From Candidatus Izemoplasma sp. (GTDB lineage Bacteria; Bacillota_I; Bacilli_A; Izemoplasmatales; Hujiaoplasmataceae): a stretch of 63,821 nt of DNA. The stretch covers positions 1-63,821 of the forward strand of contig JAIPGD010000004.1 of assembly GCA_021736305.1 (NCBI GenBank). The letters run 5' to 3'. Both the position numbers and the translations under genes were made by a program. Shown in pieces: positions 1-63,821 of the stretch. The notes beneath the pieces are model-generated. The model was not told where the DNA came from, searched no databases, and saw only the letters and a program-made list of their open reading frames with translations. Each line of letters starts with the position of its first letter. Positions within the stretch are counted from its first letter, which is position 1.

Positions 1-1695
1 ATTTTTTAGTTTTTTTAGAACCGAAATATCAGTTGAATATCCGCTTTTAGTTTTTTTCTTTGCTGGCAAATTAAGTTTTTCAAATAATATTTCACTTAAT
101 TGTTTTGGTGAATTAATATTAAATTCTTCACCTGCTAAATTATAAATATGTTTTTGAAGTTCTAATATTTTTTTATCTAAAGTTTCACCAAATTCAATTA
201 ATTTATCTTTATTTATAGTTATACCAGCATATTCCATTTTTGCCAAAGTATTAGCGAGAGGAAGTTCAATTTCATAATATAACTTTTCTTGTTGATTATC
301 TTTGAGTTTTTTTAAAGTTTCAGCTTTTAATAACTTTATTGCTTTTACTTTAGTAATTATATGTTTGATATATTTTTCTTTATCAGGTATATGCTTTTTT
401 GCTCCTCTTCCATAAATTAAATCATCTGATAAAACTTCATAATGGTCTAAAGATTTTACTACTAGTGAAAATTCATCTTGATTAATACTAGCATCAATTA
501 AATATGCCGCTAATAATAAATCAAATTTAATTCCAGATATATCTAAACCATCCCATAAAAGAATTACTTTTAATTTTTTCAAATCATATACGTATTTGTG
601 CTTAGATTCATCCTTTAACCACTCAATAAATTTATTTGACTTTATCGCAACTTCATAATCAATATAATATGTTTTATCATTTGTTATTAATCCAAAACCT
701 AATTTATTTGCTTTATGATAGTTATCTTCGTATGTTTCTATAAATAAATATCCATCATTTAAGGCTATTTTATTTAAACTATCTATATCTTCAACATTTA
801 TAAAATTATATTTTTCAATTTTTTTATCCTTATTTAATTCTCTCAAAAAAGAATTAAAATTCATTTTTTGATAAAAATCTCGTAATTTATCAATATTAAA
901 TCCATTGTATTTTGCTTTTTCAATGTTTAAGTCATTATCAAAATCTGTTTCTATTGTCGCAAGTTTTTTAGAAAATTTTGCAATTTCAATGTTTTCTTCA
1001 ATTCTTTCCTTTAATTTGCCTGATAAATTTGAAATATTCTCAATAATATTTTCAACGTTATTGTATTTATCAAGTAATTTTTGTGCTGTTTTTTTCCCTA
1101 CACCTTTTATTCCCGGTATATTGTCTGAACTATCACCAACTAAACCTTTATAATCAGGAACTTGATTAGGAGTCAACCCCATTTTTTCATAAAGAGACTT
1201 TTTATCTAAAACTTCTACTTCACTAAGTCCTTTTTTCGAAATTAATTGATATACATTCTCATCTATTAATTGCATTAAATCTTGATCATTACTATAAATA
1301 GTTATTTTATCAAATTTACTCTTAAAATGTTTTGTAGCATAACCTATAACATCATCAGCCTCATATCTTTCTTCTCTATAGCAATAAACTCCTGCAGCTT
1401 CTAGATATTCTTCCATATATGGAAATTGTTCTTTTAATTCTTCAGGAGCATCTTTTCTAGTACCTTTATATTCTTCGTATATTTCATGTCTATGTGTTTT
1501 GCCTATCGAATCTAAAGCAACAATTATATGAGTATAATCTCTATTCAATAAATTATTCATTGCTCTAACAAAGCCAAAGATTCCATTAGTATATCGGCCA
1601 TCTTTAGTTTTCATAAGATTCCCTGAATAGGCAGTTGCATAGTATGACCTAAACAATAAATTACTTGCATCAATTAATAATAAGTTCTTTTCCAT
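1..1695 (-). CDS. polA: DNA polymerase I, N-terminal part (cut by window edge)
   Basis: Replicative repair and Okazaki-fragment polymerase. The open frame runs from ATG at 1695, behind a good ribosome site (AGAGGTGG), to the window edge, giving 565 codons. Residues 1 to about 290 form the 5'-3' nuclease, with EADDVIG, SNDQDLMQL and GDSSDNIPGIKGVGKKTA. The middle third looks like a 3'-5' exonuclease fold in which the first acidic motif is degenerate (FIETYED), so proofreading is probably lost, as in Bacillus PolA. The last residues enter the polymerase domain (NSPKQLSEILFEKLNLP). A terminator separates it from coaX, so it is probably transcribed on its own. Confidence 0.95.
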   Translation of the reverse strand, partial: MEKNLLLIDASNLLFRSYYATAYSGNLMKTKDGRYTNGIFGFVRAMNNLLNRDYTHIIVALDSIGKTHRHEIYEEYKGTRKDAPEELKEQFPYMEEYLEAAGVYCYREERYEADDVIGYATKHFKSKFDKITIYSNDQDLMQLIDENVYQLISKKGLSEVEVLDKKSLYEKMGLTPNQVPDYKGLVGDSSDNIPGIKGVGKKTAQKLLDKYNNVENIIENISNLSGKLKERIEENIEIAKFSKKLATIETDFDNDLNIEKAKYNGFNIDKLRDFYQKMNFNSFLRELNKDKKIEKYNFINVEDIDSLNKIALNDGYLFIETYEDNYHKANKLGFGLITNDKTYYIDYEVAIKSNKFIEWLKDESKHKYVYDLKKLKVILLWDGLDISGIKFDLLLAAYLIDASINQDEFSLVVKSLDHYEVLSDDLIYGRGAKKHIPDKEKYIKHIITKVKAIKLLKAETLKKLKDNQQEKLYYEIELPLANTLAKMEYAGITINKDKLIEFGETLDKKILELQKHIYNLAGEEFNINSPKQLSEILFEKLNLPAKKKTKSGYSTDISVLKKLKN

Positions 1696-1737
1696 AGTCC
1701 ACCTCTTTGACTTATTTATTTTATCATAGATATGAAA

Positions 1738-1763
1738 AAAATGCACTTGGACAAGTGCATTTT
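1738..1763 (-). terminator. Rho-independent terminator after coaX
   Basis: Inverted repeat ATGCACTTG / CAAGTGCAT, followed on the minus strand by a run of seven T. It lies between the coaX stop and the polA start and would end the peptidase/coaX operon. Confidence 0.85.
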
Positions 1764-1778
1764 CATTGCGAATATTTT

Positions 1779-2525
1779 TTAACTATTTTTTTTCAAAATA
1801 ATAAGTAATCCTTTTAAAATCAACAAATCATCTCGAATTATATCTTGATGACAAAGTGAATGAATAAATCTTGCATGTCCACCTGTCATAATCACTTTTA
1901 AATCTTGATTGTTAATTTCAGTTTTAATTCTTCCTACCATTCCATCAACCATTGATGCATGGCCATAAATTAAACCTGATTTAAATGCATCAACAGAATT
2001 CTTACCTAAAGTATTCTTTGGAGCTTGTAGTTCTACTTGAGGTAATAAAGAAGTTTTTGAAAATAAAGCATCTTTACTTGTTGTTAAACCAGTCGCTATT
2101 GCAACTCCTTTAAGAATCTTATCTTCAATATAAGTAAAAGTAGTAGCTGTTCCTAAATCTATAATTAAACAAGTTTGACTATAAATATTTGTAGCTGCAA
2201 CTGAATTACCGATTAAATCAGCTCCTACTTCTTTTGGATTATCTGAATTAATTTGAATGCCAGTTTTTACTCCTTGGCCCACAAATAAAGGCTTAATATT
2301 ATAGCGGCTTAAAAAATAATCTCGAAAAACTTCATTTAACTCTGGAACTACTGAAGCAATTATAGCTTCATTACAATCATCAATATAATCATTTAAAATT
2401 ATAGTGTATTCATCAGCTGATCGAGTTTTATCTGTATTAATCCGATAAAGTTTATTTATTTCTTCACCAGTATTTGAAAGACCAATGGCAATTGTTGTAT
2501 TTCCAATATCAATCGCTATCTTCAT
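1779..2525 (-). CDS. coaX: Type III pantothenate kinase
   Basis: Phosphorylates pantothenate, the first step of coenzyme A synthesis in the cytoplasm. It is 248 residues, slightly short for the family. The ASKHA-fold motifs are present: DIGNT at residues 6-10, GADLIGN at 101-107 and DLGTATTF at 123-130. It is the last gene of the operon running from the M20 dipeptidase, 26 bases behind a pantothenate-type ECF S-component, so uptake and phosphorylation of the vitamin are coupled. CoaX enzymes use a monovalent cation and are insensitive to CoA feedback (family knowledge). Confidence 0.95.
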   Translation of the reverse strand: MKIAIDIGNTTIAIGLSNTGEEINKLYRINTDKTRSADEYTIILNDYIDDCNEAIIASVVPELNEVFRDYFLSRYNIKPLFVGQGVKTGIQINSDNPKEVGADLIGNSVAATNIYSQTCLIIDLGTATTFTYIEDKILKGVAIATGLTTSKDALFSKTSLLPQVELQAPKNTLGKNSVDAFKSGLIYGHASMVDGMVGRIKTEINNQDLKVIMTGGHARFIHSLCHQDIIRDDLLILKGLLIILKKNS

Positions 2526-2551
2526 AATCCACTTCCTATCTTAATATTCAA

Positions 2552-3223
2552 TTAATCTTGAGTAGTTGTATCTATATTGTTCAAATCAGAATTTGTCATG
2601 TATTTTTTTATTCCAAAGTCCTTTGCTAATCTTAGAACAATGACCGAACCAATTAATCCAGCTGCTGCAGCTTCAAGCAATTGTATCCACGGAAATCCTA
2701 TTAAGAATATCCAAGTAAAGATAAAATATTCAAAGGTTTCTTTATTATAAGGTAATTCAAGAACCATTGGGAACACAGTATAAAGAAGACTTAGAGTAAT
2801 AATGGTATGAACCAAACTTAAAATAAAAAAACTGACAAAAATTGCAATTGATTTTGATGAGAAAAGTTTTAAAGCAAAATCCACAAAATAAACAATTAAA
2901 AAACCAAAAATAAATCTTGGTAATATCGCTACCCAAGGATAATAAAACAATGGTGATCCATAAATAAATGCAGCAATATTAGATATAATACCAAATGCTA
3001 GTCCTAAATAAATACCAAATCGTTTTCCCATTAATGCAGCCCCAATTAAAACAGGAATATGAATAATTGTTGCTTCAACTGTTCCAACAATTCTAAAGAA
3101 TCCCCAAGTAGTGCCCCATGGTGCTGGTACTAGGCCTAATAAAGCAATGATGGCTATAAACATAGCTAGAATAGTCATCTCTCTAGTTTTTTCTTTGTTG
3201 CTTAATACTTTTTTTTCTTTCAT
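2552..3223 (-). CDS. panT: ECF transporter S component, probably for pantothenate
   Basis: Membrane protein of about 223 residues with five or six hydrophobic segments, starting with a cytoplasmic Lys-rich tail. The stretch IIHIPVLIGAALMGKRFGIY resembles pantothenate-type S-components, and the neighbour coaX supports that substrate. S-components bind the vitamin and use a shared EcfA/A'/T module, which is not in this window. An upstream ATG at 3259 keeps the frame open, but ATG at 3223 has the ribosome site (GGAAAGG) at normal spacing. A small CCAC/GTGG hairpin lies just before that site (3242-3253). Substrate is inferred from context. Confidence 0.8.
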   Translation of the reverse strand: MKEKKVLSNKEKTREMTILAMFIAIIALLGLVPAPWGTTWGFFRIVGTVEATIIHIPVLIGAALMGKRFGIYLGLAFGIISNIAAFIYGSPLFYYPWVAILPRFIFGFLIVYFVDFALKLFSSKSIAIFVSFFILSLVHTIITLSLLYTVFPMVLELPYNKETFEYFIFTWIFLIGFPWIQLLEAAAAGLIGSVIVLRLAKDFGIKKYMTNSDLNNIDTTTQD

Positions 3224-3283
3224 TTTCTTTTCCTTTCCAAGCCACTTACGTGGTCTCATAAGAACTATATTTTAAAACGAATT

Positions 3284-4348
3284 TTAAACGTTCGCTTTAA
3301 TTTCTTTTATTATATCATAATCAATGGTTTCTAACATAGCTAAAACCATTTGTTTAACGGCTTTATAATCATCTTTGTGTATCATCGAAGTCGTTGAATG
3401 AATATATCTAGCTGGCATTCCAATCGTACACGCCAAAATTCCGCCTCTTGACAATTGTGCAGCCGCTGCATCTGTTCCACCTTTAGAACTGTAATATTGA
3501 TATTTAATGTTATTTTTTTTAGCTAATTCTTCAATAAACTTTTTTAATCCTTGATGCATTAAAGTTCTTGGATCATAAAAACGAATTAAAAACCCATCTC
3601 CTAAAGTTCCACCAACATCAGTTTTTTCAAATGTATCACTACAAGGCGAACAATCAACTGCAATGAATAAATCAGGATTAATTTTATAAGAAGAGGTAAT
3701 TGCTCCCCTTAAACCAACTTCTTCTTGAACAGAAGCTCCAGCATAAAATTTAGATTTTAGTTTGCTTTTATCAAGACTTTCTAGAATGTCTAATGCCATA
3801 GCTGATCCAAAGCGGTTATCCCAAGCTTTAGAAAATATCTTTTTACCATCAATTGATTCTTTATAGTCATTTTCAAATACAATTTGTTGCCCGATTTTAA
3901 TTCCTATTTCTTTTGCATGTTCATCATCATCGGCACCAATATCTAAGTGAAAATCATCAAAACTTGAAACTTGTTTATTTGACTTATCTTTCATTAAATG
4001 TGGTGGTTTAGCTCCAACAACTCCCGGAACAAAAGAACCATCATCTCTCACAACATTCATATGTTGGGAAACAACTACTTGTGGGCTAATACCACCTATA
4101 GCCATCATTTTAATGGTTCCATTTTTGTTTATACCTACAACCATTGCGCCAATTTCATCCATATGGCCCGCTAACATTATCGTTGGCCCTTTTGAGTCTA
4201 AATTTATCCCACCAAATATTGAACCTAAATTATCTTCAATAACTTCATCAGATAAATCTTCTAAATGCTTTCTCATGTAACTTCTAACATATTTTTCGTG
4301 ACTTGATACACCTGGAATTTCTACTAAATCTTTATAATATTTTTTCAT
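3284..4348 (-). CDS. M42 family aminopeptidase (glutamyl aminopeptidase/deblocking type)
   Basis: Cytoplasmic zinc or cobalt aminopeptidase that finishes peptide degradation; family members form large tetrahedral dodecamers. It is 354 residues. Visible metal and catalytic motifs are AGHMDEIG (about residue 60), AWDNRFG, QEEVGLRGA and DCSPCSDT, plus a C-terminal IHSTTSMIH. It follows trmB by one base and precedes panT by about 60 bases in the same operon. Together with the M20 dipeptidase at the head of the operon it suggests peptide use as a nutrient source. Exact substrate preference (Glu/Asp versus general) cannot be read from sequence. Confidence 0.92.
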   Translation of the reverse strand: MKKYYKDLVEIPGVSSHEKYVRSYMRKHLEDLSDEVIEDNLGSIFGGINLDSKGPTIMLAGHMDEIGAMVVGINKNGTIKMMAIGGISPQVVVSQHMNVVRDDGSFVPGVVGAKPPHLMKDKSNKQVSSFDDFHLDIGADDDEHAKEIGIKIGQQIVFENDYKESIDGKKIFSKAWDNRFGSAMALDILESLDKSKLKSKFYAGASVQEEVGLRGAITSSYKINPDLFIAVDCSPCSDTFEKTDVGGTLGDGFLIRFYDPRTLMHQGLKKFIEELAKKNNIKYQYYSSKGGTDAAAAQLSRGGILACTIGMPARYIHSTTSMIHKDDYKAVKQMVLAMLETIDYDIIKEIKANV

Positions 4349-4349
4349 T

Positions 4350-4997
4350 TTAAACTCCCTTGTGAATCGATTTTAGATAATATATCGATTTGTTATCTTC
4401 GACAAATTTTATTTCAAATTCCGTTTGAATATTATTTTCTGGAAGATGCTTATATAAATCTAAAGAAACATCATCTACGGAAAAATGAATTGCATTATTT
4501 AGTTGCATTAATGAGTATTCAAACAAAGGATAATTATCAGTTTTTAAATAGATATGTCCTAAATTTTGTAGGATATTATGATATCTACTTAAATATCTTG
4601 GTGAAGTTAATCTTCTTTTTTCGTGTCTTCTTTTTGGCCACGGATCCGAAAAATTAAGATAAATATTTCTGACTTCATTTTGGCCAAATATTTCTGTGAT
4701 GTTTACTGCATCAAAACGAATAAGTTTTATATTGTTAAGTGGTTGAACAATCAGTTTTTCTAACGCTCTTACAATGACTGAATCAAACTTTTCGATTCCA
4801 ATATAATTTATATTGGGATTTTTTTCTGCTGCTTCATAGATAAATTTACCTTTTCCACAGCCAATTTCGAGTTCAATCGGATTATCATTGCCAAAAAACT
4901 CATGCCACTCGCCTTTATGTTTTTTAGGCTTCTCAACAACATAACTTGGATAAGAATTAATTAATTCCTTTGCATATTTAACATTTCTTAATCGCAT
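4350..4997 (-). CDS. trmB: tRNA (guanine-N7-)-methyltransferase
   Basis: Makes m7G46 in the variable loop of tRNA using S-adenosylmethionine. It is 215 residues, the normal size. The SAM-binding motif ELEIGCGKGKFIYEAA is near residue 42, and the family signature NFSDPWPKRRHEKRRL is near residue 115. It begins MRLRNVKYAKELI, the usual N terminus. It sits tightly between the two peptidase genes, with gaps of one or two bases, and so is expressed with them. Confidence 0.96.
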   Translation of the reverse strand: MRLRNVKYAKELINSYPSYVVEKPKKHKGEWHEFFGNDNPIELEIGCGKGKFIYEAAEKNPNINYIGIEKFDSVIVRALEKLIVQPLNNIKLIRFDAVNITEIFGQNEVRNIYLNFSDPWPKRRHEKRRLTSPRYLSRYHNILQNLGHIYLKTDNYPLFEYSLMQLNNAIHFSVDDVSLDLYKHLPENNIQTEFEIKFVEDNKSIYYLKSIHKGV

Positions 4998-4999
4998 AT

Positions 5000-6352
5000 T
5001 TATTCTCCCGCTAGTTTTACTATTCCTTCTGCATAAATCGCAATTGCAGTAATCATATCTTTAATAACTAAATATTCATTTGGTTGATGTGCTAGATCAG
5101 TATTTCCAGGTAAAGCAGGCCCAAAAGCTACCGCTTTTTTTAGTGCTCTTGCATAAGTTCCTCCACCAATACTAAGGATTTTGCTTTCAGTATCATTGGT
5201 GTATTTTTTATACGCTTCATGCAAAGCTTTAACTAAATAGTCGTCTGGTGAAACATAGTGATGTTTTGAATTGAATTTTTTATTGTAGTTAAGTGCAAAC
5301 TCTTTTCCAGATTTGATAATTTTCTTTTCGCCTTCTTCAAAAACATAATTTTTCGGATAACGAATATTAACACCTATTTCAACATCTTTTCCATCATAAT
5401 GAATAAAAGCTAAGTTTAAAGTCAAATCATCCATTTCTTTATCCGTGATATCGATATCAAGTTTTTTTCCTAGATAATCATTCGTTAGATATTTATTTAA
5501 CATATTAATAAACGGGTTATTTGTTTGTCTCTTTAAAAACTTAACCATTAGAGAAATTGCATTAATCCCTAAATGTGGCCAAGCAGCATGAGCATTCTTT
5601 CCATAGACAATATATTTGTCTTCTTTGATTTCACCTTGAATTTTATTTTCTTTTAAAAATTTATTAAATTCTTTTTCTTTGTCTTCACTTAATACCGCTA
5701 CACATTCATCAGGCACTACATTAAATCTATCTCCTGAATTAAGTGATTTAATCAATTTATCTGTTGCTCTTCCAGTATATGTAAAAGCATAGATTCCTTT
5801 TTCTGCATAAATAAGCGGAAATTCAGCATCAGGAGCGAAGCCTAAATCTGGCATAGCTTCCTTTTCTAAATATCTTTGTAAGCCTCTCATTCCTGATTCT
5901 TCATCACATCCCAGAATTAATCTTACTTTTTTATTTAATTTAATTCCATGATCTTTGATCATCTTCATGGCTATATAAGCTGCTATTGTAGGACCTTTGT
6001 CATCCATAGCACCTCTAGCATAAATTTTGCCATCTTTTTCAAAAGCAGAGAAAGGGGGTTCATCCCATTTTCCACCTGCAGGCACTACATCTAGATGACC
6101 TAGGACTCCCAAGACTTCTTCTCCTGAGCCAAATTCTATGTGACCTGCGTAATTATCGATGTTTTTTATAGTAAAACCATCTTTTTTAGCTAAATCTAAC
6201 ATAAAATCTAGAGCTTTTTTGATATCCTTACCAAAAGGCTCTTCTAAATTATCAGGATTATGTTTTTCTAAAACAGTTGGAATTTGTAGTAACTTCTTAG
6301 TTATATCAATATATTCTTCTTCATATTTTTTTGCTATTTCTAACCAATTCAT
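5000..6352 (-). CDS. pepV: M20 family dipeptidase (PepV/Sapep type)
   Basis: Zinc dipeptidase of about 450 residues that cleaves dipeptides in the cytoplasm. Motifs: GHLDVVPAGGKW (first metal ligand), ARGAMDDKGPTIA (bridging Asp), GCDEESGMRG (catalytic Glu and ligand), and a C-terminal metal His in GNTDLAHQPNE. A GTG at 6361 keeps the frame open, but ATG at 6352 has AGGA ten bases upstream and gives the family N terminus MNWLEIAKKYE. It heads the five-gene operon that ends with coaX. Confidence 0.93.
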   Translation of the reverse strand: MNWLEIAKKYEEEYIDITKKLLQIPTVLEKHNPDNLEEPFGKDIKKALDFMLDLAKKDGFTIKNIDNYAGHIEFGSGEEVLGVLGHLDVVPAGGKWDEPPFSAFEKDGKIYARGAMDDKGPTIAAYIAMKMIKDHGIKLNKKVRLILGCDEESGMRGLQRYLEKEAMPDLGFAPDAEFPLIYAEKGIYAFTYTGRATDKLIKSLNSGDRFNVVPDECVAVLSEDKEKEFNKFLKENKIQGEIKEDKYIVYGKNAHAAWPHLGINAISLMVKFLKRQTNNPFINMLNKYLTNDYLGKKLDIDITDKEMDDLTLNLAFIHYDGKDVEIGVNIRYPKNYVFEEGEKKIIKSGKEFALNYNKKFNSKHHYVSPDDYLVKALHEAYKKYTNDTESKILSIGGGTYARALKKAVAFGPALPGNTDLAHQPNEYLVIKDMITAIAIYAEGIVKLAGE

Positions 6353-6375
6353 TAATATCACATCCTATCATAGTT

Positions 6376-6403
6376 ATTTTATCATATGGTCAAGGTTTTG
6401 CAA
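6376..6403 (-). promoter_or_regulatory. Promoter of the pepV-coaX operon
   Basis: -35 TTGCAA (6398-6403), 16-base spacer, -10 TAAAAT (6376-6381) on the minus strand, with pepV starting about 25 bases downstream. It is divergent from the metal ATPase promoter. Confidence 0.55.
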
Positions 6404-6437
6404 ACACTAAACCCTACATCTTTTTATTAAACTCTAT

Positions 6438-6467
6438 TTGACTTTAATATATAAATATTAGTATAAT
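6438..6467 (+). promoter_or_regulatory. Promoter of the metal ATPase gene
   Basis: -35 TTGACT (6438-6443), 18-base spacer, -10 TATAAT (6462-6467). The spacer and -10 are rich in TAATATT repeats that could hold an operator, but no clear metal-regulator box is recognised. Confidence 0.6.
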
Positions 6468-6495
6468 ATTAAAGAGACTCAACAGGAAAGGAAAA

Positions 6496-8646
6496 GTGGA
6501 CAAGATGGTAAGAAAAATCAAAATGGAAAACCTTACTTGTTCTAACTGTATTGCTAAGGTTGAACGAAGAACCACTAGACTTAAATATGTTAATAGCGCA
6601 TCTTTTAACTACGCCAATCAGATTTTACTAGTAGATTTTAAAGATAACTATAACGAAGAGAAAGCTTTAGAGGATATTAAGGGGATAGTAAATGTCCTTG
6701 AAGATAATATAATTACCCATTATTTAGAAGATAAAATAGAAAAAAAACAGAAAAAATTTGTTAATGAATATAAGTATGTATTAATTGGTATTTTTATTAT
6801 TTTGTTAGATATAATTGGATACCGTTTATTTCCATTATTTAATAACCTTTTCGGAATAAATATCCCTCAAATAGAATCACCTATTAGTGATATTCTATAT
6901 TGGGTAGGATATTTATTTCTAATTTCTAAGATGGCAACTCTTCAAATTAAAGGAATTAAAAACTTTAATATTTTCAATGAAAATACTTTGATGATAATTG
7001 CAACTATTGCTGCAATGGCAATTGGTCAATATGAAGAAGCTATAGCTGTTGTGATTTTTTATTCAGTTGGCGAATATCTTCAAAACCGTGCAGTTCAAAA
7101 ATCACGAGATGAAGTATCATCTTTAATAAATTTGAAAGTTGATTATGCTAATGTATTAATCAATTCAGAAGTTGTGATTAAAGAACCTACTCAAGTTGAA
7201 ATCGGTGATATTTTAGTCATTAAAAATGGCGAACGAATACCTTTAGATGGAGTAATTATAAAAGGTTCGACTTCACTCAATACTTCTGAATTAACTGGCG
7301 AATCAAAATTGCGCACTGTTAACAAAGGTGATGAAGTCCTTAGTGGGAATATAAATGTGGGCGATATTATTCACCTAAAAGTTACTAAAACTTATGAAAA
7401 TTCAACTCTTGCAAAAATTATTGAGTTAATCGAAAACTCAACTAACAAAAAATCAAGAAGAGAATTATTGATAACAAAATTCGCTAGAGTATATACACCT
7501 ATAGTTGTAGGCTTGGCGGTAATTATGGTGTTATCATATTTTGTTTTTGACTGGAGAAATGAAGGTAGTGTAGAACCTTATATCTATGCTGCAGCAATAT
7601 TCTTAGTTATTTCTTGTCCATGTTCACTTGTTTTATCTGTGCCTTTATCTTATTATGCGGGTATAGGAACTGCCGCAAAACACGGAATCTTGTTTAAAGG
7701 TTCATCATATTTACATTCAATTACCGAAGTTGAAACTATCGCTTTAGATAAAACTGGAACTTTAACTCATGGTGATTTTTTCATTCAAGAATATAGTAAT
7801 GATGAAACACTACGTTTAGCCGCTTCCATTGAAAAATATTCAAATCATCCAATCGCAAAAGCAATTGTTGATTTTAACCATCAGCCTACCTTAGATGTCA
7901 AAGACATCCAGGAAGTTCCTGGTTATGGAATTAAAGGTAAAATTGACAATGCCGTAATTTTAGCAGGAAGTAAATCTTTCCTTGCAAAAAACAATATTTT
8001 AGTAGAAGATGAAAAACTTCCGATTGGATCTTATACTTTTGTTGCTTATGACAATAAATATATTGGTTATATAATTATTAAAGACGAACTAAAAGAAACC
8101 TCAATGCAAACTGTAAGAGACTTAACCAAGTATTACGATACAGTTATGTTAACAGGTGACAATGAAAAATCAGCTAGAGATATTGCGATGCAATTAGGTG
8201 GCATTGAATATTACTCAGAATTATTACCAGAAGATAAAATTCGTCAATTTGATAATATAAGAACAAATTCTATTTCAATGTATGTAGGTGATGGTATTAA
8301 TGATGCACCTTTATTAAAAAATGCGGATATTGGTGTTTCAATGGGTTCTGCTTCTGATATTGCTATTGAAGTGTCAGATGTTATAATTATTAACAATGAT
8401 ATAAGATTACTTGATAAAGCATTTAGGATTGCTAAAAAAACTCGCCAATTATCTGCCGAAAATATTATTTTTTCAATTGCAGTAAAAGTAATATTCTTAA
8501 CAATGTCAGCAATAGGCTTTATGTGGATGTGGCTATCAATCTTTGCTGATGTTGGTGTAGCAATTCTCTGTGTCCTTAATGCTTTAAGAATCATATATCA
8601 AAAAAAATATTTAACCAAGAAAAAACACAAAAAACAATTTAGTTAA
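6496..8646 (+). CDS. P1B-type heavy-metal ATPase (Zn/Cd/Pb class)
   Basis: Membrane pump of 716 residues that exports soft divalent metals. An N-terminal HMA domain carries a CSNC metal site (residues 15-18). It is followed by membrane segments, the actuator motif TGES, the intramembrane metal site SCPCSLVLS (near 373), the phosphorylation site DKTGTLT (near 418), the HP motif SNHPIAKAI, TGDN and GDGINDAPL. The C-terminal FADVGVAILCVLNALR favours the zinc/cadmium subgroup over copper pumps. The start is either GTG 6496 or ATG 6505; both have GGAAAGG-type ribosome sites nearby. The CorC-like gene follows by 24 bases. The metal could not be fixed without experiment. Confidence 0.92.
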   Translation: MDKMVRKIKMENLTCSNCIAKVERRTTRLKYVNSASFNYANQILLVDFKDNYNEEKALEDIKGIVNVLEDNIITHYLEDKIEKKQKKFVNEYKYVLIGIFIILLDIIGYRLFPLFNNLFGINIPQIESPISDILYWVGYLFLISKMATLQIKGIKNFNIFNENTLMIIATIAAMAIGQYEEAIAVVIFYSVGEYLQNRAVQKSRDEVSSLINLKVDYANVLINSEVVIKEPTQVEIGDILVIKNGERIPLDGVIIKGSTSLNTSELTGESKLRTVNKGDEVLSGNINVGDIIHLKVTKTYENSTLAKIIELIENSTNKKSRRELLITKFARVYTPIVVGLAVIMVLSYFVFDWRNEGSVEPYIYAAAIFLVISCPCSLVLSVPLSYYAGIGTAAKHGILFKGSSYLHSITEVETIALDKTGTLTHGDFFIQEYSNDETLRLAASIEKYSNHPIAKAIVDFNHQPTLDVKDIQEVPGYGIKGKIDNAVILAGSKSFLAKNNILVEDEKLPIGSYTFVAYDNKYIGYIIIKDELKETSMQTVRDLTKYYDTVMLTGDNEKSARDIAMQLGGIEYYSELLPEDKIRQFDNIRTNSISMYVGDGINDAPLLKNADIGVSMGSASDIAIEVSDVIIINNDIRLLDKAFRIAKKTRQLSAENIIFSIAVKVIFLTMSAIGFMWMWLSIFADVGVAILCVLNALRIIYQKKYLTKKKHKKQFS

Positions 8647-8670
8647 TAATCTTTTAAAGAAGGAATATAT

Positions 8671-9963
8671 ATGGATGTTGGTCTGATTTTAATTTTTATA
8701 GTAATTTTAATATTTATTAATGGGTTTTACGCTGCAAGTGAAATGGCTCTAGTATCATTAAATCCTTCTAAAATTGCTCAACTTGCTAAGGAAGGCAACA
8801 AAAAAGCGCAATTAGTAAAAAAAGTCCAAACTGATTCAACAAGATACCTTTCTACAATACAAGTAGCTATTACCTTAGCTGGTTTTTTATCAAGTGCTTT
8901 AGCTGGTTCAAAACTAGCTGGACGTTTTGTTGATTTTTTCTTACTAATTAATCTTCAAATCCCAGAAACTGTTGCGGTAATTATTATCACTGTGATATTA
9001 TCTTATATTACTTTAGTTTTTGGCGAATTAGTTCCTAAAAGAATTGGTTTAGCTTTTCCAGAAAAACTATCGATTTTTTCTATTAGAATTATATATATAA
9101 CAATGATAATAACTAAACCACTGGTATGGCTATTAACAATTACAAGTAAAGGAGTATTAAGTTTAATCGGTTTTGACAAATTATCTCGTAATAAAGATAT
9201 TTCTGAAGATGAAATTAAAAGGCTGATTAGGCATGGTCATTCTGAGGGATTATATCAAATTGAAGAAAAAGAAATGTTAGAAAATATTTTTAAATTCGAT
9301 GATATTCGTGCAGAAGCAATAATGACACCTAGAACAAATGTATATGCAATCGATATCGATGAATCTAATGATGAAATATTATCGATAATTATCAACTCAA
9401 GTTATTCAAGAATTCCTGTATATAAGGATAAAATAGATAATATTCAAGGTATCATTCATGTAAAAGATGTTTTAATCCAAGCCAATAAATATGGTTTTGA
9501 AAATATTGATATATCTAAAATCTTAAGAGAACCATACTACATACCTACTAGTATAAAAATCAATGCTCTATTTAAGAAAATGCAAGACAATAATTATCAA
9601 ATCGCTATTATATTAGATGACTATGGTGGCATGGAAGGTATCATAACTATTGAAGATTTAATTGAAGAAATTGTTGGAAATATTTATGATGAATATGATA
9701 ATATTGAAGAAGAGGTTAAAAAAGTAGGACCTAATCAATATTTAGTGAATGGAACTATTCCAATCCAAGATATTAATCGTTATTTAAAATTAAAAATCAG
9801 TTCAGATTACGAAACGCTAAGCGGTTTAATTATTGATAAGTTAGAATACATTCCAAAAGCTCATAAAAGCGATATTGTATACTATAAAAACCTTACAATA
9901 GAGGTTAAATCAGTTGTTAATAATCGCATAGAAAAAGTTTTATTAACTATAGAAAAAAAATAG
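8671..9963 (+). CDS. Hemolysin/CorC (CNNM-like) family membrane protein with CBS pair
   Basis: 430 residues. An N-terminal DUF21 membrane domain (about 1-185, with NGFYAASEMALVS and FGELVPKRIGL) precedes a CBS pair (about 205-335, with IMTPRTNVYAID and IAIILDDYGGMEGIITIEDL) and a C-terminal CorC_HlyC domain (about 350-430). Bacterial homologues (MpfA, YhdP, CorB) are linked to Mg2+ export or metal homeostasis; the older name hemolysin is misleading. It is co-directional with the metal ATPase, which supports a role in divalent cation balance. The stop codon lies in the left arm of the following terminator. Confidence 0.9.
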   Translation: MDVGLILIFIVILIFINGFYAASEMALVSLNPSKIAQLAKEGNKKAQLVKKVQTDSTRYLSTIQVAITLAGFLSSALAGSKLAGRFVDFFLLINLQIPETVAVIIITVILSYITLVFGELVPKRIGLAFPEKLSIFSIRIIYITMIITKPLVWLLTITSKGVLSLIGFDKLSRNKDISEDEIKRLIRHGHSEGLYQIEEKEMLENIFKFDDIRAEAIMTPRTNVYAIDIDESNDEILSIIINSSYSRIPVYKDKIDNIQGIIHVKDVLIQANKYGFENIDISKILREPYYIPTSIKINALFKKMQDNNYQIAIILDDYGGMEGIITIEDLIEEIVGNIYDEYDNIEEEVKKVGPNQYLVNGTIPIQDINRYLKLKISSDYETLSGLIIDKLEYIPKAHKSDIVYYKNLTIEVKSVVNNRIEKVLLTIEKK

Positions 9964-9987
9964 TTTGGCAATTGCCAAACTATTTTT
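9962..9987. terminator. Bidirectional terminator between corC-like gene and tyrS
   Basis: Perfect palindrome AGTTTGGCAATTGCCAAACT (9962-9981) flanked by an A run on the left and TATTTTT on the right. It serves both convergent genes and overlaps the corC-like stop codon. Confidence 0.9.
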
Positions 9988-11224
9988 AATTATGTTTAAT
10001 TACTCCATATTTTTTCTTACCTTTTCTAATAATCGTATACTTTTTACCAAAGGCTTGATTTTGATCTATTTCATAGTAAGTATCATTTATTTTTTCACCA
10101 TTAATTGAAACGGCATTATTTTTTATCATCTCTCTTGCTTCGCGTTTTGAATTAACTAATGATAATTCAATCAAACTATCCACTAAAGTTATTGGAGTTT
10201 TAGTTGAAAAGGAAGGAAGGTCTTTAATCCCCATTTCAATTTCATCAATAGTTAAGTTTTTAATATCACCACTAAATAATGCTTCGCTTACATTAATTGC
10301 TTTTTGTAATTGTTCTTCTCCGTGGACAAGTCGAGTGAGTTCTTTTGATAGGGTTATTTGAGCTAATCGTTTTTCCGGTTCTTTATTCAAAGATTCTTCA
10401 ATAGCATCAATTTCATTTTTAGATAAAAAAGTAAATTGTTTTAACCGATTGATAACATCTTCATCACTGGTGTTTATCCAATATTGATAAAACTCATATA
10501 CTGAAGTTTTTTCCTTATCTAACCAAATTGCTCCGGATTCTGTTTTACCGAATTTAGTTCCATCTGCTTTAGTAACTAAAGGAAATGTTAACCCATATAC
10601 TTTTGCTTTTATAGAGTGGACTCTCCTAATTAGTTCAGATCCTGAAGTGATATTCCCCCATTGATCTTGTCCACCAATTTGTAGGGTGCAATCATAATTT
10701 TTGTACAAATGTTCAAAATCCCATGCCTGAATTATTTGATATGAAAATTCTGTAAATGAAATCCCTTTTTCTATTCGAGATTTTACGGAATCTTTAGCCA
10801 TCATATAATTTATACTAAAATGTTTTCCAATATCTCTTAAAAATTGAATTGCATTTAATTTAGAAAGCCAATCATAGTTGTTAACGATTGTAGCTGTTGG
10901 CAGTAATCTTTTCACCTGCTGCTTAATACCACTTGCATTTTTTAGCGATTCCTCGATGGTAAGCAATTTCCTTTCTTCACTCTTAAAACTAGGATCACCA
11001 ATTAAACCCGTGCCACCCCCAATTACTAAAATTGGATGATGCCCATATAATTCTAATCTTTTAGCAACGAGATACGCCAAAAGATGCCCTACATGTAAAC
11101 TATTAGCTGTTGGATCAGCTCCTAAATAAAAGTTAATTTTTTCATTATTTAGTTTTTCTTCTATATCTTGATCAGTGACTTGATAAATCAAGCCTCTCCA
11201 TTTTAAATCTTCATATAAATTCAT
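9986..11224 (-). CDS. tyrS: Tyrosyl-tRNA synthetase
   Basis: Class I aminoacyl-tRNA synthetase of 412 residues that charges tRNA-Tyr. Motifs: LGADPTANSLHVGHLLA (HIGH equivalent), GGQDQWGNITSG (tyrosine pocket) and TKFGKTESGAIWLD (KMSKS equivalent). A C-terminal S4 RNA-binding domain runs from about 340 to 412. The frame is open further upstream, into the ccpA-like gene, but ATG 11224 has a strong site (AAGGGGGC) three bases before it and matches the family N terminus MNLYEDLKWRGL. Only 19 bases separate it from the regulator gene, so the two are co-transcribed and no T-box leader is present. Confidence 0.96.
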   Translation of the reverse strand: MNLYEDLKWRGLIYQVTDQDIEEKLNNEKINFYLGADPTANSLHVGHLLAYLVAKRLELYGHHPILVIGGGTGLIGDPSFKSEERKLLTIEESLKNASGIKQQVKRLLPTATIVNNYDWLSKLNAIQFLRDIGKHFSINYMMAKDSVKSRIEKGISFTEFSYQIIQAWDFEHLYKNYDCTLQIGGQDQWGNITSGSELIRRVHSIKAKVYGLTFPLVTKADGTKFGKTESGAIWLDKEKTSVYEFYQYWINTSDEDVINRLKQFTFLSKNEIDAIEESLNKEPEKRLAQITLSKELTRLVHGEEQLQKAINVSEALFSGDIKNLTIDEIEMGIKDLPSFSTKTPITLVDSLIELSLVNSKREAREMIKNNAVSINGEKINDTYYEIDQNQAFGKKYTIIRKGKKKYGVIKHN

Positions 11225-11243
11225 ATTGCCCCCTTGGATGTCT

Positions 11244-12260
11244 TTATTTTTTTGTTGAATCTCTATGGATAATGCTATGTGGTAATTCAAAGTATTTTTG
11301 TTTAGTTTCATTTTTGTCGATTTCTTGTTTTAATAAAGACATTGCTTTTACACCAATATCTGTAATAGGAATATCTATACAAGATAATCTAGGTCTTGAT
11401 AAAGAAGCATATTTAGTGTTTTGAAAGCCAAAAACAGAAATATCTTTAGGAACCTTTCTCCCTTTTGATATCATTGAATTAATGAATGAAACAGCAATTG
11501 AATCTCTTACCGCTACAACACCATCAAGTTTTTTACCTGCTTCAAGGTATAGTTCATCAAAATGAACTGTATTAATTGATATGTCACCGCTTGTTCTATA
11601 AATATGCGGTTCTAAATTAGCTTCATCAATTGCTTTTAAATAACCTGACTCTTTTAAATCATTAACCATATATTTCCTTGCTGTTGTGAGCATATAAATA
11701 TTTTTTCTGCCTTCTTCGATTAATTCTTTAGTAATTTCATATCCAGCTTTATGATAATCAATTGAAACAGTTGTTAATTTATTTTCAAAAGGATATAGTG
11801 TATTTGCTAAAACAATTGGAATACCATAATCTTCTTTAATTTTATTTAAAGTTTGATATTGTTCTTCATTAATTTCATCATTCATATATAATATACCATC
11901 TGCTTGAGAAGCAACTACTTCTTTTAACATTTCAGATTCTTCTACATATTCATCTTTTAGCACATATAAAATTAAAGAATAATTATACTTTCTTGCTTCA
12001 ATTGCGATTCCATTAACCATCTCAGCAATTGATGATCTAGTCATATCTGGAACCATAACTGCTACCGAAGTTGATCTTCTGCTTGCTAAACCACGAGCAA
12101 AAGCATTGGGTTTATAACCCAATTCTTCGATTACTTTTAAAACCTTTTCTCTTGTTTCTTTTTTAACTTTTTCTGGATTATTTAATGTTCTTGAAACTGT
12201 TGCTAGTGATACATCAGCTCTCATTGCAACATTATAAATGGTTGCTTTGGTCTTAGCCAT
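11244..12260 (-). CDS. ccpA: LacI-family regulator, CcpA-like
   Basis: 338 residues. The N-terminal LacI helix-turn-helix (TIYNVAMRADVSLATVSRTL) and hinge (NAFARGLASRRS) are followed by a periplasmic-binding-protein-like core. Overall it looks like CcpA, the catabolite control protein that binds cre sites with phospho-HPr in low-GC Gram-positives. A location next to tyrS also occurs near ccpA in Bacillus (family knowledge). Three operons in this window carry cre-like AAGCGCTT cores in their promoters. It could instead be a sugar-specific LacI regulator, since no HPr kinase is visible here. Confidence 0.75.
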   Translation of the reverse strand: MAKTKATIYNVAMRADVSLATVSRTLNNPEKVKKETREKVLKVIEELGYKPNAFARGLASRRSTSVAVMVPDMTRSSIAEMVNGIAIEARKYNYSLILYVLKDEYVEESEMLKEVVASQADGILYMNDEINEEQYQTLNKIKEDYGIPIVLANTLYPFENKLTTVSIDYHKAGYEITKELIEEGRKNIYMLTTARKYMVNDLKESGYLKAIDEANLEPHIYRTSGDISINTVHFDELYLEAGKKLDGVVAVRDSIAVSFINSMISKGRKVPKDISVFGFQNTKYASLSRPRLSCIDIPITDIGVKAMSLLKQEIDKNETKQKYFELPHSIIHRDSTKK

Positions 12261-12288
12261 GCTATCATCTCCATTCTTATTACCTTAT

Positions 12289-12316
12289 ATTTTACCATAA
12301 AATAGCAATCTTTCAA
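12289..12316 (-). promoter_or_regulatory. Promoter of ccpA-tyrS
   Basis: -35 TTGAAA (12311-12316), 16-base spacer ending in TGG, and extended -10 TAAAAT (12289-12294) on the minus strand. No cre-like core is seen here, so there is no sign of autoregulation. Confidence 0.6.
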
Positions 12317-12353
12317 TTAAGAATGTAAAAATTTTCATTAATTCTGTTGAAGC

Positions 12354-12389
12354 AAAAAAAAATGAGACAATATTTGTCTCACTTTTTTT
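12354..12389. terminator. Terminator after rplS
   Basis: Hairpin TGAGACAA / TTGTCTCA (12363-12381) with an A run on the left and a T run on the right. The nearest gene ending here is rplS on the minus strand. Confidence 0.85.
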
Positions 12390-12392
12390 AAC

Positions 12393-12740
12393 TTAGCGTC
12401 TTTCTTTAATTCTTGATTTTTTAGTAGATAATCCACGAAGATATCCTAAATAAGCTCTTCGCACTTTACCACGACGTTTAACTGTTATGCTGTCAATAAC
12501 TGGTGAATGAACTAAGAAAGTTTTTTCGATTCCAACTCCGTAAGAAATCTTTCTTACAGTGAAAGTTTCACTAACTCCTCCACCTTGTTTTTTAATGCAT
12601 AATCCTTCGAAAACTTGAATACGTTCACGATTACCTTCTTTGATTTTTAAGGCAACTTGTAACGTATCTCCAGAACGAAATTCAGGTACGTCTTTTCTTA
12701 GATATTCTTGAGTAATATCTTTGATTAATTGCTGCGACAT
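12393..12740 (-). CDS. rplS: 50S ribosomal protein L19
   Basis: Ribosomal protein of 115 residues at the 30S-50S interface. It contains the family motifs [42 protein letters not shown] and [13 protein letters not shown] at 12749 keeps the frame open, but ATG 12740 lies nine bases after GAGGAG and is the right start. It has its own promoter directly after trmD and a leader that can fold around the ribosome-site region, so it is regulated separately from rimM-trmD. Confidence 0.97.
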
Positions 12741-12815
12741 TTTGGTCAACTCCTCTTTAAATCTCCTTGGTTCTTAGTTTTCCAGCGGAACAAAGGGTTA
12801 TTGAATTCTTTTCAG
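12741..12815 (-). ncRNA. L19-type ribosomal protein leader
   Basis: The 75-base transcript leader of rplS contains two arms, CCUUUGUUC (12788-12796) and GAACCAAGG (12765-12773), that pair with eight of nine matches around a loop containing CGCUGG. The position, size and sequence resemble the L19 leader family of Firmicutes, in which excess L19 represses its own mRNA. The pairing is seen in the sequence; the family match is from memory and needs a covariance-model search. Confidence 0.6.
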
Positions 12816-12822
12816 CATTACG

Positions 12823-12851
12823 ATTATAGCATATGCACGTAGTAAAAGCAA
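12823..12851 (-). promoter_or_regulatory. rplS promoter
   Basis: -35 TTGCTT (12846-12851), 17-base spacer and extended -10 TGCTATAAT (-10 at 12823-12828) on the minus strand. The -35 lies within ten bases of the trmD stop, separating rplS from trmD transcription. Confidence 0.8.
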
Positions 12852-12854
12852 ATA

Positions 12855-13544
12855 TTATTTATTGTTTTTTTGATACTTTTCCAATAAATCTGGACGTCGT
12901 TGCTTGGTTCTTTCTATCTGTTTTTCCTTGCGCCATTTATCAATCAATTTATGATTTCCATTTAACAAAACTTCTGGCACTTTTTTTCCTTTAAAATCTC
13001 TTGGTTTTGTATATTGAGGATAATCTAATAAACCACTATAAAATGAATCATTAATATAAGAGCCTTCATCGCCAATCACTCCTGGAACCATTCTTACGAC
13101 AGAATCAATTATAGCTAAAGCTCCTATTTCTCCACCAGTTAATACATAATCACCAATCGATATCTCCACATCAACGTAATCACGAATACGATCATCAAAT
13201 CCTTCATAGTGGCCACAAATCAAAATTAAATTTTCCTTATAAACTAATTTATTTGCTAATTCTTGATTATAGGTTTTTCCTTGGGGAGTCAACAATATTT
13301 TATAAGCAGTTTCATAATTTTCTATACTTGTTAAAGCATAGTATATCGGCTCCACAGACAATACCATTCCAGCACCACCACCATATGGAGTATCATCTAC
13401 TGTCTTATGTTTATTTGTTGAAAAATCTCGGTAATTAATTATTTCAAAATCAACTAATTGTTGATCTTGAGCTCTTTTCAGTATCGATGAATTTAAAAGA
13501 GGTTTAATCATTTCCGGAAACAAAGTTAAAACTGTAATTTTCAA
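12855..13544 (-). CDS. trmD: tRNA (guanine-N1-)-methyltransferase
   Basis: Makes m1G37 next to the anticodon of tRNAs with G36, preventing +1 frameshifts. It is 229 residues with the knotted SPOUT fold; visible motifs are TLFPEMI at the start, DDTPYGGGAGMVL, ICGHYEGFDDRI, IGDYVLTGGE (SAM loop) and PPxY-like YPQYTKP. It overlaps the rimM stop by four bases (ATGA), the standard coupling in this operon. Confidence 0.97.
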   Translation of the reverse strand: MKITVLTLFPEMIKPLLNSSILKRAQDQQLVDFEIINYRDFSTNKHKTVDDTPYGGGAGMVLSVEPIYYALTSIENYETAYKILLTPQGKTYNQELANKLVYKENLILICGHYEGFDDRIRDYVDVEISIGDYVLTGGEIGALAIIDSVVRMVPGVIGDEGSYINDSFYSGLLDYPQYTKPRDFKGKKVPEVLLNGNHKLIDKWRKEKQIERTKQRRPDLLEKYQKNNK

Positions 13545-14035
13545 AATAATCCCTCCATTATAACTACGTCAATACGGATATCATCCATGTAAATAATAAA
13601 CTCATCTCGAAAAGGTATAAGAACATTTTTATTAATTGTTTTGACAACTAAATAGTCTGAACCAGGAAAATTTTTTATATCGATCACTTCTCCCTTTAGC
13701 TCTTTGTTTTGATAGACTTTTAAACCAATTAAATCATCTTCGTGAAATTCATTTTCAGATAAAGAAAGTTGGAAACTTTCATCCATATATATATTATATT
13801 TATTATAATCTTCAACTAATTCGATATCATCAAGTTCTTCTAAAATTAATAAATGCTGTTTTCCTTTTAAACTGTAATCTTTAACTTTCTGTTTTATGTA
13901 ATCTTTCCCGTTACTAAGATAGATAGTATTTCCAGGTTTTAACCTTTCAAATAAAAAAGCAGAAAAAGGTCTAATCTTAATTTCCCCTTTTAATCCTTTA
14001 AAGCCAATTACCTTAGCTATTAATTTATATTGCAT
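13541..14035 (-). CDS. rimM: Ribosome maturation factor RimM
   Basis: Assists 30S head assembly around S19. It is 164 residues with an N-terminal RimM domain (KVIGFKGLKGEIKIRPF) and a C-terminal PRC-barrel (VIDIKNFPGSDYLVV, LIPFRDEFI). A GTG at 14044 keeps the frame open, but ATG 14035 has AGGTGAT at proper spacing and gives MQYKLIAK. It is the first gene of rimM-trmD here; the usual rpsP is not adjacent, because a divergent gene lies upstream. Confidence 0.95.
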   Translation of the reverse strand: MQYKLIAKVIGFKGLKGEIKIRPFSAFLFERLKPGNTIYLSNGKDYIKQKVKDYSLKGKQHLLILEELDDIELVEDYNKYNIYMDESFQLSLSENEFHEDDLIGLKVYQNKELKGEVIDIKNFPGSDYLVVKTINKNVLIPFRDEFIIYMDDIRIDVVIMEGLF

Positions 14036-14183
14036 ATTTATCACCTATCTTATTCTTCTATAAAAATTATACTATATATTAACATATAATAAAACAATTA
14101 GATAAATTATTCATAATTCTTAATTTATTATTTATAATTTTATGATTATAAGATATAATAATAAAACATAGAGAGAGGTCCTT

Positions 14184-15305
14184 ATGAAAAAAGTATTTAA
14201 AATTTCATTTATTACTATATCAATTCTATTGTTTTTTATTGTTGGATTTGTTTTTACTTTACATATTTTTGAATTTACTCCTGAAGAAATAAAAACTATA
14301 GCCATTGAAAACAATCAAGATAATAGCTCTGAAAATTATGTTGAGTTAAATTCAGAAATTTCGATTCTTACCTTTAATACTGGTTATGCTTCCCTAAGTG
14401 AAACAGAAGATTTCGTTATGGATGGCGGAAATAATACCCGTATGAGCTCTAAAGAAGAAGTTGAGGTAAATATTGATGGAATCAAAACAATTTTGACAAG
14501 AGAAAGCGTTGATATATATCTATTGCAAGAAATTGATACTGATTCAAAGCGTTCTTATGAGATTAATCAACATGAAATTTATAAGGATTTATTAAATTAC
14601 AATTCTGCATTCGCATATAATTTTCGAGCAATATTTGTACCTTTCCCTGTTAATCCGACTAAAATGATTGGAAAAGTGAATTCAGGTATAGCAACATATA
14701 GTAATTTTTATGTTGAAGAATCTAACAGAATACAATTACCAGGTAGCTTTCCTTGGCCAGTAAGACTAGCTAATTTAAAAAGAGCACTTTTGATTAATAG
14801 ATATCCAATTGTTTCTACTGATAAAGAATTAGTTGTTATTAACCTTCACTTATCTGCTTATGATGATGGCAGTATGCGTGTACAAGAAATGGAAAAACTT
14901 AAAGAAGTTATGTTAGAAGAAAAAAACAAAGGTAATTATGTAATTGCTGGCGGTGATTTTAATCAAAGCTTTCAAGAAGTTTATTCTGAATACAACGATA
15001 CAAACGACTATACTTATAAAGAATTATACGAATTAAAAGACAGTGATTATTGGGAAGCATACCCACTTGAAAGTGATTGGTTCTATGAGAATGAATTCCT
15101 ATTCGGAATTGATTCAACCACTCCAACTTGTAGATTATTAAATGAACCTTTAGACACTGATAATATGGGTAATAATCAATATTATTTAATTGATGGATTT
15201 ATTGTATCAGATAATGTCACTATATTATCAGTAGAAACTCTCGATGAAGAGTTTAAATACAGTGATCATAACCCCGTTAAGTTAATTGTCAAACTAAATA
15301 ATTAA
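14184..15305 (+). CDS. Membrane-anchored or exported endonuclease/exonuclease/phosphatase family protein
   Basis: 373 residues. An N-terminal hydrophobic segment (about 8-28) preceded by Lys residues is an uncleaved anchor or signal peptide. The rest is an EEP (DNase I-like) domain: ILTFNTGYA, LLQEIDTDSKRS (catalytic Glu), INLHLSAYD, GGDFNQ and a C-terminal YSDHNPVKL (catalytic Asp-His). EEP members cleave nucleic acids, inositol phosphates or sphingomyelin, so the substrate is open. An extracellular nuclease for nucleic-acid scavenging is plausible. It is a single-gene unit with GAGAGAGG as ribosome site. Confidence 0.8.
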   Translation: MKKVFKISFITISILLFFIVGFVFTLHIFEFTPEEIKTIAIENNQDNSSENYVELNSEISILTFNTGYASLSETEDFVMDGGNNTRMSSKEEVEVNIDGIKTILTRESVDIYLLQEIDTDSKRSYEINQHEIYKDLLNYNSAFAYNFRAIFVPFPVNPTKMIGKVNSGIATYSNFYVEESNRIQLPGSFPWPVRLANLKRALLINRYPIVSTDKELVVINLHLSAYDDGSMRVQEMEKLKEVMLEEKNKGNYVIAGGDFNQSFQEVYSEYNDTNDYTYKELYELKDSDYWEAYPLESDWFYENEFLFGIDSTTPTCRLLNEPLDTDNMGNNQYYLIDGFIVSDNVTILSVETLDEEFKYSDHNPVKLIVKLNN

Positions 15306-15311
15306 GTTAAA

Positions 15312-15343
15312 AAAGACCAAAGCTTGATAGCTTTGATCTTTTT
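15312..15343. terminator. Bidirectional terminator
   Basis: Stem AAAGACCAAAGC (15312-15323) / GCTTTGATCTTT (15330-15341), one mismatch, with A and T runs on either side. It lies between convergent genes (EEP protein and peroxiredoxin). Confidence 0.85.
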
Positions 15344-15349
15344 ATATTA

Positions 15350-16033
15350 TTATTTCTTAGCTTTTTTAAAACACATAAACCAATCCAAGCAATAAACATC
15401 TTCTGATTTATTGTTAACACGTTCTTTTGCTGAACCGCAAGAGCCCGGAGGTGGCAATATAACATCATCTCCTGGTCGCCAATCAGCAGGAGTTGCAACG
15501 CCATCAGCATCAGCTTTTTGTAAAGCTTGTATGATACGTTTAATCTCATCAAAATTTCTACCCATTGATAATGGGTAATAAAGGATAGTTCTAATTATAC
15601 CTTTAGGATCAATCACAAACACTGCTCTTACAGCTTGTGTTGAAGATTGATTTGGTTGAATCATACCAAATTTATTCGCCACATCCATTTTGATATCTTC
15701 TATCAAAGGGAATGTTACGTCTAAATTTTTCATGTCTTTCCATTCCAATTCTTTTATTTTTCTTAACCACGCAATATGTGAATGCAATGAGTCAACAGAT
15801 AAACCAATTAACTCTGTGTTTAAAGATTTAAATTCATCTAACATCTTTGTAAACGTCATAAATTCAGTTGTACAAACCGGTGTGAAATCGGCAGGATGAG
15901 AGAAAAGAATCACCCATTTTCCTTCGTAATCTTCGGGAAATTTAATTTCCCCTTGTGTAGTAACAGCAGTAAAACTTGGAGCCGGATCCCCTATTAATGG
16001 CATTGAATAAAACTCTTTTTTTTGTTCTTCCAT
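15350..16033 (-). CDS. Peroxiredoxin (Prx6/archaeal 2-Cys-like)
   Basis: Thiol peroxidase of 227 residues. The peroxidatic Cys is in FTPVCTTEF near residue 54. It belongs to the long Prx6-like group; an additional C-terminal pair YCLDWFMCF (near 215-223) is typical of members that resolve through a C-terminal Cys. It reduces H2O2 or alkyl hydroperoxides in an organism that looks anaerobic. The promoter carries a perfect inverted repeat that may be an operator (see 16067-16099). It is co-directional with nifX/DUF134 but has its own promoter. Confidence 0.93.
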   Translation of the reverse strand: MEEQKKEFYSMPLIGDPAPSFTAVTTQGEIKFPEDYEGKWVILFSHPADFTPVCTTEFMTFTKMLDEFKSLNTELIGLSVDSLHSHIAWLRKIKELEWKDMKNLDVTFPLIEDIKMDVANKFGMIQPNQSSTQAVRAVFVIDPKGIIRTILYYPLSMGRNFDEIKRIIQALQKADADGVATPADWRPGDDVILPPPGSCGSAKERVNNKSEDVYCLDWFMCFKKAKK

Positions 16034-16066
16034 AATAACCTCCTATAATTTTATTTATTTAAAAAT

Positions 16067-16099
16067 ATTATAGCATAATATGTTAGAAAGGTCTAACAT
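16067..16099 (-). promoter_or_regulatory. Peroxiredoxin promoter with inverted repeat
   Basis: Extended -10 TGCTATAAT on the minus strand (-10 at 16067-16072). A perfect inverted repeat, ATGTTAGA-N4-TCTAACAT (16080-16099), covers the -35 region. There is no T run behind it, so it looks like an operator and not a terminator. It does not match the PerR box. Confidence 0.55.
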
Positions 16100-16453
16100 T
16101 TACGCTTCGTGTTTTCCCTCAAGACATGGTTCTTGATTTTGTTCTAATTTGCCGTTAATAAAATCATTTACTACTTCTTGTATTTCACCATCTACATTCA
16201 TATAGCATTCGATATCTAATTCAGTTAATAAATCGGCTGCCATTTTCCCTATTCCACCAGTAATAACAACATCTACTTCATTTTCTTTCAAAAATTTTGG
16301 CAAATACCCCTTTTTATGTGGGGGATTTTTTATAACTGTTGAACTAATTATTTCCTTTTCAGAAATATTGTAAACAACAAAATAATCACAATGGCCAAAA
16401 TGCTGAGTAATCATATTATTCTTAACACTTAATGCTACTTTCATATTCCTCAC
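16100..16453 (-). CDS. NifX/NifB C-terminal-like (dinitrogenase Fe-Mo cofactor biosynthesis family) protein
   Basis: Small single-domain protein of 117 residues of the family that binds iron-molybdenum cofactor precursors in diazotrophs but is widespread in anaerobes with no nitrogenase. The signature QHFGHCDYFVVY is near residue 18, and GGIGKMAADLL near residue 62. It overlaps the upstream DUF134 gene by four bases. This pairing occurs in many anaerobes and its function is unknown; metal-cluster binding is an inference from the family. Confidence 0.85.
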   Translation of the reverse strand: MRNMKVALSVKNNMITQHFGHCDYFVVYNISEKEIISSTVIKNPPHKKGYLPKFLKENEVDVVITGGIGKMAADLLTELDIECYMNVDGEIQEVVNDFINGKLEQNQEPCLEGKHEA

Positions 16454-16821
16454 TCCTGACTAAATTTATTAAATGCTTTTCCTTTACCTCTTCTATGTTG
16501 TTTCTGTCCATGTTTACAATCTTTACCTTCACAAAATATATAGTCTCCGCCTTCAATCACTAAAATCTTACCATTAATAATCGAATCAGCAATTTTTTTC
16601 CTAGCATTATTATATATTCTTTGAACTGTTGTTCTAGCAACGCCCATTTTTTTTGATGTTTGTTCTTGTGTAAGCCCTAATTGATCCATGAGTCTGATAG
16701 TTTCATATTCATCAATCAACAATGATATTTTATCTAAACTATTCGCTCTTTTACCCTTAGGTCCATACATATGATATCTTGGCATTTCATATATCATTCT
16801 TGGTTTATTCGGTCGTGACAT
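16450..16821 (-). CDS. DUF134 (UPF0251) helix-turn-helix protein
   Basis: 123 residues. It opens with RPNKPRMIYEMPRYHMYGP, the DUF134 signature, followed by a sigma-70 region-4-like helix-turn-helix (LGLTQEQTSKKMGVARTTVQ) and a Cys/His-rich tail (FCEGKDCKHGQ) that could hold a metal or cluster. It is likely a DNA-binding regulator, translationally coupled to the NifX-like gene. A palindrome over its own -35 element may be its autoregulatory site. Confidence 0.88.
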   Translation of the reverse strand: MSRPNKPRMIYEMPRYHMYGPKGKRANSLDKISLLIDEYETIRLMDQLGLTQEQTSKKMGVARTTVQRIYNNARKKIADSIINGKILVIEGGDYIFCEGKDCKHGQKQHRRGKGKAFNKFSQE

Positions 16822-16839
16822 AACTTTCTCCTTAACTAA

Positions 16840-16868
16840 ATTATATAAGCGTTTTTGACATATGTCAA
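16840..16868 (-). promoter_or_regulatory. DUF134 promoter with palindromic operator candidate
   Basis: A consensus promoter on the minus strand: -35 TTGACA (16863-16868), 17-base spacer and -10 TATAAT (16840-16845). The 14-base palindrome TTGACATATGTCAA (16855-16868) covers the -35 element and faces the divergent thioredoxin gene. Confidence 0.75.
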
Positions 16869-16948
16869 GTTAAAGCTTAAAATGTTATACTATTTTTTTT
16901 AAAACAAATATAGTATAATAAACTCAATAATAAATATCGAGGTGATTT

Positions 16949-17260
16949 ATGAATACCATTAAAAACTATCAAGATTTTCAAGAAATAATCAAATCGGAAT
17001 TAGTAGTCATTATCGCAAAAACTAAAACATGTAATGTTTGTAAACCTTTAACTGATAAATTGAATACATTTATGCTAGATTATCCAACTATCCCAACTTA
17101 TCAAATATATTTAGAAGATGTAGAGATATTTCAAGGACAACATTTGGTTTTCACTGTACCTACAGTGATTGTTTTTAGTGAATCAAAAGAAATTTTAAGA
17201 GAATCACGGTTTATCGACTTTGATAAAATTGAAAGATTATTTAATCTTTATCTAGGTTAA
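16949..17260 (+). CDS. Thioredoxin-family protein
   Basis: 103-residue thioredoxin fold with the redox pair CNVC (residues 29-32) in KTKTCNVCKPLTDKL, and the cis-Pro region FTVPTVIVFSES. No signal peptide, so it is cytoplasmic. The atypical CxxC differs from the WCGPC of classical thioredoxin. It ends three bases before the antiporter gene, so the two form an operon, divergent from DUF134/NifX. Confidence 0.88.
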   Translation: MNTIKNYQDFQEIIKSELVVIIAKTKTCNVCKPLTDKLNTFMLDYPTIPTYQIYLEDVEIFQGQHLVFTVPTVIVFSESKEILRESRFIDFDKIERLFNLYLG

Positions 17261-17263
17261 ATT

Positions 17264-18433
17264 ATGTTTTTAAGTTTAGCTTTAATAATAATATTAAGCA
17301 TTATCTTATTTTCAATTTTCACTAAACTAAATCTTCCGGGTTTACTTGCTTTTATAATTACAGGTATTATTTTAGGTCCTTTTGTTTTAGATTTAATGGC
17401 TGATAATATCTTAGATATTTCTAGCGATTTAAGAAAAATAGCCTTAATTGTAATTTTGATTCGTGCCGGATTATCTTTAGATTTATCTGATCTAAAATCC
17501 GTTGGGAAACCAGCAGTTTTATTAAGTTTTATTCCAGCGACTATAGAAATCATCGCAATTGGGTTAATCAGCCCCTTATTATTTGATATTACCACTATTG
17601 AAGCCTTTATTTTAGGTAGTGTTATAGCCGCAGTTTCACCTGCAGTTATTGTTCCTAGAATGATAAATCTTATAAATAAAAAAATTGGAACTGACAAAAA
17701 AATCCCTCAATTAGTATTAGCTTCTTCATCAATTGATGATATATTTGTGATAATAATCTTCACAATTTTACTTCAGGTATACGAAACTAATACAGTTGAA
17801 TTAAGTCAGGTCTTATTATTGCCAGTTTCTCTCTTATTAGGTGTAGTTATTGGTATAGTAAGTGGTAGTTTTTTCGTTTACCTTTTTAAAAAATTACATT
17901 TTCGAGATACTTTAAAAGTTTTAATATTGTTTGGTTGGTCATTCTTGCTCATTTATATGGAAGATATAATTCCTTTTTCTGGATTACTAGCAATCATAGC
18001 TTTAGCAATTACTATTTTAGAACTTTATCCAGTCTTAGCAAATCGTTTAACTTCTAAGTTTTCTAAAATATGGGTTATGGCAGAAATGATGCTATTTGTT
18101 CTTATTGGTGCTGCAGTTGATATATTTTTATTTGAGGAAATTGGAATTTTAGCTTTTATATTGATTTTGATTGGTATAACTTTTAGATCTGTTGCAGTTA
18201 CTTTTAGTCTTATTAAAACCAAATTCTCCATTAAAGAGAAAACCTTTGTCTGTTTTTCTTACTTACCAAAAGCTACTGTTCAAGCTGCTATTGGTGCCAT
18301 TCCTTACTCAATGGGAATGCCTGGAGGAAAATTAATTCTTGCTATATCTGTTCTTTCTATTTTTGTAACAGCGCCCGTTGGTGCTATATTAATTGATAAT
18401 ACTGCAGAAAAATTATTGAATTCGAACAAATAA
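17264..18433 (+). CDS. Monovalent cation:proton antiporter (CPA superfamily)
   Basis: Integral membrane protein of 389 residues with about 12 hydrophobic segments. Recognisable are GIILGPFVLDLM near the N terminus, AAVSPAVIVPRM and SSSIDDIFVIIIF, where the two adjacent Asp are typical of the ion-binding site in electrogenic antiporters. It probably exchanges Na+ or K+ for H+. With an Rnf complex in the same window it could link a Na+ and H+ gradient. It shares a transcript with the small thioredoxin-like protein. Confidence 0.87.
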   Translation: MFLSLALIIILSIILFSIFTKLNLPGLLAFIITGIILGPFVLDLMADNILDISSDLRKIALIVILIRAGLSLDLSDLKSVGKPAVLLSFIPATIEIIAIGLISPLLFDITTIEAFILGSVIAAVSPAVIVPRMINLINKKIGTDKKIPQLVLASSSIDDIFVIIIFTILLQVYETNTVELSQVLLLPVSLLLGVVIGIVSGSFFVYLFKKLHFRDTLKVLILFGWSFLLIYMEDIIPFSGLLAIIALAITILELYPVLANRLTSKFSKIWVMAEMMLFVLIGAAVDIFLFEEIGILAFILILIGITFRSVAVTFSLIKTKFSIKEKTFVCFSYLPKATVQAAIGAIPYSMGMPGGKLILAISVLSIFVTAPVGAILIDNTAEKLLNSNK

Positions 18434-18453
18434 ATACATATAAATTTTAAAAA

Positions 18454-18537
18454 ATCTCTTTAGATTACTGAACAACCTTTTATATTGGATTATTACAATC
18501 TAATATAAAGGAATTGCTCTTCTAAAGAGATCTTTTT
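18454..18537. terminator. Long nested inverted repeat, probable bidirectional terminator
   Basis: Outer arms ATCTCTTTAGA (18454-18464) and TCTAAAGAGAT (18521-18531) are perfect. Inner arms 18476-18491 and 18497-18511 (CCTTTTATATTGG... / ...CTAATATAAAGG) are nearly perfect. Each side is followed by six T in its direction. It lies between convergent genes and is much longer than the other terminators in the window. Confidence 0.7.
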
Positions 18538-19667
18538 TAATTTGGTTTTGGGCCATAAAATTGATAATAAATTGTTTTTATTCTACCATTGAATAGAACT
18601 CGTTTACGATCTGCCTTTATTTTTAAGTACTTTTCTAAGTTCTCTTCATCGGTAATAATATATTTTGACCAAGTCTTTAATCTTCTAAATATTTTTTTCA
18701 TATCTGTGTATAACTCATCTAAACTTTCATTTTTTGAAAGTCTTGTTCCATAAGGTGGATTAGAAATAATTAATCCATACTCTCCCTCATATTTTGCATA
18801 TTTAAAATTACAATGTTCAAAATTAATTGCATCTAAAACCCCAGCTTCATCAGCGTTTTCTATCGCTGCTTTAACATTATCTTCATCTAAATCAGATGCT
18901 CTAATATCTAATTTAACATTAAAATTTATTTTTTTATAAGCCTCTCTAATCGCTTCTTTCCAGATATCTTTCCCAATAATGGGCCAATGTTTCGAGGCGA
19001 AATCCCGCGATAAACCAGGAGCTATGTTTCTACCTATCATTGCTGCTTCTATCGGAATTGTGCCTGAACCACAAAATACATCTTGTAATATTCTTTCTTT
19101 ATTCCAAAAGCTTAACTGTATTAAACCCGCTGCTAAAGTCTCTTTAATTGGAGCTGTAACAGCATTTACTCGGTACCCACGTTTATGTAATGCATCTCCA
19201 GAAGTATCGATTGTAAGTGTTGCAATGTCGTTTAGAAGCGATACTTTAACCGTAAATTCAGGTCCCGTTTCTTCAAACCAGGAAATATTATATTTTTTTT
19301 TCATACTTTCAACAATAGCTTTTTTAACTATCGCTTGAGAATCAGAAATACTAAATAACTTTGATTTAACGGATTGACCTAAAACAGTAAATTTACCATC
19401 TTTAGTAATATAATTTGTCCAATTTAGTTGCTCAGTTTTATCAAATAATTCATCAAACGATGTGGCTTCAAATTCACCTATTTTGAGCAATACTCTATCA
19501 GCACACCTTAACCAAAGGTTTGCTTTTGCTATACCAGACAAATCACTATAAAAAGTAACTTTCCCGTTTTCAACTGACTTTATATCAAAACCTAACTCTT
19601 CAAGCTCATGTCTTACTACAGCTTCTAATCCAAAAGTAGTTGTTGCAATTAATTCTAATTTTTCCAT
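18537..19667 (-). CDS. THUMP-domain rRNA methyltransferase (RlmL/YpsC type)
   Basis: 376 residues. An N-terminal THUMP RNA-binding domain (about 1-155) precedes a SAM-dependent methyltransferase with QDVFCGSGTIPIEAAMI (SAM motif) and the base-methylating signature SNPPYGTRL. It belongs to the group that makes m2G in 23S rRNA (E. coli RlmL N-terminal half; Bacillus YpsC). ATG 19667 is preceded by AAGGAAG; an upstream start at 19688 is unlikely. Exact nucleotide target is inferred from the family. Confidence 0.88.
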   Translation of the reverse strand: MEKLELIATTTFGLEAVVRHELEELGFDIKSVENGKVTFYSDLSGIAKANLWLRCADRVLLKIGEFEATSFDELFDKTEQLNWTNYITKDGKFTVLGQSVKSKLFSISDSQAIVKKAIVESMKKKYNISWFEETGPEFTVKVSLLNDIATLTIDTSGDALHKRGYRVNAVTAPIKETLAAGLIQLSFWNKERILQDVFCGSGTIPIEAAMIGRNIAPGLSRDFASKHWPIIGKDIWKEAIREAYKKINFNVKLDIRASDLDEDNVKAAIENADEAGVLDAINFEHCNFKYAKYEGEYGLIISNPPYGTRLSKNESLDELYTDMKKIFRRLKTWSKYIITDEENLEKYLKIKADRKRVLFNGRIKTIYYQFYGPKPN

Positions 19668-19735
19668 TGTATCTTCCTTTATTAACATTATAACTAATTA
19701 TAGATGCTTAATCAATTTTTATAAAGCTTATTTTT

Positions 19736-19764
19736 TTGATTTATCAACATAAACATGTTATAAT
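19736..19764 (+). promoter_or_regulatory. Promoter of the EAL gene
   Basis: -35 TTGATT (19736-19741), 17-base spacer and extended -10 TGTTATAAT (-10 at 19759-19764). About 100 bases of leader follow before the start, with no recognised riboswitch. Confidence 0.7.
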
Positions 19765-19868
19765 TAAAATAAGATAGTTTATATTATTCTTTATACATGA
19801 ATATATTTAAATAATTATTAAACAGATTCATTTATTAAATAGGTTATATCGAAACGAGGTTCTTCATT

Positions 19869-22487
19869 ATGAAAGATAGAAAGAAAAATGTTCTCTATTC
19901 AATTAAATCTTTTTTAAAAGAATATGGTTTAATAATCGCTATAATTATTCCGATTATGATATTAATTAATTGGGGTTTGATTTTTATTATTGAAAGAGAT
20001 AAAGAAAACATTGAAATTAGACAAAAAGATTTAGTAGAACAACAATTTAATACTATTGATTTTATTATTTCTTCTGGTATAGCAAATACACACAATGATT
20101 TGCATGTTATTCAAGATGCTGAAGAAATGACTAATTACATTGCTAATCCAAACGCCACTAATCTAGAGAGTCTTGAGCAACTTATCTATAGAATCGCAAA
20201 TAACAAGCCAGAATTTTTAAGTATAAGTATTGTCGATCTTCTAGGTAATGAAATCGCAAAAATAAACCGTGTTAATGACTCTCTTAGTATTTTAGATGAA
20301 GACGATTTATCAAATATCAGTGACAATCAAATATTTGTTTTTGCTCAGTTGTTAGAACCTTTAGAATTATACATGTCTCCAATTGAATTATCTATTGATT
20401 CCATTCCTACTACAAAATTTGTTGTAAATATGTATGATCAAGAAGATAATTTAAATTTCCATTTATTAATAAAATATAATGCAAATACTATATTATCTAT
20501 ATTTGATGAATATAAATCAACAAATATAAAACATATAACACTTGGTTTAATAAATAATAATCAGTTGTGGACAATAAATAATTCAGCTAATGAAGCAAAC
20601 ATCTTTGAACTTTCTGAATTACCTAGCAATTTTGATCAAGATAATGTTTTTATCCATAATCTTAAAATAGATGATATGATTGAACATAATGTCTATAATG
20701 ATGAGGGATTTTTAAAAATATACGGTAACATTAACTACCAAGGAGCTTATAATGAATATGGTTCATATTTACTAAAATACCCTGTTCTTATATATCTTAT
20801 TAATATAGCTTTATTTATTGGTATCTTTTCATTAGCCCTAACCTTGAAAAGCAAAAATGAGAACCGACTTTTGTTAAATGCAAATATGTATCTTTCCGAT
20901 AAAAATAAAGATGGGGTTTTAATTACAGATAATAAATTTAGAATTAGTTATATTAATGAGGCCTTCACCAATATCTATGGATATACACTTTCTGAAATCA
21001 AGGGGGAATTACCTCATGAGATATTTTATGTGCATCAATTTCAAATTGATCCAAACGATATATCTACTACTAATATTTTCGCTGAAAACATTTGGAATAA
21101 TAGTAAATCAGGTATTTTTATTCTAAAATATCTGCGGATTAGGCCCGAAACAACAGCTAGTGGTAAAAACAAACATTATATTGAAATATTTTCTGACCCC
21201 AAACTTGAAACAAAGTCACTTTCAACTAGTTTGCTAAACCAGAATTCTACTGATTTAGATTTAATGATTAGTGCTTTTAGGCATTTACCTTTTAATTCAA
21301 AAACCTCATGTTTTATGGTGTTGAAATTATATAACGAAAATAATGTAAGTAATTCAAAAAGTACATCTTCTAAAATAAATGACGAATATAAATTTGCGAA
21401 TTTCTTAAGAAAAAATATGGATAAATCATTCGATATAGCTGCGCCTGGATTTGATTACACAATTGTTTATTCTCAAAAAGAAAATACTAGTATGTGTATT
21501 AAATCTTTGGAGTTACTGTTAGAAAAATACAAACATTTGCCATCGACTAATCCGCGTTTAGAATATCATTTCGGTGTTGCATTAACTAATCCTGAAACAA
21601 AATCAAAAAAAGAATTATTTTATCAAGCTGTTCTTGCATTAGAAATGACAATTAAACAAAAAAACACAAAACATTTAGTTTACCAAGAATCTATGCGGAA
21701 AACTCTAGATAGAGAAAAAGAAATTTATGCTGAATTAGAAAATGCTTTTAATAAAAATGAATTTCAACTGAATTATCAAATCCAATTAGATAGTTTAAGT
21801 AAGGAACATATTGGGGCCGAAGCTTTACTTCGTTGGAATAATCAAACTTTAGGTAATATTAGGCCAGATGAATTTATTCCTGTTATCGAGAACAGTTTTT
21901 ATGTAAATAGACTTACTTTAATGGTCATTAAGCTAGCTATAAAAGATTTTACTCCTTATGTGAAATATTTCAAAGACAATTTTAGATTATCAATTAATCT
22001 TACTTCATTTGATTTTTCAAACGAATATATTATCCACGACATTATTCAAACCATTGAAAAAAGCAAGATAGATACTAAGCATTTTTGCTTCGAGATTACT
22101 GAAAGCGGCTATTTAACAAACAAAGAAAAAGCTAATGAAGTAATTGATTATTTACATAGCAAAAACATAATAGTTGCTATTGACGATTTTGGTACAGGAT
22201 TTTCATCAATCGGCGCATTAAAAGATATAAAAATTGACATAGTAAAAATTGATCGAACATTCATTAAAAATTTCCCAAATAATGATAGTGGTTTAATGTT
22301 TAAATCGCTTACTCAACTTGTACATAATCTTGGAATAGAAATTTTGGCAGAAGGTATTGAAACTAAGGATCAATTAGACTTTTCTATTGATAATAATTGC
22401 CGAGATGTCCAAGGTTACTTCTTTTCAAAACCTTTACCTATTAAAGTTTTCGTTGAAAAATATATAGAAAATAAAGAAAAAATTTAA
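19869..22487 (+). CDS. Membrane sensor with degenerate GGDEF and active-looking EAL domain (c-di-GMP phosphodiesterase)
   Basis: 872 residues. The order is: TM1 (about 17-38), an extracytoplasmic sensor of about 255 residues (Cache-like), TM2 (about 298-320), a PAS domain (about 335-440), a degenerate GGDEF region without GGDEF signature (about 460-600), and an EAL domain (about 628-870). EAL catalytic motifs are all present: EALLRW (E651), SINLTSFD, FEITESGYL, AIDDFGTGFSS, KIDRTFIKN, AEGIET and QGYFFSKPL. It should hydrolyse c-di-GMP in response to an external signal. It is a single-gene unit; no diguanylate cyclase lies in the window. Confidence 0.9.
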   Translation: MKDRKKNVLYSIKSFLKEYGLIIAIIIPIMILINWGLIFIIERDKENIEIRQKDLVEQQFNTIDFIISSGIANTHNDLHVIQDAEEMTNYIANPNATNLESLEQLIYRIANNKPEFLSISIVDLLGNEIAKINRVNDSLSILDEDDLSNISDNQIFVFAQLLEPLELYMSPIELSIDSIPTTKFVVNMYDQEDNLNFHLLIKYNANTILSIFDEYKSTNIKHITLGLINNNQLWTINNSANEANIFELSELPSNFDQDNVFIHNLKIDDMIEHNVYNDEGFLKIYGNINYQGAYNEYGSYLLKYPVLIYLINIALFIGIFSLALTLKSKNENRLLLNANMYLSDKNKDGVLITDNKFRISYINEAFTNIYGYTLSEIKGELPHEIFYVHQFQIDPNDISTTNIFAENIWNNSKSGIFILKYLRIRPETTASGKNKHYIEIFSDPKLETKSLSTSLLNQNSTDLDLMISAFRHLPFNSKTSCFMVLKLYNENNVSNSKSTSSKINDEYKFANFLRKNMDKSFDIAAPGFDYTIVYSQKENTSMCIKSLELLLEKYKHLPSTNPRLEYHFGVALTNPETKSKKELFYQAVLALEMTIKQKNTKHLVYQESMRKTLDREKEIYAELENAFNKNEFQLNYQIQLDSLSKEHIGAEALLRWNNQTLGNIRPDEFIPVIENSFYVNRLTLMVIKLAIKDFTPYVKYFKDNFRLSINLTSFDFSNEYIIHDIIQTIEKSKIDTKHFCFEITESGYLTNKEKANEVIDYLHSKNIIVAIDDFGTGFSSIGALKDIKIDIVKIDRTFIKNFPNNDSGLMFKSLTQLVHNLGIEILAEGIETKDQLDFSIDNNCRDVQGYFFSKPLPIKVFVEKYIENKEKI

Positions 22488-22502
22488 AATAATAGAAAAT
22501 AA

Positions 22503-22534
22503 AAAACGATTTAGTATAATACTAGATCGTTTTT
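22503..22534. terminator. Bidirectional terminator between EAL gene and osmC
   Basis: Arms AAAACGATTTAGTAT and ATACTAGATCGTTTT, one mismatch, bordered by A and T runs. It lies between convergent genes. Confidence 0.85.
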
Positions 22535-22566
22535 ATTTTAATAACTATAAAAAAGTTTTCTAAAAA

Positions 22567-22959
22567 TTATTTAAACTCAACATTAAGTTTAATTTCAGCT
22601 GTTCTTGAGATTAACTCATGAATCGAACAATATTGTGTGCCAAGCTTAGCGCTTTTTAACAATTTGTTTTTATCACTTGGATTTTCAATAACCATATTCA
22701 TTTCTAAATACTGAATTACTGGTGAGTCATCATCAATTTTTTTACCACTAACTTCAATGGTTGCATTATCAAAACTTAAACGCATTTTTTTTGCAACAGA
22801 TAAGAAAGTTGCATAAAAACAAGAACCTAACGCACCAAACAATAAATGATAAGGTCTTAAACCTTCTTCACTATCTCCTAAATTCGCTTTTCCAGATGGA
22901 GATATTATTTCACCCTTAAAATCGAAATCCCAATTCAATTTAATATCATCATATGCCAT
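22567..22959 (-). CDS. OsmC family protein
   Basis: 130-residue protein of the OsmC/Ohr fold, which reduces organic hydroperoxides through two Cys. The first Cys is in LLFGALGSCFYATFL and the second in GTQYCSIHELIS, both as expected. ATG 22959 follows GAGGTGAT; a GTG at 22968 is less likely. It is transcribed alone. YhfA/OsmC-like members without proven peroxidase activity are also possible. Confidence 0.88.
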   Translation of the reverse strand: MAYDDIKLNWDFDFKGEIISPSGKANLGDSEEGLRPYHLLFGALGSCFYATFLSVAKKMRLSFDNATIEVSGKKIDDDSPVIQYLEMNMVIENPSDKNKLLKSAKLGTQYCSIHELISRTAEIKLNVEFK

Positions 22960-23061
22960 TTTTATCACCTCGAAAACATTATACTATAAACATAAATATA
23001 TTACTAATAAATCGCATAATAAAAAAAACTTAATTTTATAATGATTTTTAACAATTTATGG

Positions 23062-23090
23062 TTTATTTGTAAGCGCTTTAGTGTTATAAT
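23062..23090 (+). promoter_or_regulatory. Promoter of the arginine/ornithine operon with cre-like site
   Basis: -35 TTTATT (23062-23067), 17-base spacer, extended -10 TGTTATAAT (-10 at 23085-23090). The spacer holds TGTAAGCGCTTTAG (23068-23081), which agrees with the cre consensus TGWAANCGNTNWCA except at the last two positions. A repressor bound here would block RNA polymerase. Confidence 0.75.
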
Positions 23091-23142
23091 CTACTTGTTA
23101 TGTTTTAAGTTTATTTAAAGATTTTAAAGGGGGACAATACAG

Positions 23143-24138
23143 ATGAAAAATTTAACAGGTAGAAGTTTTATAACTCTATTGGATTATACTACTGAAGAGA
23201 TTCAAAAGCTTCTTAATTTAGCTGGAGAATTAAAAGCTAAGAAGCGCGCAGGAGTTTCGTTTGAACCATTGAAAGGCAAAAACATTGTATTATTATTTGA
23301 GAAGGATTCAACAAGAACAAGATGCGCTTTTCAAGCTGGTGGTAATGATTTAGGAATGAATGTAACATATTTAGGACCAACAGGTTCGCAAATGGGTAAA
23401 AAAGAAAGTATCAAGGATACTGCTAGAGTTTTAGGTAGAATGTATGAGGGAATTGAATACAGAGGATATAAACAAGAAACTGTTGAAATATTAGCTCAAT
23501 ATTCTGGTGTTCCAGTTTGGAATGGTTTAACTGATTTATATCATCCTACACAAATTTTAGCAGACTTTTTAACGATTATAGAAAAGTTCGGACAACTTAA
23601 AGGAATTAATTTTTCTTATTTTGGTGACGCAAGAAATAATATGGGTAACTCTTTAATGATTGGTGCTGCAAAAATGGGAATGAATTTTACAGCAGTTGCA
23701 CCAAAAGAATTATGGCCTGATTCTAGTTTAGTTGAAAAATGTAAAGACATTGCTAAAACATCAGGCGGAAAAATAACATTAACTGAAGATGTTAATGAAG
23801 GAGCAAAATCAGCTGATGTTATTTATACAGATGTTTGGGTTTCTATGGGAGAACCAGAACATGTTTGGAAAGAAAGAATTGAAAAACTATTCCCATATCA
23901 AGTTAATGATAATGTCATGAAATTAGCTGGAAAAGATAGTATCTTTATGCATTGTTTACCAGCATTCCATAATCGCAAAACAATAATGGGCGAAGACATC
24001 TATCAAAAATTTAATTTAGATGCATTAGAGGTAACTGAAAATGTATTCGAATCAGATCAATCAGTAGTTTTTGAGGAAGCAGAAAATAGATTACATACCA
24101 TAAAAGCTATTATGTATGCAACATTAGGTGAAGAATAA
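23143..24138 (+). CDS. arcB: Ornithine carbamoyltransferase, catabolic
   Basis: 331 residues. Motifs: carbamoyl-phosphate site [17 protein letters not shown], and ornithine-side HCLPAFHN plus DVWVSMGE. In this operon it should run towards phosphorolysis of citrulline, giving ornithine and carbamoyl phosphate. The next gene, carbamate kinase, starts at its last base (TAATG), and the ornithine-degrading genes follow directly, so ornithine is passed on. No arginine deiminase (arcA) is in the window; citrulline may come from elsewhere in the genome or outside the cell. Confidence 0.94.
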
Positions 24139-25079
24139 TGAGAAAAATAGTCGTTGCACTAGGAGGTAATGCCTTAGGCAATACCCCTACAGAACAAAGA
24201 GATAAAGTTAAACATGCAGCTAAAGCAATTGTTGATTTAGTTAACGAAGGCAATGAAGTCATTATTGCCCATGGTAACGGACCACAAGTAGGTATGATTA
24301 ATAGTGCTTTTGCTGAAAGTCATCTTGTTGATACAAATAACCCTGAAATGCCATTCCCTGAATCAGGAGCAATGAGCCAAGGTTATATTGGTTACCACTT
24401 ACAAAATGCAATCTTGACTGAATTAAAAGAACAAAACTTAAACAAGAATGTTGCAACAATCATAACCCAAGTTGAAGTTGATAAAAATGATCCAGCTTTC
24501 AAAAAACCTTCAAAACCAATTGGAAATTTTGTAAATCTTGAAACCGCTAAAACTTTAGAAAAAGAAAAACAATACATCATGGTTGAAGATGCTAATCGCG
24601 GTTATAGAAGAGTTGTTCCAAGTCCAAGACCTGTAGGTATTGTTGAAATTGATATAATTAAAACATTAGTTGAGGCTAACCATTTAGTTATTACCGTTGG
24701 AGGTGGTGGAATTCCTGTTGTTAAACAAGGAAACCACTTTAAAGGTGTTCCTGCAGTTATCGACAAAGATTTTGCAAGTGCAAAATTAGCTGATTTATTG
24801 GATAGTGATTTGCTTATTATTCTTACAGCTGTTAGTAAGGTGAAAATTAACTTTGGCAAGCCAAACGAAAAAGATTTAGATAATCTTACTATTTCTGAAA
24901 TCGATAATTACATTGCCAACAACGAATTTTCTGCTGGTTCTATGTTACCTAAAGTCCAAGCATGTAAAATGTTTTTACAAGGAAATAAAAACAGAGTTGC
25001 TTTAATTGCTTCTTTAGAAGAAGCTAAGGAAGCTTTATTAGGAAAAACTGGAACAAGAATTACTGGAGGAAATGAATGA
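24138..25079 (+). CDS. arcC: Carbamate kinase
   Basis: Makes ATP from carbamoyl phosphate and ADP, releasing CO2 and NH3. It is 313 residues: VVALGGNALG (N terminus), IIAHGNGPQVG, ITVGGGGIPVV and the DKDFASAKLADLL region. It overlaps arcB at its start and ord at its end (ATGA), so the three are translationally coupled. This is the substrate-level ATP step of the arginine route. Confidence 0.96.
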   Translation: MRKIVVALGGNALGNTPTEQRDKVKHAAKAIVDLVNEGNEVIIAHGNGPQVGMINSAFAESHLVDTNNPEMPFPESGAMSQGYIGYHLQNAILTELKEQNLNKNVATIITQVEVDKNDPAFKKPSKPIGNFVNLETAKTLEKEKQYIMVEDANRGYRRVVPSPRPVGIVEIDIIKTLVEANHLVITVGGGGIPVVKQGNHFKGVPAVIDKDFASAKLADLLDSDLLIILTAVSKVKINFGKPNEKDLDNLTISEIDNYIANNEFSAGSMLPKVQACKMFLQGNKNRVALIASLEEAKEALLGKTGTRITGGNE

Positions 25080-26131
25080 TAAAGAATAAAATAAAAGTTG
25101 TTATTTGGGGCTTTGGTGCTATGGGTTCCGGAATGGCAAAAATGATTTTAAGAAAAGAAGGTTTTGATATTGTTGGTATTTGTGATCTATATGATGGATA
25201 TATTGGAAAAAGTATCTTTAATATATTAAAGATTTCAAATCCTCAAAAACATGATGTCATCATTTCTGATAATATTGAAAACGTTTTAAAGAATACAAGA
25301 CCAGATATTGTTTTACTTGCAACTGATTCCTTTACAAAAAGTGCTTATCCAAAAATTAAAACATTAGTTGAACATAAAGTAAATGTTATCTCTACTGCTG
25401 AAGAAATGGCATATCCACAAGCAAATCAACCTGAATTAGCAAAAGAGATGGACCAACTAGCAAAAGCGAATAAAGTTAGTATTCTTGGTACTGGCGTTAA
25501 TCCTGGTATGATGATGGATTTACTTGCTGTTTGTATCAGTGGTGTTATGGAAGATGTAAAAGATATGCAAATTTCTAGAATAAATTCTTTATCTCCTTTT
25601 GGAAAAACAGTTGTGGAAGAACAAGGTGTTGGTTTAACAGTAGATGAATTTAATAGACGCATGAAAACTGGAGACATGGCAGGCCATGTTGGTTTTAAAG
25701 AATCGACTTTCATGATTGCAAATGCATTAGGTCTTGAAGTTCAAGATTTTAATCAATCAATGCAACCAATCATTACAGATATTGACAGAAAATCACCTTA
25801 TGGTTTTGCTAAAAAAGGCGATGTTTGTGGAGTTGAAATGTCTGCTAAAGCTAAATTGAGTAATTCAACAATTATTAATATGTACCATCCCCAACAAATT
25901 GAACCTGAAATGGTTGGTACTTCTACTGGTGACTATATTAAGATTCAAGGTAAACCTGAAATCAATTTGTCTAATGTTCCAGAAGTCGAAGGCGGAATTG
26001 GAACTATTGCTATTTGTGTAAATATGATTCCCCACGTAATTAATTCAAAACCTGGTTTAAAAACAATGATTGATTTACCTGTTCCTAGAGCCATCATGGG
26101 TGATGTAAGAAAAATGATTGATGAGGAGTGA
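25076..26131 (+). CDS. ord: 2,4-diaminopentanoate dehydrogenase
   Basis: Oxidises 2,4-diaminopentanoate to 2-amino-4-oxopentanoate with NAD(P)+, releasing ammonia. It is 351 residues, with an N-terminal Rossmann fold (VVIWGFGAMGSGMAKM) and dihydrodipicolinate-reductase-like body (GTGVNPGMMMDLL). Its place between arcC and ortAB, with the aminomutase genes further down, fits the known ornithine operon of Clostridium sticklandii. Confidence 0.92.
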   Translation: MIKNKIKVVIWGFGAMGSGMAKMILRKEGFDIVGICDLYDGYIGKSIFNILKISNPQKHDVIISDNIENVLKNTRPDIVLLATDSFTKSAYPKIKTLVEHKVNVISTAEEMAYPQANQPELAKEMDQLAKANKVSILGTGVNPGMMMDLLAVCISGVMEDVKDMQISRINSLSPFGKTVVEEQGVGLTVDEFNRRMKTGDMAGHVGFKESTFMIANALGLEVQDFNQSMQPIITDIDRKSPYGFAKKGDVCGVEMSAKAKLSNSTIINMYHPQQIEPEMVGTSTGDYIKIQGKPEINLSNVPEVEGGIGTIAICVNMIPHVINSKPGLKTMIDLPVPRAIMGDVRKMIDEE

Positions 26132-26135
26132 TAAT

Positions 26136-26441
26136 TTGATTAAGAAAAATAGTTGGGTTTTAATTGAAAAGGAAATACTAAAACCCAGTGAACGAGCAAA
26201 TAATCTTCCAGAGGAAACAAAAAAAGTTCCCTTGAAGATGTGGATAAAAGGTTATTTACTTAAAGATAGTCAACTTGAAGATGAAGTCGAAGTAAAAACT
26301 TTAACTAATCGAATTGAAACTGGAATATTAAAACAAGTGAATCCTGCTTATATGCATACTTATGGTAAATTCATACCTGAACTACTAGCCATTGATAATA
26401 TGTTAAAGATGGAACTTTTTGGTGGTGATGATAATGAATAA
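26136..26441 (+). CDS. ortA: 2-amino-4-oxopentanoate thiolase, small subunit
   Basis: 101-residue small subunit of the PLP-dependent thiolase that splits 2-amino-4-oxopentanoate with CoA into alanine and acetyl-CoA. Motif: WVLIEKEILKPSERANNLPE, and KKVPLKMWIKGYL. TTG 26136 is the likely start, because GAGGAG lies seven bases upstream, directly behind the ord stop; the upstream TTG at 26118 would overlap ord. It is followed by the large subunit with an eight-base overlap. Confidence 0.88.
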   Translation: MIKKNSWVLIEKEILKPSERANNLPEETKKVPLKMWIKGYLLKDSQLEDEVEVKTLTNRIETGILKQVNPAYMHTYGKFIPELLAIDNMLKMELFGGDDNE

Positions 26442-27846
26442 CTCTTATGAAGCTGTCATGGCGCGGAAAAGTGAAATCATGAAAAAATCCGTTGGAATTG
26501 ATTATAATAAATATGAACAGAATTATCTAAGTTTTGATTATGAAAAAATGTTATCTGATTGTAACTTTTCTTTAAAAGAAATCAGAAAAATCCAAATAGA
26601 AAATGGTGTTGGAAACACACCACTAAAAGAATGCAAAAATATCACCAAATTAGCTCGTAAAGTTTCTAAAAAAGGCTATGGCGCAAGAATTTTTATTAAA
26701 GATGAAGCATTAAATGACTCTGGAAGCTTTAAAGCAAGACGAGCTAGTATATCTTGTTATCAAGCAAAAAAAATGGGATATAAGGGTGTAATTGCTGCTA
26801 CTTCTGGTAATTATGGAGCTGCAGTAGCTTCTCAAGCTGCAAAATACGGTCTTAAATGCATAATTGTTCAAGAATGTTATGATTCAAAAGGAATAGGGCA
26901 ACCTGAAATTATTGAAAAGGCAAGAGCTTGTGAAGCCTATGGCGCTGAAGTTGTACAACTAAGTGTTGGACCTGAATTATTTTATAAATTTTTACTGTTA
27001 CTAGAAGAGACAGGTTATTTTAATGCATCGCTATATACTCCCTACGGAATTATGGGTATTGAATCTTTAGGTGCTGAACTAGTTGAAGATTGTAAAAACC
27101 AAACAGGACATGAACCTGATATGGTTGTTATAACAAATGCTGGTGGAGGAAATTTAACTGGAACAACTAGAGGAATTAAAAAAGTTACCGATAAAGATAT
27201 AACTATCGTCGGTTCAAGTGTTAATCTTAAAGGATTACATATGGCAAGTGATACTGATTTTAATAAAAAATCATTTACAACTGGCCATACTGGCTTTGGC
27301 ATTCCTTTTATGATGAATCCAGATAGATCTGACGTTCCACGTTCAGCGGCGAGACCTCTAAGATACATCGACCGCTATGTTACTGTGAACCAAGGGGAAG
27401 TATTCTTTATGACTGAAGCTTTGTCTATATTAGAAGGAATAGAACGGGGACCGGCTGGAAACACTTCTTTAGCTGCTGCTTTTTCTTTGGCTCAAGAACT
27501 TAAAGAAGATCAAATAATTATTGTCCAAGAAACTGAATATACAAGTGCAGGAAAACATCATCAAGCCCAATTAGCTTTCGCTAGAGAGAACGATATTGAT
27601 ATTCATTTTGGCAATCCTCAAACAGAAATCCCCGGAAAATCAATTGTGTTTCCTAAAAATATCAATCAAATAAAAGTTCAAGATTTAGATTTAAACAAAA
27701 TCAAACAGAAATACATTCATAATCACATAAAAGGATATAAAAAAATATCTCATAGAGATATTGAGTTTTTAGCAATTGAAACAAACACTTCTGCTAAATT
27801 CGTTAAAGACATCCTACTAGATAATAAAATTGAAGTGGAGGAATAG
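26434..27846 (+). CDS. ortB: 2-amino-4-oxopentanoate thiolase, large PLP subunit
   Basis: 470 residues with a threonine-synthase-like fold (fold type II). The PLP Lys is in DSGSFKARRAS near residue 100; the phosphate loop is NAGGGNLTGT. With OrtA it yields alanine and acetyl-CoA. ATG 26434 is preferred over in-frame starts upstream, because GGTGGTGAT lies just before it and the family starts near MNNSYEAVMARK. The end overlaps the ribosome site of oraS. Confidence 0.93.
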   Translation: MNNSYEAVMARKSEIMKKSVGIDYNKYEQNYLSFDYEKMLSDCNFSLKEIRKIQIENGVGNTPLKECKNITKLARKVSKKGYGARIFIKDEALNDSGSFKARRASISCYQAKKMGYKGVIAATSGNYGAAVASQAAKYGLKCIIVQECYDSKGIGQPEIIEKARACEAYGAEVVQLSVGPELFYKFLLLLEETGYFNASLYTPYGIMGIESLGAELVEDCKNQTGHEPDMVVITNAGGGNLTGTTRGIKKVTDKDITIVGSSVNLKGLHMASDTDFNKKSFTTGHTGFGIPFMMNPDRSDVPRSAARPLRYIDRYVTVNQGEVFFMTEALSILEGIERGPAGNTSLAAAFSLAQELKEDQIIIVQETEYTSAGKHHQAQLAFARENDIDIHFGNPQTEIPGKSIVFPKNINQIKVQDLDLNKIKQKYIHNHIKGYKKISHRDIEFLAIETNTSAKFVKDILLDNKIEVEE

Positions 27847-27847
27847 A

Positions 27848-28222
27848 ATGAAACATAGACTATCAAGACAAGATGATTTCGAAAAAAGAAGACAACACTT
27901 AAAAAATTTAACAGACCAAGAATTAAAACAAAGATTTTGGGATTTAGCTGAGAAAACAGTTAACCCCTTAATTGATTTAGCTTACAAAAACACAACGCCC
28001 GCAATTGAAAGGTCTGTATTATTAAGAATGGGTTTTTCAAGTCTGGAAGCTAAAGCTTTGGTTGATAAGACCATTGAACATGGACTTATATCTAAAGGTG
28101 CAGGACATGTTGTTTATCGCTTAGCTAAAATTAAAAAACTTGAGATTAGAGATGCTGGATTAGCGCTTATCAAAGACAAATACTGGCAAAATGTTAAATC
28201 AAGTTTTGAGGAAAAAAGATGA
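27848..28222 (+). CDS. oraS: D-ornithine 4,5-aminomutase, S subunit
   Basis: 124-residue small subunit that completes the B12/PLP D-ornithine aminomutase. Motifs KHRLSRQDDFEKRR at the N terminus, and RSVLLRMGFSSLEAKALV and HGLISKGAGHVVYRLA toward the C terminus, match OraS. ATG 27848 has GGAGGAATA before it. It overlaps oraE by four bases (ATGA). Confidence 0.93.
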   Translation: MKHRLSRQDDFEKRRQHLKNLTDQELKQRFWDLAEKTVNPLIDLAYKNTTPAIERSVLLRMGFSSLEAKALVDKTIEHGLISKGAGHVVYRLAKIKKLEIRDAGLALIKDKYWQNVKSSFEEKR

Positions 28223-30411
28223 ACCCAAATAAAAAATTAGATATTAGAGAAATCTTAAAAGATTTAGATAAGTATGAACCAAGACGCAGAGGTTGGACTT
28301 GGAGAGAACCAGTTGAAAATTTGGAGTTAGAAGGAAATGTATATTCAGATGCTTCTAAATCCTTAAAGAATTCAGTACCTCTACCAGCAGCTAAGTATTT
28401 TAACAATATAGATCCACAACCAATTCAAGTAATCACTTCAGAAATTGCTTCGGGAAGATTTGAAGATGATATCCGCAGAATGCGAATGGCTGCTTGGCAT
28501 GGTGCTGATCATCTTATGGTTATAAGAACTGCTGGCCAATCACATTTTGATGGACTAATCGAAGGCACTCCTCAAGGCGTTGGCGGAGTTGCTATTACAA
28601 GGAAGCAAGTTCGTGCACAAAGAAAGGCTTTAGATATTATTGAAGATGAAGTTGGCAGGAAAATAAATTACCATTCATATGTATCTGGAGTTGCGGGACC
28701 TGATATTGCTGTTATGTTTGCTGAAGAAGGAGTTAACGGCGCTCATCAAGACCCACAATACAATATTTTATACCGCAACATCAATATGATTCGTTCTTTT
28801 GTTGATGCTGCAGAATCTAAAAAAATAATGTCATGGGGAGATATATTGCAAATTGATGGAGCTCATAACGCTAACGCTACTGCAATGGTAGCTTGGAAAG
28901 TAATGCCAGAGTTATTAGTGCAACACGCGGTTAATAGCTTATTTTCAGTAAAAGCAGGAATAAAAAAAGAAAATATTGCCTTATCTACCGTACCTCCTGC
29001 TGCTGTTCCAGCTCCTGATTTAAAAATAAACCTTCCATACGCAAAAGCATTAAGAGATTTTTTCTCAGAATATAAAATGCGCGCACAAATGAACACAAAA
29101 TATATGGAATCTTCAACAAGAGATGCAACAGTTACTCATGTTTTAAATATGATGATTTCTAAATTAACTTCTGCTGATATTCAATCAACCATTACACCAG
29201 ATGAAGGAAGAAATGTTCCATGGCATATGTATAATGTAGAAGCTTGCGACACAGCAAAACAAGCCTTAATTGGCATGGATGGTTTATTAGAAATGATTGA
29301 ACTTAAAACAGAAGGTTATTTACCTAAAATAGTCAGAGAATTAAAAGAAAGAGCTATTTTGTTTTTCGAAGAAATGATTGAAGATGGTGGTTATTTCCAA
29401 GCTGTTCAAGATGGATATTTCATTGATTCCGGAATCTATCCCGAAAGAAATGGAGACGGAATTTCAAGAGAGATTAATGGTGGTATAGGTGCTAATACAG
29501 TCTATGAAAGAGATGAAGATTATTTTGCTCCTGTTACCGCTCATTTTGGTTATAATAATATTTCACAATATAAATTGGATAAAAATGAATCGCCAAGTGT
29601 ATTAATAAATGGCTCAACCTTTGAAGATAGATCTAAAATTCAATTCATTGACGAATTAGATCCTGAAGATAATGTCAACCGTCGTTTAGCTGAAAAAGAA
29701 AAATATATAAATTCTAATTTAATCAAGCCTGAAGTTGAATGGCTAGCTGATGGAATGATTGTACTTGATATTACACTTCCAACTTCAATAAGATATGCTG
29801 AAGCTGCAGGACTTGAAATCGCAAAAAAAATGAATTTAATTGAGCCAGAAGTAATTCATAAAGAAGTATTACACATTGCTGAAGCAACCAGAATTCAGAT
29901 AAAAGGCAAAATTGACTTTGATATCGACATAAGCACATTGAAATTGCCTGAGGAACCAGATATTCTTTCTGATGAGGAAATAAAAGCCTATGTAAAAGAA
30001 CATGGTTTAAAGGTTGTAGCTGGTACTGTAGGCGAAGATGAACATTCAGTTGGATTGCGAGAAATTATTGATATTAAACATGGCGGAATTGAAAAATATG
30101 GAATTGAATGTCTTTATTTAGGAACTTCAGTGCCAATCACTAAGCTTGTTGATGCCGCTATTGAAGCAAACGCAGATGCAATATTAATGTCAACGATTAT
30201 CTCTCATGATGAAACTCATTATAAAAACATGAAAAAAACTCATCAATACGCCATCGAAAAAGGAGTTAGAGATAATATATTAATTATCGCTGGCGGTACA
30301 CAGGTTACTCCAGAATTAGCTAGGAATCAGGGAGTTGACCAAGGCTTTGGCCGTGGAACAAAAGGCCAACATGTCGCATCCTTCATAATCAAAAAATTAA
30401 AGGAAAAATAA
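28219..30411 (+). CDS. oraE: D-ornithine 4,5-aminomutase, E subunit (B12 and PLP)
   Basis: 730-residue large subunit that moves the terminal amino group of D-ornithine to give 2,4-diaminopentanoate. The TIM-barrel half holds FEDDIRRMRMAAWHGADHL. The C-terminal Rossmann domain (about 590-730) has the base-off cobalamin motif D-E-H-S-V-G near residue 607, plus LYLGTSVPITKLVDAAIE and ILIIAGGTQVTPELA. Adenosylcobalamin is needed, yet no B12 synthesis gene is visible in the window. It ends at the start of the MutL-like gene. Confidence 0.95.
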   Translation: MNPNKKLDIREILKDLDKYEPRRRGWTWREPVENLELEGNVYSDASKSLKNSVPLPAAKYFNNIDPQPIQVITSEIASGRFEDDIRRMRMAAWHGADHLMVIRTAGQSHFDGLIEGTPQGVGGVAITRKQVRAQRKALDIIEDEVGRKINYHSYVSGVAGPDIAVMFAEEGVNGAHQDPQYNILYRNINMIRSFVDAAESKKIMSWGDILQIDGAHNANATAMVAWKVMPELLVQHAVNSLFSVKAGIKKENIALSTVPPAAVPAPDLKINLPYAKALRDFFSEYKMRAQMNTKYMESSTRDATVTHVLNMMISKLTSADIQSTITPDEGRNVPWHMYNVEACDTAKQALIGMDGLLEMIELKTEGYLPKIVRELKERAILFFEEMIEDGGYFQAVQDGYFIDSGIYPERNGDGISREINGGIGANTVYERDEDYFAPVTAHFGYNNISQYKLDKNESPSVLINGSTFEDRSKIQFIDELDPEDNVNRRLAEKEKYINSNLIKPEVEWLADGMIVLDITLPTSIRYAEAAGLEIAKKMNLIEPEVIHKEVLHIAEATRIQIKGKIDFDIDISTLKLPEEPDILSDEEIKAYVKEHGLKVVAGTVGEDEHSVGLREIIDIKHGGIEKYGIECLYLGTSVPITKLVDAAIEANADAILMSTIISHDETHYKNMKKTHQYAIEKGVRDNILIIAGGTQVTPELARNQGVDQGFGRGTKGQHVASFIIKKLKEK

Positions 30412-31781
30412 TGAAAATTGATTGTTTAGTCGCTGAAATCGGTTCTACTACAACGGTTATAAATGCATTTGATGGATTATATACAGATAATCCACAATTT
30501 TTAGGCAGTGGATTTTCCTCAACTACAGTTTTAGAAGGTGATGTAAACATAGGTTTGAATCATGCACTAAATAATCTAAAAGATAAATTAAAAACCAGTA
30601 GCTTAATTGCAAAAGAAACATTTGCTAGTTCTAGCGCTGCTGGCGGTCTCAAAATGAGTGTTCATGGTCTTGTATATGATATGACAGTAAAAGCAGCTAA
30701 AGAAGCTGCTTTAGGTGCTGGAGCTAATTTAAAGATGATTACATCTGGAATATTAGACCAATATCAACTCACTGAAATTCAAAATCTTGACTTAAATATC
30801 ATTATGATAGCCGGTGGAGTTGATTACGGCGAAAGAAAAACTGCAATTGAAAACGCAAAAAAACTCGCTGAATTAAAATTAAACATTCCTATAATTTATG
30901 CAGGAAATATTCAAAATCATAATATTATTAAAGAAATATTTGGTTTTAATAACCAATTAGAGTACTTATATATTTCAGATAATGTATACCCAAAAATTGA
31001 TGTATTAAAAGTAGAAAAAACTCGTCAAATTATTCAAGAAGTTTTTCATGAACATATCATAAAAGCTCCAGGAATGTCAAAAGTAAAAAAAATTATTAAT
31101 GAAGATATAATTCCAACACCTGGTGCCGTTATGGAAAGTTCTAAACTTTTACAAAAAGCTATAGGCGATTTATTAACCATCGATATAGGTGGCGCTACTA
31201 CTGACATTCATTCAGTAACAAAAGGTAGTGAAAATATTGAAAAAATATTAATTGCTCCTGAACCGTTCGCTAAGCGAACAGTTGAAGGCGATTTAGGTAT
31301 TTATATCAATAAGGACAATATTATTGACCTAATCGGAAAAGAAAAACTTTTGAAAGAGTTAAATCTATTAGAATCAGAATATTCAAACTTAATTAAAAAT
31401 TACCAAGTAATTCCTACTAATAAACAACTTCCATTAACAGAAAGATTAACATATGAAGCATTCAATATCGCTTTAAATAGGCATAGTGGCCGATTAATTA
31501 AAATGTATAATGCCAGTGGCAAGGTTATTTATGCTGAAGGTAAAGATTTAACAAATGTTAAACATATTATTGCAACAGGTGGAGCTTTGACAAAACTTAA
31601 GAATCGAGAAGAAATCTTAAAGACTGTCATAAACACTCAAAACGAACTAATATTAAGGCCACCAAAATCAGCAACTTATCATATTGATAAAGATTATATT
31701 ATGGCTTCTTTAGGTGTTTTATCAAAGAAACATCCTAAATCAGCTTTAATTTTATTAAAAAAAAGTTTGGAGTTGATTTAA
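30411..31781 (+). CDS. MutL/GlmL-like ASKHA ATPase, aminomutase-associated
   Basis: 456 residues of the GlmL/MutL family, found with B12-dependent aminomutases. Motifs: VAEIGSTTTVINAFDG (phosphate-1 loop), LTIDIGGATTDIHSV (phosphate-2) and IIATGGALTKLKNRE (adenosine). By analogy with diol-dehydratase reactivases and glutamate-mutase GlmL it may reactivate or load the cofactor of OraSE; this has not been shown to my knowledge for the ornithine enzyme. It lies between oraE and orr with one-base overlaps. Confidence 0.85.
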   Translation: MKIDCLVAEIGSTTTVINAFDGLYTDNPQFLGSGFSSTTVLEGDVNIGLNHALNNLKDKLKTSSLIAKETFASSSAAGGLKMSVHGLVYDMTVKAAKEAALGAGANLKMITSGILDQYQLTEIQNLDLNIIMIAGGVDYGERKTAIENAKKLAELKLNIPIIYAGNIQNHNIIKEIFGFNNQLEYLYISDNVYPKIDVLKVEKTRQIIQEVFHEHIIKAPGMSKVKKIINEDIIPTPGAVMESSKLLQKAIGDLLTIDIGGATTDIHSVTKGSENIEKILIAPEPFAKRTVEGDLGIYINKDNIIDLIGKEKLLKELNLLESEYSNLIKNYQVIPTNKQLPLTERLTYEAFNIALNRHSGRLIKMYNASGKVIYAEGKDLTNVKHIIATGGALTKLKNREEILKTVINTQNELILRPPKSATYHIDKDYIMASLGVLSKKHPKSALILLKKSLELI

Positions 31782-32839
31782 TGTATCCGAGAATAAATAT
31801 TAAAATAGATAATTTAATTTCAAATACTAAAAAAATGGTTTCTTTAGCAAAAGAAAATAACATTGACTTTATTATGGCAATCATTAAAGTATTTGCCGGA
31901 GACGCCTATATTGTTAAAAAACTAGTCAATACAGGCATCTCGCATATTGGTGACTCAAGAATTCAAAACTTAAAGAAGTATAAAGAAATAAATTTGCCTA
32001 AAGTGTTGGTAAGAATTCCGATGCTTTCCGAGATTAAAGAAGTAATAAAATACTGTGATATCTCACTTAACTCTGAATTAGAAACAATTATTGCTTTAGA
32101 TTTTGAAGCAAAAGCACAAAATAAAAAACACGAAATAATTATCATGTTTGATCTTGGAGACTTACGAGAAGGTTATTATTATTCTCGACCGTTTCTTGAT
32201 GAAATTATTAAAATATCTAAATTAGAAAATATTATTATTAAAGGCATTGGCACAAATCTAACTTGTTATGGTGGTTTGGTTCCTAGTAATGAAGTTCTTT
32301 CAAGATTAGTAAAAGTTAAAGAAACCATCGAAAATAAAACAAACATAAAACTAAAAATAATTTCTGGTGGGAATTCTTCGACAGTTACACTTTTTGGTAA
32401 AAATGAAATCCCTAAAGATATTAATAACCTTCGTTTAGGCGAATCAATATTTTTTGGTAAAGAAACTTCTTATTCTACTGCTATCGAAGGTTTTAATCAC
32501 GACAATTTCACCTTAGATGCTGAAATTATCGAATGTAAAATTAAACCAAGTTTTCCGGAAGGAAAAACCAGTATTAATTCTTTTGGTGAAGAAGTTAATA
32601 TCTTAGATAAAGGCTTAATGAAAAGAGCAATTTTAGCTGTGGGTAAACAAGATGTAATTTTAGATAACCTTGAACCTATTGACTCAAATGTAGAAATAAT
32701 AGGCGGATCTTCAGATCATTTGATTTTAGATATCACAAATACTAATTATAAGCTTGGTGATATCATCTCGTTTAATGTTAATTATCCTGGCCTCTTACAT
32801 TTAATGAATTCTGATTACATATACAAGAACTATATTTAA
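31781..32839 (+). CDS. orr: Ornithine racemase
   Basis: 352 residues; PLP-dependent alanine-racemase-fold enzyme that converts L-ornithine to the D-form used by OraSE. The PLP Lys is K36 in MAIIKVFAGDAYIV. The barrel carries LGDLREGYYYSRP and ISGGNSSTV. It is the last gene of the nine-gene operon, which closes the path from L-ornithine to alanine and acetyl-CoA. The operon ends at a terminator 11 bases later. Confidence 0.92.
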   Translation: MYPRINIKIDNLISNTKKMVSLAKENNIDFIMAIIKVFAGDAYIVKKLVNTGISHIGDSRIQNLKKYKEINLPKVLVRIPMLSEIKEVIKYCDISLNSELETIIALDFEAKAQNKKHEIIIMFDLGDLREGYYYSRPFLDEIIKISKLENIIIKGIGTNLTCYGGLVPSNEVLSRLVKVKETIENKTNIKLKIISGGNSSTVTLFGKNEIPKDINNLRLGESIFFGKETSYSTAIEGFNHDNFTLDAEIIECKIKPSFPEGKTSINSFGEEVNILDKGLMKRAILAVGKQDVILDNLEPIDSNVEIIGGSSDHLILDITNTNYKLGDIISFNVNYPGLLHLMNSDYIYKNYI

Positions 32840-32850
32840 ACAATAAAAAA

Positions 32851-32883
32851 AAGCCAAATAAATTGGCTTATTATTTATTTTTT
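32851..32883. terminator. Terminator after the ornithine operon and the NYN gene
   Basis: Hairpin AAGCCAA (32851-32857) / TTGGCTT (32863-32869), with an A run on the left and a T-rich tail on the right, between convergent genes. Confidence 0.8.
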
Positions 32884-33608
32884 ATGTATATTACCGTTGC
32901 TTGCTTTTTAACTTCAAACTCTTTCATTTTTTCAAAGAAGTCTATTGGTCTAATGTTTTTGCCATAGTTTCTTGGATGAAATCCTGGAAATTTCTTTTGT
33001 AATAATTGTGCTATTAAACTCCAATATGCCCAACCATCATCTTCAACATTAGAATTTATCATATTCTTAAGTTCTTGTTTGATTTTTCTTAAGGGTGTAA
33101 TTGAAGTAGTCGCTACATCATTTTTTTTAATAGTTTTACTTTTGGTTGCTTTTACTTCACTATCAGATGCAGCTAACATTTTATCTAAATAAGAAAATGT
33201 TTCACAAGAGTTAACTAATGAAATTGGAGTTTTTGATTCTCCCATACCAAACACAAACATATTGTCTTCCCTTAAACGTGTTACTAATTTTGTAAAGTCA
33301 CTATCACTTGTTACAATACAAAAACTATTAACCTTTCCCGAATACAATATATCCATTGCATCAATAATCAAGGTAAAATCAGAAGAATTCTTTCCTGAAA
33401 TATATGCATATTGTTGAACAGGAGTTAAACCAAATTCATTCATCTTTTGTTTCCAAGGATTTAACTGTGGTGTTGTCCAATCACCATATACCCTACGATA
33501 GTTAATTTTTCCATACTTATTAGCTTCATCAATAATAATTTCTATATAATTTGGAGAAATATTTTCCGCATCAATTAACAAAGCCATACTTTTATCTTTT
33601 ATTTCCAT
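32871..33608 (-). CDS. NYN-domain protein with C-terminal OST-HTH/LOTUS domain
   Basis: 245 residues. The N-terminal PIN-like NYN nuclease domain (about 1-150) has acidic residues in ALLIDAENISP, DFTLIIDAMDIL and IVTSDSDFTKLV. The C-terminal OST-HTH/LOTUS domain (about 175-245) has DDGWAYWSLIAQLLQ and FHPRNYGK. Related LabA-like proteins are thought to process RNA; no target is known. ATG 33608 is preceded by GAGGTGG; the frame extends upstream but without a ribosome site. It is divergent from pckG. Confidence 0.85.
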   Translation of the reverse strand: MEIKDKSMALLIDAENISPNYIEIIIDEANKYGKINYRRVYGDWTTPQLNPWKQKMNEFGLTPVQQYAYISGKNSSDFTLIIDAMDILYSGKVNSFCIVTSDSDFTKLVTRLREDNMFVFGMGESKTPISLVNSCETFSYLDKMLAASDSEVKATKSKTIKKNDVATTSITPLRKIKQELKNMINSNVEDDGWAYWSLIAQLLQKKFPGFHPRNYGKNIRPIDFFEKMKEFEVKKQATVIYIKNK

Positions 33609-33699
33609 AATCCACCTCATCACATCTATTATAACAAAAATATCGCTAAGATAAATAAAAAATAAAAAATAAATATAGAAAGGAGTCGCATACTCCCTT

Positions 33700-35496
33700 A
33701 TGCAAAGCAAAATAATTGAAAATCAAACTTTATTTACATGGATTGAAGAAATCAAAACATTGTGTCGTCCAAATGATGTTGTTATTTGGACTGGAACGCA
33801 AAAACAATATGATGAATTGGCTGATGAAGAGGTTAAAACAGGAAAAGCTATTCGCTTAAATCCAGAAAAACGTCCTAATTCACTTTTATATCGTTCTGAT
33901 CCAAGTGATGTAGCAAGAATCGAAAAAAGAACTTTTATTTCTACATCTAAAGAAGAAAATGCCGGTCCAACTAATAACTGGATTTCTCCAAAGGATTTAA
34001 AACCGCGCATGTTATCTTTATACAAAAATTCTATGAAAGGTAGAACTATGTATGTTATACCTTTTTCAATGGGACTAATTGGCCTAGGAATGTCAAGATT
34101 AGGTGTTGAAATCACAGATAGTCCGTATGTTGCTTTAAATATGCATATTATGACTCGAACGGGGGATAAGGTATTAGACTTAATTAATAACGGACAAGAT
34201 TTTGTCAAATGTTTACATTCAGTTGGATATCCATTAGAACCAGGAATGAAAGATCCAGTTTGGCCATGTGCCCCAATTGAAGAAAAATATATTTCACATT
34301 TTCCTGAAGAAAGAATGATTTGGTCTTATGGTTCAGGTTATGGTGGAAATGCTCTATTAGGAAAGAAATGCTTAGCTTTAAGAATTGCTAGTTCAATGGC
34401 CGAAAAAGAAGGTTGGTTAGCTGAACACATGCTTATTCTAAAACTTAAAGATGCAAATAATAATGTTAAATATATCACCGGTGCCTTTCCAAGCGCTTGT
34501 GGTAAAACTAATCTTGCGATGATTAACCCTTCTTTAAAAGGTTGGAAAGCTGAAACTATCGGTGATGATATTGCATGGATGGAAATTAAAGATGATGGTA
34601 AAATGTATGCAATCAATCCTGAAGCTGGTTTCTTTGGAGTAGCTCCAGGAACTTCAATAAGATCTAACCCAAATGCAATGAAAACAATTGAAAAAAATAC
34701 AATTTTTACTAATGTTGCTTTAACTGATGATAATGATGTTTGGTGGAAAGACCTAAAAGATGAAGAACCTAATCATCTAATTGACTGGCGTGGAAATGAT
34801 TGGAATAAAGGGGATATATTAAGGCCTGATCATCCTAATGCAAGATTTACTGCTCCTATAATAAATTGTCCTACTCTAGCAAAAAATTATGAGTCTCCCG
34901 TTCCGATTTCAGCCATTCTTTTTGGCGGAAGACGCCCATCAACAATTCCTTTAGTTCACCAAAGTTTTGACTTTGAACATGGAATTTTTCTTGGGTCAAT
35001 TATGGGCTCAGAAATCACAGCTGCCGTTTTAGATGAAAACATCGGAAAAGTTAGAAGAGACCCTTTTGCAATGTTACCTTTCATCGGTTATAATATTTCT
35101 AATTATATTCAACACTGGCTAGATGTTAGTAAAAAATCCAACGATGAATTACTACCTAAAATATTTTATGTTAATTGGTTTAGAAAGGATAAAGATACTT
35201 TTTTATGGCCCGGCTTTGGAGAAAATTCTCGAGTATTAGAATGGATTTTGCAAAGAACGGAAGGCAAAGAAAATTTTATTGAAACACCTATAGGTTTAGT
35301 ACCTGATTTAGATAAATTCAATTTAGAAGGTTTAAGTGTTAGCCGTACTAAAATGGAAGAATTAGTTAAAGTTGATAAGTCCACTTGGGAGATTGAAATC
35401 AAATCAATTGAAAACTATTTTAGAATGTATAAGAATAACATCCCACATATACTAAAAAATCAATTAAATAACCTGAAAAAGAGATTTGATATTTAA
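33700..35496 (+). CDS. pckG: Phosphoenolpyruvate carboxykinase (GTP)
   Basis: 598 residues. It interconverts oxaloacetate and PEP with GTP/GDP. Motifs: kinase loop GAFPSACGKTNLAMINP (near residue 263), FGGRRPSTIPLV, RKDKDTFLWPGFGENSRVL. This is the GTP family (mitochondrial/actinobacterial type), not the ATP family common in Firmicutes. In an amino-acid fermenter it may serve gluconeogenesis or anaplerosis. The ribosome site AAAGGAG lies 14 bases before ATG, within a possible hairpin (33682-33696). Confidence 0.95.
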   Translation: MQSKIIENQTLFTWIEEIKTLCRPNDVVIWTGTQKQYDELADEEVKTGKAIRLNPEKRPNSLLYRSDPSDVARIEKRTFISTSKEENAGPTNNWISPKDLKPRMLSLYKNSMKGRTMYVIPFSMGLIGLGMSRLGVEITDSPYVALNMHIMTRTGDKVLDLINNGQDFVKCLHSVGYPLEPGMKDPVWPCAPIEEKYISHFPEERMIWSYGSGYGGNALLGKKCLALRIASSMAEKEGWLAEHMLILKLKDANNNVKYITGAFPSACGKTNLAMINPSLKGWKAETIGDDIAWMEIKDDGKMYAINPEAGFFGVAPGTSIRSNPNAMKTIEKNTIFTNVALTDDNDVWWKDLKDEEPNHLIDWRGNDWNKGDILRPDHPNARFTAPIINCPTLAKNYESPVPISAILFGGRRPSTIPLVHQSFDFEHGIFLGSIMGSEITAAVLDENIGKVRRDPFAMLPFIGYNISNYIQHWLDVSKKSNDELLPKIFYVNWFRKDKDTFLWPGFGENSRVLEWILQRTEGKENFIETPIGLVPDLDKFNLEGLSVSRTKMEELVKVDKSTWEIEIKSIENYFRMYKNNIPHILKNQLNNLKKRFDI

Positions 35497-35555
35497 TAAC
35501 TATGTTATGATATAGAAAGAAATATATTATTCTAAATTTTGAAAGGAGAAAAATT

Positions 35556-35861
35556 ATGCCTTATTGTTCAAATTGTGGAAACCCTGTTACTGAGGAACAA
35601 GATGTTTGCCTAGCTTGTGGAAAAAAACTAACAAACTCTGAAAAAAAATCCGTCTCTAATGTTAGTGATACGGGAGGATTTGGTTGGGGATTATTAGGTT
35701 TTTGCATTCCAATCGTAGGACTTATCCTGTTTATTGTTTGGAAAGAAGACCAACCAAACAATGCTAAAGCTACTGGTAAAGGCGCTCTTATAAGTGTTAT
35801 TTTTTCAGTAACAATGTATCTTATCATGTTTATGTTAGGCCTTGGTGGACCATTGCGTTAA
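35556..35861 (+). CDS. Small zinc-ribbon membrane protein
   Basis: 101 residues. An N-terminal zinc ribbon (CSNCGNP and CLACGKK, two CxxC pairs at about residues 4-7 and 18-21) is followed by two hydrophobic segments (about 43-62 and 77-96). The hydrophobic part resembles proteins of the DUF4190/zinc-ribbon group. Function unknown. The next gene begins at its stop (TAATG), so they are coupled. Confidence 0.75.
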   Translation: MPYCSNCGNPVTEEQDVCLACGKKLTNSEKKSVSNVSDTGGFGWGLLGFCIPIVGLILFIVWKEDQPNNAKATGKGALISVIFSVTMYLIMFMLGLGGPLR

Positions 35862-36403
35862 TGAAAAATTATAATGAAGATATAATGAAAAAAAGATCAG
35901 GTAAAGACATCATTTTTCTTTACCTGATAATTCTCATAATACCAGTTTTTGCTATGGTATTATTACCTTTTGTTAATGATATTATTTCGCAACTGTTATC
36001 AATATATTTTGCTCTTGTTTTTATTTTAACTTTTTTAACTATCCTAAGTTGGATGTTAAAAAAACAATACCTGTCAATTTTTTTTGGCTGTCATCAAAAA
36101 AAAGAAAGATCTTTTGTTTGTTCTTTAAAATATTTGGGTGTTTGTTCAAGATGCACTGGAATATATATAGGAATATTTTTTAGCTCTATTTTAATTATAC
36201 TAGATTCACCCTGGTATATTTATTTGTTAATTGGTATTCCATTAATTATCGATGGACTTGCACAACATTTAAATTTTTATAAAAGCAATAATTATATTCG
36301 CATCACAACTGGAATCTTATTTGGTCCTACATTGGTCTTTTTATTTTATTTGTTTCACTTCAGCCTTTATCATATAGCATATTATTTTTATTCTTTGTTT
36401 TAA
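35861..36403 (+). CDS. DUF2085 membrane protein
   Basis: 180 residues with about four hydrophobic segments. The DUF2085 signature is clear: FFGCHQKKERSFVC followed by GVCSRCTGIYIGI, with conserved Cys and His that may bind a metal. Function unknown in the family. ATG 35861 overlaps the stop of the preceding gene; ATG 35885 is an alternative. A terminator follows. Confidence 0.8.
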   Translation: MKNYNEDIMKKRSGKDIIFLYLIILIIPVFAMVLLPFVNDIISQLLSIYFALVFILTFLTILSWMLKKQYLSIFFGCHQKKERSFVCSLKYLGVCSRCTGIYIGIFFSSILIILDSPWYIYLLIGIPLIIDGLAQHLNFYKSNNYIRITTGILFGPTLVFLFYLFHFSLYHIAYYFYSLF

Positions 36404-36409
36404 ATATTT

Positions 36410-36438
36410 AACAACAGTATTAACTGTTGTTTTTTTTA
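36410..36438 (+). terminator. Terminator after the DUF2085 gene
   Basis: Stem AACAACAGT / ACTGTTGTT (36410-36431), followed by a run of T. Confidence 0.9.
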
Positions 36439-36506
36439 ATCAATCTATTAGATATTGTTATTGCTTTCGTGTATAATATCTATGTTTAAACTCCTAGGAG
36501 GCACAC

Positions 36507-37718
36507 ATGAAAAAAGCAATTATGATTGTTTTAATTATATATCTTATCCAAGGTTTAGTTCATAATCTTGGACATCCAGTAACCCCCGCTTTTGTTAAAG
36601 CCTTAAATATACCAGACTATATGTTTGGTGTTTTCTATGCAACTATGAGTTCAGGTATAGTTTTAGGTGCTCCTGTATGGGGAATTGTTGCTGATAGAGG
36701 AAATAAAAAACTAGCTATGTTCATTGGTCTAATGCTATATAGTGTTGGACAATTCTTTTTTGCTTATTCTGGTAATATGTATTGGATGGTTTTTTTTAGA
36801 TTTGTTAGTGGATTTGGCGCAAGCGCAAGTTTAACTCTCTTTGTTTCTCATATGGTGGAAATCTCTGAACCTAAGTTTCGTGCTAAACATCTTGCTTGGC
36901 TAGCTGCTGCTTTAGCTCTAGGCAGAAGTTTCGGATATTTTATTGGCGGATTTATCAGTTCAAATCCTTCTGCAATAGAATTACTTGGTACTGGTGAAAC
37001 TTCTTTAGAAAGGGTGTTTTTATTTCAAGCAATATTTAATTTATTATTAGCAGGATTAATTGTTTACTTTATTAGACCAATTAAAAATAAGGTACTCAAA
37101 GCTGATAGGCCTAATTTCTTTGAAAGTTTTAAAAATATAAAATCGATTAATAAAACTGTTTTAATCTTTTTAATTTCGTTAATCTTTATGTCAATTGCTT
37201 TTACAAATTTAAGTAAATATCTTGATGTTTACTTTAACGATCAGGGTTATTCAACTGGGCAAATTGGAAATTACAATCTTGTAATAGGTATAGTAGGAAT
37301 AATAACTAGTATTTTCTTAGTACCGCTTGTTACAAAAATAAGAAAAAATTTGTTAATGTTAGAAATTGTTCAAATAACAAGTATTCTTGCAGTTATTTAT
37401 GTCTTTAGAGCAAACAATTTTATTATCGCTGTCTATTCAGTTTTTATGGTTTTTGTAATAGGAAAAGCAATCTTTCAGCCGCTTGAACAGAATTTTATAG
37501 CTGATAATGCTAAACCTGGTTTATACTCTACTACAATGGGAGTAAGACAATCGTTTTTCTCAATTGGTATGGTTATTGGACCTTTAATCGGTGGATTCTT
37601 ATTTGATATAAATCCTCGATATGTTTTTGACTTTAGTGCAGTTATGATATTTATTGGTTTTATATTAGTTTTTATTGTTAATCTAAGGGTTAAAAAAGAA
37701 CAAAAAGAATCGCTTTAA
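36507..37718 (+). CDS. MFS transporter
   Basis: 403 residues, twelve hydrophobic segments of the major facilitator fold. The loop-2/3 motif is GIVADRGNKKLAMFIG. The beginning HPVTPAFVKALNIPDYMFGV is typical of drug/H+ antiporters of the TetA/Bmr type, but the substrate cannot be assigned. It has its own leader (CTAGGAGG ribosome site) and no clear partner. Confidence 0.87.
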   Translation: MKKAIMIVLIIYLIQGLVHNLGHPVTPAFVKALNIPDYMFGVFYATMSSGIVLGAPVWGIVADRGNKKLAMFIGLMLYSVGQFFFAYSGNMYWMVFFRFVSGFGASASLTLFVSHMVEISEPKFRAKHLAWLAAALALGRSFGYFIGGFISSNPSAIELLGTGETSLERVFLFQAIFNLLLAGLIVYFIRPIKNKVLKADRPNFFESFKNIKSINKTVLIFLISLIFMSIAFTNLSKYLDVYFNDQGYSTGQIGNYNLVIGIVGIITSIFLVPLVTKIRKNLLMLEIVQITSILAVIYVFRANNFIIAVYSVFMVFVIGKAIFQPLEQNFIADNAKPGLYSTTMGVRQSFFSIGMVIGPLIGGFLFDINPRYVFDFSAVMIFIGFILVFIVNLRVKKEQKESL

Positions 37719-37778
37719 GTAAAATCATTAGTATTTTTATTATAAATTTGCTAAAATAAGTTTGAAGAGGTGAGATAT

Positions 37779-38303
37779 ATGTCAGTTTATAACTTCAATA
37801 TAAAAAACATAAAAGGCAAGAATGTTAGCTTAAAAGAATACGAAGGTAAAGTCTTGCTTATTGTTAATACTGCAACAAAATGTGGCTATACTCCGCAATA
37901 TGAAGGACTTCAAGCGCTTTATGAAAAATTCAAAGATGAAGGTCTTGAAATCATTGACTTGCCATGTAATCAATTCATGTCTCAAGCTCCAGGTACTAAT
38001 AAAGAAGTCGCGAACTTTTGCCAATTAAACTATAATACTACTTTTGAAACCTTTGCTAAAATAAAGGTTAATGGTAAAGATGCAATTGATCTCTATAAAT
38101 ACTTAAAAGAAAAGAAACCTTTTGATGAAATACCTGGCGAAGAAGGACATAAACCAACAATCATAAATAAACTTACTGGCTCTAAAATTAAATGGAATTT
38201 TACTAAATTTCTTGTTGATAAAGAAGGAAAGGTTTATGGTAGGTATGGCTCAAGAGTAGAACCTGAAAAGCTTGAAAAATCAATAGAAAAATTGCTTAAA
38301 TAA
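37779..38303 (+). CDS. Glutathione peroxidase family (thioredoxin-dependent thiol peroxidase)
   Basis: 174 residues. Catalytic Cys in NTATKCGYTPQYEGLQ (near residue 36), Gln in LPCNQFMSQAP and Trp in KWNFTKFLVD. Bacterial Cys members generally use thioredoxin, not glutathione. ATG 37779 follows GAGGTGAG; an upstream ATG at 37770 is less likely. It is one of several peroxide-detoxifying genes in the window (Prx, OsmC). Confidence 0.93.
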   Translation: MSVYNFNIKNIKGKNVSLKEYEGKVLLIVNTATKCGYTPQYEGLQALYEKFKDEGLEIIDLPCNQFMSQAPGTNKEVANFCQLNYNTTFETFAKIKVNGKDAIDLYKYLKEKKPFDEIPGEEGHKPTIINKLTGSKIKWNFTKFLVDKEGKVYGRYGSRVEPEKLEKSIEKLLK

Positions 38304-38308
38304 AATAA

Positions 38309-38338
38309 GACTTAGTCATTTGACTAAGCCTTTTTTTT
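38309..38338. terminator. Terminator after glutathione peroxidase
   Basis: Hairpin CTTAGTCA (38311-38318) / TGACTAAG (38321-38328), followed by eight T. It also ends the convergent dehydrogenase gene. Confidence 0.85.
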
Positions 38339-39257
38339 ATAGTAAATATTTTACTTGTAATCCATCAAGATATCTTTTTAAGTTATCTTTCGTTAATTGA
38401 TATAATCTTTTCTTCATGTATTCGCTAGATGATGCATTATGCGGAGTAATAAAAACATTATCAAACTCCCATAATTTAGATGACTTTGGTAATGGTTCAG
38501 GATCGGTAACATCTAATGCTGCCCCTCGAATCTTCTTTTCTTCCAATATCTTTATTAAAGCATCTTGTACAATTATCTGTCCTCTGGCAATATTTATTAA
38601 TAAAGCATTTTTTTTCATTAGCGCTAGTTTTTTATAATCAAACAAATATTTAGTATTTTCATCTAATGGAATTGCTAGAATAAGGTAATCAGATTTTTGA
38701 ATAATCTTACTTAGCCCTAAATCATTTGTATATATTTCATCAAAATACTTAACAGGTTTACTTGATCTTCGATGACCAATAATGCTTTTAGGCGAAAAAG
38801 ATTGTAGCCTTTTAGCTACTTCTTTACCAATTGAACCAGTTCCAATTATACCAATAGTTGAATTATATATTTCGTATTCATTAGCAATAGGCTTCCAAAC
38901 TTTATTTTCCTTGTTTTTAACAAATGAATTTATATCTCGATTGAAATATAAAATTTTTGATACAACATCTTCTGCGATTGTAATTGAAAATATATCGCGT
39001 GCATTACTTATAAGTATTCCTTCATCTTTAAAAGATTTTATATCTACATTATCAAACCCAGCCATATATAATTGAACCCACTTAAGACTTTTATACTCTT
39101 TTAAGTTCACTTTTTTTAAAAGAGAATTTAAACCAAAGAATATTTCAATCTCTGAAGCAGACTTCAAATCATCGGTAAATTCAATCTTTGGAAAAGTTTC
39201 TTTCAGTTTTAAATAATCATCTTCTTCAATTAATCTTGTGTCGATAAAAACTTTCAT
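38337..39257 (-). CDS. D-isomer-specific 2-hydroxyacid dehydrogenase
   Basis: 306 residues. The NAD-binding Rossmann motif is IGIIGTGSIGKEVAKRL; later are the catalytic Arg in LINIARGQIIV, the Glu/Asp region and HNASSSEYM (catalytic His). It could reduce a 2-keto acid to D-2-hydroxyacid. It follows the short-chain reductase gene by 18 bases and so is probably in the SPT/SDR operon, though a biochemical link is not evident. Substrate unknown. Confidence 0.88.
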   Translation of the reverse strand: MKVFIDTRLIEEDDYLKLKETFPKIEFTDDLKSASEIEIFFGLNSLLKKVNLKEYKSLKWVQLYMAGFDNVDIKSFKDEGILISNARDIFSITIAEDVVSKILYFNRDINSFVKNKENKVWKPIANEYEIYNSTIGIIGTGSIGKEVAKRLQSFSPKSIIGHRRSSKPVKYFDEIYTNDLGLSKIIQKSDYLILAIPLDENTKYLFDYKKLALMKKNALLINIARGQIIVQDALIKILEEKKIRGAALDVTDPEPLPKSSKLWEFDNVFITPHNASSSEYMKKRLYQLTKDNLKRYLDGLQVKYLL

Positions 39258-39275
39258 TATTATAACCCCTTATTT

Positions 39276-40070
39276 TTAACCGTAAAGTTTTCTGACAAAA
39301 AATAAAACAATTTTTTCGGGTAAAAATTTATTTAAAAATCGAATAAGTTTGTATGATAAGCCTACTGTTTTTGTGATTGGTAGGTTTTTCCTTTTAATAT
39401 ATTTATGAATTGTTTTTGCAATTTTTATTGGTGCCATTCCATTTGCTTCATCTAGTTCCATTTTATTTATTGATCTTTGAACTCTTTCTCCATATAAATC
39501 ATTATCAACTTTAAATGGTTTTGTTCTATTTTTGGTAAAATCTGTTTTTATATCTCCTGGTAATAAAGCCATAACTTGAATGTTAAATGGTTTAAGTTCA
39601 ATTCTTAGAGCTTTGGTAAAAGCATCTATACTTGCTTTAGACATAGAATAGAAACCTTGAAATGGCAAAGCTATTTCTGAGGCAATTGAACTGATATTAA
39701 TAATTTTACCGTTTGAAGAATTTCTAATAAGTACTAATGCATGTTTAGTTAACAAAAATTGTCCATATACATTTACATTAAATATTTTCTTAACTTCATC
39801 TAGAGGTGTATTTTCTATAGCACCAGATATTCCCATTCCAGCAGAATTAATTAAAACATCTATTTTTTTGTATTTATCATATATTACTTCGATAGTTTTT
39901 TTTATCGCTGATTCATCAGTTATATCACATAATACATAATCAAAATCATAGCTAACTTTGGGATATGATCTTGATAATCCTATCACAGTATAGTTGAGTT
40001 TAGATAAATATTTTGCTGTTTCTAATCCTATCCCTGAAGAAGCACCTGATATCAAAACTATTTTATTCAT
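39276..40070 (-). CDS. Short-chain dehydrogenase, candidate 3-ketosphinganine reductase
   Basis: 264 residues of classical SDR fold: GASSGIG (9-15), NSAG (75-78), catalytic Ser (127/128), Y141 and K145 in YSMSK. The C terminus ends in a hydrophobic, basic stretch (NKFLPEKIVLFFVRKLYG) that could touch the membrane. It overlaps the serine palmitoyltransferase-like gene by eight bases, so the two proteins are made together. In sphingolipid synthesis the second step is reduction of 3-ketosphinganine by an SDR. Role is inferred from this coupling; SDR substrate is not readable from the sequence. Confidence 0.75.
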   Translation of the reverse strand: MNKIVLISGASSGIGLETAKYLSKLNYTVIGLSRSYPKVSYDFDYVLCDITDESAIKKTIEVIYDKYKKIDVLINSAGMGISGAIENTPLDEVKKIFNVNVYGQFLLTKHALVLIRNSSNGKIINISSIASEIALPFQGFYSMSKASIDAFTKALRIELKPFNIQVMALLPGDIKTDFTKNRTKPFKVDNDLYGERVQRSINKMELDEANGMAPIKIAKTIHKYIKRKNLPITKTVGLSYKLIRFLNKFLPEKIVLFFVRKLYG

Positions 40071-41283
40071 TGTCTTCTAATACCTTTAGTAAAGCTTCAT
40101 CATCTTCGGGCAAATTATTCAATACTTCCGCTATAATATCTATAGCTTCATCCATCATTTGAAATGTATGAGTTGATGTATAACTAGTTCTTATTAAACA
40201 TTCACCTTCAGGTGTCGCTGGTGGTAAAACCGGATTAACATATACGCCTTTTTCATATAGTAATTTACAAGCAACTAAAGTTCTTAAAAAAGAGTAAGTA
40301 TATATAGGAATGATAGGAACTATTGAATGGTCAATAATTTCTAATCCCTTTTTTAATAAGCCTTTGCGAACATAATCAGCTATTTCTAATAGCTTTTTTG
40401 GTCTTTCAGGTTCAGATTTTAAAATCCTTAATGCTTCTAAAGCAGTTGCTGCATTAGCGGGTGTTATAGCTGCACAGAAAATAAACGGTCTTGAATTATG
40501 TTTTACGAACTCAACAACTTCTTCACTAGCAGCCATATAACCACCTAGACTAGCTAATGATTTTGAAAAAGTCCCCATTATAATATCTACTTCATCTTCT
40601 AGACCAAAATACTCTGCAGTCCCACGACCGTTTTTGCCAAGAACTCCAAAGGCATGAGCGTCATCAACCATTACTCTTGCTCCATATTTTTTTGCTAAGT
40701 CAACAATTTCAGGTAATTTTGCAATGTCACCGGTCATAGAGAATACACCATCAGTAACTATTAGTTTCCCAGCCTCAGGATCGGCTGCTTTTAACTTAGT
40801 TTCTAAATCTTGCATATCTTGATGTTTATATCTTATCATTTTTCCATAAGATAATCTTGCGCCATCATAAATGCTCGCATGATTTTCGCGGTCACTAAAT
40901 ATTAAATCGTTTCTACCAGCAATAGCTGATATTATCCCTAAATTCGTTTGATAACCCGTCGAAAATGTCAAACATCCATCTTTATGTAAAAATTCAGCTA
41001 ACTCTTTTTCCAAATCTTGATGAATCGTTAATGTTCCGTTTAAAAATCTAGAGCCAGAAACTCCAGAGCCAAATTCTTTAATCGCTTTAACTCCAACTTC
41101 AATAATCCTAGGATCTCCTGTTAGACCTAAGTAATTATTAGATCCAATCATTATTCGTCTTTTGCCTTCCATAATCACTTCAATATCTTGTTTTGTTTCA
41201 AGCGCATGAAAGTACGGATAAACTCCTAAAGCCTTATATTTTTTTGTTAAATCATAATTGTAACATTTCTTGAATAAATCCAT
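40063..41283 (-). CDS. spt: Alpha-oxoamine synthase, serine palmitoyltransferase-like
   Basis: 406 residues, PLP fold type I. Characteristic SPT-like stretches are GVYPYFHALE, GSNNYLGLTGDPRI, GSGVSGSRFLNGTLTIH, FSTGYQTNLG, RENHASIYDGARLSYG, DDAHAFGVLG and GTFSKSLASLGG. PLP contacts visible are H135, D207/H210 and K241. The family condenses an amino acid with an acyl-CoA or acyl-ACP; the closest recalled relatives are bacterial serine palmitoyltransferases such as those of Sphingobacterium and Bacteroides, whereas glycine C-acetyltransferase has a different YLGLA..GFG.. segment. The acyl donor and amino acid remain unproven. ATG 41283 has AGGGGGAC upstream. Confidence 0.8.
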   Translation of the reverse strand: MDLFKKCYNYDLTKKYKALGVYPYFHALETKQDIEVIMEGKRRIMIGSNNYLGLTGDPRIIEVGVKAIKEFGSGVSGSRFLNGTLTIHQDLEKELAEFLHKDGCLTFSTGYQTNLGIISAIAGRNDLIFSDRENHASIYDGARLSYGKMIRYKHQDMQDLETKLKAADPEAGKLIVTDGVFSMTGDIAKLPEIVDLAKKYGARVMVDDAHAFGVLGKNGRGTAEYFGLEDEVDIIMGTFSKSLASLGGYMAASEEVVEFVKHNSRPFIFCAAITPANAATALEALRILKSEPERPKKLLEIADYVRKGLLKKGLEIIDHSIVPIIPIYTYSFLRTLVACKLLYEKGVYVNPVLPPATPEGECLIRTSYTSTHTFQMMDEAIDIIAEVLNNLPEDDEALLKVLEDNE

Positions 41284-41321
41284 GTTGTCCCCCTAAAAAA
41301 AAGTGATATAATCTGTTATTG

Positions 41322-41327
41322 ATTATA
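41322..41327 (-). promoter_or_regulatory. Probable -10 element of the SPT operon
   Basis: TATAAT on the minus strand, 38 bases before the ATG; a matching -35 is weak. It marks a separate start of transcription after the ABC exporter gene, from which no terminator is seen. Confidence 0.4.
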
Positions 41328-41360
41328 CCACATATTTTACTTAAATGAATGCAAAATTTT

Positions 41361-43571
41361 CTATTCTGTTCTTAAAGCTACTACCGGATCTTTTTTAGCA
41401 GCTATTCTCGCTGGGATTAATCCAGCAATAAAAGCTAAAAATATTGAAATTGCAATTAAAGAGAATATATGCAGAGTTGATAATTTTGCTAAATTCGGAA
41501 TATCAGATAAATTTTCTAAAATTATATTTATCGGTATCATCAATAATAAAGCAATAACTATACCTGTTAATCCAGCGGTAAATCCAATAATAATATTTTC
41601 CGTATTAAATACCCTAGATATATCTTTTTTTCTCGCACCTAATGCTCTTAAAACACCAATTTCTTTGGTTCTTTCAATAACAGAAACATAAGTAATTATT
41701 GAAATCATAATTGAAGAGACAACTAAACTAATTGAAGCAAACGCAATTAAAACAATTGATATAGCATCAATAATTCCACTTGAAATCGATGTAAATAAAG
41801 CTGCTTGATCAGTATAATAAACACTAGTTTCTTCTGAGCGATTAATATTATAAGCATCTAAATAGTCGAGCACTTTTTCTTTGCTTGAAAAATCGTTCGG
41901 AAATAATGAAATAGTTTTTATTCCACCAACTTCACTTGGATAAGTATCCTGCAAATATTCTTCCACTTCTGGTCCATAGACTAAACCATTACGCATAAAC
42001 AAAGATATATTACTATTAGGTTTTGTCCTAGTAATCCCAGAAACAATTACAGTGTATGCGTCATCAATATCACTATTAATATCATATTCGCCAATATATA
42101 ATTTAAACTCTTTATCAACTAGTTGTGAGTAGTTAATTTTAGTATCTTCATCAATATTATCCATATCAAAACCTAGCGCATATAAATACTCTTCTGGTAT
42201 TTGATTGAAGCTACTAATTGATAATAGAACTTCTATCTTTTTTTCATCAAAATCTTGAACAGGGTAATCCCCGTGAATAATTTCATAATTATCATCAAAC
42301 ACGCCACCTTCAGGCATCAAATGAAAAGGTATTACATTATCGTTAGCGTTTGGAAAGGGTATCCCAGAAGAATTTATTTTTTCTGAATATACAACTTCAT
42401 ATTCCATATCAATGTTTGATAATAACGACAAATTAACTTTATTTTCAAAAGAATATCCAGCTAAAGTATCCTGACCTTCATCAGCTATATAACTATCTAT
42501 ATATTCAATGTAATTATTATCAATAATATTTTCTTTTAAATTTTCTTCAAAAATATTCTTCTCTGGAGTTATATAATCTATGTCAGGATGGCTTTCTAAA
42601 TCTTCTCGAGATCCTCTTTGATCCATAAATCCTAAATAGTCAATAAATAATTCTTCAACTAATATCGGATAACTAGATAATGTTTCCCTTTCGAATTTAT
42701 CAATTTCAGCATCCATACCATTGGATAACGACAATATTAATGCTATCCCAATAATACCAATACTACCTGCAAAAGCAGTTAAAATAGTTCTTCCTAATTT
42801 TGTTTTAATATTATTAATTGATGAAACAAAAGCAGTAACATAAGACATTGATGTTTTCTTAAGATTTAATTTTCCGGTTTCTTCTAAACCTTTTTCTACT
42901 GGATTTGAATCATCTGTAACTTGACCATCTTTTAATTTAATAACTCTGTTAGCATATTTATAAGCCATCTCTGAATCATGAGTTACCATAATCACAAGTT
43001 TTTCTTTAGAAATTTCTTTAATTAAATCTAATATTTGAATCCCGGTTTCTGTGTCTAATGAGCCAGTTGGTTCATCTGCTAAAATAATATCAGGATTATT
43101 TGCTAATGCCCTAGCAACAGCAACTCTTTGTGATTGACCACCAGATAATTGTGTTGGTTTTTTATGAATATGATCTTTAAGACCAACTCTGTCTAATACT
43201 TCAATTGCGCGTTCCTTTTTTTCTTTTGGGTTTGCGCCACTTAAAGATAATCCCATTTCTACATTTTGTAATACACTTAAATGAGATATTAGATTATGAT
43301 TTTGAAATACAAATCCAATTGAATTATTTCGATACATATCCCATTCTCTATCAGTAAAATCTTTTGTAGATTTACCATTTATTATTAAATCGCCCTCATC
43401 CGCGCGATCTAACCCTCCAATTACATTTAACAAAGTGGTTTTACCGCATCCAGATGGACCAAGTACTGATACAAACTCAGTTTGTCTAAATTCTAAATTC
43501 ACTTTATCTAAAGCATCTTGGTAAAACTCTCCGATTGAATATGATTTACTTATGTTTGTTAATTTTAACAT
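41361..43571 (-). CDS. ABC exporter, ATPase fused to FtsX-like permease (MacB type)
   Basis: 736 residues. The N-terminal ATPase has Walker A GPSGCGKTTLL (38-48), signature LSGGQSQRVAVARAL and Walker B ILADEPTGSLD. The permease part has one membrane segment near 265-285, a large extracytoplasmic loop (about 290-595) and three C-terminal segments, ending ARIAAKKDPVVALRTE as in FtsX/MacB permeases. It would act as a mechanotransmission exporter of peptides, lipids or drugs. It is one transcript with the TetR gene, from which it is separated by two bases. Confidence 0.9.
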   Translation of the reverse strand: MLKLTNISKSYSIGEFYQDALDKVNLEFRQTEFVSVLGPSGCGKTTLLNVIGGLDRADEGDLIINGKSTKDFTDREWDMYRNNSIGFVFQNHNLISHLSVLQNVEMGLSLSGANPKEKKERAIEVLDRVGLKDHIHKKPTQLSGGQSQRVAVARALANNPDIILADEPTGSLDTETGIQILDLIKEISKEKLVIMVTHDSEMAYKYANRVIKLKDGQVTDDSNPVEKGLEETGKLNLKKTSMSYVTAFVSSINNIKTKLGRTILTAFAGSIGIIGIALILSLSNGMDAEIDKFERETLSSYPILVEELFIDYLGFMDQRGSREDLESHPDIDYITPEKNIFEENLKENIIDNNYIEYIDSYIADEGQDTLAGYSFENKVNLSLLSNIDMEYEVVYSEKINSSGIPFPNANDNVIPFHLMPEGGVFDDNYEIIHGDYPVQDFDEKKIEVLLSISSFNQIPEEYLYALGFDMDNIDEDTKINYSQLVDKEFKLYIGEYDINSDIDDAYTVIVSGITRTKPNSNISLFMRNGLVYGPEVEEYLQDTYPSEVGGIKTISLFPNDFSSKEKVLDYLDAYNINRSEETSVYYTDQAALFTSISSGIIDAISIVLIAFASISLVVSSIMISIITYVSVIERTKEIGVLRALGARKKDISRVFNTENIIIGFTAGLTGIVIALLLMIPINIILENLSDIPNLAKLSTLHIFSLIAISIFLAFIAGLIPARIAAKKDPVVALRTE

Positions 43572-43573
43572 TG

Positions 43574-44182
43574 TTAGCTCTCCTCATAACCTGTTTTTAA
43601 AATAGTTAATAACATTTGATAATTCTTGCGAGATTCTTCTTTTGAATAGGTTTTCAGCATTGCTTCAAGAAAGACATCAGATAGTAGAGTTTGAGCAATG
43701 CGTAAAACATTTTCTAAATAGGTAACATTTGTATTATTAAACTGGTTTCTATCTATATATTGCAACACTAATTTATTATCTTTATTTAAAGTGAAAGTTT
43801 TATTATTGATGTTGTTGACAATATTATTATGAAAAAACAAAACTACGTGCTTAATGAATCTATGATACTTTTCATTTTCTAATAAATCATAAACTTCATC
43901 ATGCACAATTAACATCATTTCAATAAACTCTCCATCACTATTAGAAAATCTTGTTTCAATTTTATCTTGCAACGGTTTTTTAATTAATTGAATTAAAAAA
44001 TGCACTAAATCATATTTATCATCAAAATATGTATAAAAACTTCCCCGTGAAATATCAGCGCCTTTCACTATTTTATTAATTGATGATTCACCTATATTAT
44101 GTTCTGAAAATTCATCAATAGCAGCTTCTAATATTTTATTTTTTTTATTCTCTGGTAAATTTAAAAAAGTATTCGTTGGCAT
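43574..44182 (-). CDS. TetR/AcrR family regulator
   Basis: 202 residues. An N-terminal helix-turn-helix (SSINKIVKGADISRGSFYTYF) is followed by an unconserved ligand-binding domain. It is the first gene of the TetR-ABC operon and probably represses it and itself. A palindrome over the -35 element of its promoter is a candidate operator. Confidence 0.9.
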   Translation of the reverse strand: MPTNTFLNLPENKKNKILEAAIDEFSEHNIGESSINKIVKGADISRGSFYTYFDDKYDLVHFLIQLIKKPLQDKIETRFSNSDGEFIEMMLIVHDEVYDLLENEKYHRFIKHVVLFFHNNIVNNINNKTFTLNKDNKLVLQYIDRNQFNNTNVTYLENVLRIAQTLLSDVFLEAMLKTYSKEESRKNYQMLLTILKTGYEES

Positions 44183-44221
44183 TATACCACCTCTAAAATT
44201 AATGTCTAATTAAATTCTATA

Positions 44222-44235
44222 TGACAAGGTGTCAA
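44222..44235 (-). promoter_or_regulatory. TetR operon -35 with operator palindrome
   Basis: Inverted repeat TGACA-N3-TGTCA (44222-44234). The minus-strand -35 TTGACA occupies 44230-44235; a TTTAAT -10 lies 15 bases further on. Overlap of repeat and -35 is expected for autorepression. Confidence 0.55.
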
Positions 44236-44271
44236 ATTGCAAGTAATTTAACTCAATTCACAAAAAAATCA

Positions 44272-44303
44272 TAAAAAAACACCAATTATAATAATTGGCG
44301 TTT
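44272..44303 (-). terminator. Terminator of the hut operon
   Basis: Arms AACACCAATTAT and ATAATTGGCGTT with one G-U type pair, followed on the minus strand by seven T. It lies 14 bases after the fsa stop. Confidence 0.85.
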
Positions 44304-44316
44304 CTATTATAAAAAA

Positions 44317-44961
44317 TTATTTTTCTTGAGCTTCAGCGAATATCTTTAAACCTTTTGTTGTCAATTCATGTTTTACCATTTCTTTAAGCACTTTATAAGG
44401 AATAGTCGCAATATCAGCTCCAGCTTTCATAGACTGATCTACATGATTGATGTGTCTGATTGATGCAGCAATAATTTGAGTTTTAAACTTATAAGTATTA
44501 AACATTTCTTTAATATCTTTTACTAGTTTAAAACCAGCATCATCAGTTTCTGTTAAATCATCTAAACGCCCCATAAAAGGTGAAACGTAAGTCGCACCTG
44601 CACTTGCAGCCATTAGAGCTTGAGACATTGAGAAAACTAAAGTAACATTGGTTTTAATCCCTAAATCCGTTAAAGCTTTTACAGCCTTAACACCTTCAAT
44701 TGTCATCGGAATCTTAATAACGATATTCTTGTGAATCTTAGAATAAGTTTTGGCTTCTTCAACCATATCCTCGGCATTTCCTTCTTTTACTTCAGCGCTA
44801 ATTGGCCCATCAACTAAGTTAACAATTTTGTTGATAGCCTCTGTTAATGTAATCCCAGATTTGGCAATCAAACTTGGATTTGTGGTAACACCACTAATAA
44901 TCTTCCATGAACTCACTTCTTCAATTTCTTTAATAATGGCAGTGTCTGCAAAAATTTTCAT
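44317..44961 (-). CDS. fsa: Fructose-6-phosphate aldolase / transaldolase-like
   Basis: 214 residues of the small transaldolase (FSA/TalC) family. Begins [15 protein letters not shown]; the Schiff-base Lys is in [15 protein letters not shown] (near residue 83), and [13 protein letters not shown] is the N-terminal signature. It may act as transaldolase in a partial pentose phosphate route or as aldolase; the two cannot be told apart by eye. It lies ten bases behind fchA and so is the last gene of the histidine operon, which is an unusual partner. Confidence 0.88.
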
Positions 44962-44971
44962 ATTTTCTCCT

Positions 44972-45604
44972 TTATAATTTAATTATTTCTAATAATTCTT
45001 CTCTTAAATCACTTGCTTCTTCTTTTATATCAGCTATCACATCTTGATATTCTTTTACAAGTTGTGCATCACTAAGACCTGATAAGTTAATTAAAACATT
45101 CATAGCAGAGCCTTCGATTGCAGAATGTAACATTAATACAGCTACACCTTGATCTGAAATAGTGTTTTTATTTGCTCTTTCCATAATGCCTCTAACCATT
45201 CGCAAAGACTGAATAGACAAATTACATACTTCCATAGGTACTCTAATAGTTTCCATAGTTGCTTTTTTAATTTCCATTCGTCTAATTCTTCGATCCTCTT
45301 CTGACTCTTTTGGCATTTTAAATGCCTTCATAAGTGAATTGAAAACTTTTGTATCTTCATCAATATAATCAATAAATTTTCCTTTGTTTACTCTGAATTT
45401 CTCAATAGTTTCAATAAATTCTTTTTGTTTACTCTCGTTTAATTCATTAAATTTTTTCTTTTTAAAAGTCAATTCACCAGCCATAACCATTAATCCTGCA
45501 CCATTCGCTGCGGCTAAAGCACTTACACTTCCTCCACCAGGTGCTGCAGCATTAGATGCTAGTTTGTCTAAAAAATCTGTTACTTTCATATCAACTAAAT
45601 TCAT
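44972..45604 (-). CDS. fchA: Formimidoyltetrahydrofolate cyclodeaminase / methenyl-THF cyclohydrolase family
   Basis: About 210 residues; motif [18 protein letters not shown] near the N terminus and helical body. In the hut operon it should convert 5-formimino-THF, from FtcD, to 5,10-methenyl-THF and ammonia. ATG 45604 follows AGGTG; an upstream GTG at 45613 is less likely. It is separated from hutI by one base. Confidence 0.9.
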
Positions 45605-45605
45605 A

Positions 45606-46865
45606 TTATTCACCTACTATCCTTCTTTTATCTACAACTAATTTCCCGTTTTTAAACACACTATATGTATGGTTAATTCCATAATGATATATAAAATAAT
45701 CAAGATTATTACAATCTAATAACAACAAATCAGCAATTTTACCTTCTTCTATACTACCAATTTTTTTTGAAATATCCAAGCTATATGCAGGATTTATCGT
45801 AGCAGCTGTTAATATTTCTTCAGGTAACATCATAAGTTTATTACCTGAAATTTGCATTGTCAATTGAAAGTTTTCCGAAGGTGTTGAACCCGGATTATAA
45901 TCACTTGAGATTGCTAAAGCTACACCTGAATCAATTAACTTTCTTGCGGGAGCGTATTCTTTATTTAAAAAGAATGATGTTGATGGTAATAAATTTGCAA
46001 TCGTATTTGACTTACTTAGGGCAGTTATATCTTCATCAGTTATTGCCATTAGGTGATCTATAGTTTTTGCTTTTAAATCGATACTTACTTTTGTGCCGCC
46101 GATTGAATCAATTTCATCGGTATGTACTCTTAATTTAAAACCTAATTTTTTAGCAGCTGAAAGTATACTTTTTGTTTCTTTAGCATTAAATACGCCAGTT
46201 TCACAGAACACATCCACATAATCAGCTAATTTTTCTTGTTTAATAATTTCTAAATCATCAACAACTTTTTGAACATATTCATTTCTTTTATTTTTATATT
46301 CTTTAGGTAAAGCATGCGCACCTAAATAAGTTGAATAGATATCGATTTGATGATTTTTATTTAATTCTTTTGCAACTTTTAATTGTTTAATTTCAGTCTC
46401 TAAATCCAAGCCATAGCCTGATTTAACTTCTACTGATGTTACACCAAACAAAAGCATCTCATCAAGTGATTTTTTTGCCTTATTATACAGTTCTTCAAAA
46501 CTCGCTTTTTTAGTAGCCTTTACGGTATTTAAGATTCCCCCACCTTCAGCTAGTATATCTAAATAAGGTACACCAGCAATCTTCTTACTAAATTCATGTT
46601 CTCGAGAACCACCAAAAACTAAATGCGTGTGCGAATCTACTAAACCAGGAATCATAATTTTTTGATTAGCGTCATAGATTTTAGTTTTAGGTGTTTTATC
46701 TACTTTATAATCACCAGTTGAAATTTTAATTATTTTATCATTTTCAATAACTATATATGGGTTATTAATAACTTCAACTTCGCTCATTAACTTGCCTCTT
46801 ACAGGCGGTTTATTTATTGAAGTATAAATTGTTTTAATATTATATATTATCAATCGATTTTCCAT
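45606..46865 (-). CDS. hutI: Imidazolonepropionase
   Basis: Third step of histidine breakdown; opens imidazolonepropionate to formiminoglutamate. It is about 419 residues of the amidohydrolase fold: metal ligands in DSHTHLVFGGSREHEF, GYGLDLETEIKQLK, AHALPKEYKN and SDYNPGSTPSENF. The chosen ATG 46865 lies six bases after AGGT; ATG 46871 is too close to it. Confidence 0.95.
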   Translation of the reverse strand: MENRLIIYNIKTIYTSINKPPVRGKLMSEVEVINNPYIVIENDKIIKISTGDYKVDKTPKTKIYDANQKIMIPGLVDSHTHLVFGGSREHEFSKKIAGVPYLDILAEGGGILNTVKATKKASFEELYNKAKKSLDEMLLFGVTSVEVKSGYGLDLETEIKQLKVAKELNKNHQIDIYSTYLGAHALPKEYKNKRNEYVQKVVDDLEIIKQEKLADYVDVFCETGVFNAKETKSILSAAKKLGFKLRVHTDEIDSIGGTKVSIDLKAKTIDHLMAITDEDITALSKSNTIANLLPSTSFFLNKEYAPARKLIDSGVALAISSDYNPGSTPSENFQLTMQISGNKLMMLPEEILTAATINPAYSLDISKKIGSIEEGKIADLLLLDCNNLDYFIYHYGINHTYSVFKNGKLVVDKRRIVGE

Positions 46866-46873
46866 AAACATAC

Positions 46874-47833
46874 CTACAAAAAATAATCAATTATTTTTTT
46901 AGCATCAAAATCTCTAAATTTAAGGTACTTTTTACATCCATCTACTACTTTATCAATCGACATATCTTTATCAAACTCTAGATTATTAACGCCGTAATAA
47001 TATCTTAAAGATCTTATTAGTGCATCCTTTGGAACCAAGCCAACAATTTCAGCAGAAGGAATGTCAAAACCATAACGTTTTGCTTCCATCTTCACAGTTT
47101 CAAAAATTCTATATATTGGGTTTTTCTTATAATTTAAGATGTTCATAGTTACTTGAGTGTGTCCTCTATTTTCTAAATAAACTGGTCCAGCTTGAACATA
47201 TTGATATCCGCCACTACTTTGTCTTATAGCCTTAGCAAAACGATTAGTAATTTTTTCATCATCAGTCGCAACATCAATATTATATGCTATTAAAAAGTCT
47301 CTAGCGCCAATTGCTATAGAGCCAAAAGTATCGTGTCGCTTGCTTGGACCAAAATCAGGTTTCCAGTTTGGATCTTTTATTTTTTCTTTCATACCTTCAA
47401 ATTCTCCTTTACGGATATTTGGAAGGTTTACTCGGTCATCTTTTCTAGCGGCTTCTGCATACAAAAAACAAGGTATATCATATTTATCGGCTATCTTCTC
47501 GGCTAGTATTTCACTATATTTAACACACTCTTTCATTTTAATATCGCTAATAGGAATAAATGGAATTACATCAATAGCACCCATTCTTGCATGTTCACCA
47601 GTGTGTTTATTTAAGTCTATTTCTTTTAAACAGATATTAGTTAAATCCATTAAAGCATCAATCATTTTATCAGGATCTCCAATAAGAGTAACAACTGTGC
47701 GGTTATAATCTCCATCAGCCTCATAGTTAACTAATTTTATCTCTTTGTGGTTTTCAAAAACATTGATAATTCTTTTAATTTTCGCTTGATCTCTTCCTTC
47801 AGAAAAATTCGGAACACATTCGACAATTTTCAA
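46874..47833 (-). CDS. ftcD: Glutamate formimidoyltransferase
   Basis: 319 residues. Transfers the formimino group from formiminoglutamate to THF, leaving glutamate. Motifs: ECVPNFSEGRD at the N terminus, HTGEHARMGAIDVIPFIP and NIRKGEFEGM. It is the transferase half only; the cyclodeaminase half is the separate fchA gene in the same operon. So one-carbon units are saved as methenyl-THF. Confidence 0.95.
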   Translation of the reverse strand: MKIVECVPNFSEGRDQAKIKRIINVFENHKEIKLVNYEADGDYNRTVVTLIGDPDKMIDALMDLTNICLKEIDLNKHTGEHARMGAIDVIPFIPISDIKMKECVKYSEILAEKIADKYDIPCFLYAEAARKDDRVNLPNIRKGEFEGMKEKIKDPNWKPDFGPSKRHDTFGSIAIGARDFLIAYNIDVATDDEKITNRFAKAIRQSSGGYQYVQAGPVYLENRGHTQVTMNILNYKKNPIYRIFETVKMEAKRYGFDIPSAEIVGLVPKDALIRSLRYYYGVNNLEFDKDMSIDKVVDGCKKYLKFRDFDAKKIIDYFL

Positions 47834-47835
47834 AA

Positions 47836-49851
47836 TTATTTTCCTCCTTTTTGATAATTTGCTTCTACTAATTTATCAACTAAATTTTCGTTAGCCAATT
47901 TCGGTAATGTAATAAATGAATCATTATCCAAATCATTGTATTCTTCACTTGTTGAAATGGCGTTTTTATTTCTTGCCCAAGCTCTTCTTGATACTCCAGT
48001 CATAACATCATGTAACATTGCTGTTTTTAGAATCTCGTCTTTTTCTAAAGACCCATCTAAAACCATTCCATAACCTCCATTTATGACTTTTCCAATTCCT
48101 ACACCACCGCCATTATGTAAGGTTACTAAACTCATACCACGAGCTGAATTACCTAAAGCAACATGTGTAGCCATATCAGCCATAATATTTGATCCATCCT
48201 TGATATTTGCTGTTTCTCTAAATGGTGAATCAGTACCACCAGTATCATGATGATCTCTACCAAGCATTACAGGACCAATTTCTCCATCTCTAACCATTTC
48301 ATTAAATTTTAAAGCGATTTTTAATCTTCCGTAGGCATCTTGATACAAAATCCTTGCTAACGTTCCCACAACTAATTTATTTTTCTTTGCATCTTTTATC
48401 CAATTATAATTATCTAAATCTTGGAAACGACGATTAGGATCAATACATTCCATTGCCGCCTTGTCAGTTTTGTCTAGGTCGCTTTGCTTATTTGATAAAC
48501 AAACCCATCTAAAAGGTCCATATCCATAATCAAAAAGTACTGGACCCATAATAGCTTCGACATAACTTGGCCAAATAAAACCATCTAAATCATTTTCACC
48601 ATTTTTACAAATTTCTTTTATTCCAGAATCATAGATAGCTTTCATAAATGAATTTCCGTAATCAAAGAAATATGTACCTTGATTTACAATTCCCTTAATA
48701 ACTTTGAAATGTCTTTCTAAAGTTTTATTAACTAATTTTTTAAATTTAGTAGGATTATTTTGTAATAGCTCGGTTCTTTCATCGAAAGTTACTCCAACCG
48801 GACAATACCCCCCATCATAAACTGCATGACAACTAGTTTGATCACTTAACAAATCTATCTTAACATTATTTTTTAATGCATATTCTAATAAATCAACAAT
48901 ATTTCCGTGGTAAGCAATTGCTGAAGATTCTTTATTTTCCATAGCTTTTTTTGCTAAAGAAAAAGCTTCTTCTTCATTTTTCGTAACTTCACTTATCCAC
49001 CCTTGATTTAAACGAGTTTCAATTCTAGAATAATCTACTTCTGCAATGACACCAACACCGCCAGATATTTCAATAGCTTTTCCTTGCGCTCCGCTCATAC
49101 CACCCAAGCCACTTGAAACAAATAATTTGCCAATTAAATCCTCCTTATCAGGAATACCTAACTTTATTCTTCCAGCATTAAGAAGTGTTGAATAAGTTCC
49201 ATGTACAATCCCTTGAGGTCCGATATACATCCAACCCCCAGCAGTCATTTGCCCATAATTTGCTACGCCTAAAGAAGATGCACGATTAAAGTTTTTTAAG
49301 TTATCAAATTCTCCAATCATTAATCCGTTGGTTATAATTACTCTTGGAGACGTTTTGCTTGATTTAAATAATCCTAAAGGATGCCCTGACATTATCACTA
49401 ATGTTTGTTCATCATTCATTACTTGAAGATAATTTTTAACGACATGATATTGCATCCAATTTTGAAAAACCGAACCCGTTTCACCATAAGTAACCAACTC
49501 ATAAGGATATAAGGCAATATCATTATCAAGATTATTATCAATCATTACTTGAAATGCTTTTCCTTCAACGGTATTTGCTTCATATTCATCAATAGGTTTT
49601 CCATAAATTCTTGTTTTGGGTTTAAAGCGATAACCATAAATTTTTCCTCTAGTTAATAACTCATTTAAAAACTCTGGCGCTAATTCCTCGTGCCATTTTT
49701 CTGGAATATATCTCAATGCGTTTTTAAGCGCCAATTTAGTTTCGTTTTTCGATAAACTAAAATCTCTTTTTGGTGCTCTTCTAATTCCCTTTTCAAATTT
49801 TATTGGTTTAGGAATTACTTTAAATATTCTATCTAGAGTCAAATCCATCAT
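47836..49851 (-). CDS. hutU: Urocanate hydratase
   Basis: 671 residues, the long form common in Firmicutes and relatives. NAD+-dependent hydratase converting urocanate to imidazolonepropionate. Motifs: SGLGGMSGAQGKAIEISGG (NAD), DQTSCHAVYDGGYCPVG (active-site Cys region) and GRDHHDTGGTDSPFRET. AAGGAG precedes the ATG. It follows hutH by seven bases. Confidence 0.96.
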   Translation of the reverse strand: MMDLTLDRIFKVIPKPIKFEKGIRRAPKRDFSLSKNETKLALKNALRYIPEKWHEELAPEFLNELLTRGKIYGYRFKPKTRIYGKPIDEYEANTVEGKAFQVMIDNNLDNDIALYPYELVTYGETGSVFQNWMQYHVVKNYLQVMNDEQTLVIMSGHPLGLFKSSKTSPRVIITNGLMIGEFDNLKNFNRASSLGVANYGQMTAGGWMYIGPQGIVHGTYSTLLNAGRIKLGIPDKEDLIGKLFVSSGLGGMSGAQGKAIEISGGVGVIAEVDYSRIETRLNQGWISEVTKNEEEAFSLAKKAMENKESSAIAYHGNIVDLLEYALKNNVKIDLLSDQTSCHAVYDGGYCPVGVTFDERTELLQNNPTKFKKLVNKTLERHFKVIKGIVNQGTYFFDYGNSFMKAIYDSGIKEICKNGENDLDGFIWPSYVEAIMGPVLFDYGYGPFRWVCLSNKQSDLDKTDKAAMECIDPNRRFQDLDNYNWIKDAKKNKLVVGTLARILYQDAYGRLKIALKFNEMVRDGEIGPVMLGRDHHDTGGTDSPFRETANIKDGSNIMADMATHVALGNSARGMSLVTLHNGGGVGIGKVINGGYGMVLDGSLEKDEILKTAMLHDVMTGVSRRAWARNKNAISTSEEYNDLDNDSFITLPKLANENLVDKLVEANYQKGGK

Positions 49852-49858
49852 ATTCTCC

Positions 49859-51364
49859 TTAATTTAATAAATTTATAAATGACTTTGTTTTAACTATTTT
49901 TTCTGTTTTATGAATCAGTTTATACATTATCGTATCTTCTTCTACAAAATCTACTTCTTTTCTAACATAATCATATATACTTTTTGTTTTAGTACTAAGT
50001 AATTTAGGATTATTAAAATCTATTGCTTGTAAAGCAGTTAATAATTCCATTGATAAAACTTTATAAGTGTTATCAACAACTTCCATTGCTTTTCTTGCGG
50101 CATGATTTCCCATAGAAACATGATCTTCTTGATTCGCAGATGATGGTATTGAATCAACACTTGCAGGGTGAGATAATACTTTATTTTCACTCACTAAAGA
50201 AGCTGCGCTGTACTGAACAATCATAAAACCAGAATTAATTCCTGGCTTCTTCACTAGGAAAGGAGGCAAACCGTTGCTTAAATTAGCGTTAACCATCCTC
50301 TCTAAGCGTCTTTCTGATATATTGGCTATTTCACTCATAGCTATTGCTAAATAGTCCATAGCAAGCGCTAAGGGCTGTCCATGGAAATTACCAGCACTAA
50401 TAACCTTTTCGCGATCAACAAAGACTAAGGGATTATCCGTTACTGCATTCATTTCTTTTTCTATAATATCGTAGACATAATTTAAAGTATCTAAACTTGC
50501 GCCTAAAACTTGTGGCGAACAACGTAAAGAATAGGCATCTTGTACACGCAATTCTCCTTGTTTAGTGGTTAATTTTGAATCTTTAATGATTTCTCTTAAT
50601 CTTTTAGCTACATAAATTTGACCTGATTGATTTCTTAATAAATGTATCTCATTATCGAAAACATCTTCAATACCTCTTAATGCTTCCATAGTCAAAGCCA
50701 ATGTATACATTGAGAGATGAAATGCATTTAGGGCTTCAAAAATAGTTATGGCCGCAATACTAGTAATAGCTTGAGTTCCATTAATTAAAGCTAATCCCTC
50801 TTTGGCAGCTAATCCTTCAAGTGGTGTTATTCTAGCTTTTTTTAAACCGGTTAATGCATCATATTCTTTACCTTGAAATATTACATCTCCTAAGCCTATT
50901 AAAGGAAGAGCCATATGCGATAATGGTGCTAAATCACCACTTGCCCCTAAGGAGCCTTTTGCATATACAATGGGTAATAGATTTACATTTAAAAATTCTA
51001 CCATTTTTTCAATCACTTGATAGCGAATACCACTGTAGCCTTTAATTAAAGCATTAACTCTTAATAAAAGCATACCCCTAACAACTGCTTCAGAAAGTTT
51101 TTCCCCAATACCACAAGCATGACTCTTTATTAAGTTTTCTTGTAGTTGATTAGTTTTATCTTTACTAATAGAAACATCACTTAACTTCCCAAATCCAGTA
51201 TTTATACCATAGGTTGGTACGCCTGAATCTAGAACCTTTTGGACATATGCTTGTGCTTTATTTACTTTTTCAATACTTGATTTTGAAATTTCTACTTTTT
51301 CTTTATCTATAACAACTTTTATGAATTTTTCTAAGTTTAAATTATTACCATTTATAGTTACCAA
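49859..51364 (-). CDS. hutH: Histidine ammonia-lyase
   Basis: First step of histidine breakdown; eliminates ammonia to give urocanate. It is 501 residues. The Ala-Ser-Gly that forms the MIO cofactor is in GSLGASGDLAPLSHMA; other signatures are YGINTGFGKLSDV, RCSPQVLGA and NPLVF. The likely start is TTG 51364 (family N terminus MVTINGNNLNL), five bases behind GGTGG; in-frame starts upstream lie inside that site. It heads the hut operon. Confidence 0.95.
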   Translation of the reverse strand: MVTINGNNLNLEKFIKVVIDKEKVEISKSSIEKVNKAQAYVQKVLDSGVPTYGINTGFGKLSDVSISKDKTNQLQENLIKSHACGIGEKLSEAVVRGMLLLRVNALIKGYSGIRYQVIEKMVEFLNVNLLPIVYAKGSLGASGDLAPLSHMALPLIGLGDVIFQGKEYDALTGLKKARITPLEGLAAKEGLALINGTQAITSIAAITIFEALNAFHLSMYTLALTMEALRGIEDVFDNEIHLLRNQSGQIYVAKRLREIIKDSKLTTKQGELRVQDAYSLRCSPQVLGASLDTLNYVYDIIEKEMNAVTDNPLVFVDREKVISAGNFHGQPLALAMDYLAIAMSEIANISERRLERMVNANLSNGLPPFLVKKPGINSGFMIVQYSAASLVSENKVLSHPASVDSIPSSANQEDHVSMGNHAARKAMEVVDNTYKVLSMELLTALQAIDFNNPKLLSTKTKSIYDYVRKEVDFVEEDTIMYKLIHKTEKIVKTKSFINLLN

Positions 51365-51387
51365 AATAACCACCAACTTTCTCTTAT

Positions 51388-51423
51388 ATTATAACAATGG
51401 AAGATTAAAAAATAAAGCGCTTT
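51388..51423 (-). promoter_or_regulatory. hut promoter with cre-like site
   Basis: On the minus strand: -35 TTTATT (51411-51416), 17-base spacer, extended -10 TGTTATAAT (-10 at 51388-51393). The 10-base palindrome AAAGCGCTTT (51414-51423) overlaps the -35 and matches the centre of cre. The -35 hexamer and the 17-base spacing are identical to those of the ornithine operon. Confidence 0.75.
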
Positions 51424-51437
51424 CTTAACAAACAAGC

Positions 51438-51471
51438 AGAAAAAAAGCTGCTAAAATGAATTAGCAACTTT
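51438..51471 (-). terminator. Terminator after the FMN-binding-like lipoprotein gene
   Basis: Arms AAAGCTGCTAA (51444-51454) and TTAGCAACTTT (51461-51471), with one G-U pair, followed on the minus strand by seven T. It insulates the hut promoter. Confidence 0.8.
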
Positions 51472-51485
51472 TAATATTAAATTAA

Positions 51486-52493
51486 TTATTCTACCTTTGC
51501 AAATACAGCGCTTAGTACTTCTTCGTAAGCACTAGTTGTTACCGAAACGCTTGATAAAGAATCTACGCCTTCAACAGCAAATGATGTTGTCCAACCGTTT
51601 TCAACGATATAATCAGTAATCATGTCTGCTTGTTCAAACCATTCAAGTTTTTCATTATCATCTAACCAAGTTTCATATTCAGCAATTGTTGGAGTATCGT
51701 CTGTAGCAGAGTATGCTCCCCAATGCATTTTATATTCATAACCTAATTCTTGTTTAGAGTTTTCGTTCCAAGCAAATTCAAAAGTGTCGTCAGTATCATC
51801 TTCTGGAGTATCTGCCCCAGCTGTTTGAGTAACTGTAGATTGTAAAACATCGATTTCTAAGCTTTCGATTTCTCCGTCTTCATTCATTTCTAATGTCGCC
51901 CAAGTTACTTGAGGTTTACCATAACTCATTGAAGTTTGGTAAGCTTTTGTAATCCCGTCTTTTGCTTGTTGAACAGCTTCAGCTGCTAAAGCGGTGTAGC
52001 CACCATCTTTAATTGTAACATCAGTTTCAGCATCAATAGCAACATTAGTTATAACGTTATCTTCATTTACTTCTACTGAATCATAACCATTTTCAAGCCA
52101 ATGAGCTTCAATTGCTTCAGCTTGAACATACCATTCAGCTACTGCGCCACCATATTCAACCATATTATAATCATCACCAAGCTCTTTTTTAGTTTCTGCA
52201 TTCCATTCAAATGTATCACCATCTGATTGTAATGCATCAATGTAGTAAGAAACAATTTCATCATTTACGATTGTAACTGTTACACTTGTAATCATTGGAG
52301 CTCCATAATGTGCTCCGATTTCAAAAGCAGTGAATTCTCCGTCTACTACGAATTCTCTAACTTCTTCCGTTGTTGTTGTTGTTGTAGCTTCTGTTGTTGT
52401 TGTAGCTTCTGCTGTTGTAGTATCGTCACCATTACATGCAACAAAACCTAACATTAAGAAAGCTACGAGTAAAACCATTAATAATTTTTTCAT
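51486..52493 (-). CDS. Lipoprotein with two FMN-binding-like repeats
   Basis: 335 residues. A signal peptide with lipobox-like FVAC (Cys near 20) leads into a Thr-rich linker (about 24-45). Then come two tandem domains of about 145 residues with matching parts: F-x-W-N, K-x-ELG-x-x-Y-x-M, WxxQAxx, and C-terminal VTIKDGGYTALAAEA / VSVTTSAYEEVLSAV. These resemble extracellular flavin-binding lipoproteins (PplA/COG4939 group) related to the RnfG FMN domain. The threonine sites are altered: D-A-E-T-D-V-T and D-S-L-S-S-V-S. It follows rnfB by 86 bases with its own promoter. Redox function is plausible, not proven. Confidence 0.75.
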   Translation of the reverse strand: MKKLLMVLLVAFLMLGFVACNGDDTTTAEATTTTEATTTTTTEEVREFVVDGEFTAFEIGAHYGAPMITSVTVTIVNDEIVSYYIDALQSDGDTFEWNAETKKELGDDYNMVEYGGAVAEWYVQAEAIEAHWLENGYDSVEVNEDNVITNVAIDAETDVTIKDGGYTALAAEAVQQAKDGITKAYQTSMSYGKPQVTWATLEMNEDGEIESLEIDVLQSTVTQTAGADTPEDDTDDTFEFAWNENSKQELGYEYKMHWGAYSATDDTPTIAEYETWLDDNEKLEWFEQADMITDYIVENGWTTSFAVEGVDSLSSVSVTTSAYEEVLSAVFAKVE

Positions 52494-52532
52494 ATTTTTC
52501 CTCCGTCCTTATTTTAAAAATCATACATATAG

Positions 52533-52561
52533 AATATAACATATTCGTTTTAGTTTTACAA
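52533..52561 (-). promoter_or_regulatory. Promoter of the lipoprotein gene
   Basis: -35 TTGTAA (52556-52561), 17-base spacer, extended -10 TGTTATATT (-10 at 52533-52538) on the minus strand, between rnfB and the lipoprotein. Confidence 0.65.
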
Positions 52562-52579
52562 CTAAATTTTCAGGTTTTT

Positions 52580-52885
52580 TTAAGATTTTTTTTCATTTTT
52601 AAAGTAGTTATCTAAGAAGGCTTGCAACTCTTTTGCAGCGTCCTTTTTAATCGGTTTACAATCAAATACAACACTCTCTTTATTTAAAAGGGCTATAGCC
52701 ATTTCTTTGCACCCAGGATGTCCGCATGCGCCACAATTATATTTAGGTAATAAATCAACAACTTCATCAATTGTAGGATCTTCTTTTACATAAAATATAA
52801 CTGAAACTAAATTTATTAAAAGCCCTAGAATAAATCCTATTCCTGCTAATATACCTGCTGGTAAAATAATGCTTACAAGATCCAT
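52580..52885 (-). CDS. rnfB: RnfB, short form without ferredoxin domain
   Basis: Only 101 residues. It contains the N-terminal membrane helix (about 8-32) and the first [4Fe-4S] site, YNCGACGHPGCKEMA plus the Cys of FDCKP. It then ends in a Lys-rich tail (NEKKS). The usual RnfB continues with one or two ferredoxin modules (roughly 190-330 residues in total), which are absent here. Six-frame reading of the following 86 bases shows no cluster motif, so this is not a simple frameshift. It overlaps rnfA by 13 bases, as is usual in the operon. Confidence 0.85.
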   Translation of the reverse strand: MDLVSIILPAGILAGIGFILGLLINLVSVIFYVKEDPTIDEVVDLLPKYNCGACGHPGCKEMAIALLNKESVVFDCKPIKKDAAKELQAFLDNYFKNEKKS

Positions 52886-53460
52886 TCAATAAGCCCTCCA
52901 AATCTAGAAAAAATAATCGCTAAGATTGCTGCGACAATTAAGGCAATTGGCGTTCCTTTAAATGCTTTTGGAACTGGCGCAAAATCTAATTTTTCTCTTA
53001 TCATTGAAAATATATACATTACAAACAAGAAACCTAGGCCGATAAATCCTGTATAAACTAACATTTCTACAAAATTATGTCCATTAGTAATATTTAATAC
53101 AGCAACACCTAATATTGCACAGTTTGTTGTAATTAAAGGTAAATAAATACCTAATCCTTTATATAATGAGGGAGAAACTTTTTTAAGAAAAGTCTCAACC
53201 ATTTGTACTAGAGCTGCAATAACCAAAATAAATGCAATAGTACGCATATAAACTATATCAAAAGCTTCTAATACATAGGTATATAAAGCCCATGTAACTG
53301 TTGATGAAATAAGCATCACAAAAATAACCGCTAAACCCATTCCTAATGCAGAACTTCTTTTAGTCGAAACTCCAATAAAAGGACATATTCCTAAAAATTG
53401 TGTCAAAATAATGTTTTGAAGTATAAATGCCGAGAAAGCGAGAGCAATTAAATTATCCAT
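52873..53460 (-). CDS. rnfA: Electron transport complex subunit RnfA
   Basis: 195 residues with six hydrophobic segments. Begins MDNLIALAFSAFILQNIILT and has the family loops FLGICPFIGVS and TNCAILGVAV. With RnfE it forms the inverted-topology pair at the membrane centre that holds a [2Fe-2S] cluster (Cys in GICPF and TNCAI). It overlaps rnfE by eight bases and rnfB by 13. Confidence 0.95.
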   Translation of the reverse strand: MDNLIALAFSAFILQNIILTQFLGICPFIGVSTKRSSALGMGLAVIFVMLISSTVTWALYTYVLEAFDIVYMRTIAFILVIAALVQMVETFLKKVSPSLYKGLGIYLPLITTNCAILGVAVLNITNGHNFVEMLVYTGFIGLGFLFVMYIFSMIREKLDFAPVPKAFKGTPIALIVAAILAIIFSRFGGLIEWIL

Positions 53461-54130
53461 TAGATTTCACTTCCTTTTCTTTTTCAGCCATTCTAGCTTT
53501 ACTTCGGTTCGTAATTGCAATTATAATCGCTAAAATAAATCCTAATGAAATAAATGCACCAGCTGGCTTAATAAACATATCAATTGGTTCAATCATTAAA
53601 AAATCAAAGATAAATCTCAAATCAATTTGTAAACTTTTCCAAATCGTTAATACTCCTGCACCTAAGAATTCTCTGAAGATACTGATAAGCATAATTGCTA
53701 ACCCAAATCCAAGAGACATACCTATTCCATCAATCACTGAATCAATTGGTTTGTTCTCTGATGCAAATGCTTCAGCTCTACCTAAAATAATACAGTTTAC
53801 AACTATAAGTGGAATAAAAATACCTAAAGAGTTATATAACTCTATTAAATAAGCATGCATTATCATTTCAACCACAGTTACTAATGTTGCAATAACAACA
53901 ATATAAACTGGAATTCTAACCGGTTTAACTAAATCAGCTAACATTTTATTATGCATTATTAACGAAATAATTAAATTAGACAATACTAATACAAAGATTA
54001 CAGCAATCGTCATTCCAATTGCGTTTTCTAAAGAAGTGGTAACTGCAAGAGTTGGACATAAACCAAGTAGAGCGACAAAAATAGGGTTTTCACTAAAAAT
54101 ACCTTTTAAGAAATTTTCTTTTTTAGTCAT
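53453..54130 (-). CDS. rnfE: Electron transport complex subunit RnfE
   Basis: 225 residues, homologous to RnfA with six membrane segments. Cys are in ALLGLCPTLAVTT and VNCIILGRAEAFA. The N terminus is Lys-rich (MTKKENFLKGIFSENP). It overlaps both neighbours by eight bases. With RnfA it carries electrons across the membrane. Confidence 0.94.
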   Translation of the reverse strand: MTKKENFLKGIFSENPIFVALLGLCPTLAVTTSLENAIGMTIAVIFVLVLSNLIISLIMHNKMLADLVKPVRIPVYIVVIATLVTVVEMIMHAYLIELYNSLGIFIPLIVVNCIILGRAEAFASENKPIDSVIDGIGMSLGFGLAIMLISIFREFLGAGVLTIWKSLQIDLRFIFDFLMIEPIDMFIKPAGAFISLGFILAIIIAITNRSKARMAEKEKEVKSNG

Positions 54131-54659
54131 CTACTTCACCCCCCATGTCATTTTCAACTCTTTCAGCAATAATAGAAAAAATATCTCTCATAGCGTTAGA
54201 TGTAAAAGTTGCTCCAGCCATTTGATCAAAATCATCTAAAGAATTTGCTGGCGAATCCTTTGAAAGGAATTCATAATCTGTCACTCCCGATCCAGGTCCT
54301 GACTCGGTATGTGAGATTACTTTATAATCTTGAATAGTTAAATCATTTTTAACAACAACTAAAACATTTATTAATCCGCCATATCCTTGTGAACTAACCG
54401 AGTAAGCTAAAGCTAAAATCTCTTCTGAATCAGCTGATTCTTTTATAATGAAAATAGAGTCAATTTTACCATAATCAAATTCTTCAATATCAATAAAATA
54501 CTCATCTGGACTATAATATTCTTCAATCGCCTGGGTTTTTAATCTCAATTCTTCAGCAGCAATTTTATCAGCGGTTAACCCATTCACTACCGCTAATAAT
54601 AAACCACAAATCAAACCAAACATTAGTAACACTAAACCTGATTTTAATCCATTATTCAT
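54123..54659 (-). CDS. rnfG: Electron transport complex subunit RnfG
   Basis: 178 residues: N-terminal signal anchor (about 8-28) and one extracytoplasmic FMN-binding domain. The flavinylation site is near residue 158, QMAGATFTS, fitting the S/A-GAT-x-T consensus; the covalently linked Thr is present. Upstream is TESGPGSGVTDYEF, also typical of RnfG. An ApbE-type flavin transferase should exist elsewhere in the genome. Confidence 0.93.
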   Translation of the reverse strand: MNNGLKSGLVLLMFGLICGLLLAVVNGLTADKIAAEELRLKTQAIEEYYSPDEYFIDIEEFDYGKIDSIFIIKESADSEEILALAYSVSSQGYGGLINVLVVVKNDLTIQDYKVISHTESGPGSGVTDYEFLSKDSPANSLDDFDQMAGATFTSNAMRDIFSIIAERVENDMGGEVDD

Positions 54660-54661
54660 TT

Positions 54662-55828
54662 TTAGCCACCTCCATTCAAAGTAGCATCTAATCCATCAAT
54701 CCATTCAATCACAGCTTCCATAGCGTCTGATGTAACTGTTGCAGCTGCAACAGTATCGATGATTACATCATTGTTGAGGTATTCATCAATATATTGTTCC
54801 TCAACTGCAGGAACATCATTTCCGGTATATCTAGCATTGTAATCTGCATCATAACTTTCATGAGTTTCTGTTAAAACAATATTTGTTATTGCTGTTTCAG
54901 AATCATTTAAAGTAACAGTTACAGTAATTCCTTGACTAGAGTAACCAAAAACTTTTACAACAATTTCATGATTTGTTTCGTTATAACTCATATCTTCTAC
55001 AACATGATTAATTATTTTAGAGTCTTCTACATAAACTTTAATATTATCTTTAACTTCTTGAGGTGGTTCAACACCAGAAGCTAAACCTTGATAAGTAAAA
55101 TCACTATCTATATATATACTAGCAACATTATTATCTCTACCAAAGGTAACATCTGCAATTAACGGATAATCAACCATTGTTGAAAAATCATAATTATAGT
55201 ACACATCATTAATAGTTAACTGTAAAGAAGGAATTTCAAATTCAAAATCGGCAGCATACAATTCGCGTGCAAATTTAACCCCTTGTTCAAAAGCTCTTGA
55301 TGAATAAGTTGCACCAGCTTTAGAATCAATCGAAAGGTCTATAACATCTAAATTCTTATTTTCAAATTGATTAAAAAATGATTCATCCAGTAAGTTATAA
55401 AACTGACCCGCTACAGAAACAGTTTCGTTATGGCTGATAACCTTAATATTAATCAATTCATTATTTTCGGTTGAAATTGCGTATGCACTTACTAAACCAT
55501 CTTCACAACCAAAAGTGCTAAGAACATAAATAACTGCTACAAGATTTTCATTATCATCTCTAACATAATATGCCTCTATGATTTCTGGCTGATATTCTCT
55601 ATCTTCTGATAATATAGTATAAGTAACATCTACTTCAGTTGGTTCAAACGTTTCTAAAGTTTTACCATTTTCTACTAACTCAAGCAATGAATCTCTATAT
55701 CGTTCTTCTTGATGCACAGAGATTTGTTCGGTCATATAACGTGAAAACATTCCACCAAATATAAAGATGATTAATAAAAGCAAGATTGAAACTATCAATA
55801 CACCTTTTGTTTTTAAAATATTTTTCAT
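54662..55828 (-). CDS. Second RnfG-like protein with two FMN-binding domains
   Basis: 388 residues: signal anchor (about 10-30) plus two extracytoplasmic FMN-binding-type domains. The first has a canonical site, SKAGATYSS (near residue 170); the second ends TVAAATVTSDAMEAV (near residue 370), with Gly replaced by Ala but the Thr retained. Such a protein is not part of the standard rnfCDGEAB set. It lies between rnfD and the normal rnfG. ATG 55828 overlaps the rnfD stop (ATGA) behind CAGGTGAT. Confidence 0.85.
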   Translation of the reverse strand: MKNILKTKGVLIVSILLLLIIFIFGGMFSRYMTEQISVHQEERYRDSLLELVENGKTLETFEPTEVDVTYTILSEDREYQPEIIEAYYVRDDNENLVAVIYVLSTFGCEDGLVSAYAISTENNELINIKVISHNETVSVAGQFYNLLDESFFNQFENKNLDVIDLSIDSKAGATYSSRAFEQGVKFARELYAADFEFEIPSLQLTINDVYYNYDFSTMVDYPLIADVTFGRDNNVASIYIDSDFTYQGLASGVEPPQEVKDNIKVYVEDSKIINHVVEDMSYNETNHEIVVKVFGYSSQGITVTVTLNDSETAITNIVLTETHESYDADYNARYTGNDVPAVEEQYIDEYLNNDVIIDTVAAATVTSDAMEAVIEWIDGLDATLNGGG

Positions 55829-57030
55829 AGTATCACCTGCCAAGCATTAATAAATGACAGATTTGCAGTATACATACTACCTGAAGCAACTAATGTATAT
55901 ACAACTAAAATTAATAAAACACCTATAAGAATTGATGCGTATGCAATACCAGGTTTTTTAGTTAATTTTGTACGTATAATTCCGGAATAAGTATCAATTG
56001 GAATAGCAAAAATATTCATAACAATTAATGATGTTCCAACACCTTCAGGTAAACTACCAACAAATCTAAACAACACTGTCAATACCCCTAAGAAAAGCGC
56101 AAAGAATATTTTTCCTAAAGGATTAGTTGGTGTAGTTACAGGTTCAGTTGCCATATAAACAGCAGCAAACATAACTCCTCCAGTTAATATTGAATAGGTT
56201 GGGAACCAAACACCAGAATCACCAGCAATAATTCCTATAAGCCAAGAAATAACAAAAACTGTTCCAATATAAATAACTGGTGTAAACCATTTAATAACTT
56301 TTCTATAAGTTAACCAAAGAAAACCAATTAATATTGCTAAAGCAGAAGTCTCCCCTAAAGCACCAGGTATTGTACCTAAGAAGAAATCCCAAAGATTCCC
56401 ATAAGGTTCAACAAGCGCACTATAAGATAAAGCATCTCCTGATCCTCTAAAAGATGATAAAACTCCAAGTGGTGTAGCTCCTGCATATGAATCAATAATA
56501 ATTTCTGAGCCATTAAATATAACGTTAATATCAGTAACAATCCCACTAAATGTAAAGCCTACAATAGCATAGCCTAATAAAGCAGGATTAAATACATTAT
56601 TTCCAAAACCACCAAACAACATTTTCCCAACGATTGTAGCTATAAAAGCCGCAAACATCAATATCCATATCGGTGTATATAGCGGAAGTAATAAAGCTAA
56701 AATCACACCAGGAATAATTGCGAAAGATGTATTTAATTTTCTTAATACACCCTTAAAATCTCGTTCTTTTTTATCTGAAGTAATATAAAAGAAAAGACCT
56801 TCCATTACATATGCTAACAATCCGCCTGTAATAATAAAGAATAATGGATATAGCATTTCATAAACATTAATATTTCCATCTAAATAAACTTGAATTCCAT
56901 TCTTATACCAACTAAATAAAATCACCGGCATTAAACCAATTAAAAAATCACGCATAATTCTCTTTGTGTTTTCGCCTTTTTCATTAGCAATTCTTAAGAA
57001 CGGGGCTTTCCCACCAGCAAATCTCGCCAT
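55825..57030 (-). CDS. rnfD: Electron transport complex subunit RnfD
   Basis: 401 residues with about nine hydrophobic segments. Covalent FMN site DSYAGATPLG (near residue 187). N terminus MARFAGGKAPFLRIAN. It is the membrane flavoprotein between RnfC and RnfG; RnfD/NqrB are implicated in ion movement. Confidence 0.94.
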   Translation of the reverse strand: MARFAGGKAPFLRIANEKGENTKRIMRDFLIGLMPVILFSWYKNGIQVYLDGNINVYEMLYPLFFIITGGLLAYVMEGLFFYITSDKKERDFKGVLRKLNTSFAIIPGVILALLLPLYTPIWILMFAAFIATIVGKMLFGGFGNNVFNPALLGYAIVGFTFSGIVTDINVIFNGSEIIIDSYAGATPLGVLSSFRGSGDALSYSALVEPYGNLWDFFLGTIPGALGETSALAILIGFLWLTYRKVIKWFTPVIYIGTVFVISWLIGIIAGDSGVWFPTYSILTGGVMFAAVYMATEPVTTPTNPLGKIFFALFLGVLTVLFRFVGSLPEGVGTSLIVMNIFAIPIDTYSGIIRTKLTKKPGIAYASILIGVLLILVVYTLVASGSMYTANLSFINAWQVIL

Positions 57031-57031
57031 A

Positions 57032-58333
57032 TTACTTAGCTCCTTTCTTTAGTAAAGCTTTACCTTTACTAACTGCATCTGTAATTTCAACATGTGATGG
57101 ACAGATATATGAACATAATCCACATTCCATACATTTACTTGCATCTAGCAAATCTAAAAGTCTTAAATCTTTTCTTTCATAAGCTTTTTTAATTTCTGTT
57201 GGTGTCAAATAAACTGGGCAAACATCCGCACATTTTCCACAGCCTAAACACTCAGGATAATCTCTTATCTCAAAAGGTTTTACTATAACTGCGCCTAAGG
57301 TATCGTTAACTACAAGGTCATCGATTAAAATTGCGCGTCCTGTCATTGGACCTCCGGCGATATAGTTTGCTTGCATAGGATCTAAACCTTCTACATAACC
57401 TCCGCACTGATCAATTAATTCACTTACTTTAGTTCCAAGTGGAACAAAGAAAGTTTTAGGTTCTTTAACGCCTTCACCTGTAATACTAACTGGACGTGAT
57501 ATAAGTGGAATATTTCTTTCAACAGCATCTGAAAAAATAATAGCTGTTGCAGAATTATTAACAATCACGCCAATTTCAGCTGGTAAAGTTGAATATGTTT
57601 TTCCGGTAACTTGTTCAACAATATATTTTTCCCATCCAGCTGGATAAATATCTTTTATAGGGAACAATTCAATGTTTGAATATTTTTCTAAATAAGGCTT
57701 TAATACTTCTACTACTTTAGAATTATAGTTTTTATAGGCAATCACTATTTTATTCGCATCTGCGGCACGCTGCATATAAGTAGCGCCCTTTATCAATTTT
57801 TCAGCAAATCTAATGATAAATTGATAATCACAAGTTAAATATGGTTCGCACTCAACTGCATTAATAATCACAGTGTGAATATCTTCTTTGGTTTGATACT
57901 TGATATAGCTTGGAAAACCAGCTCCACCTAATCCAGTCAAACCTGAATCCTTCATTATTTCTACTAACTCTTCGCGAGTTAATTCTTTCACATTTTTCAC
58001 TTCTTTGATGCGATCATCAAGTTGATTCTTAAAATCATTTTTGATTTCTATTGCCTCAACCATTTTTCCACTTGAATGCCAAACTTTTTTAAAACTTTTT
58101 ACTTCACCGCTAATACTAGCGTGTGATGTTATCGCGCCAAATCCACCGACTTCAGCAACGACTTGTCCTATTTTCACACTATCTCCAACATCTACTTTAG
58201 GTTTTAATTTTAGATGTCTTTGAATTAATGGAATGTAAACTGTATCAGGATTTAAGTAATCGATTAAAGGATGTTTTTTACACATATCCTTACGTCCATC
58301 AATTTGTATTCCTTTCGCATTATGAAAAATCAT
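57032..58333 (-). CDS. rnfC: Electron transport complex subunit RnfC
   Basis: 433 residues. Cytoplasmic FMN/NAD(H) subunit: GLTGLGGAGFPSYIKY (NADH/FMN region) and two [4Fe-4S] sites near the C terminus, CLGCGKCADVCPV and CMECGLCSYICPS. It should oxidise or reduce NAD(H), passing electrons to or from RnfB. It is the first gene of the operon, with ribosome site GGAGGA. Confidence 0.96.
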   Translation of the reverse strand: MIFHNAKGIQIDGRKDMCKKHPLIDYLNPDTVYIPLIQRHLKLKPKVDVGDSVKIGQVVAEVGGFGAITSHASISGEVKSFKKVWHSSGKMVEAIEIKNDFKNQLDDRIKEVKNVKELTREELVEIMKDSGLTGLGGAGFPSYIKYQTKEDIHTVIINAVECEPYLTCDYQFIIRFAEKLIKGATYMQRAADANKIVIAYKNYNSKVVEVLKPYLEKYSNIELFPIKDIYPAGWEKYIVEQVTGKTYSTLPAEIGVIVNNSATAIIFSDAVERNIPLISRPVSITGEGVKEPKTFFVPLGTKVSELIDQCGGYVEGLDPMQANYIAGGPMTGRAILIDDLVVNDTLGAVIVKPFEIRDYPECLGCGKCADVCPVYLTPTEIKKAYERKDLRLLDLLDASKCMECGLCSYICPSHVEITDAVSKGKALLKKGAK

Positions 58334-58369
58334 TTGCTATCCTCCATTTTTCGTATTTTTACCAAAAGT

Positions 58370-58404
58370 ATTATAACATAATAAAAAAATCTAACCAAGC
58401 GCTT
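58370..58404 (-). promoter_or_regulatory. rnf promoter with cre-like core
   Basis: On the minus strand: -35 TTGGTT (58393-58398), 17-base spacer and extended -10 TGTTATAAT (-10 at 58370-58375). AAGCGCTT (58397-58404) overlaps the -35. The wider site matches cre less well than in the ornithine and hut promoters. Confidence 0.65.
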
Positions 58405-58425
58405 TTTATATAATTTATGTTGATA

Positions 58426-59439
58426 TTATTTAAAGAATTTACTTACCAAATCGATAGCTACTTTAATATCAGCTTGAGTTAAATCATTATGAGTTACAAA
58501 TCTAAAACCATCTTCATATCCTAAAGTTTTAACCCCGTTTTTATAAAGAAAATCTTCCAAATCATATTTTCTATTATCATCAATATCAAAAAACACCATA
58601 TTAATATCTCTTTGAGTTTCATCAATCTGAATTTTCGGGATATTTCTTAAAAGTTTTTCCATATACTCAGCGTTTTTATGATCTTCTATTAACCTCTTTG
58701 ACATTTTTTCAATTGCAATTTTTCCAGCAGCTCCTAAAATACCAACTTGGCGCATACCACCGCCCATAATTTTTCTGTTTAATCTAGCTTCTTTAATAAA
58801 TTCTTTTTTCCCAACTAGCACTGAACCAATTGGTGCACATAAACCTTTAGATAAGCAAACACTAACTGTATCAGCATATTTTGCAACTTCTTTTACATCT
58901 ACATTAAGAGCAAGTGCAGCATTAAATATTCTGGCTCCATCTAAATGTATTTTTATTTCATGTTTATCAGCAATTTCTCTTACATTCGCAAAATAATCAA
59001 GTGGAAGCGCACGCCCATTATATGCATTTTCTAAACATATAAGTTTAGTTGAAGTCGTTGAAATAGATCTTTTTTTAATCATTTTTTCTAATTTTTTCAA
59101 ATCCCAAATTCCCATATCGCTTTCTAAGGTAAATAATTGAACTCCAGAAATAATTGGGCTAGCTCCAGACTCGTGTTGAACTATATGGGCAAATTGATCT
59201 ACAATAACTTCTTGACCTTGATTACAATGAGTAAACAAGGCTAATTGATTTGAAAAGGTACCTGAAGGAATAAATACTCCTGCTTCTTTACCTAAAGTTT
59301 TAGCAACCAATGCTTCTAATTCATTCATTGTAGGATCATCACTAAATACATCATCACCCACTTCTGCATTTATCATTGCTTGTAACATTTCTTTGGTTGG
59401 TTTTGTTACTGTATCACTTCTTAAATCAATATATTTCAT
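58426..59439 (-). CDS. ltaE: Low-specificity L-threonine aldolase
   Basis: 337 residues, PLP fold type I. Cleaves threonine or allo-threonine to glycine and acetaldehyde. Motifs: DLRSDTVTKPTKEML, IPSGTFSNQLA, LDGARIFNAALAL and the PLP Lys in TVSVCLSKGLCAPIGS. It overlaps the chorismate mutase gene by four bases. Confidence 0.94.
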   Translation of the reverse strand: MKYIDLRSDTVTKPTKEMLQAMINAEVGDDVFSDDPTMNELEALVAKTLGKEAGVFIPSGTFSNQLALFTHCNQGQEVIVDQFAHIVQHESGASPIISGVQLFTLESDMGIWDLKKLEKMIKKRSISTTSTKLICLENAYNGRALPLDYFANVREIADKHEIKIHLDGARIFNAALALNVDVKEVAKYADTVSVCLSKGLCAPIGSVLVGKKEFIKEARLNRKIMGGGMRQVGILGAAGKIAIEKMSKRLIEDHKNAEYMEKLLRNIPKIQIDETQRDINMVFFDIDDNRKYDLEDFLYKNGVKTLGYEDGFRFVTHNDLTQADIKVAIDLVSKFFK

Positions 59440-59699
59440 TTTTCCTCCTTCATTAATAACTCTTGATAAATTTTAGAAACTTCAAAAAGGCTAGTCATAA
59501 ACTTAGGAAATAAATCCCTTAAATACTTTTCATCTGTATTTAACCTCTGAATAATCTTTTTTTCTCGCTGAACATTCTCAACTTTTAGCTGATGAGTTTT
59601 TTTATATTCAGCAATTTCTTTTACAATTCTCATTCTTTTAAGGAATAGTTCCTTTAATTCTTGGTCTATATTATCTATTTCTTTTCTTAGTTTTTCCAT
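59436..59699 (-). CDS. Chorismate mutase (AroQ-type), stand-alone
   Basis: 87 residues, all helical, with the AroQ fold pattern RKEIDNIDQELKELFLKRM (catalytic Arg near 4) and KKTHQLKVENVQREKKII (Lys/Arg). Converts chorismate to prephenate. It is coupled by an ATGA overlap to threonine aldolase and no other aromatic-pathway gene is seen, so its metabolic link here is unclear. Confidence 0.82.
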   Translation of the reverse strand: MEKLRKEIDNIDQELKELFLKRMRIVKEIAEYKKTHQLKVENVQREKKIIQRLNTDEKYLRDLFPKFMTSLFEVSKIYQELLMKEEK

Positions 59700-59880
59700 C
59701 TTTTCACTCCCTATTTATTCTAACACACTTGCGGTTTCCTTTCATTATTATATTTAAAATAACTTTATAAAATGCCCATAAATATAAGCAGTTTAAAAAA
59801 TTATTTATTTATAAGCAATATAATTATCTAATAATTCTAACTCTAACATTTAACTTTTATTAAATTTCAGTACTTTTTTA

Positions 59881-59908
59881 TTGTATTTTTGCGTATTTAT
59901 GGTATTAT
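59881..59908 (+). promoter_or_regulatory. Promoter of speA-speB
   Basis: -35 TTGTAT (59881-59886), 16-base spacer, extended -10 TGGTATTAT (-10 at 59903-59908). Confidence 0.55.
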
Positions 59909-59947
59909 TTTCTTGTTGGCAAATATTCACAAAAGAAGGGGATGTTA

Positions 59948-61432
59948 ATGAACAAAAACAATCAAAAGAAAACACCGTTTTTCACTAAACTCAAAGAGTA
60001 TGGTGAAAGTCATGTTGCTCCATTTGATGTTCCAGGTCATAAACTTGGAAAAATTGATAATGATTTGATTAAATACATCGGAAAAAAAACATATTTACTA
60101 GACTCAAATTCTCCAATTGGACTTGATCATTTAAATAAACCAACAGGTGTTATTCTCGAAGCAGAAAATTTAATGGCTGAAGCTTGCCATGCAGATAAAG
60201 CGTATTTCTTAACTAATGGAACTACAACGGGCATATTAGCGATGATTATGTCTGTATGTAAAGCTAACGATGAAATTATTTTACCGAGAAATGTTCATAA
60301 ATCTGTTATTAATGGTTTAATTTTATCAGGTGCTATTCCAATATTTATAAATCCAAATATTGATAAAAATTTAGGCATTGCAAATGATGTCAGTTTTAAT
60401 AGTGTAAAAAGAGCAATAAAAGAAAATCCTAATGCAAAAGCATTATTTCTAATAAATCCAACATACTTTGGGGTTGTTTCTGATTTACAGAGAATTACAG
60501 AGTATGCCCATATAAACGATATAACAGTTATGACTGATGAAGCTCATGGTGCTCAGTTTTATTTTTCAAAAAAATTACCTACATCCGCTATGGATGCAGG
60601 CGTAGATATTTCTGCTTCATCAATGCATAAAACCGCAGGTTCATTTACTCAATCATCGATTATTCTTGCTCAAGGCGAGCGAATTAATCACCAAAGATTA
60701 AGAGCTACACTAAATATGTTGCAATCAACTTCTCCAAGTTCACTTTTAATGGCAAGTATTGACGTCGCTAGAAAAACAATGTATTTTAAAGGTGAAGCTA
60801 AAATCAACAAATTATTAATGCTAGCAAATGAAACGAGAAAAAATTTAAAAACCATTCGAGGAATTAAAGTAATAGATGGTGAATATCTTACTAAAAAATC
60901 ATGTTATGGTTTTGATGAAACTAAAATTTTGATAAAAGTATCTGATCTTGGCTTATCTGGCTTTGAAGTCTATCAATTAATGAAAAAAAAATATAATATT
61001 CAACTAGAACTCGCAGAATCACATATCGTCTTAGCAATTTTAACAATTGGCACAACAAAAAGCGATTTAGATAGGCTATTTCAAGGCTTCAAAAAACTAG
61101 CAAAAGAATACTATAAAATTAAAGACAAATTACCTAAGATTGAATTTAATTATCAATTTCCGGAAGCTTACGCTAGGCCAAGAGATGCCTACCACGCTCC
61201 AAAATTAGTTGTTGATTTAAAAGACGCTATTAATGAAGTAGCAGGTGAATCAATAATGATTTACCCACCAGGAATTCCAATAGTAATTCCTGGAGAAATA
61301 ATAACTAAAAATGTTATAGAAGATATCGAGTTTTATCAAAATAAAAGTAAAGCATTACAAAGTGATTTAGCTGATTCAAAAATCACAATTATTGATAAAG
61401 AAAATTGGATTAAATATAGTGAGGGATTATAA
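59948..61432 (+). CDS. speA: Orn/Lys/Arg decarboxylase family, probably arginine decarboxylase
   Basis: 494 residues, PLP aspartate-aminotransferase fold of the short (Bacillus SpeA-like) form. Motifs: PGHK in VPGHKLGK, LTNGTTTGILAMIM, RNVHKSVINGL, DEAHGAQF and the PLP Lys in SMHKTAGSFTQSS. Agmatinase directly downstream identifies the product as agmatine. ATG 59948 lies six bases behind AGGGG; ATG 59942 overlaps the site. A lysine or ornithine decarboxylase is the alternative. Confidence 0.88.
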   Translation: MNKNNQKKTPFFTKLKEYGESHVAPFDVPGHKLGKIDNDLIKYIGKKTYLLDSNSPIGLDHLNKPTGVILEAENLMAEACHADKAYFLTNGTTTGILAMIMSVCKANDEIILPRNVHKSVINGLILSGAIPIFINPNIDKNLGIANDVSFNSVKRAIKENPNAKALFLINPTYFGVVSDLQRITEYAHINDITVMTDEAHGAQFYFSKKLPTSAMDAGVDISASSMHKTAGSFTQSSIILAQGERINHQRLRATLNMLQSTSPSSLLMASIDVARKTMYFKGEAKINKLLMLANETRKNLKTIRGIKVIDGEYLTKKSCYGFDETKILIKVSDLGLSGFEVYQLMKKKYNIQLELAESHIVLAILTIGTTKSDLDRLFQGFKKLAKEYYKIKDKLPKIEFNYQFPEAYARPRDAYHAPKLVVDLKDAINEVAGESIMIYPPGIPIVIPGEIITKNVIEDIEFYQNKSKALQSDLADSKITIIDKENWIKYSEGL

Positions 61433-61433
61433 T

Positions 61434-62294
61434 ATGAAATTCAAAAAAGTTGACTTATCATTTCAAAGTTGTCAATCAAACTACGAAGATAGTGATGTTG
61501 TCTTATTTTCTGCTCCTTTAGACACAACTACTTCCTACCGGCCAGGCACAAGATTTGGACCTAATGCCATCCGTGTAGAATCAATTGGCATCGAATGGTA
61601 TTCTCCATATAAAGACATGGACTTAAAGGATTATAAAACAGTTGACATCGGAGATTTAGAATTGCCTATGGGAGATGTGAAAACATCAATAGAAACAATT
61701 TATCAAACCACTCGTAATATCTTAAAAGATAACAAAAAAACAATGATGGTGGGTGGCGAACATTTAGTTACCTACCCAGCTATAATGGCTTATGCTGAAA
61801 AGTATCCTGACCTAAAGATTATTCATCTAGATGCACATACAGATTTAAGAGATGAATTCCTCGGTATGAAACTATCTCATGCTTCTGTTATCAGACGGTG
61901 TCATGATATTTTAGGTGATAATCGCATTTATCAATTCGGCATTAGAAGCGGAGATAAACATGAATTTGAATTTTCGAAAAAAGGACACACTTACATGGAA
62001 AAATTCACAATTCATACATTAGAAAATATTGTAAACGAAATTAAAGATGCACCAGTTTATATTACAATAGATTTAGATGTATTAGATCCATCTATTTTCC
62101 CAGGAACAGGAACACCTGAACCAGGAGGAATAACTTATAAAGAATTACTTAAAGCTATGAATTTGTTTGAAAAATTAACATATATTGTTGGAGCTGATAT
62201 TGTTGAACTAGCTCCAAAAATAGACCCCACTGATGTATCAACCGCAGTAGCTGCTAAAACCTTAAGAGAAATGATTTTACTCCTCCACAAATAA
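61434..62294 (+). CDS. speB: Agmatinase
   Basis: 286 residues, ureohydrolase fold with Mn site: GGEHLVTYP, HLDAHTDLRDEF, SHASVIRR and ITIDLDVLDPS. Hydrolyses agmatine to putrescine and urea. ATG 61434 follows GAGGG and lies one base after the speA stop; an earlier start at 61392 would lie inside speA. The gene ends four bases before the IS-end sequence. Confidence 0.93.
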   Translation: MKFKKVDLSFQSCQSNYEDSDVVLFSAPLDTTTSYRPGTRFGPNAIRVESIGIEWYSPYKDMDLKDYKTVDIGDLELPMGDVKTSIETIYQTTRNILKDNKKTMMVGGEHLVTYPAIMAYAEKYPDLKIIHLDAHTDLRDEFLGMKLSHASVIRRCHDILGDNRIYQFGIRSGDKHEFEFSKKGHTYMEKFTIHTLENIVNEIKDAPVYITIDLDVLDPSIFPGTGTPEPGGITYKELLKAMNLFEKLTYIVGADIVELAPKIDPTDVSTAVAAKTLREMILLLHK

Positions 62295-62298
62295 AAAA

Positions 62299-62314
62299 GG
62301 AGCTGTCGGAAAAT
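62299..62314. repeat. Probable IS1182-type terminal inverted repeat (one end)
   Basis: GGAGCTGTCGGAAAAT resembles the ends of IS1182-family elements (GGxGCTGTC...). The other end lies outside the window, so the boundary and target duplication cannot be confirmed. Confidence 0.55.
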
Positions 62315-62348
62315 AGAAAAAACCGATAATTTCAAGGCAAAATAATAA

Positions 62349-62391
62349 AACACCCTAAAATAGCGTATAGCTAAGATAGGGTGTTTTTTCT
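62349..62391 (+). terminator. Terminator at the IS end / after speB
   Basis: Outer arms AACACCCTA (62349-62357) and TAGGGTGTT (62377-62385), inner arms TAGC/GCTA; followed by TTTTTT. It would stop speAB transcription from entering the IS and lies inside the IS end, so it may be carried by the element. Confidence 0.8.
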
Positions 62392-62434
62392 TTTTATAGG
62401 TGGTTTTATAAAAATGTGGAAAACTTTTCATACT

Positions 62435-62456
62435 TAAAAAAGAGATAATCTCTTTT
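62435..62456 (-). terminator. Terminator after the transposase gene
   Basis: Arms AAAAGAG (62438-62444) and CTCTTTT (62450-62456), with six T behind it on the minus strand, 26 bases past the transposase stop. Confidence 0.65.
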
Positions 62457-62482
62457 AGATGGTTTCTTATAAAACAAAATAA

Positions 62483-63821
62483 TTATGCAGTTATTTTATG
62501 ATATTCTTTAATTTTACCGTTTCTAAATCGATGTAGTTTATTGATGTTTCTGGCAAAGACATATAAGAATAATTCTGTTTCAACTTTATCCATTGAACGA
62601 TGGTTAAATTGTCTAAACTCATCATTATACTTCATATCACCAAATGTGCCTTCTGTTTGAATGGAGCGTATAATCATATTCTCGGAACCTTTTTCAGTAT
62701 GAATATTATCATTGGTTTCTTTCTTTAATTCTATCCATGCATGGTTAACTTCCATTCTTTTATTTCTTGTTTTATCTTTTGTTTCACTATAATTATAAAG
62801 ACATTGTCTTTTTAATCCACAGTCCTGACAATTCTTACAAGCATATACTTTAAATGTTTTTCCATATCTTCTTTTTGTTTCTTGGTATTCTAAATATCGT
62901 CCATCAGTGCAGGTATACCTATATTCATTATTTATTGTTTCTCTTCTCATATTGTAGTGTTTTGATATATCGTTATGGTATTTTCTGGTTTTTTGTTTTT
63001 CGTGTTCTTGGGTTTTTATATAAGGTGTTATTTGGTTTTCTTTTAAAAACTTTAGGTTACTTTCACTACAGTATCCGCTATCTGCAGTAACCTCAAGAAG
63101 GTTAGCTTCGGTCATTAAGATATGTTTTGAAACAAGTGGAATTAGCGTATTATAATCGGTTCTATCTTGACTCACTGAGTAATCAACCACAAAATAATTT
63201 TCGACACCTATCTGAACATTATAAGCTGGTTTTAATTGACCATTTCTCATATGATCATCCTTCATTCTCATAAAGGTTGCGTCTATATCAGTCTTTGAAT
63301 ATGAATTTCTATCATCCTTCATAATTTCATATTTTTCTTTATAATCCATTAATCTTAAACCGTATCTATACATATCATCATATAGCTTTACGGCCATTTC
63401 TTTCTTTTTTCCTCGTCCGGATTCCCTTGATATTCCTTCGTTACCTATAATCATATCAAGTGTTTCTAACATTCTTATCATTGTATATGGCCCTATGTTA
63501 TTGATCTTTAAGATAACATTATTTGATAATTTCTTCTTATCTTTTTTCTTTCTCTTGCGATTTTCTTCGATAATTTCTTTTGCTTTTTCGCTTCCTTCCA
63601 CATAAAACATTTCTTCTTTTCGTGCTAAGTATTTTTTGTCATATTTATTTTCTTTAATCCAAGCGTTGTAAGTGTTAAAGCACTTACTGATATTATCCAG
63701 TAAATTAACTAAATGATAATTGACTGATCCTCTCCATACAAAAGTATATCGGTTTGCGTTCGCCTCTATCTTTGTCCCATCGATATATAGCTTCTCTAAA
63801 CCAATATACTCTTTTTCTTTT
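62483..63821 (-). CDS. IS1182-family DDE transposase, C-terminal part (cut by window edge)
   Basis: Open frame to the window edge, 446 codons seen; the true start lies beyond, since residues continue upstream of the internal Met at 63610 with YIDGTKIEANANRYTF. Catalytic residues of the DDE family: D in YIDGTKIEA, D in VTADSGYC and E in EGTFGDMKY. A Cys-rich region (CKNCQDCGLKRQC) follows the second Asp, typical of IS1182/ISL-type transposases. The frame has no visible stop or shift, so it may be active. Confidence 0.9.
   Translation of the reverse strand, partial: KEKEYIGLEKLYIDGTKIEANANRYTFVWRGSVNYHLVNLLDNISKCFNTYNAWIKENKYDKKYLARKEEMFYVEGSEKAKEIIEENRKRKKKDKKKLSNNVILKINNIGPYTMIRMLETLDMIIGNEGISRESGRGKKKEMAVKLYDDMYRYGLRLMDYKEKYEIMKDDRNSYSKTDIDATFMRMKDDHMRNGQLKPAYNVQIGVENYFVVDYSVSQDRTDYNTLIPLVSKHILMTEANLLEVTADSGYCSESNLKFLKENQITPYIKTQEHEKQKTRKYHNDISKHYNMRRETINNEYRYTCTDGRYLEYQETKRRYGKTFKVYACKNCQDCGLKRQCLYNYSETKDKTRNKRMEVNHAWIELKKETNDNIHTEKGSENMIIRSIQTEGTFGDMKYNDEFRQFNHRSMDKVETELFLYVFARNINKLHRFRNGKIKEYHKITA

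Follow-up and report, generated by a model that had tools for sequence, protein, structure and literature searches.

A probable two-gene sphingoid-base operon, coding for an SPT-type synthase and a KDSR-type reductase, in Candidatus Izemoplasma sp.

According to reviews, bacterial sphingolipids are found chiefly in Bacteroidota and in some Proteobacteria (PMC10191378). A 2024 metagenome study reported genes resembling serine palmitoyltransferase (SPT) in about 40 phyla, taking bacterial ceramide synthase (bCerS) and CerR as the remaining pathway, and its main text names neither Bacillota nor Firmicutes (PMC11334938). Do two overlapping genes of a Candidatus Izemoplasma genome encode the enzymes that make sphingoid bases, and by which route would the product become a ceramide? 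The genes lie in the window, the whole 63,821-nucleotide stretch of DNA analysed here, which is one of the 83 contigs (C32) in an assembly of 1.52 Mb, 96% complete. GC content is about 28–33% throughout the 64 kb contig; this uniformity, with the conservation of the pair through the family, led us to reject MAG contamination. Izemoplasmatales-like lineages are described as having no peptidoglycan (PMC10868615).

Both open reading frames are intact on the minus strand, where the earlier note had placed them. The first gene (40063–41283) codes for an SPT-type alpha-oxoamine synthase of 406 amino acids, and the second (39276–40070) for a short-chain reductase (SDR) of the 3-ketodihydrosphingosine reductase (KDSR) type, with 264 amino acids. 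Their overlap, ATGAATAA at 40063–40070 on the same strand, is exactly eight bases, as had been claimed, and recurs in many relatives. A ribosome-binding site for the synthase gene, AGGGGG, can be read from the sequence at 41289–41294 (minus strand). Further upstream, an inverted repeat followed by T8 (41303–41331, minus strand) is kept in about ten relatives, with the T-run 14–21 bases before the SPT start in the window and in relatives L039–L044, L046, and L048–L050. The repeat overlaps an extended −10-like TGnTATAAT, which in the window lies within the 5′ arm as TGGTATAAT (41322–41330, minus strand), and both arms have changed together in some relatives. It could be a terminator of the preceding gene, an operator, or both, or else a terminator and promoter in one. 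Downstream, 18 bp beyond the reductase, a D-2-hydroxyacid dehydrogenase family gene (38337–39257, minus strand) forms the third gene of the locus in part of the family. In an Izemoplasmatales-like subset (L045, L047, L051–L055, L058, and L059), SPT is preceded by an acidic protein of ~240–280 amino acids, one member of which gave no match in Pfam.

The top NCBIfam model for the synthase is SPT of the Bacteroidota type (520 bits), ahead of another SPT model (397) and of Kbl (389). On the same model, Bacteroides SPT scores 700, a Priestia SPT-like protein 522, and an SPT-like protein from a Clostridia assembly 514. The curated equivalog cut-off of 640 bits is tuned to Bacteroidota; because the synthase misses it, we name the protein SPT-type rather than a curated equivalog, although SPT is still its top model. 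The best sequence match in the PDB is Sphingobacterium multivorum SPT (E = 5e-123, 414 bits), with the best Kbl at 289 bits. An AlphaFold model of the synthase (pLDDT 91) superposes on S. multivorum SPT (3a2b) with TM-scores of 0.92/0.95 at 48% identity, ranking it first among all solved structures. The strong SPT features that the earlier note had listed are all there, namely the motifs GSNNYLGLTGDPRI, GSGVSGSRFLNGTLTIH, and RENHASIYDGARLSYG, the PLP-stacking H135, and the PLP lysine K241, the last two matching S. multivorum H138 and K244 in the alignment. Given that E-value and the conservation of the pair across dozens of genomes, the resemblance is not due to chance.

The note had also proposed phylogenetic placement as a check. 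In a maximum-likelihood tree of 56 sequences, from which cysteate fatty acyltransferase (CFAT) was left out and in which long branches affect several reference rows and none around the window sequence, the synthase falls within the SPT group (98/97), which excludes Kbl, BioF, and HemA alike. The clustering with glycine C-acetyltransferases (Kbl) or 8-amino-7-oxononanoate synthases that the note had named as refuting its reading did not appear. The 36 sequences from Bacilli and Clostridia form one clade (100/97), sister to the Bacteroidota SPTs (99/90), while a separate paralogue of the same genome, on contig C14, groups with Kbl. Compared with the active site of S. multivorum SPT (PMC10196870), K241, H135, S182, T238, G77, and S78 are kept, as are Y24 and F80 of the acyl site. 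The SPT-type residues Y24, S78, F80, and A271 are absent from Kbl and HemA, and BioF has S78 only. That the synthase is a Kbl or 8-amino-7-oxononanoate synthase (AONS) merely resembling SPT is scarcely credible: the three enzymes do share one fold family, and Kbl is 35–42% identical, but the tree, the HMM margin, the residues, and the Kbl-like paralogue contradict it. A HemA identity was rejected together with these two, on the tree and the residues. These data support an SPT-type synthase, predicted to act on serine and a long-chain acyl thioester.

Which amino acid the synthase uses is a finer question. A cysteate substrate would yield capnine-type sulfonolipids, and alanine or glycine would yield 1-deoxy bases by the same chemistry, with the reductase acting on the corresponding ketone. 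Alanine and glycine are also substrates of S. multivorum SPT, though poorer ones (PMC10196870); ketocapnine is reduced by related SDRs (PMC11211663); and near the substrate the window enzyme differs from S. multivorum in having S76 for A79, N50 for S53, C270 for S273, and I268 for M271, an isoleucine that Bacteroides SPT shares. We nonetheless regard another amino acid as unlikely, since the serine-contacting residues N49, G77, S78, H135, and S240 are conserved, and cysteate acyltransferases are far more distant from the window protein (238 against 414 bits in the PDB search, 30–32% identity). A CFAT identity for the synthase was dropped on the same scores, which place it closer to SPT. The caution of the earlier note over the amino acid and the acyl chain holds, with serine the favoured substrate on these residues.

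Among NCBIfam models, KdsR fits the reductase best (226 bits; the next model gives 186), and the other SDRs of the genome reach at most 98 on the KdsR model. The score lies below the curated equivalog cut-off of 400 bits, which no control genome passed either. It is also indecisive by itself, because a control SDR from Prevotella, which belongs to another family, reaches 222 on KdsR and 392 on its own model; that protein had been considered as a KDSR reference and was dropped for its family membership. The motifs required of KDSR (PMC9278070), GxxxGxG (G9–G15) and YxxxK, are present together with INSAG, so that the intact NSAG, Y141, and K145 described earlier are borne out, and 32 homologues all keep Y141 and K145. 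The hydrophobic, basic C-terminus, likewise described before, spans residues of about 225–264, with two predicted helices that may contact the membrane. In a fold model (pLDDT 93), the highest TM-scores among the matches listed, up to 0.88, are with 17beta-HSD1, whereas other SDRs come first by E-value. The protein is best read as a 3-ketosphinganine reductase, an identity that leans on linkage to SPT more than on sequence, as its score is below the curated cut-off.

That linkage is strict. SPT and reductase are both present in 35 of 61 relatives and both missing from the other 26, counting the 34% identical SDR of the SPT-negative genome G046 as a different gene. In every SPT-positive relative (35/35), the reductase adjoins SPT on the same strand, at most 25 bp away. 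Two other Bacilli families have the reverse order, reductase then SPT, so rearrangement has not broken the association. Among named genomes, a scan found 546 relatives, of which the 80 best are Izemoplasmatales-like assemblies followed by rumen and gut Clostridia; 61 of these 80 loci have the reductase, some loci lying on short contigs. The closest named loci belong to assemblies labelled Bacilli, Tenericutes, Candidatus Izemoplasmatales, and Candidatus Izimaplasma. With window-like SPT defined by E ≤ 1e-100, a threshold that Kbl-like matches do not reach, the gene occurs in 63 of 395 sampled genomes of the class Bacilli and in 29 of 392 sampled from the phylum. Within this phylum, the earlier note is mistaken in calling the pair unusual for a low-GC fermenter, given these 63 Bacilli genomes and the many named Clostridia and Izemoplasmatales assemblies; judging from gene content, sphingolipid synthesis looks common in this phylum and not exceptional.

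A few loci from the scan deserve mention in their own right. Assemblies titled Syntrophus aciditrophicus (L056) and Staphylococcus epidermidis (L074) carry window-like SPT–KDSR pairs, with SPT identities of 74% and 67%, respectively; the titles are apparently mistaken, unless the genes were acquired by transfer. A Priestia megaterium plasmid (L120) has an SPT-like gene, 48% identical to that of the window, with no adjoining reductase, and with acyltransferase and methyltransferase genes upstream on the opposite strand. An E. coli plasmid (L127/L170) has a cluster of SPT, ACP, epimerase, and acyl-AMP ligase genes adjoined by yghO (bCerS-like), which resembles a proteobacterial ceramide cluster.

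Taken together, the placement of the synthase in the SPT clade and the perfect co-occurrence and adjacency of the reductase uphold the earlier proposal that the pair supplies the two enzymes for dihydrosphingosine-type bases. Very probably, the two genes form a sphingoid-base operon converting serine and an acyl thioester to 3-ketosphinganine and then to sphinganine. A PLP-dependent SPT of the soluble, Bacteroidota-like type would condense L-serine with a long-chain acyl thioester to 3-ketosphinganine and CO2. The reductase, translated from the overlapping start, would then reduce the 3-ketone to sphinganine (dihydrosphingosine), presumably with NADPH. N-acylation of sphinganine and addition of a head group would follow, through enzymes outside the pair. 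Two bacterial routes lead on from 3-ketosphinganine, one reducing first (KDSR) and the other acylating first (CerS, then CerR) (PMC10865984), and the SPT–reductase operon fits the former.

What, then, would form the ceramide? Queries with the Rubrobacter and Bacteroides proteins found no bCerS in the window's genus (G000–G004, two of them single-contig), and no bCerS or CerR homologue was found in the SPT neighbourhoods searched. N-acylation in this genus, if any, would therefore fall to another enzyme. A bCerS-like GNAT was considered as the third enzyme and rejected, since it occurs in 17 of 35 SPT-positive and 16 of 26 SPT-negative relatives (p = 0.44, no association). The OlsB-type N-acyltransferase (PF13444) is found in 4 of 61 genomes and is not associated with SPT, and the eukaryote-type ceramide synthase profile PF03798 has zero matches in the relatives and zero in the controls too. 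Proteins 35–44% identical to the Bacteroides bCerS-like GNAT occur in the f2 genomes G034, G036, G038, G040, G042, G044, and G046, which carry no window-like SPT, and also in G020 and G026.

The neighbouring genes also bear on whether the product is a membrane lipid at all. Instead, the product might be an amino ketone or amino alcohol of short or medium chain length that goes into a signal or a secondary metabolite; related oxoamine synthases do act in the prodigiosin-type and CAI-1 pathways, and the lack of a detected ceramide synthase in the window's genus would agree with this. Against it, a pair spread over so many genera and families has the look of core lipid metabolism, the acyl-site residues Y24 and F80 match SPT, and the neighbourhoods examined hold no PKS or NRPS gene. 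Moreover, lipid genes adjoin SPT in several lineages: PAP2-type proteins in several separate contexts and, in one family, a DAG-kinase-like lipid kinase. We consider the secondary-metabolite reading very improbable and retain the sphingoid-base operon. PAP2_3 does not discriminate, as it is in nearly all relatives, SPT-positive or -negative alike.

A broader scheme is possible, although we put it forward tentatively and rather doubt it as a whole: many wall-less Bacilli and gut Clostridia would make sphingolipids with the SPT–KDSR operon in the eukaryotic order, reduction preceding acylation; in the window's genus, if not more widely, the acylating enzyme would have no relation to bCerS; and the products would perhaps serve as a sterol-like stabiliser of wall-less membranes. 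The conserved operon in Bacilli and in rumen and gut Clostridia, with no bCerS found in this genus, means that some sphingolipids of the gut and rumen may have sources other than Bacteroidota, and it makes the ceramide-forming step in Bacillota a testable question.

Among known systems, Acholeplasma axanthum belongs, like the window lineage, to the wall-less low-GC Bacilli. Its sphingolipids, reported in the 1970s, are said to be N-acylated sphinganine lipids with amide-linked hydroxy acids. By analogy, the SPT–reductase pair offers a plausible genetic basis for these old reports; Acholeplasma sphingolipids as such are already known, and what is distinctive here is the operon layout and a third step without bCerS. 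A wall-less Acholeplasmataceae isolate contains 3-OH C18:0 (4.1%) and 3-OH C16:0 (1.8%) fatty acids (PMC11122141), which would fit such hydroxy acids, a parallel that is suggestive only.

In the SPT–bCerS–CerR clusters (the Rubrobacter plasmid and the Caulobacter type), SPT starts the pathway, as here, and in Rubrobacter its gene likewise runs eight bases into the next one. In the window, the next gene codes for an SDR reductase and not for a GNAT acyltransferase, in neighbourhoods without bCerS or CerR. The Bacteroidota SPTs (S. multivorum, 3a2b/8guh, and Bacteroides) resemble the window enzyme in fold and in PLP and substrate residues, with 48–50% identity, and form its sister clade. In the Bacteroides and Parabacteroides loci examined, a DAG-kinase-family gene adjoins SPT and, in contrast to the window, no SDR does. 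The Bacteroides 3-ketosphinganine reductase (BT_0972; NCBIfam KdsR) shares GxxxGxG and YxxxK with the window SDR, for which KdsR is the top family model. By comparison, the window reductase scores below the equivalog cut-off and is genetically coupled to its SPT, which stands in a Bacilli/Clostridia clade of its own and in one operon with the reductase.

Follow-up and report, generated by a model that had tools for sequence, protein, structure and literature searches.

The rnf gene cluster described here encodes an Rnf complex whose RnfB consists of a membrane helix and the first Fe-S site, and phylogeny and cysteine conservation indicate that Rnf with this short RnfB is a distinct subtype, fixed in the Izemoplasma/Acholeplasma/Erysipelotrichaceae branch. 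We consider it fairly probable that the complex still works as an ion-pumping ferredoxin:NAD+ oxidoreductase, that its one-cluster RnfB exchanges electrons directly with soluble ferredoxin, and that an RnfG-like protein (G2), and possibly a lipoprotein (LP), form an optional flavin branch outside the membrane. The window, i.e. the whole stretch of DNA analysed, comprises 63,821 nucleotides from Candidatus Izemoplasma sp. (GCA_021736305.1, contig JAIPGD010000004.1, positions 1-63,821).

The genes rnfC-D-G2-G-E-A-B occupy positions 52580-58333 on the minus strand, with neighbours overlapping or no more than 2 bp apart. RnfC (57032-58333, 433 aa) scores 325 bits against TIGR01945 (cut-off 245.95) and RnfD (55825-57030, 401 aa) matches PF03116 (E = 2.2e-75). 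G2 (54662-55828) and RnfG (54123-54659) both match PF04205 (E = 4e-14 and 2.5e-11, respectively). RnfE (53453-54130, 225 aa) and RnfA (52873-53460, 195 aa) score above the cut-offs of TIGR01948 (220.5 bits) and TIGR01943 (235.6 bits), respectively. The NCBIfam models for rnfB, rnfD and rnfG score below their cut-offs here, RnfD only slightly so (TIGR01946, 196 bits against 207). Gene positions and the Pfam and NCBIfam matches agree with the seven-gene order and coordinates of the initial annotation, which nevertheless overlooked an eighth gene, LP (51486-52493, minus strand), that starts 86 bp downstream of rnfB and closes the cluster. A terminator-like hairpin lies directly 3' of LP (51443-51472, minus strand) and none was seen between rnfB and LP, in a consensus scan that is weak in that it gave about as many sites as in shuffled sequence. 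Likewise, a promoter scan gave no more sites than shuffled sequence.

The short rnfB (52580-52885, minus strand) encodes 101 residues. The PF04060 FeS domain spans residues 46-78 (E = 7.3e-12), the cysteines of the site are C51, C54, C59 and C76, and the gene stops shortly afterwards; the Pfam search of this protein gave no Fer4 match. A profile of short RnfBs aligns to residues 4-90 of the 274-residue RnfB of Clostridium tetanomorphum (PDB entry 7zc6) and to residues 4-94 of the 333-residue RnfB of Acetobacterium woodii (PDB entry 9eri). The PF04060 match and these alignments confirm the earlier description of a 101-residue RnfB that keeps the membrane helix and first Fe-S site and has no ferredoxin modules. 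The accompanying statement that the electron-entry part is lost is correct for the ferredoxin modules, but the membrane-proximal cluster remains; from the sequence, the entry part seems better described as reduced to this cluster than as lost. No second RnfB, which was to be checked for, was found in the window genome, an assembly of 83 contigs and 1.52 Mb that is 95.8% complete.

The short form is widespread. A profile search of the genome itself and 60 relatives, as had been proposed, gave matches in 56 of the 61, and all of their RnfBs are short. A class-wide sample of 149 genomes gave 85 with matches, one of which was dropped as its sole match was a hydrogenase-type protein. Of the remaining 84 rnfB-bearing genomes, 77 (a tally made by eye) carry a single-site short RnfB with an open frame of up to ~150 aa; four carry an RnfB of 183-194 aa, and the three of these that were inspected have a second FeS domain and still no ferredoxin module; and three, all of one genus, carry a full-length RnfB (267-277 aa) with ferredoxin modules. 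Short RnfB also occurs in 16 of 48 named public loci, including Acholeplasmataceae, Erysipelotrichaceae, Solobacterium and Candidatus Izemoplasma; in the other 32, from Clostridia and other phyla, RnfB has 223-696 aa, two of these running off a contig end. A short reading frame could also come from a mistake in sequencing or assembly, or from a pseudogene, at the rnfB 3' end, and nothing was found in favour of this; the same short length recurs in dozens of other genomes, single-contig ones among them, and the short-RnfB clade is phylogenetically coherent. Since relatives and the wider class carry short RnfBs too, the class-wide survey refutes an error at this position, and we regard this explanation as having a negligible chance of being correct.

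The RnfA+RnfE tree comprised 110 clusters: 67 with short RnfB, three with double-FeS RnfB and 40 with full-length RnfB, the last chosen by similarity to the short-RnfB profile, so that they do not represent Rnf as a whole evenly. The short and double-FeS clusters split from all 40 full-length clusters with a FastTree support of 1.0, and IQ-TREE recovered the same short/full-length split (SH-aLRT 98.5, UFBoot 99). The three exceptions within the class, whose RnfB is full-length, fall among the full-length clusters, and this placement suggests that they acquired it horizontally. The four cysteines of the first site are kept in 67/67 short RnfBs and the ~20 later cysteines are present in 0/67; the remaining RnfB domain is therefore under selection. 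Gene content, conservation and monophyly are direct observations on these sequences, and short RnfB has the look of a single inherited subtype, not of repeated decay. We found no report of a truncated RnfB in the open-licence literature, so that the trait is apparently undescribed there, although a report elsewhere is possible. Because the Izemoplasma and Peloplasma papers, in the portions consulted, report an ordinary RNF (PMC8397711, PMC11122141), the difference has apparently escaped notice.

We searched for the missing module using the C-terminal part of full RnfB as the query and the full-length exceptions as positive controls (E = 3e-39 to 5e-41). The window genome gave only short Fer4 matches (E = 5e-9 or weaker) and no separate gene for the RnfB C-terminus; the short-RnfB genomes likewise gave only short Fer4 matches (~1e-10 or weaker) and no C-terminal half. 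A split rnfB gene was rejected, as the query found no counterpart comparable to the controls. Nor did the clusters of the window's family contain a conserved Fer4 gene besides rnfC, and no compensation by extra Fer4 modules in RnfC or a conserved neighbour was found there. These results also bear on the idea that a dedicated soluble subunit, encoded elsewhere and permanently bound to RnfB, provides the ferredoxin module in trans. The many Fer4 proteins in these genomes would offer candidates, but with no gene resembling the C-terminal half (controls at 5e-41 against ~1e-10 or weaker) and with rnfC as the only conserved Fer4 gene of the family's clusters we consider such a subunit unlikely.

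The other redox sites are intact. RnfC keeps the NAD/FMN motifs GLGGAGFP and NAVECEP and two Fer4 motifs, RnfD keeps the flavinylation motif AGATP, and the four cluster cysteines of RnfA (Cys26 and Cys114) and RnfE (Cys25 and Cys113) are conserved in 110/110 clusters; all sites of the RnfB-AE-G-D-C path other than the missing RnfB module are present in the sequence. The window genome encodes ApbE, split across the ends of two contigs (C53 and C20) with overlapping sequences, PFOR, a group-A6 [FeFe]-hydrogenase (HydA) with a NuoF-like partner (HydB), and a 55-aa 2[4Fe-4S] protein, which is the stand-alone ferredoxin that the initial annotation had suggested looking for. Ferredoxin-like ORFs of ≤122 aa were found in 14/17 short-RnfB genomes; in 3/17 no small ferredoxin ORF was found by the family used. 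The c-subunit of the F-type ATP synthase reads GIGQG...VAETTGLY, which we take to be a Na+-binding signature. Since PFOR, the hydrogenase, ferredoxin and a Na+-type c-subunit are encoded, ferredoxin is predicted to be made and used in this organism, and Na+ coupling is likely. The proposal of an altered electron partner or direction is not supported, given the intact RnfC, RnfA/E and RnfD sites, the ferredoxin enzymes and the stand-alone ferredoxin; gene content does not support a reversed or replaced electron flow.

In known complexes a flexible tether holds the one-cluster domain of RnfB, which relays electrons from the C-terminal polyferredoxin to the [2Fe-2S] cluster of RnfA/E (PMC12174285). 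Sequence comparison shows that the short RnfB is exactly this one-cluster domain with its membrane helix. In the mechanism that we favour, reduced soluble ferredoxin made by PFOR would dock directly on the one-cluster domain, replacing the polyferredoxin relay, and electrons would pass from RnfB via RnfA/E, RnfG, RnfD and RnfC to NAD+; Na+ would be exported and would feed the Na+-type ATP synthase. We infer the direct role of ferredoxin, the direction towards NAD+, the Na+ coupling and, by analogy, the role of G2 and LP. In the mechanisms published for Rnf, ferredoxin docks on the C-terminal domain of RnfB (PMC12174285). If our reading is correct, a whole bacterial branch works without this domain, which would make it dispensable, and the membrane-proximal cluster can accept electrons directly; this would be a minimal Rnf that could serve structural studies and shed light on the divergence of NQR and Rnf.

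G2 has an N-terminal membrane helix and, counted from its ATG, 388 aa with two PF04205 (FMN_bind) stretches, one with the canonical motif DSKAGATYS and one with the non-canonical AAAT motif DTVAAATVT; RnfG is normal, with 178 aa, one FMN_bind domain and the motif DQMAGATFT. The earlier identification of a 388-residue double-FMN protein beside a normal RnfG is therefore upheld by the two PF04205 stretches and the AGAT and AAAT motifs. The N-terminal half of an AlphaFold2 model of G2 matches RnfG of PDB entry 7zc6 (Foldseek probability 1.00). G2 is present in 17/17 clusters of the family, in two of them shortened to a single domain of ~234 aa. LP (335 aa, with a lipobox-like VACNG) follows rnfB in 15/17 family clusters and also occurs in four genomes of two other families. 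It consists of two tandem repeats (hhalign E = 1.3e-31) and matches PDB entry 2kzx (E = 2e-8), the sequence of which has an SGAT motif; the LP repeats have a degenerate SGAT-like motif, AGVT (AGVTIK) or similar. LP had no match in Pfam, its whole-chain fold search gave only noise-level matches and its profile comparison with G2 was not significant. Neither Pfam nor the whole-chain fold search established LP as a clear FMN_bind member.

According to an earlier proposal, multi-flavinylated RnfGs provide a second route to acceptors outside (Meheust et al. 2021, PMC8238504), and covalent FMN has been demonstrated in multi-FMN proteins that were produced (PMC10339131). By analogy, a side path via G2 or LP to an external acceptor is plausible: G2, and possibly LP, would act outside the membrane as an additional flavin arm that exchanges electrons with the complex and may hand some of them to such an acceptor. 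The initial annotation had gone further, reading the extra flavin domains as a sign of changed electron partners or direction, for example towards an external acceptor; the domains are there and the side path is plausible, but the change of partner or direction does not follow. In its stronger form, this would be a rewired complex in which RnfB has become a remnant and electrons, for example from NADH via RnfC, leave for an external acceptor by way of the extracytosolic flavin proteins. The conservation of G2 and LP in the family's cluster, together with the proposal in PMC8238504 that multi-flavinylated RnfGs feed outside acceptors, would fit this. RnfB is not decaying, however, its four cysteines being invariant in 67/67; the NAD module of RnfC is intact, ferredoxin metabolism is present, and short RnfB is found without G2 or LP in other families. 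Across the class, short RnfB occurs both with and without these genes, and a link between loss in RnfB and gain of flavin domains is not supported. Rewiring is not the reading that we favour; its probability seems to us quite low.

Returning to short RnfB as the entry point for electrons, rnf clusters lacking rnfC and joined to cydAB are found in Izemoplasma-type relatives and keep the short RnfB. Because it is kept there, it probably serves as a cytosolic electron port. A broader and more tentative reading, to which we give somewhat less than an even chance, is of an Rnf subtype with the one-cluster RnfB as electron port and an ion-pumping ferredoxin:acceptor core that carries exchangeable acceptor modules and an outside flavin arm. 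The exchangeable ends would be the NAD-reducing RnfC of the window, an RnfC that has no NAD/FMN motifs and adjoins an [FeFe]-hydrogenase-like gene, and the arrangement that has no RnfC and stands beside cytochrome bd oxidase.

As to its class, the complex has the RnfA/RnfE pair with the [2Fe-2S] cysteines, RnfC with the NAD/FMN site and two [4Fe-4S] motifs, RnfD and RnfG with covalent-flavin motifs and ApbE in the genome, and the N-terminal helix and first Fe-S site of RnfB. The C-terminal ferredoxin domain of RnfB, which in known structures carries between two and seven clusters (PMC12174285), is absent here and in 67/67 short RnfBs. Because of this absence among otherwise present Rnf features, the complex is, by its gene content, a variant of Rnf, neither a typical member nor a new kind of system. 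To say that it works like an Rnf is to claim something different from, and stronger than, typical membership. G2 has the two FMN_bind domains of a multi-flavinylated RnfG, with the AAAT of the second being non-canonical.

The Rnf complexes of C. tetanomorphum (7zc6) and A. woodii (9eri) share the order rnfCDGEAB apart from G2, as well as the RnfA/E cysteines, the RnfD flavin motif, the NAD/FMN and Fer4 motifs of RnfC and the helix and first site of RnfB; they differ in that the window RnfB ends at about residue 95, without a polyferredoxin domain, and in the additional G2 and LP genes. The multi-flavinylated RnfG clusters in the consulted part of PMC8238504 likewise have more than one extracytosolic FMN_bind domain, whereas in the window the additional ones are encoded by a second gene, next to a normal rnfG; that part makes no mention of RnfB truncation. 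FMN-binding lipoproteins of the PplA/cAD1 type are, like LP, secreted lipoproteins with two tandem domains; LP repeats have AGVTIK or similar instead of SGATxS/T, and its gene is linked to rnf and not to Listeria-type electron-transfer genes. Na+-NQR has a homologous membrane core and an electron-input subunit unlike the polyferredoxin RnfB, NqrF, which is also built with a single helix and a small, mobile Fe-S domain (PMC12174285); the window system differs from it in having no NqrF-type FAD domain and in an RnfC that keeps its NAD/FMN and Fe-S motifs.

Around the rnf cluster, positions 23143-32839 and 44972-51376 of the window hold genes, annotated by eye from translations, for the fermentation of arginine/ornithine and the breakdown of histidine. 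This gene content suggests that the host is an amino-acid fermenter.

In Izemoplasma-type relatives a further gene order was seen, in which rnfD-G-E-A-B comes after cydA-cydB, the genes for cytochrome bd oxidase. This arrangement is found at the rnf loci L079 (5285-10839) and L089 (3241-8664), in the first cluster of L082 and in the second cluster of L083; all four of these clusters lack rnfC and have the short form of RnfB. The cydAB-joined cluster is predicted to be a ferredoxin:quinone module coupled to the oxidase. Another form of RnfB, of 184-192 residues, has two tandem FeS domains, the second with the motif CTTCGxPGC, and no ferredoxin module (L227, 8452-9030; L228, 12004-12558; L229, 8625-9188).

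A contig labelled Brevinematales (L144) encodes a short RnfB of 99 residues at 8962-9261, with no further rnf gene detected nearby. The 108-residue RnfB of the L205 cluster, labelled Defluviitaleaceae, is placed within the short-RnfB clade, either because the cluster was transferred horizontally or because the MAG is mislabelled.

In relatives, RnfG often has a changed flavinylation motif (SGVT, AGVT, AGST or SSAT, compared with SGAT), and so does one domain of the double-FMN protein G2, with the Thr retained in both proteins; these altered motifs were read at loci L050, L052-L056, L058 and L063. The 829-residue homologue of the lipoprotein LP at L049 (11636-14125), with about six repeats, is an expanded version of the two-repeat lipoprotein.

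A third type of rnf cluster carries a [FeFe]-hydrogenase-like gene (562-628 residues encoded) immediately upstream of rnfC, as at L066 (4265-12250) and in the similar clusters L067, L081, L084, L086, L088 and L146. The RnfC of this type keeps two Fer4 motifs and is missing the GGxGFP and ECEP motifs; RnfG is ∼630-670 residues long in the clusters where it was read. The hydrogenase-like protein of L066 has the motif TSTCPATN in place of the usual TSCCP.
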